A stretch of DNA of 64,000 nt. Origin: Onchidella celtica (taxonomy: Eukaryota; Mollusca; Gastropoda; Systellommatophora; Onchidiidae). The notes below the pieces were generated by a model that saw only the letters and a list, made by a program, of their open reading frames with translations, did no database searches and was not told the origin of the DNA. The position numbers and the translations under genes were made by a program. Where the stretch lies: positions 55,542,311 through 55,606,310 of the forward strand of contig OZ007571.1 in assembly GCA_963931925.1 (NCBI GenBank), read 5' to 3'. Positions 1 through 64,000 of the stretch are shown one piece after another; the first letter of the stretch is position 1; each line of letters opens with the position of its first letter.

Positions 1-614
1 CGTTTTTTGTTGTTTTTTTTCCATTGTTTTAAAACAACAGCAACGGAAAAGGAGAACAAGGAAATCACACGTTTTCTGGTGTCCTTATTTGGCCAGGATG
101 GGTGATGTGACGTGGAACTGCGTCAGAATGGCCCGGAATTGTCATTGGATCAGCGGGGGATTTTCTTGTTCACCAGTTGTTGGTAATTAAAGTCCTAAAT
201 GTTTGGACAAACAAATTTGCATCAACTAAAATAAAATAAATGGGAAAAGAAAACTATATTGCAAATCGAGGGATGTTTGCCATATTTTTGTGTGCGACAT
301 TTTGCCGATTTTGAAGTTTTGTTATAAAAGTGGTTCGAGATATTTGTTTGTGATGTAATGTTGTATGCCATTTTAATGGTGTGCTGGCCCTTTTTGCCGA
401 CTCCTTTCAATCCTCATTTTCTCGAAAAGGCAAAAATACACATACAGCAATATGTAAATTACCCGACGAAATTAGTCCGCACACTTTTCACTGTCTTTTA
501 AAGCCAATTTTCTGTTTCAGTTTCCGCTTTCACATCATGAGCAATGTAATGTGGTTGGAGTTGACTTTGTTTTCATTTCGTTCGGGGGACATTTCCTGGC
601 AGCTTCTTGTTTAG
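1..614. other. Non-coding stretch
   Basis: AT-rich sequence with short open frames only. I see no recognisable protein, RNA gene or element. Confidence 0.5.
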
Positions 615-908
615 GGTCACCGGTTATTGGTGCGCTTTGGAAAGAGCTTGACGTAGGAGTGAAACAGACCGAGGCTGGTGTAGGCGCCAGACGGGTGGCT
701 CGCCGCCCTTAACGTTTGCTCCACACTAACACAGAAGGCATTGCCTGCTGCATCCCTCTGGGGCGCCGGGTGGGCAGTGCCAGTTGTGCTATTGTGAAGC
801 GAAATTTATGGGTGTCGTGTCATCAGTTTCCGCCTACACCAGACTTGGTGTGTTTCACCCCTTAGAGCCACCGGTTACTGGTGGTGTGCTATATGGAAAG
901 GGCTTGAT
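615..908. repeat. Foldback repeat family 1, copy A, with flanking direct repeat
   Basis: The segment 653-865 has inverted ends: GAAAC-GACC-GGCTGGTGTAGGCG at the left answers CGCCTACACCAG...GTGTTTCACCCCT at the right. It is flanked by a diverged direct repeat (GGTCACCGGTTATTGGTG at 615 and GAGCCACCGGTTACTGGTG at 865, both running on to a shared GCTTGA), so the unit seems to have been tandemly copied. Related copies lie at 51951-52146 and, truncated, at 49951-50064. No coding capacity; probably a MITE or SINE-like element. Confidence 0.7.
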
Positions 909-1286
909 TCAGCCAGCTGAAAGAGAAGGGTGAGAGGAGGTGACGTGTGTGTTTACCCAGGTTATCTAGCTCAGGTCGTCTTTCAGCCGCGCGGAGTTGA
1001 CACAGGTCGGCCGGGTCAAATTGGTGGTGTCACCCATGTAGATAAACAAAGGTTCACGCCAATCCGTCTCCTCCCCCCACTTTCTCATCGAAGCAGACTG
1101 AAGTTTTCATTGGTGACACAACACCTGCAGTTACATGTTATACAATCCCGCCGACCTTTCTCCCATATTTTTCGCCTCCGTCCTCTCCCCCAAGTCTCTG
1201 CAATACGCCCACTCTTGCAGATTTAGTATTCCTTATCATAGATAATAACACTACTGAACGTTCCTTAATCAAGAATACAGCTATAG

Positions 1287-1686
1287 CAGTGGTTCTGAAC
1301 GTGGGCCCAATTGGGGGGGGGGGGAGAGAGAAAACATGAATGGGGGACTATTATTTGTGTGCAAGTATATGGCAGTCACTGACTTGTTGTACAGCACGTG
1401 TAGATGGGTTTCAAAAAGGCCTTTTTTTTTTTAGTGCTATTGATAAAGAATGCTTTCTGTTTTATAAAGAAATAATCTACATGCCTTTTGTCGTAAATAA
1501 AGCTTGAGAAACTTAACATCAGAATTTGTGTGTAGTGTCTTCTGGCAAAATGTACCCGTTGGTTTTGAGTATGGATTTCTTTCTTTTATTATTTTTTGAG
1601 GGGGGGGGTGTGGGGGGGGAAGGGGTCGATGAAAGAAAATTTGGAGCCGGAGGGGGCGATTGCTTGAAAAAGATTGAGAACCATTG
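1287..1686. mobile_element. Probable non-autonomous hAT-type element
   Basis: The left end reads CAGTGGTTCTGAACGTGGGC and the right end, reverse-complemented, reads CAATGGTTCTCAATC. These are hAT-style terminal inverted repeats. The interior is non-coding with G runs. The flanking 8 bp do not match, so the insertion is old or the ends are misplaced. Confidence 0.5.
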
Positions 1687-3680
1687 TGTTAATACAGTCC
1701 CCCCCCCCCCGCCCCTCCCCCGATCTCTCTCCCTTCCCCTGTCCGTTCTCCGCCAACTCTGCAATATGCTCACACCTGCAAATTTCCCAAATTGCCCTTG
1801 AATCAAAGCCTGTAAAAGGCTTTACGGCTCAAAAGAATAATACAGCCAGAGTCTATTGACTCGTGGGGGGGGGGGGGGGAGTGGAGGTATAATGCTAAGC
1901 ACGGAAGGTCACACAGCCTGTTGCTGATCGCAAAATGTGCACCGAAGAAATAATGGGCAGAAACTGACTGTGTCTGACGGGGCTTAGCATGATAGGGTTT
2001 TCGCGGATTTAGAAAGAAAATACAGGAAATTATGGTGTGTGCTTCTTGTCTACCAGCATGTGACCGTGTCTGACCGGGCTAGAGGCCTGTTTCCATGATA
2101 CGTATTTTGCATGCACATTACGCAAGTACTTTGCAAGTGCAGAATATGTATGTATTTTAAAAAATATGGATCTCTCATTTTCATTGTAAGCAGTTCCATG
2201 TGACACATATTACGAAAGTAATACGTAATATGTACATAATACTTACGTATAATGTAAAATGCGGATGGTGGAGCTATTTTTATCCAAAATACGCAGGTAC
2301 TTTGAAGCCGAGCCTTCTCTCCCGCCAAACATCGGCAGAGGCTATAATCGTGGCCTTCGTAAGTTACGAAGGCCACGCTATAACCGACCGCTTCTAAAAA
2401 TAGCCATTGTGTAAGCAAGTTTAGTAGTCTTCCGAGAAGCTGTGTTCAACATTGAAACAAGGGCTTTTTGTTGTATAATTTCGAAACAGAACAACATGAA
2501 GTTTTCCATGCAAACCTACGAGCGTTGATAGAACTAGTGAGAGCCAACCAATGTCTGTACGATGCTTGACACCCACAATATAAGGACAGCCAACTACAGC
2601 AAAATATCTTCTTGGTTGGTCTCTTCACTCAACAGATCAGGAGCCCAAGATGCCGCCGTCTAGACGTTTTGTTTCACACTAAACATGTCATTAAAAAATT
2701 AAACATGTCAGAAAAACACGTACGTAATCTGCATCAAACTACAGACCATGGAAACGAAAAATACGCACGACTTCTGCATCAACAAACAACGTACGTAATA
2801 AGATGAGACAGTTAGTGCTTTTAGATTGCACAGATTTCACTACCACATTGCGGCAAAGGCGCGGAAGACATGAAAAGTGCCGTATTTTACAAAGCCAAAT
2901 AGGGAAAATATTGAATTTTGTTCACTGTTCAGCTATCGCTATATTGGCCTTGATTGATGTCACTTACTGTGGAATTATAACCTCAATCGCTGTGAGAAAA
3001 CTCAGGTTATTTTTTCTGTTTTTTAGTGGCAGTAGCACTGTCACAATTTTGCATCATAAATTTACCATTATATCAAGCATTTTTTTCATACTAAGCACCA
3101 TGGGCCCCGCCCCCAATCAGCGCGCAAATTGTGTGCATGTTTTGTTGTTTTTTTCGTGGTGCGAAGAAGAAAGTGTCTTATTTTATCTCTGGTAAGATAA
3201 CCCCCCCCCCCCACCCCTTTTTTCCGTGGCAAGAAAGAACTGATTTCCTGTCGGGCGCACTGTTTCCGAGTCGGAACTATGTCCCAAACATCACCAAGCA
3301 TCCATAGGACCAGGACTGGTGCCATCTTTCAGTCTTTTTCCTGTCAGCCCTTCATTCAGCTCAGGTTAGCTCCTTGGTGACGTCAGACAAAGTTATATTT
3401 AGTTAGTCATTGAAACTGGCCAAGATCGCGGTTGACGAGGGAACTATCACTGCAAGTCCCAAGCCCCAGAGCTGTCACTTGTGATTGTTTACTGTCGGGA
3501 CTCTGTGGCTGGCCAGGGACACAAACACCCACTGTCTGGCGACCTTAGTTCTTGTTGGTTCTATCTCCATTTTCTGAAAAACCGGAGATCTGTTGGTATT
3601 TCGAAGAGGTATAACAAATTAATGCACACCCACATTTGTTTAAAAAGTGTTGCGGCACTTATCAAGCTGTTTCACAGTTA
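1687..3680. other. Non-coding stretch with homopolymers and a short palindrome
   Basis: There is a G run at 1865-1879, a C run near 3200-3211 and a 42-bp palindrome at 2343-2384 centred on GGCCTTCGTAAGTTACGAAG. Fragments containing TACGTA, TACGCA and CCATGGAAAC recur between 2090 and 2800, suggesting a decayed repeat. No gene is seen. Confidence 0.45.
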
Positions 3681-3703
3681 CGATTTATTCTAACTTACTT
3701 TGG

Positions 3704-4516
3704 TTACTTTGGTGTAGAACCAGCCTCCTCGCACTCGGGACACACCCATACGTGCTCAGCTCTCCGCGCCATCATGTCGGACAAGGTCTTCTCACTAACA
3801 ACTCCAGTAAGATGTTGATTGAACAGTCGTCTTGCTGTACCACACAACCGGCTCTTGACTCCACAGCCTCTCTGATGCCCAAATAGTTTTATACGTTCAA
3901 TGGTGTCCCCGTCTTCCTGTGGTGCTGTTTCTCTCAAAGCTGCGAGAATTTCATTTTCCCCGAGACTAAGAGAGCCTTGCATTGGGGCCTCACCAGCAAG
4001 CTTATCCGCTCTCTCATTTCCAGATACTCCAGCGTGTCCAGGGGAGAAAATCCAAGTCAGCCTTTTCAGTTTACTGTCGTGCAGATACTGCACCCATTCA
4101 GGTTTGAGGTATCCTGTTTCTATTTTCCTGAGCATGCTCTGGGAATCTGTCACAATGACGGCACATGTGTGGGTGCTCCTCTGTAACCATGCAAGGGCGT
4201 ATTCAGCGGCAACCTCCTCCATTTTCATACTAGATGTTGTGACTTGATATGCAGCTCCATCTTCTGCCACTGTCCTGCCATCAACGCTGACCGTGTAACC
4301 CCATCCAGATCTTTCTCCTCTAGTGACTGATCCATCTGTATACACCACCGCATCTCCTGTCCTGCTGTTCTCGTGCACCAGTTCCAGCACGTCCGCATTA
4401 ACGGCACATGCAGCCCTCTCACGGCATTCTCGGCCCATGGTGATCACCACTCTAGTGTACTTGCCGGCCATCTTATCGTCCATACTCCTCACCCCTTCGC
4501 ACATTGTCAAGTTCAC
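3704..4516 (-). pseudogene. LINE RNase H domain block
   Basis: This is the C-terminal part of the LINE polyprotein. The RNase H fold is visible from residue ~55 to ~176 of this frame: first Asp in YTDGS (D61), Glu in MEEVAAE (E101 or E105), Asp in VTDSQS (D124), and the final H and D in SPGHAG and ERADKLAG (H161, D171). After it come about 90 residues ending in a short CPECEE motif before the stop. The domain would degrade the RNA template during target-primed reverse transcription. Its frame is +1 relative to the RT block and overlaps it at 4473-4516. In an intact element the two would be one reading frame, so one small indel lies near here; programmed frameshifting is less likely. Confidence 0.85.
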
Positions 4517-6119
4517 ACACTTTTTGTACAGTGGCCTCAGCTTCAGCTAACCATGATCTGCCTCGCTTTATTCTACTACCTTTCCTGACATTCAGCTGGT
4601 CATGCAGCAGATGTTTTTGGTCTTTCGCCACTCTAAACATTGCCTTAACCTGGGCTAGTGTGTGCCTTTGTTCAATACTGGGGAGCCCGAGGATGTATCT
4701 CATTGCTGCTATTGGGGTGTCACGGGTGCATCCAAGGATGATTCTCATTCCAGTGTTTTGAATCTTTTCCAATTTCATCAACTGTGTATTGGAAATTGTG
4801 ACGATGCCCAGACCATAGCCGATGACTGATAGCACTGTGGCTTTGAAAAGAATAAGCAATTGGCGCTGTTCTAATCCGAGGGCGGCCATTGTCTTTACTG
4901 CAGCCAGTCCACTTGCACAGCACTTCACTATGTGGTTCACGTGCTCTTTAAAACAGAGGGTTCTGTCAAACTTTATTCCAAGGTATTTAAGTTCCGTTAC
5001 ACGCTCGACGTCCTCGCCTCCCATTCTCACTGGTTCAAGGCTTTTCTGCACTATGTGATTGTCTAGTGAGCACCAAAGTGCTGCTGCTTTAGCAGGGTTT
5101 ACCACAGCATTGTGCTCTTCACACCATGAGTCAACCTCATTCAACGCTTCTCCCATAACGTCAACCATGGCGTTTCGTTCTGTGCCTGATGTATATAACA
5201 GTGCATCATCCGCAAATGTAAGAACTCTGCCCCTGGGAATGGTTATGTTGGCTAGCCGACTAGTGTAGATATTGTAGAGAACTGGAGATAGCGGTGATCC
5301 CTGTGGAAGTCCTGGCGTGATAGTGACTGGCTCTGACACCCACTGCTCCAAACGTAATGCTACTGTGCGTTTCATCAGGGCGCTGGCAACCCAATTGACC
5401 AGGTATGGATCTAACTCACATTCAACCAGCAGGCTCAGGAGTCGCTCATATGATACTCTGTTATATGCATCTTCCAGGTCCACCGCCACAGCCAGTGTCT
5501 CTTCCTTTCGCTGAAATGCCTCATATGTGTCATAAGCAAATATTGCTGCATTTGCCCATGTGTGCTTTCCTTTTCTATAGCTTCCAAGGGTCGCTGGTAG
5601 TGCCTCCCCATACTCAAGGTCAGCTGCAAGGATCTGTGCAACCATTTTCTCCATTAATTTGCCAACTGTGTTTTGCATTGTTATCACTCGGTAACCATTT
5701 AGTTTGGTGTGATCTCTGCCTGGCTTAGGTATCACTGCCAAGTAGCTGTGCAACCAGTCTTCGGGAACGTCCCCCAGCATCAGACTCTCATTATAGAAGT
5801 CGGCTAGTTCCTGCAGTTCATCGTCAGATAAGCTCCTCAGCTGATTATAGTCTATTTGATCGGGTCCTGGTGCAGTGTTTTTTGAGGCTGACAACATAGA
5901 CTTAATGCCTTCAACTGTAAAGGTAATTACGGATGCTGTGCTATTAGTGAGTTCTTGTAATTCCGTTTTCATTCTGACTCTTTCGTCATAATTTCCCTGA
6001 TCAGTCTGTTGTATGTACCGCTCCAAAAAGGCTGGTCCTTTATTTTCAGCTGTATCCAGAATGACACCGTTGTCCGCCTTAATCTGCCTGCTTACTGTGG
6101 ATGTGTCCCGCTTGCTCAT
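4473..6119 (-). pseudogene. LINE reverse transcriptase domain block
   Basis: The frame holds the RT core of a non-LTR element: NTAPGPDQI (residues ~81-89, block 0/1), AVDLEDAYNRV with the first catalytic Asp (~D214), LPQGSPLSP (~271-279), and TFADDALLY with the catalytic Asp pair (~301-309). A thumb region follows. The protein would copy the element's RNA at nicked target DNA. The first Met is arbitrary: the same frame runs upstream, without another stop, to the TAG at 6188-6186 that separates it from the endonuclease. The frame ends at 4473 soon after it leaves register with the RNase H block. Confidence 0.9.
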
Positions 6120-6185
6120 ACGTTTATGTAGCGGCCAGAATTCTCCCAGCGCCCTGTCATTCCGTACATTGCTGCAGAAGTCCTC

Positions 6186-7205
6186 CTATCGTTCGTTCTT
6201 GGCCTGCCTGGCTGTTATCTTGAAATCTTGCACTGCCCTTTTCATTTCTTCCTTAGCAGTTTCAACTTCTTCCACTGTGTGTGTTACACTTTGTCGCATC
6301 ATTTGCCATATTTTTGTCGCTTGTCTCTTGTATGCCCATATCTCATCTACTTTATCATTCCACCATGGTGGTTGCTTGTATCTTGTCCTCTTTCTCTGCC
6401 TATTTCCCTTGTGCCTTTGTTGGCGCAATCTGTCCAACAGTTTTCCTTCAGTTGATGGCCGTAGATATCTAAATGCCTTCCTCCTATGCCTGGCCTTTGG
6501 TGTTCTCTGTTGCCTTATAAGGACCATGCAGGGAACATGATCACCACCATGGCTCCTAAGTGTTGTGAATTTGCACAGTCCTGCAAGTCGAGGTGTAACT
6601 AGCGCGAGATCTATGCAACCATCTGTCTCTCCAGGCTTCTGTGCAATCCTCGTGGCTGTGCCATCATTGATGCAGACCAAGTCTGAGCCCAACAACCAAT
6701 TTTCGAGCTCCTCTCCTTGTGGGTTTGTTGGTGAATTACCCAGTAGTGGCATTCTAGCATTGAAATCACCACACAAAATCACCTCTCCTTTTAAAGTGGA
6801 ATATATATCCTGTAGGACGTTCCACTCATCCGTATGGGTAAACGTGCTGTTACAAGCGTATATATTAACTATGTTTATGGCGAAGTTTGCATATTGTATT
6901 TTGACACCATGCACTTGAAGTTTGTCAGTTGTGTGCCTCTTCAGATCTAGGTTAGTTGCTGTGAGACCATCCCTGATCACAATAGCCTGTCCATGTTTTT
7001 CGTCTTCGTGGATGGCTTGAAATCCACAGACCCGGATCTGACCACTCTCTTGCCTGCATCTTGTTTCCTGCAGGACTAGGATGTCTGTGTCATACGCAAG
7101 GCGTTCCAAAATTTCTCCCTTTTGGCGCGCGCTCCGGCAGTTCCAGAAGCAGAGTCGCAGATTGTTTTTGGCTAACCGCTGGGCTTTCGTTTCGTGTTGT
7201 CGCAT
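6186..7205 (-). pseudogene. LINE endonuclease/exonuclease/phosphatase domain block
   Basis: This is an APE-like endonuclease of a non-LTR element. Visible active-site motifs are WNCRS (N22), LQETR (E47), GDFNAR (D147, N149), IDLALV (D199) and GGDHVP (H223), followed by a basic linker rich in Lys/Arg. It would nick target DNA to start reverse transcription. The frame stays open for some codons upstream of the first Met at 7205, so the true start may be farther up. It ends in TAG, but the next codons continue in frame with a plausible linker into the RT block. A single nonsense mutation is therefore the simplest explanation. Confidence 0.88.
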
Positions 7206-7350
7206 TCCTGCTCGGTGGCATCTTCTTCGCCGGCCGGCTCTCTTTCCTCTCTTGTTCCTCCTCCTACTACTGTTCCCTGTCCCAACATTAAACGGGACCT
7301 CAAGCTCAGGGCACGTGCTCCGTAGCTCCGGCGAGGGTTCTAATAAGTTT

Positions 7351-8447
7351 TAAAAAGTTGAAAATATCATTGACGGTTGATTTTCGCAAGGAAGTAAAGC
7401 CGTTCATCTAGCAGAGCCTGCATACCAGATACCGTTACAAGGTGACGCTAGTGACTTCTATCCCTCCGCCATTCAGCACCTCGGCACGTTGACCTTGAGC
7501 TTGGGGTTTTTTATCGAGGTTGTCTCCTCTAGATCCGTTGTGTTCTGTCCCTGGACCGCGAGGTCTAGGTTAACCGGGTTACCTGGTGAAGGATGTGGCT
7601 CTTCGCTCACGCACAACGATCTTGAGGTAACTCCTTATCATAATACTATATCCGCAAATGTTTAACGTCGAATTTCTTAGTTGTGCAAAAAAAATGGAGC
7701 TGGAGCAAACAAGAATGGAAGTCGCGATTTGCTATGTTTTTATTTATAGTAGCCCTGTTACTTCCCTTTGTCGATAAACTGATAAGAGTGAAGGTTGCAA
7801 CTGGGGAAAACCAATGTTATTTTGGATCCTATAACTGTATGGGACACGGCAGAGATTAAATTATTCATCACTGAATCATCTGTAGATACACCTTCCATGT
7901 TACGGTGAAAAACTGTATACCCCAAGCTAGGTCATGCTCACTTTAAAGCAGCGTATTGTATGATGAAATGTGCTTTTCTTCCATCTGGATTATAATCTTG
8001 TACGATTAATACCTTTTTGGTCATCATAAATTTTAATGATAAATTAAACGAAGAATAAAGCTGCACCCAATGCGAATTGTTTCCTTCGTCTGTTGTAAAA
8101 TTTTGTTTTGGGCGCATACAGGGTTTTCCCACAGCACGGTGGAAATGACAGTCACGTAAAGTTTAGTGACCAGAAAATACGCAGATAATTTCAAACATAC
8201 AAGCACTTTGATAATAATATGTAGGCCGACTTAACGACACAGGGCACGGCGAAGCTGACATCAGAAAGTGTAGTTTTGTTTGCCTTATCAAGAAGTTTGA
8301 TAGGCGGAAGTCAGTATTAATACACTCGTCGAGCCCAGTGACACCGATTCAATGCGCAGTTGTAGTACCTACTAACTATGATGTCTGTTCCTTCACTATA
8401 TTTGACACTGATAGACCTACTGTATTATTCGTCTCTTACTTCTTCAG
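7351..8447. other. Stretch upstream of the first recognised GPCR exon
   Basis: No supported gene. The part next to 7350 may be 5' sequence of the LINE. A dispersed repeat copy lies at 7950-8120. This region could hold the 5' exon or promoter of the GPCR, but I cannot identify either. Confidence 0.4.
7950..8120. repeat. Dispersed repeat family 2, copy A
   Basis: It shares ATGAAATGTGCTTTT, a TATAATCTTGTACGA-like block, TTTTTGGTCATCATAAAT and GAATAAAG with copies at 22215-22410 and 27895-28110. Non-coding; SINE- or MITE-like. Confidence 0.55.
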
Positions 8448-8640
8448 CTGTGGGATCCAGCACGGCCTATGCTTGTGAGGATGGAATCCTAATTCTGGAA
8501 TGTCAGCGCGGAGAAGTCATCCGAATTTTGCGTGCCAACTATGGTCGCTTCACCATTTCCATCTGCAATCAACACGGCCAGACCGAGGGCTGGAACCTGC
8601 AGTGCATGTCTTCACAAGCCAAAGATATCATATCGGAAAG
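8448..8640 (+). CDS. ADGRL: ADGRL exon: SUEL lectin, first part
   Basis: The acceptor is a pyrimidine tract ending TTCTTCAG and the donor is AAAG|gtaagc; phases are 1 to 2. It encodes the start of the galactose/rhamnose-binding lectin fold: [17 protein letters not shown] and the following Cys residues are the family hallmarks. The frame is open upstream to an ATG pair at 8378, followed by a moderately hydrophobic stretch that could act as a weak signal peptide. I prefer the splice acceptor because of its strong pyrimidine tract and the usual separate signal exon. Confidence 0.9.
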
Positions 8641-10374
8641 GTAAGCCATAATATTGTCTCCCAGACAACATGACTGAAAAGCGAAGTCAGTAATATTAAC
8701 TTTATGAGACTTTTTCCTCATGTTGATAGTCTGTTTGAAAGATCGAGACAGGGTCGCGCGCAGTAGATCATATCGGAGAGGTAAACCACCATTGTCTTCC
8801 CCACAAAATGACTGAATAGCAAAGACAGTTATATTAATTTTTCGGAGACTGCTTCCTCATATTGATGTTCTGTTTTAAGACCAAGATAGAGTAGCGAGCA
8901 ATAATTTGGGCATCTCGCAAGCTGCCATCAGTTTGTCTTATTGCGTATGTTTCGTGAAAATGCCGTAGGAGTATATAACAATCGGTATAGCCTCATACAG
9001 ATGTCACTGTGGTTGAAGCGCACGAGAATAAGATTGTTTTTTCTCTGTGACCCTGGTGAAAATGGATTTACATCACAGGAATAATTTAAATGGTTACTGC
9101 TGACTGAATACGCCATTGTTCTTCGGAATATGCTATTGATCTTCAGGGGTTCAAACGTGACGTTACAAACAGTCGGTGGCCACTGCATTATGCTCGCATC
9201 AACCTGGCTCCAATGTAATCAGTTACAAGTGGCCCAATGAGTCAGTGGCCAATTATATAATAATGCTACACATAACACTGACATGTACATTAACAGCCAC
9301 ATAAATATGACTAGGGACAGGTGTGTGCAGTTATAATGGTGATAACGTTTTAGCAAGTTAACGTGTGACAGTTACCAGATATTCCTTCAGGTCAGTTTGA
9401 CAGCGAACCAAGTCCCCTTGCGCCAGGCTACTGATTTATTCCTGGGCGGCTGTTTTACTCTTTTCACATACTACACATACTTGCTGGTCTTTTCTAGCCC
9501 AGTGACTTCGGTAATGGAAACTAAAATGTGCGCTTTTGTGAGCATGCTTGTTTATAAAATTGAATTCCAAAGTGCCCATGCCATGACCTGGGCGAGGAGG
9601 TGGCTGGAAAATACGTGAAATTTGTCGAAAAAAAAAAATGCAAATGATCAAGAAATTACAAGGTGAAAATATCAATGCCCGAGTCTTTTATAACCGAACG
9701 TACGAATCAGGTTAAATACTTTTTTTGGTTGTTGTTGCTCATATTATAATTATGTCCATGATCACTATTTTGCTGTTGTACGTGAAGCCAGGGTGCGACA
9801 CTGCTTGTATGAGTGGGCAGAAATTAGTGAAAGTATGTATGAAAACATGACGTTATCATTACACCATTCTAATTCAGCACCCACCATCCCTCATTGCGCT
9901 CCCAAACTAATGCAACCGTGTAAAGCAATATAGACAACAAAACAAAGGTGAACTTGGTTGTTCAGTAGGTGTCCATGGAAATCTTCGTGCGACAACCTGA
10001 CTGAAGATATAGTGTTCTCAACCACCTGGTGTCATCGAGGCTCGGCATCCCTGGTGCTTGAGTTTGCCTGCAATGGGAGCAGCGGTAAGACAGACCCGCT
10101 TTCTGGGGCCTCGAAAGGTTTTTCATCTTTGCAACCATGAAGTGTCTGGTTTTTTGCAGCATGAAGTAAAAATATAGATACTTACAGGGCTGTTGACTTC
10201 GTGCTTGTGACTGGCTTTATTCAGGCCAGCTTTTCTAACTGAGGTGCATGCTTGACCATGTGATGCTTTCGCTCACACCTAATAATATCCTCTTAACTCA
10301 ATTAACAGTAATTTTGCAGGTGGTCAGTAGAGAACGAAATATTTAATGTGGACATTTTGAGGGCAACGACCGTT

Positions 10375-10442
<68 letters not shown>

Positions 10443-13400
10443 GCTGTTGTTGTTGTCCTTCTCCTTCTTCTACTTGCTTTTAATTATATGACCTGGTCAT
10501 TCACTACTGGACCTAGAATTTTTTTTTTTCCCTTTTGTTAGACAGGCAGAAACCTGTTTAGTGTAAAATGGGCTGATCGGTAATGGTGTGCCTATAGATC
10601 GGTCAGTATTAGCATTCTTGTAAGACAGTAAATTTAACGTCCCTTTTAGAGGGTCAGTTTGATGGCCTTGTGGGGCATTCTTTAAAACGCCTTTATAGGA
10701 CGAACAGTTTAACATTCTCACAGGACAGTCAGTGAAATGCCCCTGTAGACAGATCAGTGAAACTACCGTGTGTGACTGATCAATGCATCGTATCCATTGG
10801 ACATCCAGTATAAGTATACTGTCTCTGAGAAACAGTTAGTGTACTCATCTTGTACAGCCTGCAGCCAGTATGACAGTGGACAGCCAGTATTTAAAGTATA
10901 CTGTCTCTGAAAAACAGTTAGTGTACTTTTCCTGTGCAGTCTACAACCAGTATAACAGTCTGACAGCCAGTGGACGGCACCCGTAGGACAGCCTGTAGAG
11001 CGTTTCATGAATACAGCTTGTGTCACGTTTCCGTAGAACAGCATAACGTCTGTACGGGACCGTGAGTTGAAGAGAGGAAAGGAAAGATGAGACGTTTTGA
11101 TTTACAGGAGGTGAGCTTTGAGATTTTGCTGCCTGTCATTCACTGAGCACAAGATGACAACTCAAGGGCTCACGTCCGTGCTCTCAATTGCATGTGCAAA
11201 CATTGGCATTGATGCTGACGCACGCGCGTGCGCAAACTTGTGCGTTTATTGAATCATGAAAACATTGAAATCATGCGTGTGTTGCTCACAACAGTGGTTC
11301 TCATCCCATTTTAGATATGTTTCCATTATAACAACTACGTCTATTTCGGTGTGCTGAAAGCATTTAGAATTTCACGGTCATCCGTTATCTAGCTTCAGAT
11401 TATTTCAGATTCTGGTGTAATGGAATACAATAGGAAGTTAGATCAGTAGGTGAGCAGATAACAAGTGAGATGTTATTGGGTGACGTCTGAATTCGTCCAG
11501 TAGCACCGACAACAACAATGGCCACCTCAAAAATCGTCGCGTGTCCAGTGGCCATTCCCTACCAATAAGCCAGTCTATGTCGATTATTCCATACCGCAAT
11601 CATGATAGTCTCAGTATTTCCCATTTACATGGGCGTTCAACTCTACCTGCTAGTGTTCAGTGTTGGAATATGAGCTTCAGAGTGGACAATACAGTCAGTT
11701 GGTTTCTGGCGTTATTGAGAGAATGTGCCCATGAATATCGTACTGTTTGCGAGGAAACACTTCAGGCGGCAGATCTGCGATAGGAAATGTCTAGCCAGAA
11801 GTCTTAATTGTACGTATTTTCTAAGAATTACCGAGTATTAGTTGTCAGAATGGTCTGACAGTAGAATCGTAATGTGATTGTTAGTTAGAGGAGAGTATCA
11901 TATTTCGGTATACACGAAACAGCAAGCTTATCAGCATGTCTCAGATATACAGTCCACATTGAAACTCGACGGTATCCTCTTGCAGGTTGAGATCATAGCC
12001 TATCGTTTTTTTGCTTAAGCCAACAATATTTTAGACAGGCCCTCTTTGATTTTTAGAGTTTTAGTTTAAACTAAAACCTGGACACCTTTTCTGGACAACG
12101 GGTGGGAGAATAAACTCAATGTTTCATGCCAAACGTCCAGGACTAGTATGGCATGGCTGAAGTAGGCATGACCTAGCCAGGACGCGTGATTTTTTTTCGT
12201 ACTCACTTTACCAAATTCAGGAGCACGGCAGCAACAGACCCCCAAACACAGGTCATCGGCTAAGGGATTTCTCGTCCTACCGAACACTGCCATGGGTGCT
12301 GCAATCTCTGGTCTGTGCACCCTAATCCTAACCCTAAAATGACTCTGAACGTCACCGAAAATCCCTGTAATATGTTGGAGCTGTTGCTGCCACGCTCCTG
12401 AATTTGGTAAAGTGATTGCGAAAAAAAAAAATCACGCAGGGCAGCCAGGACACAGGTTGGATGTTACACCGTGTGGCGTCACTGACAGTTTTATCACAGT
12501 TTGAAAATAACTGTTTTACGACCTTAGTCTTTCTTTGTATCAGCTGTGTCCTGTCTCTTCATCTGTCAGTCCATCTTGTGCTGTTAGGTAGTGCAACACA
12601 CTCTCCTCTCTTTCAGTAGTTTTCTGCCTCTCTGTCCTGAACTGTCAGCTAGTCTAGCGCTGCCCTCAACTATCGCTATGATGATTGAGCATGTCTGGCA
12701 ATGTTTCGATCTCTGTCTCTCCCCCCTGGCCTCTGCAGGTGTGACGGAAGGCGTCGGTGTGAGATGCATGTCAATAACCATGTGTTTGGTGACCCTTGCC
12801 CCCTAACCACCAAATACGCTGAGGTCAAGTACACCTGTCAGTTAGGTAAGACATATTTGTCCTGCTTGCACCCGCTTTACTTGCCACATTTGTGTACGGT
12901 GTTTTTTGTTTGTTTTTTTTATTTTGGTTGTTTGTTTGTCTTTAATTTTCGTATTAAATTCGTTTGATGATAGATGTAACGTAGCCCAGCTTTTCTGCCT
13001 CGTCTCAAGGGACACTATCCTAAGTTGCTTGTGCTAGACTGAAATATTTGTCATGTCCCCTTTTTCCTCTCTGTTTACCGAGTGTGAGCGGAATATATAA
13101 TGCCAAGAAAAGGAGACAGCACAGGAAGGAACAGACTGGCCTAATTTTTATATTCTGGAAATGTGTTATACTTTAACTGAGTGTTGTTGGCAGTTTAGCC
13201 TGTATGTTTTCTCCTTGTTTCCCTTTAAATTTGTGAGTTTGCACTATTGCATTATACCGTATGTTTTTTTGTTGTTATCGATGTCGTGTTTTTTTTTTTA
13301 ATGTTTATTATCACATGGACTGCTTTGTGACGTGAAGTGACCGTCATACATGGCGTGATTACCACGTTAATTATCTAGTGGTTTTTAGGATGGACGCGTT

Positions 13401-16400
13401 ATAATCTCATGAAGTCCAAAACTAACTTCAAATACTCCATCTGGATAAGAGACCTCGTATTCCAGTGACTAACCAAAAACAGCAAACGTATCTAGTGTTA
13501 TTTGATATTCCATTGTACTCAGACCCGTGCGAGTTGAGGGATATAATATGGTTTAAATGTGAAGACAAAGAAGATTAGGAAAGCTAATTTTCGTGATCAT
13601 TATCATTTGATCAGTGATTGACTAAGAAGTTCAGTCCAGGTGGGAAAAAAAATCCCAACATATTCTGAACTGTGGGTGAAGTTTACAGATATCTTAGTTG
13701 CTAATGTCATGACAAACGAAGGCCAAAGTCATGACCCCCATGATCGTTCAGTATCTGGGTGCTCTCGTTTCCCGAACACTATGACGTCCACATTCACCGT
13801 CCAACAGGAGCGCACCAAGCATTGGAGTTGTTGATTTTCCCCTCCATCATTTGATTCTTATGGTCCAGAGCAAAAGGCGAAGCAGTAGAGAGTGTTTACT
13901 TAACAATATGTTCTGTAGGAATATACTCTTCCGCTCTCGTGTCTTCCATCTTCTGGGATCAACACAGAATACCAAGACCAGTACAAATATAGAGCTCACC
14001 ATCGACTGATTGGCCTGTCAGTGATGAATAGGGGGAGAGGTTCATTATTTGTACTGATCCGTGAGTGTGTAGCAGGAGATGAGGCTTCGCAGGGGTTATT
14101 GGTTTGATGATCAATGTGGTTAGACAAGGCACCTTCATCCCCGCCCCACTCGCTTGTGTCTCACAGTTTTGGGCTGAGTATGCATATTTGGAATATTTTT
14201 CATATTTACGATTCCAGTACCCCTGTCAACTCTTTCCATCCATTGGACCCTGGAATTGCATCTACGAGCCACCCCACTTTGTTAAATCACAAAGCAGCTG
14301 TCCGATAGCTCAGAAGGACTTAATTATTAGTCAGATCTCTTGCCTTGGTGAAGTTGAACATTCAGAAGACTCGTCAGTGCCACTTTTTATTTTTTGTAGT
14401 CCATTATTCGCCAATCAGAAAGTGGCCATACAAAGTTTGTTGTCAGCACCCATATGTGTTCTGTTATTTGTCATTTTGCTTTGATCACATCACAAGTGCC
14501 ATTGTTATTGTTCACCGTTTTCCTGTCACGTGACAAAACGTTAAATGCTATAACCAGTCGGTTGAAGTATCTACGTGGAAGTAATTTTAATTTAAAATGA
14601 ATGAAGTAATTGCTGCAGTGGGCATGCATGAACTCCGGACAGGAGTTGAATCGTAGCCGTAAAGTATCTGAAGTCTCAAAAGCACTTGTGTTGTGAGATC
14701 ATGTGAGCCTTTTTGTGCTTTCTCTCTCTCCTTTTTTTTTTTTTAAATTATTTTTGCTCGTCATTCTTACTGATGTTTGATCTGTGGACAGCCAAAGCTC
14801 GCATGTCTCCTCTTTTCTCCTTGTCTGAACCTGCACGCTCTTTTCAGCCCCTGAGACTTCCATGACTACATACACTACCACGACATCTCACGCGCACCGC
14901 AAACAGCCTAAGATGCCAGTCCGTAAGTATACCAGATTCAGGCCGGATGCCACCTTAGACAGTTTTGAACAAGAAAATGAAAGGTTTTAGAAATAAAAAT
15001 GTTAAATTGCCTTATCAATATTTCATAGTTAATTCCAATTACTTTCATTGGAAGCAAAGAAACAAGACTTGAATTTAAGACTGGTCAAAGCCTTTTAAGA
15101 GTAGATATAATGTCACCCAAATATTCCAGTTCATTTGCTGGTGAAATTATGAGTAAATTTGTTAATATTTAAACATCCAAGTAAGCCTTCGTTCTGTTAC
15201 ACACGAAGTGTTGTCAAATCAAAAGGGTGGCAACAACACAGGAATTCAGAGTGTTAAAGCGACGGTGTTTTGTTTTTAGTGAGATACGTGTGATGTCTAC
15301 GGTTGCTACCCCAAAATGTTCGCTGTTGTAATCATAGAAATGATAAATTTAGTTTTTATTTTGAAACTCCTCTGTCATAAGTGCCTCGTGAATGGATGCA
15401 ATTCAGAAAAGCATTGTCTGTATTTCTTTGCTTTCGCCATTGCCCATAAGCACTTCCAAATGTACCTCTGTCGATCTACCATCGGCAGTACATTTATTAA
15501 TCTGCCAGTTCTCAGAAACTTTAAGCTGGGTGCATTTTGAAACTTTTGCTTGTTGGTTGAAACACTATGCATCATGCCTCCACGATCTCTACTCCTTCTT
15601 TGAATACCACATGTGTTTTCTATAGGGATTTTCATGCTTTGGTCACTTTACAAAAGTTTCCTGGTGTAGAAAGAGTTATCTGAAATCCATGTTATGCTAG
15701 CAATCAATGCTGTAGGATCGGCAGATGATAACAAACTAACCAGTATAACTGGGAATGTATGGAATACCGTTTTTCTCCATTGCCCGCTAGTACATTAATC
15801 GGTGTGCAAAGGCAATAGTTTAAGATTTAAGCTTTCACTTTTGTCTTTCACTGCTTGTTGAATTTATCTGATTAAGGGCAAGGCAACTCAATCATTGCTT
15901 GCGTCATAATTATTTTCGTAAATGTGTCATTCCTAATTGCTAAGATCTCCATTCATTCCTAGATACTGTGACGATCTACAGTTTCACTATACAAATTGCA
16001 TGCAAAAGCAGTGCACATCACAGAAACATAAATAGTGATTACAGTAATGATAAGTCCTGACTGTTTTAGTGATGGAAAACTGTAATGACGAAAATGAATG
16101 GACACCATCGCACAGTTTTATACATTGCTTGTGTTGAGATCTTTGCATTGTGCTGTATGAATCGTGTTGCTACTGTAGAGTGGAGCTGGATATGTGTACC
16201 ATTTATCCTTTTTGTTTATAAACGTAAACTTAGTTTATTGATACCAAATAGTTAATAAGGCCAGTTTTAGTGCGGTAAAGTTTCGGAAAAGCTACTCACA
16301 AAAAAAAAAAAAAAAAAGTTTCCAAGCTATGCAATGTGAGTTTCAGACAACCCCCTCTGCATGTCACAGTGCATGTAAACAACTTGCCCTAGATCAGTGG

Positions 16401-19400
16401 CCGTATGCACAATCAATGCGTAAACTAAAGTAAATACGTTGACTAGTGTTAACGCAAGAAATGAATACAATTTCTCGTGTTAACACCAGTCAACGTATTT
16501 ACTTTAGTTTACGCATTGATTATGCATACGGCTACAGGACAGGTATTGGCCATGCATATATATTCAGATTTTGACCTCACTATGTTAATCGTGTATAGAC
16601 TGGGTATCTTTCATCGATTTATATATAGAATAGGTGGTCAAGCCATACCAGAAATTAACGGAAGGTTTTAATTGGCTAGTTGGCAAAATGATGATTCCTA
16701 CAATATAATGGAGGGCAAAAATGTTGAGGAAATGCTTGATTTTTTTTTCTTTTTTTTTTTTTGAAGAAAAAAAAAAAAAGACATTTTAGTTGTGTGTTAA
16801 ATGCCCTGAAGACTTTGGTAATGTTTTTACTTTAATTTGCAGTGAGACAATGAGTATCAGAGTGAAAAGTAACCGATTGATTCCAGCGGCTCTGGGCGGC
16901 TCGAGAGTAATTTACTGAACTCAGATAATATTCAAAGTAATACAGTATGTCAGACAGGATAAACCTTTGTTAAAAAAAAATGTTGAATCTGTTGACCATG
17001 TTCCCAGTTTTACGGGGTGAAAACTTCTGACTTGTTTAGCGGGGGTCATCAGGGTTTTGGTCACTTTCCACAGACACATTGGCAGTAAATCAGTTAAAGG
17101 AAATCGGTAATACCGTGCAGTATTGTGGTCAGTTATTTTCAGTGGAGGAAACCTTGTTTTGATATGTGAGACGTTGCAGTGTGAGGGGGTTCCTTTCCCT
17201 TTCCCACTAGCACAAATTTGATCATGTTGGTGAATGAGACGGGTATCACTACCCTTGCTGATGTTTTAGATTAACATGGCAGAGCGATGATGTATTTTCT
17301 AGCTATTTCTTGTTTTTGTTTTTAGTTTTTTTTTTTTACTTTTTTTCATCATTGATAGAGCAGCTTGTCTCAGGGTGGACGTTTTTATACTCAATGGAAA
17401 AGCTAGCCGTTGTGGGTTAAGCAGTACTAGACCTAGTGCCAGGTGTTGCATTCCTAGAGCATAAATTGCAATAATTTTAGAATAAATATTATGTCTGAAT
17501 AGCAACAGTACAAGGTATTATACACTCAAGAGTATGTAATGCTATTTAAAATTGATAACAGTGCTACATCTTTTACTCCAAGAAAGTAGATGTAATGTTT
17601 GATCGGTAAAATGTAATGTGTGAACAGTAACGGAGTAAACACCCCAAGAGAAAGATATGGCAGTCACAAGTTTCATTCTCCTGAAAGCTCTCACTCTGAA
17701 ATTGATTTTGACCTTGATGTACCCACAGATGGGTCACCTCGACCTCCACACATCACGTCAGTGGAACCGCTCAGCCCTTACAAATTGAAGATCAACTGGA
17801 CGCAAGAGGCACCATCTAATCCCATCATTACCACCGTGGTCTACCTGACTGACCAAGGTAAACCTCTAGTTTTACTTTATTCTTTTTAGGGTGTGAAAAC
17901 AGAATAAAACTGTCAGGATTGAAATTGTGACAATGATTGAGAAAGTTCAGATACATACAAATTTGTTAATTATCAATATATTATTATCAATTGTGGCTGC
18001 CACGTTAAGCGAACTTTGACAAATTATGCCATCAGAGATTTCAGGTTGTCAAGTATCAATTCAGTTTGAATAGAGTGGTAATTTTGCAACACAGAATTAT
18101 ACGTGTAAAAGATACTTTCCAAATCTGTGTCATCAGCATATTTTTATTGCAATCTTCTTTATTTTCATCATAATTTATGATTTTATAAGTAATATAAATG
18201 TAAATTACAATCAGTCAGTTGATAGAAAACAGCCAGAATAGTAATGTCAGTGGACATGAGCTCAGTCCTGCTAACTGGACTTGCCTTCCTTCTGAGTCGA
18301 ATTGATATAATGCAGGAGTGGCCAAGCCGCGGCTGACGAGCCACATAACTTTGACATTCTATCTGCGGCTCGTGGAAATGTTATTATGTTGGCTGAGCTT
18401 TTTCTAAAATAAACATCATTAAAAATCTCTTTTTTTTTTAAAACTTTGGCAGTCTAATTTTGTTCCTGAAGTGCAAATTCACACGTTTTTCTTAGATGAT
18501 CCCGTCGTTCTTTACTGTATCTAATACGTTCAGTATGGTGAAAGCACTCATTAGAGATGTATACTTTGTGATTACTGAAAGTAATACAAATTAACAGTTT
18601 AAAAAACTGCATACATTAGTAAATATTGTTGTGCACATATATTTCTTATTATTTATGTAGGCCTACAATTTATGTAACCAACTGTGTATTTAACAATAAA
18701 AACGTGTGTGTACATTTTGTTTATTTCTTGTGGGTCTCGAACATCTTAAGTTGATCGTATTTGGCTCTTACATTAAGCAAGTTTGCCCACCCCTGATAAT
18801 TGTATTGTAAGGCATCTGTTCACGAGGAGTTGGTGAGTTTGATGGAATACATCTTATCAAGGGACAGCTCTTGTCTGTAGACAGCATCTCATCAGTAGAT
18901 CCACCAGCAAAGTAATCCAGCCTAATTGGATTTTCATTTGTTTTTCTTTTATTCTGTGACTGGTGTCAGAAAAATTTTATCGAAACAATATTATGACACT
19001 GTCAGACACTGTACCTCAAGTCAGAACGTTCAGGGTTGTTTTTTTTTTCGTACACTGATTCCTTCAATGTGTATTCTAATCAAGCGAGCTCAACTTATTA
19101 GGGGATTGATTAGTCTGATCCTGTCAACTGACCAGCCTTATCTTTACAATCAAATCTTCACCATCAGCAATAAGAAACTGCAGGGTGTCATTGTTCGCTA
19201 CTGACCATGAAAAACTCTAGTAAGAACTTCTTGATATGTGTTCTTTTCAAAACGTGTTAACCAATTATTTTCTCAGTTGACCCGCAGCAGCTGATCTTGT
19301 CATTTCTGATGGAAGCCGAACTCCTACAAGTTGATTTAACAAATTTTTATGGTATTTACAAGACCCATATACCCATACTTTACAGCACGGACCATTTCCC

Positions 19401-22400
19401 ATTAGATTTTCAACTCCACTTTTACTTGATCTTACTTCCAGGCATCTGAGGGCTGAGAGCTAGCCCAAAGCGAGATACCGAAAAAAACACCAAAGGCGCA
19501 ATGTGGCCGTTATTGTGCCGACGCGCTGTTAAAACCAAACTCAAACACGCAAATTTATGGTATTTCAGCTTTGGACATGGGGCCGAGCAGTATCTATACA
19601 ATGGAGAAACCAGTGGTGATTAGCCAGCTGCGTCCCAACACTACCTACACCATCTACATGAAGAGTTTCAACAGCCATGGGCCCAGTGTCTCCTCCAACA
19701 TAGTCACGGTCAATACATTACCTAAAGGTTAGTCTAGATGTTTTTGCTGCTGTCGTTATTGCTGTTGGTGTTTTGTTGTTGTCGTTGCTGACTGTTCTTA
19801 TCGGAGATTTACAGGGACGCAGTGCTGTATTTTTCACAGCGTGACCTTTAGCTCCACTTGTCATTTGTTACCAGAGATATAGCGAACTTTAGATTGCCCA
19901 GTTTGTTGGAGCAAAAGACGTCAATGTAGCATAACATGTTTGTAGAACCCTGGCCCTTATACAGCTATGACTGCACTATGAATGATAGATCCGGTGGTTG
20001 CTGGTAGACACGTAGATTATATCGCAGCTAATAGACATACAATGTAATAGATTTTGCCACAGTTGTTAGCTAGCTGCATAAATGATAGATAAATACAGGA
20101 GCTACATCCAGCCAAAGGTAATAGACACAGTAAAACAAGTTTGCTATTGAGATAGGCCCATAGTAGTAGAACTGGCTTTTTATAGTGTTAGTTTTTGTCA
20201 CAGCGAGTAGAGATTTAGTTGTAGTTCCTGAGACAAGGTATGGAGATAGCGGATATCAATTGTCAAAAAAATGTGAGAAAATGTTTTTGTGGTTGCAGTT
20301 TTGCTGTTGTTTCAGTGAGAAGTTGTATATGATTCGGACTGTGGATGTTGCAGGGCTGAATCTCTCCACGCCATATCTTCTCATTGCTAGATGTTGTGTT
20401 GCCCATTTCCTTGTACAAAATCCCTGCAAATCTGTCTTTGTACCGTCTGAATCCACTCACACCCCTGAAGTGGTCAGTGTTTGCTGACAGATGAAGATGG
20501 TCATCATTGTTGTCAACATGTTGGTCATTCAGTCAGATAAGAGCTGATTGTAACCAGTGGGCGGGGAGGGAGTGAGAGAAGGGACTGGGAGGTGACTGAC
20601 GATAATGCCATCATTTGTTAATATGGAGTTGACTATTGCTAGGGTGGAACAGGCGCTATAATGGGTTTCATGAACCGATGGATGAGATAGTCTTGGCCAG
20701 TGAAAAATGAATTCCCATGATTAGAATGAACCGGTCAGTAGCCTACATAAGAAGGACGGTCATCATCATTAAAAAAAAAAAAAACATCTATCTAAGATCA
20801 GACAACTGAAGGTCCGAATCTTCAGAGCGGCTAGTGTCTGTGCTCACATGTTTCTAGATTTTTAACCCATGCTCGATTGCCAGAAGATTCGCTATGCGTG
20901 GAAATGATGATGACGAATGACAGGTCTCTCATGGCCAGGATGGCAGACTTCCGGTCGAATTTTAGGTACTTGAAAACAGTAATTGATGACGCGGATGATC
21001 TGCGTTTTGGGCGCTTGTGAACTTGTCCGTGGTTTGTATGTCATGTTTAGACACGGACATTAAAGGCCAGAGTTGTATTTGGTGATGGCTTGATATGCGT
21101 TAGAGCCATGATCGGTTTATGTTTCACACATAAATGACATTATTAAATTTCTGCTGTCATTCCCCGTGTTTTCAGCTGATGATGTGAGAAAATCTACAAC
21201 CCCCACCTTCCTTCTGCCCCCTGTCACACCCCGTTTCGCCAGCCTGCTTACCACACCTCCTCCACGACCACCACCACCATCATCAACAACAACAACATCA
21301 TCACAAACTACAGAAACTATTAACACGTCCACCGCTGCTACAGTATCCAAACCTACAGATATCCTGTCCACCATAGTCAGTTCGCTACTGACTATCGTCC
21401 CCACAATTCTCCCATCTTCCACCCTCCTGTCCACTGACGCTACCACATCCCAGTCTCAAGGTACTGAAATGAGCACGTGCATAAATATAAATGTATATGA
21501 GTTTTATTGTGATCTCCACTAGCTATTAGTCCATGTCCAGTATGAATCACAGCATGTTTCAGAACACAGCACTCATCCATTGACCTAGTGGCGGATCCAC
21601 GGTGAAACTAATGAAGCTGGAGCTTCAGGTCCCCTAATCCCGGAGGCGTGATTTTTTTCCATACGAGCTTTAGCAAATTCAGGAGCGGAGCAGCAAACAC
21701 ACCCCCAAACACAGGTCATCGACTAAGGGATTTCTCATCCTGTCGAACATTGCTATGGGTGCTGCAATCTCTGGACTGTGCCTGATATGACTCTAAACGT
21801 CACCGAAAATCCCTGGGATGTGTTGGGGCTGTCCTGTGTTTTGGGGTGTGTTGCTGCCCCGCTCCTGAATTTGCTAAAGCTAGTGCGAAAAAAAAATCAC
21901 GCATCCCGCGGGGGAGGGGGGGGGGGGCTGAAGAAACTTTTTTAGTGAGTGAATTTTGGACGTTGCCCTATTGCTGGTTGTGAATGGGCCCCATAACAGT
22001 TCAAACTTCAGGGTCCCAGAAATGTAGGTCTGCCACTTCATTGACCAGTTTACAGCAACAGAGTAGGCGCTTGTCTGCATCTGAAGATCGCCAAAGAGCG
22101 ATGTAGATAGTCTTGAGATATAGCCAGTATAGCCTAGAAGAACCTGACAACGGACGGGTCCTCTGCCCTGTTCCGGAAAAAGACCGGTAGAAGCCAATCT
22201 AGGTCAATTTCACAGTTTAATATCATTGTATTTAATGAAAATAATTTGGTTTATCCTTCCTTCTGGGTTAAAATTGTGTACGACCAACAGCTTCTTTTGG
22301 TCATCACAAAATTGAAATTGAACAAAGAATAAAGTGGGGCCAGGATTTGTTTTCTTTCGTTTTCTGATGTAAAAATTCTATATATGGCTTATACTGTCCT

Positions 22401-25400
22401 TTTCTGTAACACAACAGGAAAAAAAAAATCGGAATCTAAAATAAAAATAAAAAACAACAAATTAAAGCTCTGAATCTCGAGGTAGGGACGGAGGCGAGAG
22501 AGAGGGCGGGGGGGGGGGGAGGTTAAAGTTCAGGCCACTGGTCAATGAATGCTGAACGTGTACTGTGTTGCCCGCACCATGTAATGTCAAAATACATACA
22601 CAACATAGCAAACAGATCAAATCTCGCCAAAGTTTGCACCACATATCTCTTGTACTGCAATAGCCGTTCGTGTACCCATGTAGAGTTTATGTGTATGTTT
22701 TGTATTAAGGTAAGCATGATTGGAGGCAAAGTTCTCGTGGTTTTCAACATGCGAACGTTATTAAATTTGATTCTTTTTTTTTTTTTTTTTTCTTACAGTT
22801 CACCCATTAAAATTTGTCTTACTCCCCATCCCAAAAAGAATTTTTTTTAAAGATCTTATTTCATAATTAATTTACAAAGTAGTTAAATCGGCTTGTCTGA
22901 TGCGAGCGATTAGATTAAATTAAATTAGATTAGATTAGATTAGATTAGATGAAGAGATGGCAAACATTGGAAGAGATATTATGTGGGCAACAAAGGGGGG
23001 GGGGGGGGGGGATTATATGAAAAAAAAATGAAAACGAAAGGAACATAGGTAAAGTCATATACTGGGACACAAGCGAAGCTGTTTGTTTTCTGCGGTTATC
23101 TCGGTGGCAGGTGACATACCGTGAGTGGATGGGGATGACACACACGCACATGGTGATAGAGAGAGTTCATATGGCCATTACCTAGACAACGTGTCTTTCT
23201 CAGCTCACAGAATATGCCATGTCTCTTTTAGTAAGCTTTCCCTCACTTTCAGCCACCGAGGTTTTCGCTCACTAAAACTTACAGGGGGGGGGGGGGGGAA
23301 GAGAGAAGAGAAGGTTATTCCTTCTGTGGGGTATAGCATCACAGTTGAGACAGACACTGCGTCCGGGGGTGACGTGCTTCTGTAGTGACAATGTGCCACA
23401 TGACATAATGCGGTCACTGTGTGGGTGTATGTGCTTCTGTGGTGTATCACTTGACATACAGGGGTTCATGTATCCGCGGGTGTGCTTCTGTGGCGTATCA
23501 GCGACATAAGGCGAACTGTGTGTCCAGATGTGAGAGCATCTGTGATGTATGACATGACAAACGACTGTCACTGTGTTCGACAGTTGGGGATGTTCTTATA
23601 TCGTGTATCAGGAGGCAAACGCCAGTCTTTGTGTCACAGAGGCGTATCCACAGTAACTGTGAGAGTAATGAAGCTTAAGCTTAAGCTTCAGAGTTCCTAA
23701 TACCGGAGTCTCCCTGAGGAACCTCTTTTTCATGAGTGAATTTTGGATGCTGTCCTATTGTTGCTGGTTGCGAACGGGCCCCATAACAATTGAGGCTTCA
23801 GGGTCCCAGATGTAGATGTGTCACTGCTGTGTCGTTTGTTGTGGTACTGTATTGATTTCATCGATTTGCTACAATAGAGTACCGTAATCACATAGTTATA
23901 TAATTTTTTTAATTTTTTTTTGAGTTTGTTTAATGTCTGTTTAATGTTTGTTATTTTAATTGTGCAAGTTACAATCTATGCTGGTCAGAAATACAGAAGT
24001 GTTTACCTTGTTCATCTTCACACCCCACAACTATGTAGTCGTTTAAATACATGTGGTCATTAATTTGTTTGGTATCAGGTGTACATATTCTTGTCAAATC
24101 TTTGCTTCGGTGCGCCACCACCTTCAGAACTCACATCTATAATTTTAAATACAAGCTTTCCTATCCTTGCATCTGCACAGAACCCTCTTTTTAACACGAA
24201 CAGTAAGGTTTGTATCTTCTATTTCAAAATTACCGCTGTTAGCACGGGACTGAACTTCATGGACTCATTTAGCAGTAATAAACTAGCACATCAGTCTTAC
24301 ATTGCTTTCTCTAGCGTGTAAGACCTCACCAGCCTGGTGCCTGGTGGTTGAGAACCACTATTGTAGACTAATTGACCCTTTCCCTAAAGAACAAGGCAAT
24401 AGTTTAATGTCCTGAGCGCCTGGATAATTGCTAAGTGTCTCCGTCATGGACAAGCCATACTTTTAAGAGCCAACTGATGATGTGATAACTCTTTGTCTTG
24501 CCTTTTTTGTCCAAGCGGGGACTTCAGACAAATACCAGCAACTGGCTGCTTTCATTAAAGTGGCTAGTAGTCCTGGCCGAACCGAGGATAAGAATGGACA
24601 AAAGATGGCAAGACCTTTGGGAACTTACGATGGTCAGTTTGTGCACAAGGAAATGAAATCAAATATAGGTGATCCACCCTCAGCCCGGAGTTCCAGAGAG
24701 AAAGCAAGCGCTTTGGCGCCACTGGATATTCAGACTACAACCGACTGTGGCCGCATCTGTATTGCTGCAAAAAGCAGCAAAGAGAAATTGGCAACAATAG
24801 CCACAGCCTCTGTTAAACTTATAGTCCAAACACCAGTGCCAGCAGTAGCCAGTGAATATGGAATATTCAGTCATCGTAAGTCCTGGGTTACTCAAGCTGT
24901 GACGGATGCCCTGAAAAGCCAAGATCCCAGCCCTGTAATAGTGAAGAAAAAAATGCCGGCAGCCATACATTTGTCACAGACTGATGTGGAACCCCATGCA
25001 GGTAATACAGAGACATTTGAGGAAAGCAGAGGAGATCAAACAAGTATTCGTAACCTGCGCAATCATGGACGTCGAGGAAGAAAGCCAACCGCAGCTGCTG
25101 ACGGTCTGTTATTCCGGCGTTTAGACACCGATCAAGCTAAGACTTTATCAAAGCAGGTCCCAGTTGCAGGGAACTTCAAAACAACACCAGATGTTCTGTC
25201 TACAGTGTCCCTAGGCCCTAAATCTGGCAAAATAGTCCTTGGTTCCTCCCCCAGTCAGGGCGTCAAATCGCCAACACGGATGACAGTGTTCGGGCCAATT
25301 GGTTTGACTACTAGCCGTACAGGTCTGCGTAAGTTGACAGAGTGGACACAGCCTATTGCATTATATAACCGCCTACATCCGATGTATAAAACCAACTGTG

Positions 25401-28400
25401 TGAGCGTGTGCACGTGTGTAACTATCCATATTTATGTGCTTACGTTGCTACCAGCCTACTCAAGCTTATCCACTGCAGTGGGTTGATGGTTTCTGCTTGG
25501 GACTCACTTGACAACAGTGCTAGTAAAGTAACGGGCGGGGCGCTTGTGTAGATTTGACCTGCTGGTGAGAGTGGGAACATGCTAGCTTGCAGTAGCAGGG
25601 TTGAATGAGTTTAAAGATGCAAACGTACGGGGCCAGGGCGAAGTGCTAGATAGCTCTGTTCACTTTGTTGGTTCTTTTTCCAGTTTATAGGAAATATGAT
25701 GGACTCACTTGTATATGAAAATTAAGGCTCACATAAGAGTCAGGACATGATCCGATTGATTTGCAGTTTGTCAGTTTGGTTAGATGCAGGGTGGGGAGCA
25801 AAGTCATATAGACAGGTGTTTCAGATGAAACTCGACTCTGGGTATAATCGGACATTGACACAAAATGCCATTCAAACAGCTGAACTTTTTTTTCAGTGGA
25901 TATTATGCGCTGTAACACATTTTTAGAATACATGTCAAACTTGCTAAATTCATTATAAGGTACGATTTAACACAGTGTGAGAATCGGTATGGAGCTGATA
26001 AGCTTGTCCTTGAGATAATGAATTGTAATTTAACAATGCGTTCTTGGAATAAATAACAAAAGTACAAAAGATTCTAGTACGAGATAGGATGTTTCTGGCA
26101 ACAGATCGGCTCATATTTCTCAGTAACATGTTTTTATTATTAGTATATCTCTTTGCTTCCCTAGTTTGTGCCGTTTTGTTGTGTTTTTTTTCTGTGTGTG
26201 GCTTTTTTTTTACAGCTTCAGAAGTAACCAGTTGCAATTGTTTACCCGCTATAGCCAGCACTAACGTAGACACTGCGTGGTCGTATCTCCTCCCGCATCC
26301 CATACTCTGATATAGATGTATTCTAAATACTCATGCATCTGTTCCAGTATCTATCATACCACGTCATTCTGTCTCAGCATTCTGGTACACAATCATACTG
26401 TTTCACCCTCTTTATATCTTCAGAAACATTAGGCATATCTGCCCCAGCAGGTTGTAAAACCTGGTGATTATTTCAACACTCTGCATAATTATCCCTGATC
26501 ATTTTATTCAATCTGTTGTTATACAAGCTTCATATCCTAAGGGACCACAAATCGCACTGCTTTGATCGCAGTTATCGGCGTGTAAAGGCGAAAACGGGGT
26601 CATGAGTTAAACTTTCTGTTATCATGCTCCTGTTCTTTTTTAGCATGAATTCTATCAGGAAAATAAAGATTTCATCAAAATATTGTGACTGAATATTTCT
26701 TTAATAATATTTTTCAAAGAACGGTAAATTAGGTCAAAGCAGCGTAAAAAAGCCGAGCTTATTTATCAAATATTTTCGATCAACTTCATGTTCTCCTTGT
26801 CTCAAAGCTCATTATGCACCGTGTGACTTGTGCTGGGTCAAAAAGAAAGTGTTAACATTAAAAACCAGTCTTTACTTTTGTGTTGAACTGAAGGACTTAG
26901 CCTGATAATTTTGAATGCAACAATAACTCATTTTGTCAAATTTTGCGCTTGTGGTCCCATTTGAGGTGGAGAATCACTATAATACTTATAATATAACCTC
27001 ACACATAATTTTCCTCATCCCCAATATACCCTCCCACTGGGACGCTAAGGCGGCTATGTCCTGTCGGTTTGGTGATTTTTTACTTCCTTCTGAGGCCCCC
27101 GAGAAATAAAGAACTTCATCTCGGCATCAGTGAACCTGATTATAGTCTGTTCTGGCATATCTTAATTTTCTCACTGCTGTTTTCTCTACTGACATACCAT
27201 TCATTTATTTCTTTTCTGTCCAGTGTCAGTGTCCTGACTTACCATAATTTTTTGTATATTTATTCTATTCTCTCCATTGATATTTTATTATCGCTATTTT
27301 CTTTTCTGCCTGTTCTCATTACTGACAGTTCATAATTATACTTCTTCTATTCAGTGCCCGGCCATAGGATATCATAATTCTGTCTTCCTTCTGTTCCATA
27401 TCCTGACGTGATCAGATATAATCTTCTTTCTGTTCATTATATTCTGTATATTTGTATCACTGTTGTGCCAACGCGTCATCATGAAATCTTGGTTCAGACC
27501 TGTCTTTTAGTGTTATCTATGTTTTTTGTTGTTTTTCAAATTTGTTGTTGTTGTTGTTGTCCTGGCATATCTTAATTTTAATTATGTTTTGTTCTCGTGT
27601 CTTGATATTAATTTACCTCCGTTCTAACACATCACAAAATTTACCTATGTTCTACACTCTCTCCTTTCATGTTGCAAGGAACCCCTCTAGAGGGATGGGA
27701 TAATAATGTGTAATATTGAGTGAAGCTGGATTAGCAAAGGTTCGGTCAGAGAGGTGACGGGACTTGTGGACAAGATAACGAGGATATTGTGCTAATCACC
27801 ACTGGTTGTTCAAGAAGTGTTGACCAGGCTAATAACAGTGACCTTTGCTGCCATCCTATGGAAAACGACCTTATACGACATTCAAATTCACTTTTTAGCA
27901 TTATTTTATTGAATGAAATGTGCTCAGTTTTTCTGTCTGAATTATAATTTTGTGCAAGTTTTAATTGGTTTTGGTCACCATAAAATGGATTATGAAAAAA
28001 AATAATAATAATGATGCCAGGCACAATGTGAAGTGCCGAACGCCGAAAGTGTTTCTTTTTAACGTAACTACATTTACTGTCCTTTTTCATAGACCGGCAG
28101 AGTAACCCCCACCGTTTTGTCACTGAAAGCGTACTGTTCCTTCATTCACTAGAGTCAGACATTGTGCGTAGCAGACGTCGAGGTTTGATGATAGCGTCCA
28201 GCACAGAGCTATGATTAGTATAGTAGCAACCCTCGCGAGCCAGAGATGTATTCAAACACATCGTGAAATAGAAATACATGTATGATTTCATATGAGTGGA
28301 TCTGGCGAAATCGGGTTTAAGGTGAAATTTTGTATAACTCTCTAAAAAATCAAAATAACATATTTCTAAGACGATTTCAAGCAAAAGTTTTATTTGAATA

Positions 28401-29995
28401 CAAAAATAATAGCTAATCTTTCATTTTGTAAGCAAATCTCAGTTTCCATAGAAAATTTGTATCTCTTTAGAGGGGCTTTCTCAGGAATTGGGTCTTTCAA
28501 AAGCAAGCCCGATTTCACCAGATCTATTCATTACATAGTGCCTTGTGGAAATCTGGCGTCGACGTCCTCTTTTCACTGCATTTACTAGGTCGGAGGCGTA
28601 CGTGTTGCCTATGAAAGGTGACAAGGTTACGTATTGTTTATACATAACCTAATGCTTTCTAACAGGCCTGGCGCTAGCTAGAGCTATCTCTGCCTCAGTA
28701 GAGACAGGTTCCAGACAGATTCCGACATTCTCACGGTGTTCAGAGCTGAACTGCTTTCAGGACAACAATTTTAAGAATCTTCACGTCAGACTACAGGCTT
28801 TTAGTCCTGATGACCTGCAGGCGTAACTTGAGTCTAGCAATAAAGATTACTCCTTACAGCGATTAAGACTACTCCATGACATTTTTCTTGTGATTGTAGC
28901 TTGAGGCTTGCCGTAGGCGCAGAGAGACAGTTTTGATCGGCCGATTTGTTGGATGATGACCTCAGTGCATTGAATTTCAGTTAGCTCCAACTATTTGGCT
29001 GGTGAGCGAGATCTCATTGAACCTCAGTGACGTGACGTCGCCATCCAGCAATTCGGCCGATCAGAATAGCCTGTCTGCGCCTAGTCTTAGTTTGGCTTGC
29101 TGCCCACAGTCTTAGTTTGGCTTGCTGCCCAGCTGAGCTTCACTGGACATTTTTCACAGTCATGATCATGCATTTGGCCTCGGGTCCAGAACGTATAATA
29201 CTTAGGGGAAGACATGCTACCAACGTTGGTTTTTTTTCTTTCGCACATAGGTGTAATTTGAATTTTGGCATGCAAATGTCACAATTTTGTGTTTAACGTT
29301 CTGTTTTAAGAACAGCCTGAACTGTGTAGCACAGTTGTGCATGGAAAAGCCCACTGGTGCAGCTATCCATAATAAGAATATAAATTTATGAAGTTTCCGA
29401 AAGTCTTCTGTCAGCCGAAACTGGGCCATATTGAATGCCAGGAAGGGGAAAATAGTACAGTTGATACAGCAAATTCAGATATACTCAACTTCAGTTGCAT
29501 ACAAGTACCTGTTGGATTATTTCAGATGAAAATATCTGCCACCTAAAGCAATACTACTACAATGAAAGCCAACCGAAATAGTATGAGATTAAGATGTTGA
29601 AATGTTTGCAGCTGTTTCATCCAAGAGTGCCAAACTGTTGTTTTCTCCCTCTTTATACATTGTGGTAACTGGACAGATTTGAAGTGATTTTTCTAATTAT
29701 GTTTGCTTTGTTTCCAAACTGACTGGAAAATGCTGCCCTGTGAGCTTGCCATAATGGTCAAATCTATTTGTGTTGCTTAATAAAAATATCTGCCGATTTT
29801 TATGTGCTATTTCTCATGATGCCAGTCTGAATGGTGCCAACCTGCGCAAGCACAGACTTTGCTGGCTCCCACCAGAGACATTCACAAGAACACACCAAAT
29901 TCTGATTATTGTCAAAGACACATCCTCCAACATCACCATACACCCAGTCAGTCCCTTCCCAAACATTTGTTGGAACTTGCCCATAAAGCAAGATT

Positions 29996-30057
<62 letters not shown>

Positions 30058-33000
30058 CTCTCTCTCTCTCTTCCCTCTCTTTCTCTCTCTCTCTCTGTCT
30101 GTCTGCCTGCCTGTCTGTCTCTCTCTCTTTCTCTCCCCCCCCCTCTCCCTCACACTCACTCACTCATGCGGACATGCGTGCAAGAACGCTTACACACACA
30201 CCAATATACCACCCATACAGACACACCACTCATGCCTAGAGCCTGATGTTACCGAACATCCCCGTGCGCGTTTTTACCTATCATTAACTGTTTGATGACC
30301 AGCACCATAATCATACTACCTTTCCTGTTTTAACAAAAAAAAAAAAAAAACGACAGAAACCTAATCAATGCCACTGACAGTAAAAACACAAATTTAAATC
30401 TCTCAAACACAGTTGGGATACACTTGAGTACAAAAGTTGTTGCTCAGTGATATCTCATACTGTAGTTTGTTTTCTGGTTGACCCCTTTTCTTTTTCCTGC
30501 ATGGCCAGCATTGGCATTATTGAGGCTTTTGTCATATTCTGTGTGCCCTTGCCTGACCAGTAGTGGACAGTATCCAGTGTGTTGTCTAATCCATCTTTTC
30601 CTGCATGACCATCAGTGGACGATATTGAGTCCACTGTCTAACTTTTTAGTTCTACATGGGGAACAACGGACAATACCAGAACTGATCTAATGTTATATTC
30701 TGCATGACTGTTTTGCATGCCCAGTTGCGTCTTATTAACATTCACATACGTACATATTGAGTATACAATATGTATTTGATTTCTCAGTGAGAGAGAATAT
30801 TGAAGAGGGTATATCGGTGGATTACTGACTCAGTGTATTGGGGGAGGGGGGGGGGGGACACACAAGGGTTGTTATAATGTTCAGTTGGAGGAATGGAGAA
30901 TGAGAATTTATCAAACAGTTGTGTTACTGAGGGCAGATTACATAGAAAATTGCTAGTAACTCGGAATCATTCCATATATGTTTGAAAGTATATAATAGAT
31001 ATTTTTAAAAAACCACGGTATTCCTTATTGCCATAATACAAATTTGCAATCAGTGACTTCGAGTGTGATGCATAAATGTGAATAAATATTAATAAACAAA
31101 TTGGATATGAACATTTTCATAAATCTGTCTATTCACTTAAATTTCAGAGGTGACACATACCTCAGGCACCGACCACATTGACCAGGAGATCAGAGGACCA
31201 TCCCTCTTCACCACCACCACCTCTCCTCCCACCACCACTACTACAACCACTCCATCTACCACTACTACCACAACTAAAAAGCCAATGGTGATTATTGGTC
31301 CAACCACATCTAAACCAGATCTGAACCCATCCCCCATAGAGCCAGAGATAGTTGGGGAAGGAGACGCAGGGACATTTCCTGATGCTGGAGTTGTGGACAA
31401 ATTCTGTCCAAAAACCTGGCACAAGGGAGTCGTGTGGCCACAGACAAGATTTGGTAGGATTGCTGAGGGAAGCTGCCCTGAGGAATTGCGAGGTGAGCAC
31501 GTTTATCGGCTTAATGGACATACATAAGTATACAGTCACTGTTCCCTAAAATTGTAGCCGTCTGTTTTGACTGCTTTTCAGGAGAAGCATAAACTTGCTT
31601 TATTTTAGTACAACTGGCCTAATTATGATGAATTTTAGAACATTTGAAATTTGATTCTTTCCAGGTTAGGAGTCCAGAACCAAGATCATTCGATGCGGCT
31701 TTCAATGTGGTTGATATATAAATGTCAGGTTTTCAAATTTTTGAGTTACTATAGTCTTAGGGAAGAGTGACGACATGTAAACGAATGTTTGAACATTACC
31801 ATAATTCCAGAAGCCGTAGGCTAGAGTTTCATTAAGCTAGTACCTTTTATATGTGACATCCCTCACCAGAACTAGGGGGGATCCAGTGTTATTCTGAAAA
31901 TGGAGTTAGCTGCATTTTCTTGTCTACTATACTTATCTTTCTTATCAGTGGCTTGTTAACAGAAAAATTCAGTTCTTGCAATTTGTTGGGGGGGGGGGGG
32001 GGGGGGGGGGAACTGGTGAGTTCTTGGAATGGAAATCTGACATCTGTTCCTAAGTCTCAGTTTTTTCAAAACTTCTGCCAGATTTACATAGTTTTGGTGA
32101 GGAGTGTGAGGCAAATTTGCAGTCTCACCCAAATGCACCTTTGTTGGTTTATGCAAATGTTTTCCCTCGTGTCCTTAATTATAACATTTATATAAAAAGC
32201 AGTTTTTCGTACTGGTGGCCAGAACTTTCACATTTTTTGTGTGTTTTTTTGTTGTTTTTTTTAATGTGGCAAAAGATGAAGAGGTGGTATTTTGTAAATT
32301 CCTATGTTCCTGTTAAATTAGCCCGAAAAAAATGATAAGAATTGTGATAAATTTTTTAAAATAATAAATAGTGAATGCGATAAATGACATCCTCAAATGA
32401 GAAGCCTGCACGAAGGCCACAGCATCAAACCAATTTCTCCCCAAGATAAGGATTTAAGTCAATTTTCTCTCATTTCAACACAAACCAGAGCCTCAGACCT
32501 CGGTCATGCAGAAAAACACAGGTGAAGGAGAAAATGGGTTTTTGTTCCAGCTCAGAATGTTGGTATTTTTTTTATATCGCAGGTTCTGCATTGGTGGTGA
32601 AATCTTGTTTCTTTAGTCCTCAGCTTTGCTACACTCATCCTATTTGGCGCTCATTTGATCCTATTAGCTCCAGATCATCCTGCTGCAACTGTGCTTTGTT
32701 CTGGACATTTTGCTAATGGCTTTGGCCAGGATTTTAAGGATTTTTTGTTGTCGTTTGTTATTCTTTATTATTTAGTTTTGTTTTTTGATTTTTTTTTTTT
32801 TTTTTGGTTTTGTTATTTATTTTGTTTTTTAAAAATTTAATTCTTTTACATTACCTTAGTATTGAAGCAGAAACACTGAAACAAAGTGACATTGGGAAGA
32901 GTGTTCTGTGGAATGCATTGATCAGATCTGGCAACAATATTTCTTCTGTGACCACAACCTAAAAAACTGCTGTAGGAATTCTAGTTTTGAATAAGATTTT

Positions 33001-36000
33001 GTCATGAAAATTGAGATTGTTTGCTCAGGTAGAAAGTCCGTCAGTGACAGATAGGCACAATTGCACATTCGTTCAGTCTTTTTTCCCTTCTCAACATTGA
33101 GCAATTGGAGCTGTTCTTCTCATACTCCTGCAAGGTCAGCCAGTAGTGACAGATGTCAGAATGAAACTTTGTGTGCAGTCTGATCACGGATGTTCACAGC
33201 TGTCAGTTTTCATGGTCATAACTTGACAATTGAGAAAACAGTACAAAGCCTAGAATTAAATCAGGGAATTGCATCATTTTTGGGCTTTTCTGCATGTTTC
33301 CCATTCAGCAAGCCTACATCAATATGACCTATGAAATTGCTCCAGATTTGCTTATATAGGCATGACAACGCTCCTAGCAGATCTGCTTATCAGGATATCC
33401 CACTGCTGTCAATTGAATGAAGGATTTGCATCCCTGTAGTAATCCTACCAACACCATGTAAAGCCTATACAAATCTATGTTGCATTGACATAGGGGTGTG
33501 GTGGGTTGATTGTGCATGTCTTTAACAATGAAGACACTTGACTCTGTGTGTCAGTAAGAACCTAAGCCCTTGATCAGGTGTGTCGGTAATAATATTTACA
33601 CTTGATTCTGCATATCAATTACAGTATACATACTTGACGATTTTGACTATAACACCTACAAGCATGATGGTACAGGTCACTGATAACCAGCATGGGCAAT
33701 AGATTCTCATGTTTAACAGAGCAGTGACAAGATGTTCCAGTCTCTAACAGTCTTTTACTACTGAGATTGTGTATTGTCATTGTTTTACTGTCCTCTCTTG
33801 CCAGGTGGTTCTACTTGGCGTTGCCTTGGTTATGGTTGGGAGAAGTCTGGCCCTGATATGTCTTACTGTATCTCTCCTTGGCTGGACAGTATGGATATGC
33901 AAATCAATAATATGGTGAGTGGTCATCTGTGTATGTTAAATTTACTGTAGCTTTGAAATGTGTCATTGCACATAATATTATTACAATAGTCAGAAGTTAG
34001 CAGGAGGTTTGAAATGAGTCACTGAGCATGAAATTAGTACAGTGCAAAGAGTTTGTAGTAATTTTTGCAATGTGTCATTGAACAAATGATCAGGACAGTG
34101 CCAAAATTTTACAATTGTAGGTGTGTAATTTGTTACAGAGCACGCAATTTAGGAGAACAGGACCAAAGGTTGCAGCAGGTTGAGATGGGTCACTGGACAC
34201 ATAATTAGGACAGCGTTAAACTTTGTTACAGATTGAAATGCTAAAGTTTGCAGTAGATTTGATTTGTGTCACTGAGCAAAAAAGGTGCCTCATTTGGGAA
34301 AATCAGTGAAAAGTCAGGCGATGTTGACAGATAAGTCACTGTATGTGTAATAATAGTTGATTTTGATTTATCAAAAAAATACAGAATAAGACCCTGCCAG
34401 CAACCATAGGGAAGTCTGACACACAGAATTTAAGTCATCAAGTATGCACATAGGAATATCAACGTTCCTATTTAGATCTGCTGGTTAAGACATGACACCA
34501 ATGCCAGTCTGACAGTCTGATGGAGGGAGCCTGTCCCTACAGTAGTCCTACTAATCCTACAGAAATTTTATGTCAGATTGATGTAGCGATGCTGGCTGGG
34601 GACCCATCTTACAGATAGTAGTGCAGAAACAAAGTATTACAGAATGCCTAGTTTAATATTTCATGACTCAATTCTCTTTGCACGAACTGCTGGCCTGAAA
34701 GATCACATTAACACTACTTTTAAGGATTTTTTAAGGATTTTTATATAATCGGTTTTCAGCTAGGAAAGATATTATGCAGTTTGTTGACTGGTATTGATTA
34801 ATATAGGATCTGCCATTTGAGCTCTTGCAGATCAGAGGAGAAGAGCCAGTAGATCAGGCAGCTATGACCCTGAGGGATGCGATGAGAGGCAGAGATCTCA
34901 CTTCAGGAGATTTAAAGCAAACAGCCATGAGACTTTTACCTAAACTGGCACAAGGTCTCTTTAGGGAGGAACCTGGCCTAGATATGCCTGCCAGAAAGAA
35001 AAGAATGAGAAATTTTAAGAAGGTAAACATCCACAACTGTGTAATATGTGAGTGTGCATGGGAAAACCCGGCATAAGTCGGCAGAGCTGATTTTGAGAAA
35101 AACGGCTTTGAAGTGAAAATATGGGTCGACACAAACTTCCAACTTGGCTGTTGTTTAGGGGACCGTGGCATGTTACAGGGTAAACTGTAGACGAACAGTG
35201 AACACTACTCACTATGATCTCTATAACGGCTTTGTAATTAGACTGCAGTCTCCTAACAAGATCCAAAAACTTCCGACTTGGCTGTTGCTAGGGGACAATG
35301 GCATGTTACAGGGTAAACTGTAGATGAGCAGTGAACACTACTCACTATGATCTCTATAATTGCTTAGTTATTAGACTACGACCTCCTAACAGCCATCACT
35401 CCAATATTACTTGGACAATTAGCTATTGCCACTTATAGGATTAAATGCTGTTTTCTCAAAATCTTGTTTTAGGGGGGTCACTGACTTCAATTTATCAGAA
35501 ATGTCTTGTCTTTTATTATATGTACAGAACTCAAAATGCCATGTTGCCGACTTATGCCGGGTTTTCCCATGCACACTTACATATTTAAATAGTTTTATGG
35601 TCAGACAAACTTGGCTGAAAATTTTCAAATTTTGACCTCGTCATCTAGTCCAGGTGACCTGTCATTTCATTACTTATAAAATGAGATGAGCGTGGATACA
35701 GGGGAGAAGAGTATTCTTGGTACACAAACGGATACAAATTCGGACTTATGGCAGTTGCAATAACTGATTTGCAATATGTAATTTTAAATATTTAAAATTT
35801 TATTAAATGAAACAATGCATTCTCAAACTAAACAATATATATAACACTATCGGAAGCTACCAAATAAATCCAGGGCAACTTTCAAGATGAATCAGTTAAT
35901 TAATATATGACTTCCTCTTTCAGAAAATTGCAATTTAAAAGAGATAATTAATTACATTTGTTTGAAGATGGGCAAGTTTTTGCTAAAATAGAGGATAGTT

Positions 36001-39000
36001 TCTCAGGTGGGAATGAGTTAACACATCAATGATCTTAGTCCCCCAAGATACAACTGTAATTAATTCCAGTGAAAGACTTGCTTTTTTCCACCCCACAATC
36101 ATCCCCCCTCCCCTCTATTTACCTTCCACCTTGTGCCATGAGAATGGTATTTTAGGGCTTATAAATAATTATTGTCCAATTTGTTACATGAGTCTTTAAG
36201 TGTAATCAAGGACGACCAACCTCTCTGTATATCTCATAGGCTCTTCTGGAGACGACTGGCAGTTTACTGAAAAAGAAGAACCTCAAGGCCTGGGAGGGTC
36301 TGACTGGACAAGACAGGAGAAGATCAGCCACTTCCATGGTTCTTGCAGTGGAAGAGACGGGATTCCAGACAGCCAAACTGTTGGATGTGGGAGTCCCAGA
36401 GGTTACAGTGGATGACAATATAGGTGGGAGCACCGATCGATATTACTATAAAGAGGAAAGAAAAAGTTCCACTGGTTCTGTTCACCCAGGAAACCACATT
36501 AGCTCTTACTGAAATGATTCTTAATAAATTAGAACTCAGGAGAGTAGGAAATCTAGGGTTTTTTGTTTTAATTTTTTTTTGTGTGTCAAGGGAAATAACT
36601 CAGAAATAATAATTTTGAAAGTTATTGCCCATTTTTATTAGTGACCGTCACAAAATTGTATTTTTATGGAGAGCAGAGACATTCCATCCAGACATTTGGG
36701 CCTGTCAGTTTTAGTAATCCAGAGAGTTCTTTTTTTTTCAGTCATGGAAGACAGTGTTGCATATTTTATAATAATTATGTTCAGTGCAAAGAAAGCGCAG
36801 AGTCCTGAAGTGTATATCGTGTAAGTCATTTTTGACGCTTTTGAGAAATTAAGAGGAAACTGTTTCTTTTCCTGTCATCTGGTGACTTTCATCATAATGC
36901 TTCTGTTGGATTGTTACATTTTCCAATTGGTGCATTTCTTTTTCCATAATATTAGCTGACAGCCTTCATGCTCAAGAATGCAGTGAAGTGTCAGTTGCCT
37001 TTTTGCATAAGTCTGACGTATGCCATTTTCATGGAAGAGTGATGATATTACTGGTACTAACAGTAAGTGTAAGTCAAACCCCTGGCAATACATAAACACA
37101 AATACTGTTCAATTTCCCACACAATATCAGTCAGCTGATGCTTAGTTGCTCTTGCAATTCAAGTGCACACAGCCCAACATGAGCTACTTTGACTGACAGC
37201 TTGGGCTATAACTTATAAATTCTGTTTATTTGTATGCTGCAGTGTTGGAAGTGAGCGTGATTGACACAGAGCAGATTCACCACGACATGACTTTCCCAAG
37301 TACCCCTAGTCATTTGTCAAGCACTCCGTGGCATTCCAGCACAGACTCCTTGACCATCACCAGTAAAAGTCTGAAAGGAGCAGGAACAGGGACGCAAGGT
37401 CAGTTATGAGAGAGGGGCACATAATACTTGTAATGTGATACGTTGCTGTCTGGACGCTTATTATAAGTGTGAGAACTAGTCCTGCCTCCTAGCGAAGTAT
37501 GCTGGTAACTTGTGCTTGGGATGGCACATTAGTATTGACATAAACATAGAAGAGTTTTATCAGGCATTTGAAATGGTTTATATCTTAAGTTCTCAATGTG
37601 GGCAATATCACCCCCTGGAATTTGAAATTTTGATTTCCAGGCAGGTGAAAATGAAAAGGGCAACCAGGGGGCAAAAATGATGAAGGAGGGGGATTGGGTG
37701 ATTTTGGAAGTTTGGATTTTTTATTGGTTTTGTTTTTCATTTTTTTGAGTTTGCTTTGTGTCACTGACTGAGCTCCTCTGATTCCTTATTTTCACAAGCA
37801 CATGACACTTGACGACGACACCTCTTGCCGGCTGATTTAAACTATTTGTTGTGCTCACAGCTAAAATTAGAACACAGGAATACCCTGCTACTTATATTAG
37901 GAATTATTTCAATTTGGTGAGACATTTGTAGAGACGGTAAAAAGTGATGTGCAAGGCAGTGGTTGTGGGTCCACTTAGAGCGAGGCTTTTAAACTTGTTA
38001 AATAGAAAATGTCCATTGAAATAAGGATTTCATTTTTTGTTTTATCGCAATTGGTAAAAAATTTAGTGTCATAAATTGTTTCAATAATTACCACTGTAAA
38101 AGTAAAAGTGGTGAAAAAATTATTAGATACTAGCTGAGTTCCCGGCCTTGCCCGGGATAAATCGATTTATTAGTTTCAGTTCTGGGTGATTATTATGGAC
38201 CTCCTTCATTTTGCCTGTTCCTTTAGCTTTTTTTTTTTTTAGATACGTTTTACTGCTCTCCTTTTGCGCATTGACGTCCTGCGCATCCTGCCAGCATCCG
38301 TCAAATGGCTACGATTTGCGCACGGTTAGTTTGTTTGCACATCGCAGAAAGTGATAACGTCATGTGTTAATGGAAAAGAAATATTATGAAATTTTCCTAG
38401 GAATAATATATAAAACACAAACCTGTACTTTTGGCCCTGCAGCGTCAATCTCCCAATTCCAGACCCTTTCTTTTTCCTAGTCTAGGCACATTGAGAACAC
38501 ACAAAGTTTCATACTTGATAGTCGTAGAACTCAATCTCATCATTCAAACCAGTCCTAACCGGAAGTTGTTTTGTGAGTGTCATACAGTCTATACCGGAAC
38601 CAATCTTAGATACATTAATTTGCCGAAAAAATAGACCGAACGCCAATGTGTCGCAACCTAGAAACTAATACAAACGTTCTGTGCGTTGTTAATTATTTTT
38701 TTATTTTCTGTGCCGGGGACACGACCATGGTCTATACTAAGCGTTGCATAAAATCTGAGGGCCACCAAATCAGCATTAACAGAGGAGTAGCGAAAGGCGC
38801 GCTGCAATTGTCGTAAGGTTTCACTTTTATTAATATAGATTGTTTCAAATTGGGGGACAAGTTGAAGAAACCTAGGATGTCAAGGGGAAGGAATGTGGCC
38901 TGGGAATCTGAGCACCACTGGTGTAATGGAACAATGTGATTCATGTCATTTTGATTCACGGGTCGGATACATTTTGTTAACTCATTCCCTAAGGTAAATT

Positions 39001-42000
39001 TTGTGGGTGTGGATGGGAACTCTCAACACTGTCCAGTTTGAAATTTAGGTGTGGTTCAAAGATGTTTTTTCTTGCATTCAATATGAACACAAGACATAAC
39101 ATTTGTGTGGCGCTCCAGGAAAACCCATCGGATGATGCACAGGCTGCTTTTGAGATACAGGCCTACAAAGTCATTTTTCACAGTTTCTCCTTTTACTGCA
39201 CCTGACACTTTAAATGGCCATATCTCAAAAACTATTTGAAATATTGACTTCAAATAAAAAGCAAAATACACAGAAAATGTCCCTCTTTCATAATAGTTGT
39301 ACAGTAGTCTCCACCTAATAACCCGCCTCTCGGGTGACAAAGAAAACGGGCTATTAGGCGGAGCGGGTTATTAGGCGAATTATCAAGGGAGATAACCTCA
39401 TACAAAAAGTTGCATTTCTCAATTCTTCCCCTTGTTTACAGATCGAAGGGGTGAACTCATGTCCCATTTCGCGCGCGAGTTCTGTAGCTTTCGTCTTTAA
39501 AAGTGGCTGGTTCAGTCGAGCATCTTGTTCTAGTTTAGCTTTGATCCAAAGAAACAAGGCCTCATCAACATCTTCTTCCTTAAAATGCCTTTTCCTTTTC
39601 TGTGATAGGTTGCCTGTGGATGCGCTCTCTTTCAAGCTGTCATGAGTTTTAGAGATTCTTGCAACTGTTGTCCTGTCTATGTCACATTTCCTGCCTATTT
39701 CAGTGAAGTTAACTTTTCCTCTCTTTTTGTGCAATAAAATATCATCCAGAATCTCCAGTTTTTTCTTCTTCTCCAAGTCTTTGCGAGGCATTTTCTGTGG
39801 CTTCTTTTTAATCCGAAAGAGAGCGAGAATGATCGATGATTGCAAGTTGAGTATGCAGTGACGAGTGGTGCCACTAGACCAGAGACAACATGAGTGAGAT
39901 GTGACCACCCTCAAGATTAAATCGACCTGATTGGTTGAAAATCATTGAAGCCCACCTATCACAATGCTGCATACACGTGCCCTTTGTGTATAGCCGTGAT
40001 GCGGAGTGTTTGTTCTTGCATCATTTATTGACCACCCGTCCCACACTGCTCTCACGGTCAGTGTTTATCTTTTCTTTCTCTTTCAATTGCATAACACCTG
40101 GCGCCACATAGCCAGGCGAGACGACGGCGGTGTGCGGCGCTATTTATGACAGTGCCGGTGCATATGTTCGCACAGTCTCTGCCGGCTATTGTGCCTACAG
40201 CAGTGGGTAAAGTTTTATTGATGTGCGAGTCGATTGGCAAGCTGAGACCGGCTCAGCGACGTTTATTGTGCGGTGATTTCTTGAAATTGTTTGATTTTTG
40301 TAGCACGGCGCAGGTCAGAAGACCGGGTTATTAGGCGAAGTTCCAGTTGTGGGGCGGGTTATTAGAGGGGTAAAATACATAGTGAAAATTCAGTTTCACA
40401 CAATGAGCGGGTTATTAGGCGAAGCGGGCTAATAGGCAGTGGGTTATTAGGCGGAGACTACTGTATATCTCAAAATGTGAAATTTGACCCATGTGAAGAG
40501 TTTTCCTAGAGCACCACACATAATATTATACATGAAAAAAAAAAAGAAAATCAGTGCACCAGGACTTAGATTCAGTATTCCAACTCAAATATTTGGCTCT
40601 CCATAGTGAAGTGAAAACCCAGGGGTCGAATATTTGGCTTACCATACCGAATGAGTTAAATATTCCTTGATCTGTTGTCTGAATACAGGTCTTGTTAACC
40701 TGGTCTTCACTATGTACACAAACATGGAGGAGCTGATGCAACCTCAGTGGAACACTGTCAGCTCTGTGCCCTCGGGCCAGTCCCCTGCAGTGGATGGAGA
40801 CACTTACTACAATGCAGGCACTATAAGAGACAGCAACACCCTGAGCTCAACTGGACGAGCCCCCACAATGGTGGTCAACACCAGGATTATTGCTGCCTCC
40901 ATTAACAACTCCAAGATGCGGCGACAGTTGTCAGATCCTGTCAGATTTACATTGCACCATTTAGAGGTGAGATGAAGTGTCAGTTTTACATGCACCATTT
41001 ACAGGTGAGGTAGAATGTTAGATTTATATCAGACCATATGCAGTTGAGATGCCTGTCAGATTTACATTGCACCATTTACAGGTGAGATAGAATGTCAGAT
41101 TTACATTGGTAAGATATACTGTCAGATTTATATCAGACCATTTACAGTTGAGACAGACTGTCAGATTTTTACAATGCACCTTTTACAAGGGAGATTGTCA
41201 TATTTACACAGCATGATGTCTCTTTTGGTCACAGGCAATTCAACAGTTTTAAAGATCCAGGTTCTTGTGCAGTGGAATGATTGGCTGAGGCTGTTGTGGC
41301 TCGTCATTGAAAGAGCTTTTGAGTAGCTGTCAGACACTGCCTACATTAAACTATGAACAGTATTTTATCAGTGCCTGCTAATACAGTATAAAGACAAAAG
41401 TAATACATTCAGACACGATTTTGATTTATTGATTTCTATAGTTCAGCTTGTCAGTGGTACTGTGTCAAAATGTTCCATTTTATCAGTGTCATGTGAGCAT
41501 TGCAGGGTTTGACCAATGTGGTGTTATAAGGATTAGAAACAAAACTTCAAGAGAGTGAAGATTTCAGAGAAGTTGAAATTATAAAAATGACATTTTCTAA
41601 AAATCGATTGTACAATTATTGTTTCTGTTTTCTCTGTTTAGCCCAAGAAAGATGCGGTCCCTGTTTGCTCATTCTGGGACCTAGACACCAGGTGAGTGGG
41701 TTTATTCATTGTTCCGCAGTAAACGGACGGATTGCGGCTGATCAGGCTACTCATGTCTCTTGGTACTCCAGGCGATTGTTTCACACTGGGTCTTGTTCCT
41801 AGCTCAGTCTTCTTGGGTGCACGCATAATCTGTGGCATTTGTGCAAAACACCTTTGTCATTAACTCAGCAGAGATCATTTCACTGTGATATTGAACTTAC
41901 AAGATTTTGGAAGTTTGTCCATCCCAAAAATTCTTGCCAATGTTAACCCTTAGAATGACAGAAGGGCCGATGATCGGCCCAGTTATTTTACAGTGAAAAA

Positions 42001-45000
42001 GACAATGGGGCCGATCATTGGCCCATTGAGAAAGCAATTCTGATTAGTCGTGTCATGATCTTGCAGCCAATCAGAATGCTTGTTTTATAACATCTGCAGA
42101 TCTGTACATATCAGTGGCTGATCTTCCTGCATGAAGACATGAAAGATTGTTTTTTTGTCCTTTGAATGCCCTTTGAATCGATGTCTTTCTAAATGGGTAA
42201 CATCCAAAATGCCCCGTCTCCAAAGGTTTAATCAAGATGCATTCATGTTTCTAGAATGTGTTTTGTTCTTTTTCTTTTTTTTCTTTGCAAATAGCACATG
42301 TTCATTTGTTGTTGTTTTTTCCCAGTTATCTGAGTGGACAGTGGTCACAGGATGGCTGCCGATTGCTTTCTACAAACAGTACTCACACCGAGTGTGAATG
42401 TGACCACCTTACCAACTTTGCAGTGCTGATGGACATTTCGGGAGCACAGGTAGTCTTCGCTTTTGATCACATAACTTTCATATATGGTGTCTTGTTCCTA
42501 CAGGAGAAAGAATCATGCTCATTGATCATATGCATGTTTTCAAGGGAGGGAGGTGTATGGACATCTGTTATGATGGACTCGTTGATATCAAAGACAATGC
42601 ATGGAAATCAAAATATGGGGAAAATTCTAAATTCAGTCTGTTTTAAGAGAGACTTTTTTTAATATTAATGAAAAATTAAATATTTATTTATACATATATT
42701 GTGGGAATAATTTTGGTGTGAAGGTGATATTTAAGAGAATTTAAAAAGCTAAAGTCAGTTTTTTGCTTTTCAATTTCAGCTTTCTGAAGAAAATGAACTG
42801 GCTCTTAGGGTGATCACTTATGTGGGCTGTGTGATTTCCATCATCTGTCTGGTACTCAGCTGGGTCACCTTCATGGTCTTCAAGTAAGTCTTGTGTAGCT
42901 GTATGTGGCAAACTGGCAGAGAATGTTCACAGTTGTAGTGGGGGTGGAATGGAATGTCCTGTCATGTAGTGATAGAGAAATTTGTATATCGGAACTGTAT
43001 CAGCTGGAATTTGTTTACACAAAGGGGTTTTGAGTGTGAGTTTGGTGAAAGCACATCAACATGATAATGGCCATATTGTGCTGGAAAGATGCAAGGCAGT
43101 AGACAGAATATAACAGAATGATAGGACTGAAGCAGACCTGACCGGAAGCACCCACACACCGTCCACTGTACATCAGGGAATAAAGTGACAAGTATCATGT
43201 AACTTAGCCTCCTCAGAATACATTTAGCAAAATTAGTTAACTCTTGCCTTACAGGCCAGCATTCCACATCTCGACAGAGCTCTTCCTGGGGTTATAGGCC
43301 ATACAGTAGTGTGCATTTGTAAACAAAGATTGCTTTTCTATGCAACAGCTGTCCAAATTATACACTTATCGCACATGTGGTATCACTGGACTCGCTAGGA
43401 CAAAGGAAGCTTTACCAAGAATTCTATCTTTAAGATTCAACGTCACAGGATGTTAAAATTTTCCATTGCAAAGAATACCTTCACAACATCACAACGCAGG
43501 TTGTGTTGTACCGGCTGCCACTAGGCAAGTGTGTGACGCAGTGTGCCATGTACTGTAGGGCAAGAGTTAACATAATGTAAGAAGAAATTTTGATGCGGAG
43601 GCTTTTCCATATTTCTGAATATATCAGAAATTAAAGGTGAAATCCAAGATTTAACCCTTTGAACCCATTGTCCTGATATATCAGGAAGTCCTGTAAGTGC
43701 CTATGGGCTACAGTAAAGTGCCAATGTTTCAAGATTTGAGGAAGTGCCTCAGTGTTGTAGAGACGGGCATGAAAAGATGGAATATTGGAGAAAATAAAGA
43801 TTAGCAGTATAGTTTGTCATTTGAGAGCCATTGTAAGAGGATTTCTAAATATTTAATAGCCACTTTAGAGCATGATGTAATTTGGCGTTTTTTTCTCAGG
43901 GTGTCAAGGTACTGAGTGGTTGAAGGGTCAGGGGTGCAGGGTTCAAAGGGCCACGCTAAGCACTTTAAGATCAATCAACAAGTGTGTGGTGTTTTAATTG
44001 TGTAGTTTATTTTGGTGTTCTTTAGTTCATAATTCCTTTTCTCTTAATGCCAGAAATCTTCAATGTGACCGCAACACCATCCACAAAAACCTGGTCCTGT
44101 CCTTGTTGCTGGCTGAGATTCTTTTCTTGGGTGGCATTGCTCAAACAGAACTAAAGGTAAAGTAAAACTAGTAATCACATACTGTTGATATATCTGTCAG
44201 TTGGACGCGTATAATGCACCTTTTGCAATTATGCCTGCTATAGAAGGATATGTCAGATCACTCACTGGCAGTGCAGAAAAGTGATCATGTTAGACTGATA
44301 CTTCAGATAAACCACTGGCTCTGCGTTATAGATGGTCAGATAAATTAGTCGCTGTAACAGCTAACCATTGCCTTTACTCTGTAGATGATTTGTAGAAGTA
44401 ATCATTAGCAGCTTGCTGTGGACAGATACATGAAGACAGGCTTGTGGGACTAATTTGTGGTTATGCACTGTAGACAGAATATACCAGCTCCAGAGTTATC
44501 ATGAAGATAGTTACACCTCATACAGTTTTGTACATCACGGACTACAAGATATCATCAGTTGGCTATTGGGACCTTGTCAAAACTAAACTCAAAGGTTGTT
44601 GTTACGGGAATGCAGTATTTTATACAGAAAGCTATAGCTGAACAGTGAACACAAGTCAGTATTTACACTATTTGGCTTTGTAATTAGACCACTGTCCATA
44701 GCACCAGCCCTTGAGCCAGGGTTACCAGATTGGCTTTTTTTAAAGCCAAATTTAAAAAATTTGGCGTTTTTTGGATATGGTTGGCATCAGAAAATTTGTT
44801 TGGCTTTTTGCTTTTTTTTCTGCCTTTTTTTTTTTTTTTGATACATACTAAAATTATCTGCACAAAAACCACATCCCATGGCTTTTTCTAAAGTAGTTCT
44901 TATCGAGGAAATACGTTTTGGTCATTTATATACAGTAATGTGTAAATGTGCCAAGCACCACTCAGAGTCAAGAAACAGCCAACCGGCAAGGTCAGTGTCC

Positions 45001-48000
45001 AGTTGACACTGGATTCTATGGTTTATATTTTTTTTAACTGCTGCAGTTTTTTTGAAAGACTGTCACCTACCTCAGGACTTTCTGCACACACTGTGGTTCT
45101 GGATTGATTTACTTCACCATGAAGCACTTAAAGAGCTGGCCATCTTTGTCTTTGTTTGCCTAATAACCCCAGTCAGCAAAGCTGTACTTGAAGATATTTT
45201 CTCATAAATTCTCCTTTGGAACTAAGACTAAAATGGAATGCAGCTGAATCATTTTTATGCCATTGTGAGAATCAGGGCAGAACTCCCACTTTCAAGAAAA
45301 TATCGCAAAGGCTTTCACTGCATCACCAGAAATACTTAGGAAAAAAATTCACAGCTGATAAGATTTAAGCCAGATGCATGTGCATTCCACTCATTCTAGT
45401 AAGGAGGATGATATTAGCCTGATTGAGGAGTTTTTGTACGATGTTAGTATGAAAACTATACTGAAATTAATTTGGCTTTTTTTTTTTTTTTTTCTAACAA
45501 TGAGATCAGTTAGTTTGTGCATTCAGTGTGCCCAGATTTTGCAGCGCCACTATTGGCGAATGCACTTAAGTCATGGCCAGTGCCTAACATTGTTTGGTTT
45601 AAACTTAAAATTTCAGTCTGGCAACCCTGCCTTGAGTTTAGTTTTAAGGAGGTTCCAACAGCCGATCAACTATACATAGAAGTACTATAACATTAGGTCA
45701 GATGAAAACAGTCAGGTTGGAGAGTTCAGAGGTGGATATTTACTTTATGCCCTACTGATTTCAGGTGCTGTGTTCCATCATTGCTGGAGCTTTACACTAC
45801 TTGTTTCTGGCAGCCTTTGCTTGGATGTGTCTGGAGGGGGTTCAATTATATGTCATGCTGATTGAAGTGTTTGAACAGGAAAAGTCCAGAGTGCACTGGT
45901 ATTACCTGTTTGGATATGGTGAGTACACTCTCTGGTCATGTTTGTGCCAGTCATGATTTCCGCCACCTAAACACAGGAAAGCTGTTTCTGTTACAGATCA
46001 AGTAGATGTCAAAAAGATGAGGCCAACATTGAATGTCAACTCAGAAGGAAAAATTCCCATTGATCATATTTAAGTAACTAGTTGAATTCCCAGGACATTT
46101 GCCCGAAATAAACCTTCTCATGGTGTTATTTTGAGAGGCGAAGAACAAAATTTTTCCTATCATACTTTTGTATTCTCCTTGATGAAAATGTAACTTTCTC
46201 TTTTTTTAACTGCTGAAAACAATCACAGTAAATAATATTAAGGACTAAATTTTGTCCGGATTTATGGATGTTTCCACGTAATTTATCATCAAAAATTAAA
46301 ATAGTGTACAGAAATTCATAATTTTTGGTCATGTAATCACGAAGTTTTAGGTGCTTACACGTTCAGCCTCTATTTCCATTATGGTAAAATAAAACCATAT
46401 GGATCCATCAGATGGTCATTCTGACATAAGATATTCACTAATAAGTAAAGACAAGGTAAGAAAAAGATTTTTCATGATTGTATAAAAAGTAATGTCAGAG
46501 CTCTTACACTGCGTATAATTTCTGTTGCATTTTATGAGTTTCGTGATGTTCTTTTGTGAGACTGCTTTTGTGACATGTTACTCATTTTACAGTTATAACT
46601 TCCCCACAATTTTTGTCAGCAGTTCATGGAGTCTGGAACTGAAATACAAATCTTTAGAAGTCCCTTGATATATGCCATTTCGATTTTAATGTCTATTGAA
46701 TTACCTAAATGAAAGTTTCCTTCTGGATGACCAAATTGTCAGTGTCAGATATAGGCATGGGCTTAATGGGCTACAGCCCAGGTCCTCCAGAGATTAGGTG
46801 AAATTATAAATATCAAAATTTTTCATTTGATTTTTATTGTATTTGGGCTCTTCAGTATTATTTTGACAAATAAATTTAATATATCAAAAACTTATTTTAG
46901 CTTGGAAAATATCACAGTACCTCTGCTCTTTTTATTGTTTTATACTTACACCCATCGATTCGGGCCTAATGTTCATATTTTGTTGTAGAAGTTGAACAAA
47001 CTGATGTCAAGAATCCTAAATTCATGCGTTTTTAATAATTACTAGGGGCCTCACAGTATCTGTAGCCCTGGGGCCTGCAAACTCGTTATCTAGTCCTGCA
47101 AATTGTGACAGGTTTTCCTATTATTTTCTTATCCAACCCTGATTGTTGGTCCACTGTATGACCAGGTGTACCTGCTGTGATTGTGGCAGTCTCTGCTGGT
47201 ATCTACCATCAAGGATATGGAACAGACAGACAGTAAGCAGAAGTTTAATCATACTCTGTACAGTGAATGTTCTTATCGTGTTCTGAATACACCTTTCCAC
47301 CCCTACAGTTATTTCTCAACCACCAGGGTTTCCTGAAAGAAACTATGAAGAACCTTTCTTCCAACTATGGTCATAGAACAGATGTAGCACAACATTTACT
47401 TACTTTGTTTTGAAAGAAACTATAAAGTATTGTTCTTCCAGCTATGGTCATAGAACAGATGTTGCATAACAGTTTTACAGTAGCAGAGTTTCTGTTCTTA
47501 TTGTGTTCAAGTTTTTTCATTAAAAACAACGTCCTAAGTGTACAATCTTTCGTCAGTTTTGCCACCCCATTAAATCATTTTCAGAGGATGTTATATTTAG
47601 GTGTGACTGTGATACAGCCTGCGGTGCAAGCAGTTACCAAGCAGCTTTGTTACAATCATAATATGTGTATACTGATGAGAATTATGACATTTGGTAGTGT
47701 AAGAGATACAGTATGTTGATGTAAGAGATGTGCAAATAGACAATTATTAGTATAAGAGATGCTATAAGTCAGAATCATAACTGTTGTTAAGTAATGGAAC
47801 TGTACTTTTACAGTTGGTACAAAGGTGCATTTTGTCATGGTGAGAGAAGACATAATATATTGGTAAAATATTATTTTAAAAATCCACAGAAAATCTGAGG
47901 GGTCGCAGCAAGGCTTGAAGTTGAAGTAAAGTCAAAATATGGCAAAAAGAAAAAGTTGTATGTAGCAAAGCCTTATGTAAGAAATAACACAGAAAAAAAA

Positions 48001-51000
48001 ATGCAATCAAACACAAAGGAAAAGGAAAGACAAATCAGTATAACAGGATAGAAAATTCAGTAAGTACAAAAATTAAAGAATGTTTTGCAAATACCTGTAC
48101 TTAGCTATAGTGAAATACAGATAATAATAACAAGAAGATAAAACAATGATTATTTTACCTGCTGTCATCCCCAGCTGCTGGCTGACCACTGACAGCTATT
48201 TTATCTGGAGTTTTGTGGGTCCTGCACTCATTGTCATGCTGGTAAGTGATGCTTGTGTAGGTGGAACATAAAATTGTACAGATACAGTTGAATCACACAA
48301 TCTTCTGATAATTTTAAATTCATATTAAGCTGTTTGTAAATTTGAACTGTTAGCAGTTATGATGTGTGTAGGTGTATACATACATGTTGTGATCATTTGA
48401 ATGATGCCAGTTTATAGAAGCTCATAAAGATAACAAGTCTTCAGTCATAATAATATGAGATCTTGAGCAGTGGTTCTCAACCTTTTTTGTCCCATGCCCA
48501 CTTCAATTTTTTTGTAAAATGTGCATCCCACCATGATCAAACAAAATTAGTTTACAGTATATACAAAAAGATTTTAGAAATATATACATATTCAGTATGT
48601 ATACATTCAAAAGAAATTTTAATCATTTATTCACTTATTGCTTATTTATTCACTTATTTCTTACTTCCTTGAGAGTTAAAATACACTTTGAAATTAAGAT
48701 TTCTACGAAAAATCCCTATACCCCATTCTGAAGTCCCAATGGACCAGCAAAATATTAATTGTTACGCCCCACTTTGAGAAACACTGATCTAGAGTATCAT
48801 TCTTCATATTGTGATATCAATGTAAATTCTGCTATTGGTGATGTATTTGTTAGTTCCACTTAGGCTGACTTTTGGGACGTTATGACACCTCTGACCAGAT
48901 ATATTACATATAATTTTTTTTTCTTTTATGCATGGAAGATATTTGACTCAATTTCAACTAAGTTATTAAGTTTTGTCCTTTCTTTTACATTGTTTGAATA
49001 GTTCCATTTGTTGTTGCCAGATCAACATCGGCATGTTGAGCATTGCCATCTATACCATGTGTCGTCACTCCAACATGTCCCCGGCCATGAGGGAGAGGTC
49101 GAAGGTCACCAAGTTCAGGTAAGGCACACCTTTTCCAGACTGATGATGTCAGTTGTTGCTGTGTGGTGTGAACGCTGGAATCGGTTTGTCATTGACAGCC
49201 ACACGTATTTCTTTCAGGTGACTGAGGATAATGATACCAGACCAGACAAGTGGATCAGAAATACAATATGGTCAATAGCTTAACCCTTAGAAGACTACAG
49301 GGTTGATGATCGGCCGAATTAATTTACCATGAAAAAGATAATGGGGCTGATCATTGACCCGAGTATATTATAGAGTGAAAAAGACAAACAGGCAACTTAT
49401 TGGCCCATAGAGAAAGCAGTTATAATTAATCATGTCCTGGTCTTGTAGCCAATCAGAAAGCTTGATTCATAAATCCACATATCTATGCATACCAATGGCA
49501 GATCTTCCTGCTGGTGTAATAAACACTTTTTTTTTTCTTTTTTTTGTCCTGTGAACCCCCATCTTTCAAGGTGGGTAACATCCAAAATCTTTCCATCTCC
49601 AAAAGGTCAATTGCAACTAATCACCAATGTTGGTAACATCATAACAAATTTTGTGCAGAGGAGGTCACTGAAGAATGCAGTTGGGGCTTGATCATCAGAG
49701 ATTGCTGCCTGCCCCTTGAATAGTCTTTGTTCCCCAGAAATTTTCCGAATTTCAGACCTGAACTTAATTAAAAGTAATCTCTTACTTGATTTTTGCTTGC
49801 ATCATAGATTGGAATTGTAGATTAGGCAACGGCAAAGGAGAACTGAAATTTATATTGACAGTTCAGATGTAAAGCAGTGTCAAATCTCTACTGCTACAGT
49901 GTAGGCTTTCATAACTTCTGTCAAGCTGACTGGACCCAAATGTCATTATGGCTCACCAGCCATAAATTTTGCTTCACACTAGCACAGTAGGCATTGCTCG
50001 CTGCACCCCACAGAGTTGCAGTGTGGGCATTACCTGTTGTGTTCGCCTGTGTCACTCCTTAGAGTGGTTGTTTATGTCTGATCTTTGTCATGAAATGGCT
50101 CCGCTGCTTGTGTTGTTGATTTTGTTGTTATTCCTGTTCTCATAACTGCTCACTGCAATAATGTTGAGAGGCAGGTTACTGGATTGGACACACAGAAGCA
50201 TTGTCTACCTATATAGTGTTTTGTGGTCCTTATTTTCCTTTGGTGTATAAAAGTGTGGGTTGCTCATGTAGCCAGTCCAATCAGTATGGCAGTTCTCCTA
50301 AATCTGACTGTTATTTTGCACCCTGAGCCTTTATGTTGTTGATATGATGGCCACAGGAAATTTCCTACATCAGAATTTCCGTTATCACTACCTATTCCAT
50401 TCATGCCCTCTGCAGATTTTCCACTAAGTTGTGATTCACCAGCATTTATGTTGTTATGCGTCTTGTATGTCTGAACTAACCAAATCTATGTTCTGTGTTG
50501 TTATAGGTCATAACTAACTATTATTATACTAATAATCTATATTGTTATCTGTATATTGTGTCTTGTAAGGTCATAATTGACCAAAGTATCTGTCTTGTCA
50601 TGTCTTTTGTGCTCAGTGTCATAAAAGGTCAATGAACCCACATCTATCTTGTTAGTTGTGTTCCTCATCCATCAGGGTCATGATTAATGATAATATCTTT
50701 CGTGTCACGTGTGACTCCATCTGTCCTGTAAGGTCATGAATAACCATGTCTATATTGTCATCTGCCCATCCCAGTGTGACTGACAGTCTCAGCAGTATGG
50801 AAACTTTTGCCTCTCCAAAGTTGCGATTCCCAGAGTTACCGTAAGATTTCTCAGTTTAGATATGCTGGTGTTTTTTTTGCTATTACTGATTTCCTCTGTT
50901 CACCCAGTGTTACTTCTAGCATGAGAATTTGGGAAGCTTTGTTTTTGTTCCTTTTGTTGAGTTTTATTTCATGTTTTCTTCCTTTCATTCATGAAAAACA

Positions 51001-54000
51001 TGAAACTTTTGTGTTTCTTTGTCACCAGTTGCTTGTGGAATGTAGAGACACAGGGACAATTAAATTATGTGAAGTTATTACCCATTGGATTGCTTCTCTG
51101 GATTTTTTTCTTTAACTCACATGCAACACAGTGTACAAAGTTGGTGTGGTATGCAGAAAGAAGATACTTCCCCTCAGAAATTCAATATTTCAACTGTTGT
51201 TGAAACCCAAGCTTGGTGGTGGATAAATTTAGCAGTTTTGTGGCATGGGATTTCTGAACCCCAGTGATTCCTTATTTTCAAAATTCTACCAACGCAGGAA
51301 TTAATTTAATTAAATAATGCTGGACTCAAGTCACACGAATGTTCAAGATCAGGCAGCATATGCAATCAAATTTACCTATGTTTAAACATTTTTGGTTGTA
51401 ATTTTGTGCAAACGTCAAAAATTATTCAGGAAAAAGGAGATTAATGTAAACCCTGGATTTTGCCACATTTAACTTGGTGCCAAGCTCTGCTGTGATCCCA
51501 TAGTTTTTCACTGGATTTTTTTTTTAATAATTCAGCAATCCTTCCTGTGGAGATAGAAGTCGTTAGGGAATGTATATATAATATTTTTTTCTTTGTTTGT
51601 TAATGTGGGGCTAGAATATTATTTTGTTACTTGCTTGAGTTTATTTCAACCTGCAGCCTGAGAAAACTTGATAAATTTTTTCTTATTTTGTTTAAGTTTT
51701 ATAAGCTTTTTCATGATTGAGTTCACTGATTAGTTGGTTTGGTTGCTTGATGGACCAGTAGATTTGGTGATTCATTGACTTGATTGATGTTTTGACTCAT
51801 TTATTGAATGGTTTATTAAGAAAGTAAGAAAACCAAAGAGATAAAGACAGACAGGGGATATGAAGGTGGAGGTAAGCATGAGAGAGAGAGAGGAGATACA
51901 GAGAATGTGAGAGGTAATGGAACTGCAACCCTTGCCCTTCACTTAGTTAAAGGCTGGTGTAGGCATCAGACTGTTGGCTCACCGCCCATAAATTTTGCTT
52001 CACTCTAGCACAATAAGCACTGCCCGTTGCATCCCACTGGGTCCTTTTGTGGTCAGTGTCTATTGTGTTAGTGGGAAGCAAAATTTATGAGGGGAGAGCC
52101 CCTGACGCCTATACCAGCCTTGGTGTGTGTGTGTCACCCCTAGAGTAGAGATTGGCTTTTACTCCACCAGATATTTTGTGTGGTATGCCTTTCAAACTTT
52201 CATTCACCCTTTCTTTTTCCACATCAAAAATTTACTGCTGCATCTGCATTTCATGTTCAAGTTGATTTTTTTTTTATTGTTGTTGTTGTTGATTTATTGT
52301 TGAATTGTTGCTTGTATTTTGTGATATGCAGTTCTGGCCTGCATGGAAGTTGATATTTGGTAGTTTATGCTGCCCAGTTGTCTTGCTTGTTTGCATGTAC
52401 AATCTGGCAAGCCCTGGAGTCTGCAGGTCAAGATTGGTGGATGCCAGAGTATTTTAATGGCCAGTGGTCTAGACCTTCTTTACTGTCATCAGAGGACCCA
52501 GATGTCATGCAAATGCACTTTGGTTATAATGGTGTAACATAGTTCACATGCAAATAACCTGCTATAGAATTTCTACAGATCGATTGGTGTTAATTACACA
52601 ACATCAAGTGGTATATATATATATTCTGCACTATTTTGGAATGTAACAGATACAAGAAAAATACTGTAAGCACTATTAGTTTGACTGATTATGCAGATTA
52701 TACACCAAGCTTGGAATGCTTAAATATCAGCCAATCAGCTTTTCATATGTTGGTTGTCTGTCATACGAATCAGCCCCCCCCCCCTTCTCACTTTCCTCAA
52801 GGAAAGATGGAAAGAAAGCTTAAAGATGTGGTGCTTGATGTAGAAAATTTACATGTGAACCATTTACCCTAGATTTCCATGGTTTTCTCATAGAATCAGT
52901 GTTGTTACCACTTATGAAGTGACTGTTTGATCACATGTATCACAAACTGTGAACATTTTATATGATTTAAAGTATTGTTTTGGTTTACAAATGTCTTGAA
53001 GGTTCAGCTCCCTCCTATCTTTCGGAACTTTTGAAAAAACATGAGTCTGATAGATTTTTAAGATCTACTACAGAAAACAAACTGGTTGTTCCCAGGTGTA
53101 AAACATCAAATTATGGAGAAAGAGCTTTTAGTTGTTTTGGTCCCTGTGTGTGGAATTCTTTACCACAAGAGGTTCGAAATTCTGCCTCTCTAAACATATT
53201 TAAAAACAGGTTAAAAACATTTCTTTTTAAAAACTGAATTTTATAGCTTGCTATGGATGTATAAAACTAGTTTGTCTGTGTGTGTGTAAGTTTATTTGAA
53301 TGTGCTTTTATGATTTTTTACTGTGTACAGCGCCTAGAGCTTTTAATGTTTTAGTCCTGGCGCTATATAAATGTATATATTATTATTATTATTATTATTG
53401 TTATGCATGTTTTGATGTCAGTCCCAGAGTATGTATGTGAGCATGTGTCTGCCTGCAGAGCCCATGTGAAGGGGCTAGTGACTGAATGGATGTCTTAGGT
53501 GCTTGCAGAACTTATGTGATTTGCACATCTACAGAGTTGCTGTCAAAGGGGTTGCTGACTTGACTGTATGTATGTGCATGTGTGTCTCTATAGAGCCTAC
53601 ATCAAAGTGGCTGTTTACTAGCTGTTTATTTTTGTATCAATGGAGCCTCTATCAAGGTGGCTGTTAACTGACTGTATGTAGGCTATGTATTTTCTGTGTC
53701 TACTGAGCCTGTCATAGTGGCTGTTGACTGAGTGTATTTATATAATTTTGTACATTTAAGTGACCGTATGTATGTATTTGTGTGGGTCAAAGTGTCTTTT
53801 AATTGACTGTATATAGGTATCTGTGTGCCTACAGAGCCTATGCCAAAGGGGCTATTGACTGACAGTATGTATGTATTTATGTGTCTATATATATATGTGG
53901 ATCAAAGTTGCTGTTGACTGACTGCATATACATACATTTGTACAATCTGCAGAGCCTGGGTCAAAGGAGCCATAGTCTTAGTGGTTCTACTGGGGCTTAC

Positions 54001-57000
54001 CTGGCTGCTAGGTGTGCTTTACCTGAATAAAGAGTCAGTGGTTATGGCCTATTGTTTCACTGTGCTCAACAGCCTGCAGGGACTCTTCATTTTTGTCTTC
54101 CATTGCCTCAAGAATGAAAAAGTGAGTATGAAAAACTCTGTGCATCTTTTCACCCTTTTTTATCTGCAGTTTATCTGCAGTTTTCAGTGGAGGTAACATG
54201 AACAGAGAAACTATTATTAATTGTTCAACTTTTTTGCATTGAGAGAAATGTTTGTCTAATCATGCCCTCAGAATGACAAGGTTCTAACTCCCCCCCCCCC
54301 CCCCCCCCAATCAACTTCCGAGAAACTGGTGATTGAAGTTTCATGTGCTCATAGCTTTTGATGATGCAATTTATTTTTTTTTTGGATAATGTTTACAAAT
54401 TGCACACCAAATCCGCTTGATACTTTGGCACACAATGGAGAAGGCCTGTAGAAGTAGTGTGTAGTATGTAATTCAACCCAGCCAAAAAGTGGAGACAGAA
54501 CCTTGTCATGTTAAGGGGATGTAATGGTAAACTGTTTTGTCTAGTAGTAAAAACATTGCAATGGAGGGATTTTATTTTTTTTTTTAGGTTAGTGGTTGAA
54601 ATTGCTTGCCTGATAAAGGAACTGCATTATAGTGAAGTTGTAGTGAAATGAAAAGATGACATCAGTAAGACTTTTTCCCATTACTATTTTGGTATTTAAT
54701 GGATTGTTACAGTACAAAATGTGAATGATCAACGTTATATGTATTGATTATTACAGGTACAGAAAGAATATCGTAAAGTTGCTCGTCGTACATCCTGGTT
54801 GCCCAACTGTATTCGGGTTAACTATGGAGGTTACACTGGAGTGGCTTCCAGTTCTCCTGTAGGATCTTCTGGCACAGGAAATGTTAGTGTTTTCACTGCT
54901 ATTTTTTTTATTTTATGCACACGTTTTCATGTCCTTTCCCTTCAGAAGTACAAAGTATTTTTCCGTCTTTTCTGCCATAAAAACAAAAGTTTTGTCTCCC
55001 TATTTCCTGCCATATTACAGACTGTCTGTCTTTAAACTTAGGAGTAAGCAACATACCATGCTCACATTTAACCTTCGCTGTGCATCGTAGGTCTAATGGA
55101 CCCAGAACCAATTAAAAACAATTATAATTATCTTATTTCTGGGAATTTTTTCTTTGAATTCCAGGATTCCTTAATGACATCATTGCCTATCTTCCCATAA
55201 TTTTAAAATTTTAAAATATACACGAGCTTTGCTCACTTGTACTTTCTGGGCTCAGACAGACACCATACTTTTAACCCCTTCCCTGCTTTGCCCTTAACAT
55301 TTTCGGGCTGTCTAATCTTATTATACTGCCATGTGCCCGGAACTCTTTGTATATGAGGAGACAATTCCCAAATTATGATTGTATTGTATTTCCTAGATAG
55401 TTCCCTTACTTATTTGCATCATATGCGTGTATTTTGGGAACGTGGGATTTATGGTGTATACTTTTTTAGATCTCTATAAATCCTAATATCCTAATAAATT
55501 GTTCTTTTGGAGTGTGGTATTGATTAGATGCCATGACTTAATTCTATGTGTAGTTTTTAGTGATGTATGTCAAAGGTTAAGTGTACGCACTGCAAAATTG
55601 CATTACAATATGACAAAATAATAACAGTCATGGGACTTTTAAATATGATACATTTTGTCCTGTGCAAAAAAGTGTATGTAAGACACAGGGAAATATATTA
55701 TTTAAATGAGCGCATTGACATGATTTGGAATGACCCAAAGGTGATATACTTGAAGTCGAGTGACACATCAGATGCATAATTATAGTAGGATGGACACTTC
55801 AACCCAGTGCATTGAATATTGAACCAGGTATACCAGAATACTCGTTAAGGGAATTTCATGTCAATGTACCATTAGATATTTTCAAACATAGATTGGCAAA
55901 TTTTGAGAATTAATTGTCAATGCTCCAAGTCATCTGAGGTAATTATTATGGTTCTGTCATTCCTTTCGCATTATCCTTAGGTCAACTTAATTATTAAATT
56001 ATCACTGTATCATCATCACTTTTATGTCATCTGTGTCATTATCTCCTTCGTCTCTGTATCATTTCCCAGTATTTGTCCAAGTTGTTTGGCGGCAAGACAC
56101 GCAAACGTTCAGCTGCATCTACCAATAGCTCAGCCAAGCCATTCTTGAGCAAAGGTAACATTTGCTTTTTTGTGTTATATCCGTACGAGGATGGTTGGTC
56201 ATTAGTGGATAGAGGTATATGGCCAGATAAGTCTTTGCCTACCTATAACAACCAGATTTGTAAGGGAAAAGTTTTATATTTATATAGTAAGTATTAAATG
56301 CCGACAGAAAAGATATAAGAATGTTATTTGTAAACACAAAAACATGCTATGCTCTGCAAGACTTTTTCTTGGATCCCCGCCCATAGTAACATTGCAGGAA
56401 CATTTTTCCCAGTGTGCAATGCTAATGCTGAAGTTGTCTGGAATTTAACAAACTGTCCAAAATTTGTCAGTAGTAAATAGAGCTGATACTGAAAATGGGT
56501 CAGCTGTTCATGAAGAGGAGAAATTAATTCATATATTTATCCCAGGATATTACAGAGGAGAATCAACCTCTTTGTCCATAGTTTTCAATCGCATGAACAT
56601 TGCATTCCACCTGTACCATTTCACATCGCGGAGATCATGGCTCCCACATGCCCACAGTCCATTCATTCTTTATAATGTCTATTCCCTGTGTACATTGTAT
56701 TTTAGGGTGTTTTGAAAATTCATATAAAATCTTCTGATAGAGCTAGAGTGTGGTATATGGTATCGTTGGAAAGCTTATTCAGAAAAAAATAAAGACATCA
56801 TATGTTTGCAAACAAAAACAGAAACGATATGTGCCATGAAACTTTGTGTTATTCCAGGCAGTGTGGGGTGGAGCAAAAGGATGTGCGAGTTGCCGGCCAC
56901 ACCTTGCGGGTGACCAGTGTATTGATCGGTTGTAAAACAGTCCACACCTGAAAGATACGGTGTGATATTAAAAGATTAAGAGCGGTAACATTTTCCTCAG

Positions 57001-58585
57001 TCAAACTCATTTATGTCCCATTGTGTTTGTGTATCAACAGATCAGCAGAGACGTAGTGACACAGACCACTCATCCAGTAAAGATTCCAGCAACATCCCCT
57101 CATCTCTCAATGGCTACGTCTACAATCCAAGCTATTCCAATCCAAATGGTGTTAAAACTCCATTTCTGACCCAGGATGGAGTGGTAAAGTCAGAAAACGG
57201 TGGCCAGGCTGTTCTGACCCCATGTTACGAGACTGTAGATGGGTTGGCTGGAGATCTATCCGAATATGTGGATTGTTCTGTGGTGGATTCCGAGTTTGTT
57301 TCAGAGTACTGCAAGCATAACATGCAGGTTTGTAGGCGTAACATTTAACCACATAATGTTGAAAGATTTTTTGGACAACTGAGATTATAAAATCAGTACA
57401 GACTTCCATTACAGCTGAAAGTGGTCTGGTTTTGCCATTTCACACTCATCCCCCTCCTAACAGCAGCTACCAGTGCAGCATTTTACCATGCAGTTTCCCA
57501 CAATTACAATTGCTTATTTTGTTGAAGACAGACACTGTAAATACTTCTTTCCTTGTACCATTTCATTCTTCCTGGCCTCAGATGTAGATGAATAAGGACT
57601 CAAAAGATGTAAAGTTGTTGTTTTGTGTTTTTCTTTAAGTACTGTACTAATAGGCTGATCTTTGACTAAACAAGAAATCTGTGACTTTGACTTAATGGCC
57701 AATTTGCAGTGGTTTCATTGATTTGTGAGTGCAAAGGATCTGTTATTATAAAGATGATCTGTGTCCATTAGGATGACCTTAGATTGTATAAGAATATCAA
57801 GATCTGTGACTTTGACTTAATGGCCAATTTGCAGTGGTTTCATTGATTTGTGAGTGCAAAGCTGATCTGTGATTATAAAGATGATCTGTGTCCATTAGGA
57901 TGACCTTAGATTGTATAAGAATATCAATGGTTACCATGTCTGTGTTGTACTGTTTCAGGTGAGCAGTGAGAATCACAGATACTCCACTGGGTCAGAAGAT
58001 AGTCAGATAGTCGAGCCCACTAAAGGACGTCAAAATCTTGATGTGGACAACTTATCTAACCTTTCCCTGGCCTCCAGCAGTCGCAGACCTGCCTCATGTG
58101 CATCCAGTGTGGAAATGGACAGGCCAAGAGATGGGGGAGCAGATGGCCCTGCTCAAAATGCTAAGCATTTGGATTTGCGGCTGGATTTACACCAGTATAT
58201 CATCCCTAAGTCTAAAAAAAGTAACAACAACAATAATCATCTTGATGTGAACAAATCTTCAGAAACTGACAGAAGTGCAAGTATGAACAAACTAGACAAA
58301 ACAGTTCCCTCCCTGTCCAGCATTCCAGAGACAGATAGCTCGCCTCAGCACTCCAGTACCCCAAATCTTCAGTTCAGGCCAGAGCTAACCACTGAGGCAC
58401 CGGAATCTCCAGTGGTCAAATGTCCAGATCATTACAGTAAAGCAGCAGCACCAGGTGACTATGAAGAGGAAAACACTGTGAGACACCAAAGCAGGCCAGG
58501 CAAGCCACCTGGGGGAGACAGACTGGCCATAGTCAGCACAGATAGTCATCATAGACCTTTACCCTTTTCTTCTTCAGAATGTTGA
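8448..58585 (+). CDS. ADGRL: Latrophilin-like adhesion GPCR (whole gene, 25 exons plus a cassette)
   Basis: This is an adhesion G-protein-coupled receptor of the latrophilin/Cirl family, a plasma-membrane receptor whose large ectodomain binds adhesion partners and whose GAIN domain self-cleaves to leave a tethered agonist. Counting from the lectin exon (residue 1): SUEL lectin ~5-100, FN3 ~126-220, mucin-like ~221-316, unrecognised segment ~317-587, Thr-rich linker and HormR ~588-739, GAIN ~740-1067 with GPS cleavage at H-L|T (~1053-1055), 7TM ~1068-1325, cytoplasmic tail to 1695. The HormR, GAIN, GPS and TM blocks align well from memory with vertebrate latrophilins, e.g. DRNTIHKNL after TM1 and KESVVMAY before TM7. 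There is no olfactomedin domain, as expected for an invertebrate copy. The FN3 domain is unusual. The exon carrying the signal peptide is missing, so the model is 5'-partial. Splice phases agree at every junction. Confidence 0.93.
8624..8900. repeat. Tandem duplication covering the exon donor
   Basis: The last bases of the lectin exon and the first ~125 bp of the intron are repeated about 140 bp downstream. ATCATATCGGAAAG|GTAAGC at the true donor recurs as ATCATATCGGAGAG|GTAAAC at 8781. The duplicated donor is intact but has no exon of its own. Confidence 0.85.
10373..10456. repeat. (TTG)n microsatellite
   Basis: About 27 near-perfect TTG units, with one GCT interruption near the end. It is intronic. 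Confidence 0.95.
10560..11050. repeat. Degenerate minisatellite
   Basis: Short units built around GACAGTCAGT and CCAGTATAACAGT recur imperfectly. A longer block beginning AGTATACTGTCTCTGA is present twice, near 10815 and 10896. Non-coding intron sequence. Confidence 0.6.
12184..12437. mobile_element. MITE family 3, copy A
   Basis: The 254-bp element has long inverted ends: GCGTGATTTTTTTTCGTA plus ACCAAATTCAGGAGC at the left, mirrored by GCTCCTGAATTTGGT and a run of A ending ATCACGC at the right. A second copy in the same orientation lies at 21646-21902. AGCCAGGAC flanks the left edge and recurs 5 bp past the right edge, a possible target duplication. No coding capacity. Confidence 0.8.
12739..12845 (+). 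CDS. ADGRL: ADGRL exon: SUEL lectin, second part
   Basis: The acceptor is CCTCTGCAG and the donor TTAG|gtaaga; phases are 2 to 1. It encodes the C-terminal half of the lectin domain, including the FGDPCP signature, the KYAEVKYTC strand and conserved Cys residues. It joins in frame to the preceding lectin exon, restoring an Arg codon. Confidence 0.93.
12846..14847. other. Intron without recognised elements
   Basis: AT-rich sequence. The open frames here are short and lack any recognisable domain. I see no RNA gene or clear repeat. Confidence 0.5.
14848..14922 (+). CDS. ADGRL: ADGRL exon: short Thr-rich linker
   Basis: A 75-bp exon with acceptor CTCTTTTCAG and donor GTCC|gtaagt; phases are 1 to 1. 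It encodes about 25 residues rich in Thr, His and Lys with no domain. It is supported by good splice sites and by phase agreement with the lectin exon before and the FN3 exon after. Confidence 0.65.
16398..16536. repeat. Near-perfect long hairpin
   Basis: Two arms of about 65 bp pair almost completely around a loop of under ten bases. For example, AATGCGTAAACTAAAGTAAA at the left is answered by TTTACTTTAGTTTACGCATT at the right, ending in GCCGTATGCA and TGCATACGGC. It is probably a foldback element. A transcript would form a long double-stranded RNA. Confidence 0.9.
17729..17857 (+). CDS. ADGRL: ADGRL exon: fibronectin type III, first half
   Basis: The acceptor is GATGTACCCACAG and the donor CCAAG|gtaaac; phases are 1 to 1. 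It encodes the N-terminal FN3 strands: the proline-rich start [14 protein letters not shown], the core LKINW tryptophan and the [10 protein letters not shown] strand. The open frame continues upstream, but only this acceptor agrees with the preceding phase. One N-glycosylation sequon (NWT) is present. Confidence 0.85.
18313..18795. mobile_element. Non-autonomous hAT-type element
   Basis: The left end CAGGAGTGGCCAAGCC and the reverse-complemented right end CAGGGGTGGGCAAACTTG form imperfect terminal inverted repeats of hAT style. The subterminal text (GAGCCAC, GGCTCGTGG, TTGGCTCTTAC) is typical of these elements. No intact transposase frame; the flanking 8 bp match poorly. Confidence 0.65.
19569..19727 (+). 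CDS. ADGRL: ADGRL exon: fibronectin type III, second half
   Basis: The acceptor is GGTATTTCAG and the donor TAAAG|gttagt; phases are 1 to 1. It encodes the FN3 C-terminal strands: [19 protein letters not shown] with the conserved Leu and Tyr, then [13 protein letters not shown] is a glycosylation sequon. Together with the previous exon it forms one complete FN3 of ordinary length (~95 residues). Confidence 0.92.
19728..21175. other. Intron with weak tandem text
   Basis: Between 19950 and 20190, GCTAATAGACA- and AATGATAGAT-like words recur as a degenerate tandem repeat. Nothing else was recognised. Confidence 0.4.
21176..21460 (+). CDS. ADGRL: ADGRL exon: mucin-like Thr/Ser/Pro stretch
   Basis: The acceptor is CGTGTTTTCAG and the donor CTCAAG|gtactg; phases are 1 to 1 (95 codons). 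The product is dominated by Thr, Ser and Pro, with short Pro and Thr runs. It is expected to be extended and O-glycosylated, acting as a stalk between the FN3 domain and the membrane-proximal domains. Drosophila Cirl-type receptors also carry low-complexity stalks, but the sequence itself is not comparable. Confidence 0.85.
21585..22035. repeat. Dispersed repeat family 4, copy A, split by MITE family 3
   Basis: TAATGAAGCTGGAGCTTCAG...CCCTAATCCCGGAG is followed by an inserted MITE (21646-21902), then GAGTGAATTTTGGACGTTGC, GGGCCCCATAACAGTTCAAA and CTTCAGGGTCCCAGA. The uninterrupted copy at 23637-23830 and the inverted copy at 62138-62330 show the original layout. Confidence 0.8.
21646..21902. 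mobile_element. MITE family 3, copy B (nested)
   Basis: Same inverted ends and interior as the copy at 12184-12437 (CCCCCAAACACAGGTCATCG, AACGTCACCGAAAATCCCTG). It has an extra GTGTTTTGGGGTGT segment before the right arm and lies inside a family 4 repeat. Confidence 0.85.
22215..22410. repeat. Dispersed repeat family 2, copy B
   Basis: It shares TTTTGGTCATCACAAAATT and AACAAAGAATAAAG with the copy at 7950-8120. Non-coding. Confidence 0.55.
22906..22950. repeat. (ATTAG)n microsatellite
   Basis: GATTAGATTA-type 5-bp units, partly degraded at the left. A 17-base G run follows at 22995-23011. Confidence 0.85.
23340..23600. repeat. Degenerate minisatellite, ~60-70 bp unit
   Basis: About four units share GTGCTTCTGTGGTGTATCA, then GACATA and CACTGTGTG. 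They create false open frames on both strands. Confidence 0.75.
23637..23830. repeat. Dispersed repeat family 4, copy B
   Basis: Uninterrupted copy with GTAATGAAGCTTAAGCTT, TGAGTGAATTTTGGATGCTG, GGGCCCCATAACAATTGAGG and CTTCAGGGTCCCAGA. It defines the empty site of the MITE insertion in copy A. Confidence 0.8.
24331..24358. mobile_element. Possible hAT end fragment
   Basis: GGTGGTTGAGAACCACTATTG is the reverse of the common hAT terminus starting CAGTGGTTCTCAACC. I could not place a matching left end. Confidence 0.35.
24516..25328 (+). CDS. ADGRL: ADGRL exon: 271-residue stalk segment of unknown type
   Basis: The frame is open for about 1 kb in an AT-rich intron, which is unlikely by chance. 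A pyrimidine-rich acceptor (CTTTTTTGTCCAAG, or CAG at 24528 four codons later) and a consensus donor CTGC|gtaagt give phases 1 to 1, matching the mucin exon before and the HormR exon after. The product is basic and rich in Ser, Thr, Lys and Pro, with two Cys in one short stretch (CGRICIAA) and no domain I recognise. An internal site at 25002 (GCAG|gtaata) would also keep phase. It could be a cassette exon lengthening the stalk, or a lineage-specific addition. Confidence 0.6.
26541..26958. mobile_element. MITE-like element with ~15-bp inverted ends
   Basis: GGGACCACAAATCGCA at the left and TGCGCTTGTGGTCCC at the right are inverted repeats enclosing about 390 bp of non-coding DNA. No second copy was seen. 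Confidence 0.55.
27145..27660. repeat. Degenerate minisatellite
   Basis: About seven imperfect units of ~60 bp contain CTGACATATCATAATT- and TTTCTGTTC-like words. Non-coding. Confidence 0.55.
27895..28110. repeat. Dispersed repeat family 2, copy C
   Basis: ATTGAATGAAATGTGCTCAG, TGAATTATAATTTTGTGCAA and TTTTGGTCACCATAAAAT match the copy at 7950-8120. Confidence 0.6.
28295..28530. mobile_element. Small TIR element
   Basis: TGGATCTGGCGAAATCGGGT at the left and the reversed right end AGATCTGGTGAAATCGGGCT are inverted repeats. The 190-bp core is AT-rich and non-coding. Confidence 0.65.
28913..29083. mobile_element. Small foldback element
   Basis: Arms of about 40 bp pair across GTAGGCGCAGAGAGACAG...TTGATCGGCCGA and TCGGCCGATCAGAATAG...TGTCTGCGCCTA. 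A 24-bp tandem duplication (CTTAGTTTGGCTTGCTGCCC) abuts the right end at 29085-29132. Confidence 0.7.
30000..30138. repeat. (CT)n microsatellite
   Basis: Long CT/TCTC tract with CTGT and CTGC interruptions. It generates long artefactual open frames of alternating Ser/Leu or Arg/Glu. Confidence 0.97.
30480..30710. repeat. Degenerate minisatellite, ~65 bp unit
   Basis: Three to four units share TGCATGACCA, AGTGGAC, and GTTGTCTAA- or CTGTCTAAC-like words. Confidence 0.65.
31148..31492 (+). CDS. ADGRL: ADGRL exon: Thr-rich linker and start of HormR
   Basis: The acceptor is TAAATTTCAG and the donor TGCGAG|gtgagc; phases are 1 to 1. The first half is a run of Thr/Pro (mucin-like). The second half begins the hormone-receptor motif with FCPKTW, a Trp in VVWPQTRFG and the Cys in GSCPEEL. 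HormR precedes GAIN in all latrophilins, so this marks the boundary between the variable stalk and the conserved membrane-proximal part. Confidence 0.92.
31988..32010. repeat. 23-base G homopolymer
   Basis: Uninterrupted G run, the longest in the window. It is intronic and lies on the sense strand of the GPCR. Confidence 0.97.
33340..33500. repeat. Dispersed repeat family 5, copy A
   Basis: Diverged copy sharing AGATCTGCTTATCAGGAT, GTAGTAATCCTACCAACA and TTGCATTGACATAGG-type text with 34395-34615 and 63640-63970. Confidence 0.5.
33805..33914 (+). CDS. ADGRL: ADGRL exon: HormR, second part
   Basis: The acceptor is CTCTCTTGCCAG and the donor AATATG|gtgagt; phases are 1 to 0. It encodes the end of Horm[18 protein letters not shown] and SPWLD match the conserved Trp/Cys pattern of latrophilins. 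This domain is compact and disulphide-bonded and sits directly on GAIN. Confidence 0.96.
33930..34290. repeat. Degenerate tandem array after the HormR donor
   Basis: Five to six units of ~65 bp share GTTTGCAGTAG, GAAATGTGTCACTGAGCA and ATTAGGACAGTGC. The array begins within 20-50 bp of the exon donor. Confidence 0.75.
34395..34615. repeat. Dispersed repeat family 5, copy B
   Basis: GCACATAGGAATATCAACG, TTCCTATTTAGATCTGCTGG, AATCCTACAGAAATTTTATG and GATGCTGGCTGGG match the tandem copies near 63800. Confidence 0.7.
34831..35022 (+). CDS. ADGRL: ADGRL exon: GAIN subdomain A, start
   Basis: The acceptor is GAGCTCTTGCAG and the donor AAGAAG|gtaaac; phases are 0 to 0 (64 codons). It encodes the helical start of [14 protein letters not shown], then [11 protein letters not shown] and a basic KKRMRNFKK, corresponding to helices A-B of vertebrate latrophilins. 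Confidence 0.9.
35045..35583. mobile_element. TIR element with 39-bp ends and internal tandem copies
   Basis: The terminal inverted repeats (35045-35083 and 35545-35583) match at 38 of 39 positions; core AAAACCCGGCATAAGTCGGC. The interior holds two ~130-bp direct repeats (ACTTGGCTGTTG..., GTTACAGGGTAAACTGTAGA), related to a diverged copy at 44540-44700. No transposase. The left end starts only 22 bp after the GAIN exon donor. Confidence 0.85.
36240..36423 (+). CDS. ADGRL: ADGRL exon: GAIN subdomain A to B
   Basis: The acceptor is GTATATCTCATAG and the donor ATAG|gtggga; phases are 0 to 1. [21 protein letters not shown] and AKLLDV match the conserved GAIN segment around the 'ESW...ML..LEEGAF' region of latrophilins. 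Confidence 0.93.
36424..37242. other. Intron without recognised elements
   Basis: AT-rich intron; only short spurious frames were seen. Confidence 0.5.
37243..37398 (+). CDS. ADGRL: ADGRL exon: GAIN subdomain B, part 1
   Basis: The acceptor is GTATGCTGCAG and the donor CGCAAG|gtcagt; phases are 1 to 1. It starts with [10 protein letters not shown], the first beta strand of GAIN-B in latrophilins, followed by a Ser/Thr-rich variable loop. Confidence 0.92.
37585..37720. mobile_element. hAT end fragment
   Basis: GTTCTCAATGTGGGC followed by ATATCACCCCCTGGAATTTG resembles the CAGTGGTTCTCAACGTGGGC ends of hAT elements. The other end was not found. Confidence 0.4.
38129..38650. repeat. Dispersed repeat family 6, copy A
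   Basis: It starts TACTAGCTGAGTTCCCGGCC, then TTGCCCGGGATAAA. A similar head is seen at 46074 (ACTAGTTGAATTCCCAGG, TTGCCCGAAATAAA). The right limit is uncertain. Confidence 0.4.
39302..40463. mobile_element. Tigger/pogo-type DNA transposon, internally deleted
   Basis: Terminal inverted repeats CAGTAGTCTCCACCTAATAA and (reversed) CAGTAGTCTCCGCCTAATAA, with TA on both sides (39300-39301, 40464-40465) as the target duplication. The 1162-bp element carries only the N-terminal DNA-binding half of a pogo-type transposase. The word GGGTTATTAGGCG recurs inside both ends, possibly as transposase binding sites. Confidence 0.9.
39354..39791 (-). pseudogene. Truncated Tigger/pogo transposase (DNA-binding part)
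   Basis: Starting from the Met at 39791 ([11 protein letters not shown]), the frame shows a helix-turn-helix of the CENP-B/Psq type ([14 protein letters not shown]), then the second CENP-B-like module with [25 protein letters not shown] and MGHEF. The frame then runs into the terminal repeat and stops. The DDE catalytic domain is missing, so this copy cannot mobilise itself. The open frame extends to 39914, but the upstream residues look like read-in. Left as is, it could encode a ~145-residue DNA-binding protein. Confidence 0.85.
40689..40966 (+). CDS. ADGRL: ADGRL exon: GAIN subdomain B, part 2
   Basis: The acceptor is TCTGAATACAG and the donor TTAGAG|gtgaga; phases are 1 to 0. [29 protein letters not shown] and [11 protein letters not shown] are the conserved GAIN-B strands immediately before GPS. 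NNS is a possible glycosylation sequon. Confidence 0.96.
40967..41200. repeat. Tandem array copied from the exon end and its donor
   Basis: GTCAGATTTACATTGCACCA, then TTTACAG|GTGAG, recurs at least twice with an intact donor (41005 and 41082) and in decayed form near 41109 and 41148. The units resemble the last 25 bp of the GAIN exon plus its splice site. Confidence 0.85.
41642..41691 (+). CDS. ADGRL: ADGRL exon: GPS, first part
   Basis: A 50-bp exon with acceptor TTCTCTGTTTAG and donor ACCAG|gtgagt; phases are 0 to 2. It encodes VCSFWDLDT, the first conserved Cys and Trp of the GPS motif. Confidence 0.93.
41945..42245. repeat. Dispersed repeat family 7, copy A
   Basis: It starts TTAACCCTTAGAATGACAG and includes GCCGATGATCGGCCC, TGGGGCCGATCATTGGCCC, CTTGCAGCCAATCAGAA and GGGTAACATCCAAAAT. 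A second copy in the same orientation is at 49279-49615. The TTAA-CCC start hints at a piggyBac-like origin, but no mirrored end was found. Confidence 0.7.
42326..42449 (+). CDS. ADGRL: ADGRL exon: GPS cleavage site and tethered agonist
   Basis: The acceptor is TTTTTTCCCAG and the donor CACAG|gtagtc; phases are 2 to 0. It encodes W..DGC, then [16 protein letters not shown]. All GPS hallmarks are present, including the H-L-T triad. Cleavage is expected between Leu and Thr (42410/42411), freeing TNFAVLM as the tethered agonist. The receptor should therefore be autoproteolytic. Confidence 0.97.
42450..42779. other. Intron, nothing recognised
   Basis: Short AT-rich intron without visible elements. 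Confidence 0.5.
42780..42883 (+). CDS. ADGRL: ADGRL exon: TM1
   Basis: The acceptor is CAATTTCAG and the donor TTCAA|gtaagt; phases are 0 to 2. [20 protein letters not shown] is the first transmembrane helix, closely matching the 'VITWVGI' helix of latrophilins. Confidence 0.95.
42884..44053. other. Intron without recognised elements
   Basis: A stretch at 43022-43082 resembles 61440-61500 weakly (AGCACATCA..A...AATGGCCA). Otherwise nothing was recognised. Confidence 0.4.
44054..44156 (+). CDS. ADGRL: ADGRL exon: intracellular loop 1 and TM2
   Basis: The acceptor is TAATGCCAG and the donor CTAAAG|gtaaag; phases are 2 to 0. [19 protein letters not shown] matches the loop-1/TM2 signature of adhesion GPCRs almost exactly. 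Confidence 0.97.
44190..44500. repeat. Weak degenerate tandem region
   Basis: Words such as GTCAGATAAA, CACTGGC and CTGTAGA recur with loose ~60-bp spacing. The repeat is very decayed. Confidence 0.4.
44717..45629. mobile_element. hAT transposon remnant with 8-bp target duplication
   Basis: The ends CAGGGTTACCAGA and (reversed) CAGGGTTGCCAGA are terminal inverted repeats, flanked by CCTTGAGC and CCTTGAGT (7 of 8 identical). The interior near 45119-45215 reads, in one frame, [11 protein letters not shown]...[14 protein letters not shown]. This resembles the C-terminal dimerisation region of hAT transposases (usual form 'TPVS.A..ER.FS'). Stops surround it, so the transposase is dead. Confidence 0.85.
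45765..45918 (+). CDS. ADGRL: ADGRL exon: TM3 and intracellular loop 2
   Basis: The acceptor is CTGATTTCAG and the donor ATATG|gtgagt; phases are 0 to 1. It includes the extracellular Cys of the TM3-ECL2 disulphide, [19 protein letters not shown] (TM3), and [10 protein letters not shown], all typical of latrophilins. Confidence 0.97.
46074..46340. repeat. Dispersed repeat family 6, copy B
   Basis: The head ACTAGTTGAATTCCCAGG with TTGCCCGAAATAAA matches 38129. Similarity fades after ~40 bp. Confidence 0.35.
46748..47097. repeat. Possible TIR element
   Basis: ATAGGCATGGGCTTAATGGG with CAGCCCAGGTCCTCCAG at the left, and GTAGCCCTGGGGCCTGC then TAGTCCTGCAA at the right, resemble the ends of the element at 58754-58916. 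Weak. Confidence 0.35.
47166..47232 (+). CDS. ADGRL: ADGRL exon: TM4
   Basis: The acceptor is TGACCAG and the donor AGACA|gtaagc; phases are 1 to 2. [19 protein letters not shown] is TM4 and the start of ECL2. Confidence 0.93.
47335..47470. repeat. Two-copy tandem duplication
   Basis: TGAAAGAAACTATGAAGAAC...CTATGGTCATAGAACAGATG is repeated about 75 bp downstream with few changes. Confidence 0.85.
48175..48241 (+). CDS. ADGRL: ADGRL exon: ECL2 and TM5 start
   Basis: The acceptor is GTCATCCCCAG and the donor ATGCTG|gtaagt; phases are 2 to 0. [20 protein letters not shown] carries the conserved ECL2 Cys-Trp and the TM5 start. Confidence 0.97.
48478..48786. mobile_element. Non-autonomous hAT element with 8-bp target duplication
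   Basis: The left end CAGTGGTTCTCAACCTTTTT and the reversed right end CAGTGTTTCTCAAAGTGGGG are hAT termini. They are flanked by ATCTTGAG and ATCTAGAG (7 of 8 identical). At 309 bp it has no coding capacity. Confidence 0.88.
49021..49118 (+). CDS. ADGRL: ADGRL exon: TM5 end and intracellular loop 3
   Basis: The acceptor is TTGTTGCCAG and the donor TTCAG|gtaagg; phases are 0 to 2. [16 protein letters not shown] ends TM5. [10 protein letters not shown] is a basic loop 3 that contacts G proteins in this class. Confidence 0.93.
49279..49615. repeat. Dispersed repeat family 7, copy B
   Basis: CTTAACCCTTAGAAGAC, GATGATCGGCC, TGGGGCTGATCATTGACCC, TTGTAGCCAATCAGAAAGC and GTGGGTAACATCCAAAAT match the copy at 41945-42245. 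An extra segment is repeated around 49370. Confidence 0.75.
49951..50064. repeat. Foldback repeat family 1, truncated copy
   Basis: GCTCACCAGCCATAAATTTT, GCTTCACACTAGCACAGTAG and TGTCACTCCTTAGAG match the copies at 653 and 51951. The left arm is missing. Confidence 0.7.
50455..50770. repeat. Degenerate tandem array before the cassette exon
   Basis: About five units of ~65 bp share GTAAGGTCATAA-, CCAAATCTAT- and CTTGTTATCTGT-like words. It ends at the pyrimidine tract of the predicted 66-bp exon. Confidence 0.65.
50775..50840 (+). CDS. ADGRL: Predicted ADGRL cassette exon in intracellular loop 3
   Basis: A 66-bp segment between TCATCTGCCCATCCCAG and ACC|gtaagat is open in phase 2 to 2, so it can be included or skipped without changing frame. 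It encodes about 22 residues, Ser-rich then basic ([18 protein letters not shown]), inserted between TM5 and TM6. Inclusion changes the joining Arg to Ser and ends in Pro before AWVKG. It is supported by splice sites and phase only. It would alter the G-protein-coupling loop. Confidence 0.5.
51951..52146. repeat. Foldback repeat family 1, copy B
   Basis: GGCTGGTGTAGGCATCAGAC at the left mirrors GACGCCTATACCAGCCTTGG at the right, and CCCATAAATTTTGCTTCACT mirrors GGGAAGCAAAATTTATGAGG. It is the same family as 653-865. Confidence 0.85.
52970..53401 (+). mobile_element. 5'-truncated LINE 3' end with ATT-repeat tail
   Basis: An 85-residue frame (52980-53237) carries the C-terminal signature of CR1/L2/Rex1-like reverse-transcriptase ORFs: [34 protein letters not shown] and [14 protein letters not shown] before the stop. 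The 3'UTR has the hairpin-prone pair CAGCGCCTAGAGC and CTGGCGCTATATAAAT and ends in an (ATT)n tail at 53377-53399. The rest of the element is absent, as is usual for LINE insertions. Confidence 0.88.
53440..53952. repeat. Tandem array of copied splice-acceptor/exon starts
   Basis: About eight units of 50-75 bp resemble the acceptor and first ~20 bp of the following TM6 exon. CTACAGAGCCTATGCCAAAG at 53831 is the best copy of CTGCAG|AGCCTGGGTCAAAG at the true site. Units start near 53458, 53533, 53593, 53643, 53705, 53786, 53834 and 53897. GACTGACTGTATGTATGTAT fills the spacers. Confidence 0.85.
53953..54121 (+). CDS. ADGRL: ADGRL exon: TM6, ECL3, TM7
   Basis: The acceptor is CAATCTGCAG and the donor GAAAAA|gtgagt; phases are 2 to 0. 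[19 protein letters not shown] (TM6 with the class-B2 Trp), NKESVVMAY (ECL3) and [14 protein letters not shown] (TM7) are near-diagnostic for latrophilins. Confidence 0.98.
54122..54756. other. Intron with a 19-base C run
   Basis: C homopolymer at 54290-54308 and several T runs. Nothing else was recognised. Confidence 0.6.
54757..54882 (+). CDS. ADGRL: ADGRL exon: membrane-proximal tail
   Basis: The acceptor is GATTATTACAG and the donor GGAAAT|gttagt; phases are 0 to 0. [11 protein letters not shown] continues helix 8, comparable to 'VHKEYSK' in vertebrate latrophilins, followed by a Gly/Ser-rich segment. Confidence 0.93.
54883..56069. other. Intron without recognised elements
   Basis: AT-rich; the open frames here carry no recognisable domain. 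Confidence 0.5.
56070..56154 (+). CDS. ADGRL: ADGRL exon: cytoplasmic tail, basic segment
   Basis: The acceptor is CATTTCCCAG and the donor CAAAG|gtaaca; phases are 0 to 1. It encodes 28 basic and Ser-rich residues ([13 protein letters not shown]), a candidate phosphorylation and trafficking segment. Confidence 0.85.
56155..57040. other. Intron without recognised elements
   Basis: No element or gene is visible. Confidence 0.5.
57041..57327 (+). CDS. ADGRL: ADGRL exon: cytoplasmic tail, middle
   Basis: The acceptor is GTGTATCAACAG and the donor ATGCAG|gtttgt; phases are 1 to 0. Ser/Asn/Tyr-rich tail ([17 protein letters not shown]), then an acidic [18 protein letters not shown] segment with several candidate tyrosine phosphorylation sites. 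Confidence 0.9.
57672..57928. repeat. Near-identical ~125-bp tandem duplication
   Basis: ATCTGTGACTTTGACTTAAT...GATTGTATAAGAATATCAA is present twice in direct order with only a few differences. It ends 30 bp before the last coding exon. High identity suggests a recent event. Confidence 0.95.
57959..58585 (+). CDS. ADGRL: ADGRL last coding exon: C-terminal tail
   Basis: The acceptor is GTACTGTTTCAG, phase 0, and the frame runs 208 codons to a TGA stop at 58583-58585. The product is Ser/Pro-rich and likely disordered, with [14 protein letters not shown] near the start, [15 protein letters not shown] in the middle and an Asn run. It ends SSSEC. Vertebrate latrophilins end in a PDZ-binding motif (Shank-binding); this end does not fit the classical form. 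Confidence 0.93.
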   Translation: MSSENHRYSTGSEDSQIVEPTKGRQNLDVDNLSNLSLASSSRRPASCASSVEMDRPRDGGADGPAQNAKHLDLRLDLHQYIIPKSKKSNNNNNHLDVNKSSETDRSASMNKLDKTVPSLSSIPETDSSPQHSSTPNLQFRPELTTEAPESPVVKCPDHYSKAAAPGDYEEENTVRHQSRPGKPPGGDRLAIVSTDSHHRPLPFSSSEC

Positions 58586-58753
58586 AAGAAAGACAATCCC
58601 TGACCACTGTGTGATAAAGTCTGTGGATAAGCTTTCAGTGTGGTGCATGAAGGAATGGAGATTCTTTGTTGTGTCTGCATGTGACCTGCTCAATGCCTCA
58701 ATCAAATTACCAAAAGGCATATGATTTATGTCACTGTCTGTTCATTTATGTAC

Positions 58754-58916
58754 AAGGCCATCTTACCATCATGGGCCCCCAGGCAGATTCTTTCGTAATA
58801 TATGGGATTTTCTTCCCTGTTTCAAAAACCAATATAAATTTGCATGCATGGGGCCCCCTAAACCCTTGAGGCCCCTGGGTAACTGCCCAGTATGCCTATG
58901 CGTCAAGACGGCTCTG
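58754..58916. mobile_element. TIR-like repeat in the 3'UTR
   Basis: AAGGCCATCTTACCATCATG-GGGCCCCC at the left mirrors GGCCCCTGGGTAACTGCC...ATGCGTCAAGACGGCTCT at the right. The 163-bp non-coding element would be transcribed with the mRNA. Confidence 0.6.
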
Positions 58917-59548
58917 TTGAAATAACTCGTAGAGCCTAAGTTGCTTGTATTACCTGTAGAAACAATTTCAGAATGAAAGTGCGTTATCAACAGACCCTAT
59001 TTCTTTCACAAACTTTTGTCATGCTATATTATGTTCACTTGCTGCCAGCACCAGTCACAAGTGCAGTCATTCCTACATGGATGCAGCCTGACATGTCATG
59101 CGATACTGTCATCCCAACCAACGAACATGTCAAAGCAATAATGTACTCTGCAACACCATTCTCTGCGGCAGCATCACCAGCCTGCTGAAAGTATGGATAG
59201 TGCAATTCTAGCATCGACCACTGAAGATATATGAATTTGTCAATTTATGTCAGTGGTCACTTTGGAGCTGTCTTCTTCTATTTAGACAAAATGATCTGAC
59301 CGTGGCACAAGTGACGTATATCGTTAAACCACTGGACTGTCACAAGGACATTACAGGTCTTAGTGAGCTGTGGATTTTTCTCTCTCTCTCTTACGACTCC
59401 CTCTGTATGTCTCTTCTCTAGAACAGCGTATATACATTGAACTGAGATATTGGCTATACTATTGTATGATGTGAAATATTCAGCTTCATGATTAAAATAA
59501 TTATATTTGTCGTGAAGTGTTATTCAAACCACCAGTTTAATGTAACTG

Positions 59549-59554
59549 AATAAA
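59549..59554 (+). terminator. Candidate polyadenylation signal
   Basis: AATAAA about 960 bp after the stop codon. It is the first canonical hexamer after the coding end that I noticed. Confidence 0.55.
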
Positions 59555-59574
59555 GAATGAGTCAGTAGTACTTT

Positions 59575-62137
59575 TAGTTCCAACTGCCAGGTAGAGGCAG
59601 AGCTTGTAATGGAGTGTTTAGAGAATTTTCAAGCTTTTCTTTTTTTTTGTATGATTGAAATGAATATTTATGAAACAGATATTTTCTGAACATTTGAGCT
59701 TAGAAATGCAGAGCAGCAGTACTTGTGTCATGATATACTGTAGATTTCTGATGAACGGAAGACAAATAATGTGGTCAACGAATTAAATGCCGCTGTGTAT
59801 AAAATCACCACTTTCTATTTTCAGAGTGCCAGAAATTTCGACATTCTTTATGATATTGTTTTGCCCATCCATATCTGCACTTTGAAATATTAGGATGATA
59901 ATTGTCAACGACATTAATTTGTGTGATTTAGCTTGTGACTGTGACAAAGTTGTTTACCCAACCAGCACACAGAATGTGTGCACAATTTTTAAAGAGGCGT
60001 GAAGAAGGGAGTGTCTCATGTTGCTGTATCTTGTATCTTTGGTATTAATCAATTACAGAAAGAGACCATGCCAATGAGGTTTGATTAGAAGGGCTCAGCT
60101 GCTTTGTTCGTTTTGTCAGAGCCGGTGGTTTGATTTGCTTCCTGTCAGGGATGTAAGGTGTGATTGAGCCTTCTATGTAATTATCATTCTGTAAGTGGTA
60201 GCCATGGATTTGATTTTGTGCCATAGTTCTGTCATATGGTGATCCTGTCTTGTATTGAGTGGAGTTTTTTTCTGGCATCTTTATTTTTTTATTTTTTTTT
60301 TCTCAACTGTTCAAATGATATTTTTGTAGCTATGATAACAAATCATATGTCACTTATCAGTGCTTTGCATTATTTGACTGAATCTTTCCTTTTGATCTTA
60401 GTCAACTTTGTATTGTATTGTGTAATGTTAATTCAGGAAATGGAAGAATCTGTTGGTATATATAACTCACATGTACAGAATGCTTGGATTAAACACAAAT
60501 AATTATTAAAGTTTTCATTCTTTGTGGAATGGAAATTTCACAGCAAACTTGTCAGTTCATGATGATACAAATCACAGTATCTCAACCAGATTACTGTGAA
60601 TTCATCTGAATTTTCCCAAATTTAATGTTTGAAATCCAGTATTAATCCATCACACCAATCGTATCATTGCATCAAGCTGCATTGTATGCCATTTTAAGTG
60701 TTACCTGTCATGTTCTGTCTACACATCACATCATGGAATCAATAGATTCCCCACTGTGCCGTTCTCACATTTGAGTGGAACAGTTTTCGTCATGGAAGTA
60801 TTGATCGCACATTAATGCTGATTTTGTCACATGATTTTGAGGAAGTTCAAGATGCCCAGGACTCGAAGGAAGAGGGCGAATGTCCATGGTCAGATATCAG
60901 TGATTACAGGAGTCCTTATAAAGGGATTTTTTTTTAATTAAACCGAAGACAAGATTAAGAAAAAATTATCTATATTGAGCTCCAGTCTTGGAGCAAAGTT
61001 ATGGCGTGTCAGATATACTTGAGTTTCAGAAAAACCCCTCACAATTAGACAGATTAAACATGATTAGTTGATGATGTCTGGTCTAAATTCATGCAAATTC
61101 AAGAAGCGGTCGATGACATAAAGGCTCACCAGCCCCACCAGCAGGCTGCACTGCTTGTTGAGAACTTCAGGGTGGATTTGATTTCCTTATCCCCTCATTT
61201 GTTTGTTACTGTTGCTATTTCACTCCTAAAGGTTGTGGTTCATGTATATTTTGTGCCAGTTTTATTGTTTGTACATGTATGAATTTACATCACAAAGTAT
61301 TGACAATACAAGATTGTAGTCCTACATCTGTCCCCAAACACAAGGTGTACATCAGATTTTACTCCAGGCTGCCACTCCTTGCATGCTCTCATCTCAGTTT
61401 GTCTAACCATGTCTTGAATAATTGAGAAGTTTACAATTTGGGGGGAGTTTGAGTTTAACAGCACATCAGCACAAGAATGGCCACTTTGGGCCATTATCAT
61501 TTGTTTCATTACTTCACTGAAGCTAATTTGTCAGAGCTTGATCAATTAAATTTCACCTGTAAGAGTCTAATGGGAAAAAGCCCATGTAAAACAGTATTAT
61601 GTGAATATTTGAAAACATCTTAAATTAGTATTCTGTCGCTCCATTTTAGCATCCGTTGGGAGGACAAGATGGTCCAAGAGGAGGGGGGACACCTGGAGAA
61701 AGTTGATTACATGTATTGCACTGAAGACTAAATAGTAAGCTGGATTGTCCAGATATGGAGACAATTTTAATTCATGCTTCCGGTACAGAAATATGTTTGT
61801 ACCCAATGTTCCCTCAATTATTTCCAAATCACTGAGTGGGACTTTTGATGTTTGGAGCAAAAATATTTTGTAAATTAAAATGAGAGAGGCAACATTCTGA
61901 TGTGTGTGGCACCAATACAGCAACTGCCCAGCCACACACCCGTGCCGCTTAGAGAGAACATTGTTTGTACCTGACAATTTTCGTTTACTTGTGTGTCTCT
62001 CCACCCTTTAAATCATTAAAAAGTTCCCTAAATTTTGGATATATTTCACACGGTTGTAGAAGGTCTCTCAAACCTCCAGTTTTGCAAATTTACTGGTATC
62101 TGATTGATTCAAGGCTGCCTAAATTGGAAAACTGATC
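59575..62137. other. Non-coding stretch downstream of ADGRL
   Basis: AT-rich, with scattered short frames. I recognise no gene; part may be extended 3'UTR. Confidence 0.45.
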
Positions 62138-62330
62138 ATGGGACCAGTAGCAGAACTACATTATTGGGACGCTGAAGTTTGAACTGTTATGTGGCCCCTT
62201 CGCAACCAGCAGCAATAGGGTAACATCCAAAATTCACTCATTAAAACGATTTTTCAGGGCCTCTCTGGAATTAGAGGCCTGATGCTTAAGCTTCATTAAT
62301 TTCATAGTAGGTCTGCCACAGTTATCTCTG
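62138..62330. repeat. Dispersed repeat family 4, inverted copy
   Basis: Reverse complement of the copies at 21585 and 23637: GTTTGAACTGTTATGTGGCC, CATCCAAAATTCACTCATTA and CTTAAGCTTCATTAATTTCA. Confidence 0.8.
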
Positions 62331-63639
62331 TACAAGCTCTGATATTCAACATTTGACGTAACCAGTTGTGTTTGGGGACAAAACCATTGGATATATTATA
62401 TACATAGTGTTAAATAAGCCTATTTTATTTGTACATAAAAAGTTAATGTGAAGCCATTTGGCATTTCCTGTGCAGGGATTTGACTGGGCTAACATATCTC
62501 ATTCAACGGTTGTGACTTGTAATTATCCATTCCTCAGACCCAGCGGTTGTCAGCTGACAAAGCTTTTTGTCCCTTCACCACAGTGCCTGAAGCTGTTTGA
62601 AGTCACCTGGTGGCTTTTTTAATATTAGTCATTCCAGAGTCCTGTCCTCCCTAGTAATGTCTCCCCTGTTTTAGTGCCAGTGAGGCAAAACATTGTCAGC
62701 TTTGATCAGGGAGATGGCTAATGCAGGGAAGTTGATGGAAGTTGATGAAAAAAAAAACAACCAAATCCATATTTATATATAACATCAGGATGTTGTAACA
62801 TAAATTTTTAATTTTTGGAACACATTACTGTCAAAACATTCCTTGCACTGATTGGTTGTGATTCTTATGTAAGACATACAGCACGAACTTTTTACTATAT
62901 ATTATTTTTTAAGAGATTAAGTTTTTTTTGTTATCTATTTTGCATACTCTTGACTGAAATATCTGTTAGAGATTCAGGAGAATCAGGTTGACACCAGCAA
63001 AAATTGAAGGCCAGTGAAAACAGAGAAGGTTCCTATCCTTATGCATTTCCATTAAAAAGTGATTCTCTTAGGTATAGAACAGTTTAACCTGTGAAAACAT
63101 GGTAATTGGCCATCAATCCTGTAGACTGTGGAACATTTGCAATGATTGAAATGAGTATACAAGAGATCTATATCCATGGCATTAATGGGTTCAATCTTTT
63201 TCAGTGGAAATGGTTAGAGAAGAACAACCTTTCAGATTAACCTTTCCCCTTGAAGTTACTTAATTTACATCAATGAGCTAGTATAATGCAATATTCGGCC
63301 AATTCTGTCTTCGCATCTGGAGTGAGATGTTTGGAACATGTGTTCAACTTGCACAATCAAAGATATTGACGAAATAATTTTCTTCTTTTTATAGCTCAAA
63401 GACTGGTGTGTAAAGTTTGTTCAATGAACCTCAGGAGCCAGCCACAATTTTTTAGCAGGTCATAGATTGCTGAAGTTAAGATTATTGCACTCAGTTATTG
63501 ACGTCAAGAATGTAGGTCTCTGTTTGCAGAAATTGAGACCAAAGCAGTTTTGTACAAAATGTTGAATAACCAATCTTTGCTGAATTTACTTGAGAGATAA
63601 AGTAGTGCACACCACTTCATAGGCTCAAGATCTCTTCAC
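62331..63639. other. Non-coding stretch
   Basis: AT-rich, no gene or clear repeat seen. Confidence 0.45.
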
Positions 63640-63970
63640 AACCAATAACCCTATGGAAATCTGACACGGAGGACTGACATCAAGTTTGCACATAGGGATG
63701 ACATCATTCCTATGTAGATCCCCTGGTTACAATATCGCGCCGAAGTGGGTTTGATATAGGGAACATGCCCCCTATGGTAATCCTACCAACCCTAGGAAAA
63801 TCTGAAGCATAGGATTGATGTCAAGTTTGCACACAGGAATGACATCATTCCTATGTGGATTTGCTGTTTATGACATTGCCCGACATCGGTTTGATGTACA
63901 GAATCTGCCCCTCCAGTAATCCTACAGAATTCTATGTCGGATTGACATAAGGATGCTGGCTGGGTTGTTT
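63640..63970. repeat. Dispersed repeat family 5, two tandem units
   Basis: Two units of ~145 bp share GTTTGCACA.AGG.ATGACATCATTCCTATGT, TAATCCTAC and GATTGA(C/T)-type words. Single related copies lie in ADGRL introns at 34395 and 33340. Confidence 0.8.
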
Positions 63971-64000
63971 GATGGTCTGAGATTTCAAACAGTGTTGGTT

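What the first reader, a model, noticed from the sequence alone, without database searches (positions are those of the whole stretch)
17729..19727. Latrophilin with a fibronectin type III domain between lectin and HormR
Two phase-matched exons encode one full FN3 (core Trp in LKINW, RPNTTYTIY, SNIVTVNTLP). Latrophilins known to me are lectin-(olfactomedin)-HormR-GAIN-7TM without FN3. In vertebrates the olfactomedin domain occupies this position and binds FLRT and teneurin partners, so an FN3 here could be a different partner-binding module.
Basis: partly seen in the sequence, partly recalled or inferred. Interest (0 to 1): 0.75.

Follow-up and report, generated by a model that had tools for sequence, protein, structure and literature searches.

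The report
Snail latrophilin with an FN3 domain
A gastropod's latrophilin, a cell-adhesion receptor, carries a fibronectin-type module between its lectin and hormone-receptor domains; the module looks real and is shared with a freshwater snail, but extra domains of this sort in invertebrate latrophilins were already noted in print.

Summary
Exons 17729-17857 and 19569-19727 encode one complete FN3 domain (Pfam fn3 E 8.8e-7). They lie in a latrophilin gene of which 26 exons, lectin to stop, splice in phase into one frame of 1445 residues: lectin, FN3, HormR, GAIN/GPS, 7TM, tail. The start exon was not found.

The FN3 exons have coding-type codon usage and fit the phase-1 introns around them. 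Predicted Bulinus truncatus latrophilin P0001 has the domain in the same place: 39 of 90 aligned residues identical, as conserved as HormR (26 of 55) and GAIN (107 of 242). The tree groups the window with Bulinus and Physella.

FN3 is not general in molluscs: 1 of 17 proteins scanned. Some others have Ig or laminin-EGF after the lectin; chordates have olfactomedin.

A 2019 paper already says several invertebrate latrophilins contain EGF, Ig, LamG and FN3 domains (PMC6422961 section 9), so the kind is known. A further exon, 24516-25328, very likely belongs to the stalk. A partner for the FN3 is inference, and there is no RNA evidence. Mildly interesting.

The parts
8448..8640 (+). Lectin (RBL) exon a; enters in phase 1, leaves in phase 2
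   Evidence: Edges; 60.3% identical to Bulinus P0001 over 68 residues, a few of them outside the exon edge; SUEL_Lectin of the spliced model E 3.7e-20
12739..12845 (+). Lectin (RBL) exon b; leaves in phase 1
   Evidence: 62.9% identical to P0001 over 35 residues
14848..14922 (+). Short Thr-rich linker exon, 75 nt, phase 1-1
   Evidence: AG/GT and phase; fifth in the exon scan
17729..17857 (+). FN3 exon 1 (core Trp in KINW), 129 nt, phase 1-1
   Evidence: 43.9% identical to Bulinus over the aligned stretch
19569..19727 (+). FN3 exon 2 (tyrosine-corner region LRPNTTY), 159 nt, phase 1-1
   Evidence: 42.9% identical to Bulinus over 35 residues
21176..21460 (+). Ser/Thr/Pro-rich stalk exon, 285 nt, phase 1-1
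24516..25328 (+). Candidate further stalk exon, 813 nt, 271 residues, phase 1-1, no known domain; not in the 1445-residue model
   Evidence: 0.148 per codon against a maximum of 0.029 in 500 intron stretches of 300 codons; top of the scan; no Pfam match; no likeness to Bulinus, Physella or Littorina segments beyond shuffles
31148..31492 (+). Thr-rich linker and first part of HormR
   Evidence: HRM E 2.5e-9 on the spliced model
33805..33914 (+). Second part of HormR
34831..40966 (+). GAIN exons 34831-35022, 36240-36423, 37243-37398, 40689-40966
   Evidence: Pfam GAIN E 3.2e-22 on the rough model
41642..42449 (+). GPS exons 41642-41691 and 42326-42449, with HLT followed by NFAVLMD
   Evidence: Pfam GPS E 1.5e-12 on the rough model
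42780..54121 (+). Seven-transmembrane exons (42780-42883 to 53953-54121)
   Evidence: 7tm_2 E 2.9e-24 on the rough model, which lacked some of these exons; 210 of 254 aligned residues identical to P0001
54757..58585 (+). Cytoplasmic tail exons, ending at the stop codon
   Evidence: 204 of 367 aligned residues identical to P0001

Best explanation
This is the gene of a latrophilin (adhesion GPCR subfamily L) of a gastropod, most likely a heterobranch, whose extracellular stalk carries one FN3 domain between lectin and HormR. Shown from sequence: the exon anatomy, one open frame, the FN3 identity, and a Bulinus counterpart in the same place. Inferred: the FN3 entered this stalk before the lines leading to the window species and Bulinus parted, as a two-exon phase 1-1 module. 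It acts as a folded part of the stalk that sets the lectin's reach and probably contributes to binding a cell-surface partner, while the lectin and the GAIN tethered agonist do the conserved work. Because each exon from 14848 to 21460 is a phase 1-1 multiple of three, its inclusion can be regulated by splicing without breaking the frame.
For: 26 exons splice into one frame of 1445 residues, with AG and GT at the internal edges. Pfam fn3 E 8.8e-7 and chains with solved FN3 domains. Codon usage is coding-like. In a scan of phase 1-1 open AG-GT intervals in 8640-31150, the two FN3 exons rank third and fourth among non-overlapping intervals; only 24516-25328 and 21176-21460 rank higher. Bulinus P0001 FN3: local score 125 against at most 63 in 2000 shuffles, flanked by the same domains. 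The tree puts the window with Bulinus and Physella at 100/99.
Against: No RNA evidence. Physella P0002 (named isoform X5), in the same three-row clade, has no Pfam FN3 at E up to 1 and aligns to only 28 of the 93 FN3 positions, so the domain is skipped, lost or absent in that form. P0001 is a predicted protein, its FN3 scores below the Pfam cut-off (18.5 bits against 25) and has extra residues between the two halves. The region 98-224 alone found no relative. Partner binding has no evidence at all.
Confidence: 0.7

Rival explanations
1. The FN3 is only an inert spacer: it lengthens a Thr-rich, probably O-glycosylated stalk and binds nothing specific.
For: It sits among Ser/Thr/Pro-rich linkers, is restricted among the molluscs scanned (1 of 17) and no ligand is known.
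Against: It is about as conserved with Bulinus as HormR and GAIN, more than a mere spacer seems to need, although keeping the fold alone imposes some conservation.
Confidence: 0.4
2. The FN3 exons are an alternative cassette, and the main transcript of this gene lacks them, as Physella isoform X5 does.
For: Each exon is a multiple of three in phase 1-1; P0002 has no FN3; in mammals the linker between Lec and Olf is alternatively spliced and sets teneurin affinity (PMC6978801 passage).
Against: No RNA either way. It would be a mode of use and would not contradict the domain.
Confidence: 0.35
3. The two exons belong to another, nested gene or are decayed remnants.
For: Introns of the gene are long and hold transposon pieces elsewhere.
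Against: No stop, intact splice sites, matching phases, coding codon usage, and a single Bulinus protein with lectin, FN3 and HormR in that order.
Confidence: 0.03

Closest known systems
Bulinus truncatus P0001, named Adhesion G protein-coupled receptor L3 (1802 residues)
   Same: Lectin, FN3 in the same place, HormR, GAIN, GPS, 7TM, tail
   Different: FN3 is longer by an insert between its halves and is below the Pfam cut-off; exon 24516-25328 has no likeness there
Vertebrate latrophilins ADGRL1-3
   Same: Lectin, HormR, GAIN/GPS, 7TM, with a folded module between lectin and HormR in most forms listed (Pfam lists)
   Different: That module is olfactomedin, not FN3; one listed frog protein, P0040, has no olfactomedin match
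Invertebrate latrophilins with extra domains (PMC6422961, section 9)
   Same: The paper names FN3 among the extra domains
   Different: Its Figure 4 was not visible; by my knowledge of the listed species none is a gastropod
P0018 (Argonauta) and unnamed P0014 with Ig; unnamed P0011 and P0012 with laminin-EGF
   Same: An extra module after the lectin
   Different: Different fold; Pfam gives no HormR in P0011 and P0012 at E up to 1

Membership tests
Latrophilin (ADGRL) | SUEL/rhamnose-binding lectin domain at the N-terminus | tested here: met
   PF02140 72.5 bits, full profile 1-80
Latrophilin (ADGRL) | HormR domain | tested here: met
   PF02793 37.8 bits
Latrophilin (ADGRL) | GAIN domain with GPS and an HL-T site | tested here: met
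   PF16489 79.4 and PF01825 48.3 bits; HLT read. Cleavage itself cannot be tested here; HL-T as the site is recalled
Latrophilin (ADGRL) | 7TM of the secretin/adhesion class, grouping with latrophilins | tested here: met
   PF00002; tree of 22 latrophilins, gastropod clade 100/99. No other adhesion GPCR subfamily was put in the tree
Latrophilin (ADGRL) | Olfactomedin domain (chordate form) | tested here: not met
   No olfactomedin match in the model. PMC6422961 section 9 finds it in chordates only among the groups it lists, so this is not a bar to membership
FN3 domain | Full-length match to the FN3 profile | tested here: met
   PF00041 positions 2-83 of 84, E 8.8e-7
FN3 domain | Core Trp of strand B and tyrosine corner | tested here: met
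   KINW and LRPNTTY read in the translation; the meaning of these motifs is recalled
FN3 domain | Seven-strand beta sandwich | not tested
   The spliced protein is not held letter for letter in the DNA, so no fold was requested
Caenogastropod latrophilins P0025 and P0100 as carriers of this FN3 | Detectable sequence likeness of their lectin-HormR segment to this FN3 or to FN3 at large | tested here: not met
   No Pfam fn3; hhalign of two-row profiles, probability 0.1; local scores no better than shuffles, 1851 and 972 of 2000 at or above. A weak hint the other way: 2 of 4 chains are monobodies (FN3-based), E 0.73 and 0.79, over 24 positions. A shared fold is not excluded

The most novel reading that the evidence does not exclude
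The stretch between lectin and HormR is a domain-exchange site bounded by phase-1 introns (seen so far only in this gene), where animal lines installed different modules (olfactomedin in chordates, Ig in Argonauta, laminin-EGF in unnamed mollusc-clade proteins, FN3 in heterobranch gastropods), and the FN3 has taken over the partner-binding role of olfactomedin.
Probability: 0.15. Interest if true: 0.55.

Novelty: new member of a known kind. Interest (0 to 1): 0.3.

Why it matters
Olfactomedin is reported only from chordate latrophilins (PMC6422961 section 9), and the partners of the receptors that lack it are known in few animals. A line with a different folded module at the same place is a natural swap, testable by binding screens in a gastropod with identified neurons. 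It also fits the published view that latrophilin N-termini are modular.

Tried and rejected
Caenogastropod FN3: the segment in Littorina P0025 and Nucella P0100 looked FN3-like by eye. Pfam, hhalign and shuffles gave no support; a two-row profile against solved structures gave two designed TIM barrels (E 0.0088, 0.014) and two monobodies (E 0.73, 0.79), a weak hint only. I do not claim it.

Search of the FN3 region alone: 62 candidates, none at E 10 or better. The third search, lectin plus FN3, gave 2 of 227 candidates; only P0001 has the FN3, P0009 has none.

Paralogues in the own genome: not settled. One search listed four SUEL lectin places and missed one of the two lectin exons of this gene, so its count is a lower bound. 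The loci are about 3 kb. L003 is this gene; L001 and L002 match latrophilins only in the lectin, and L004 gave no hit to four queries. The later genome searches did not complete.

Exon 24516-25328 against segments of Bulinus, Physella and Littorina: 640, 71 and 851 of 1000 shuffles at or above the observed score.

Structure prediction: not requested, because the spliced protein is not in the DNA letter for letter, and P0001 and P0025 exceed 1200 residues.

Full report
What is there. The window lies at C5:55542311-55606310 of a 1.14 Gb genome in 43 contigs. On the + strand it holds one latrophilin gene from the lectin to the stop codon. Guided by relatives and by splice sites, I placed 26 exons from 8448 to 58585. 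They splice in phase to one open frame of 1445 residues, with AG and GT at the internal edges (that call starts the first exon at 8450 to set the frame, the AG edge at 8448 is). The start exon with the signal peptide was not found, so further upstream exons are possible. The order is lectin, short linker, FN3, Ser/Thr/Pro stalk, HormR, GAIN, GPS with HLT, 7TM, tail.

The FN3. Exons 17729-17857 and 19569-19727 encode it. The spliced 97 residues match Pfam fn3 at E 8.8e-7, 29.5 bits, nearly the whole profile; in the 968-residue rough model the score was 23.9 bits against a cut-off of 25. A sequence search of solved structures gives 35 distinct sequences at E up to 1; the five best are pikachurin, Cdon, Dscam, neogenin and contactin-1. 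All four edges are phase 1 and both exons are multiples of three, so either or both can be skipped without a frame change.

More than chance. With codon weights trained on the gene's exons other than the four between 14848 and 21460, the FN3 exons score 0.19 and 0.203 per codon, the training mean being 0.202. Random intron stretches of 43 and 53 codons, 500 each, have means of -0.084 and maxima of 0.162 and 0.181. A scan of open phase 1-1 AG-GT intervals of 60 to about 1200 bases in 8640-31150, with simple filters on both splice sites, ranks five non-overlapping intervals first: 24516-25328, 21176-21460, 19569-19727, 17729-17857, 14848-14922; the sixth scores 4.5 against 6.7 for the fifth. I chose the filters after knowing these exons, and 24400-25600 was kept out of the background.

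A further exon. 24516-25328 (271 residues) was not in the finding. It scores 0.148 per codon against a maximum of 0.029 in 500 intron stretches of 300 codons, has no Pfam family and no likeness to matching segments of three relatives beyond shuffles. I take it as a likely, fast-evolving stalk exon; it is not in the 1445-residue count.

Relatives. One search returned 115 proteins, after scoring only the 7969 candidates sharing most words, so it is not a census. Their precomputed Pfam lists name fn3 in 0 of 115. A phmmer search with the window FN3 at E up to 10 hits 1 of 115, Bulinus P0001. A relaxed Pfam scan covered 17 of the 115, 13 named molluscs and 4 unnamed proteins that group with molluscs in the tree. 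It finds fn3 in 1 of 17 (P0001, E 0.0023, below the cut-off), Ig in 2 (P0014, P0018), laminin-EGF in 2 (P0011, P0012) and two HormR stretches in 1 (P0006). Identity of the window to Bulinus over aligned residues: lectin 53 of 82, FN3 39 of 90, HormR 26 of 55, GAIN 107 of 242, GPS 30 of 47, 7TM 210 of 254; linkers 8 of 28 and 55 of 175, the latter probably raised by low complexity. The Bulinus FN3 scores 125 in local alignment against a shuffled maximum of 63 in 2000.

Phylogeny. A tree of 22 GAIN-7TM sequences puts the window with Bulinus and Physella (100/99), inside a seven-row gastropod clade with two Haliotis, Littorina and Nucella (100/99); the order among the three is unresolved. So the source is most likely a heterobranch gastropod (that Bulinus and Physella are heterobranchs is recalled); the species was not determined. 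Physella P0002 is an isoform X5 without FN3. Whether the domain is skipped or lost there, or whether P0001 and P0002 are paralogues, is open.

Mechanism. Shown: anatomy, frame and homology. From the literature, passages only: in vertebrates the lectin binds teneurin and Olf binds FLRT, and the linker between them is alternatively spliced and sets teneurin affinity (PMC6978801); a table lists Toll-8/Tollo as a ligand of fly Cirl (PMC13197933); C. elegans LAT-1 binds a Notch ligand through RBL and GAIN (PMC12255766). Inferred: the FN3 is a folded stalk module which positions the lectin and may bind a partner, with inclusion open to regulation by splicing.

Known or new. PMC6422961 (section 9 read whole; other passages) says several invertebrate latrophilins contain EGF, Ig, LamG and FN3 domains and calls this a modular structure; the figure with positions was not available. 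FN3 is also in the domain key for sponge adhesion GPCRs (figure legend in PMC4302439). My searches gave no listing that describes it in a gastropod; two searches listed 15 of 227 and 8 of 55, and most listed papers, PMC6608557 among them, were not opened, so this is weak evidence of absence. I file it as a new member of a known kind.

Noticed in passing
24516-25328 (+): Likely additional 813-nt phase 1-1 exon of the same gene, 271 residues without known domain, the highest coding score in the scan of 8640-31150.
   Followed up: partly
3704-7349 (-): Non-LTR retrotransposon pieces upstream of the lectin exons: endonuclease (6189-7349), reverse transcriptase (4476-6185) and RNase H (3707-4546) frames by Pfam.
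   Followed up: partly
39357-39941 (-): Frame with a Tc5-type transposase DNA-binding domain (E 2.1e-5) inside the intron before exon 40689-40966.
   Followed up: no
12233-12318 and 21696-21781 (+): An 86-base repeat, copies 91% alike, in two introns of the gene.
   Followed up: no
16397-16535: Inverted repeat with 66-base arms, 92% complementary, 7 bases apart, in the intron before FN3 exon 1.
   Followed up: no
P0011, P0012, P0014, P0018: Latrophilins of the mollusc clade with other modules after the lectin: two laminin-EGF stretches in P0011 and P0012, an Ig domain in P0014 and in P0018 of Argonauta.
   Followed up: partly
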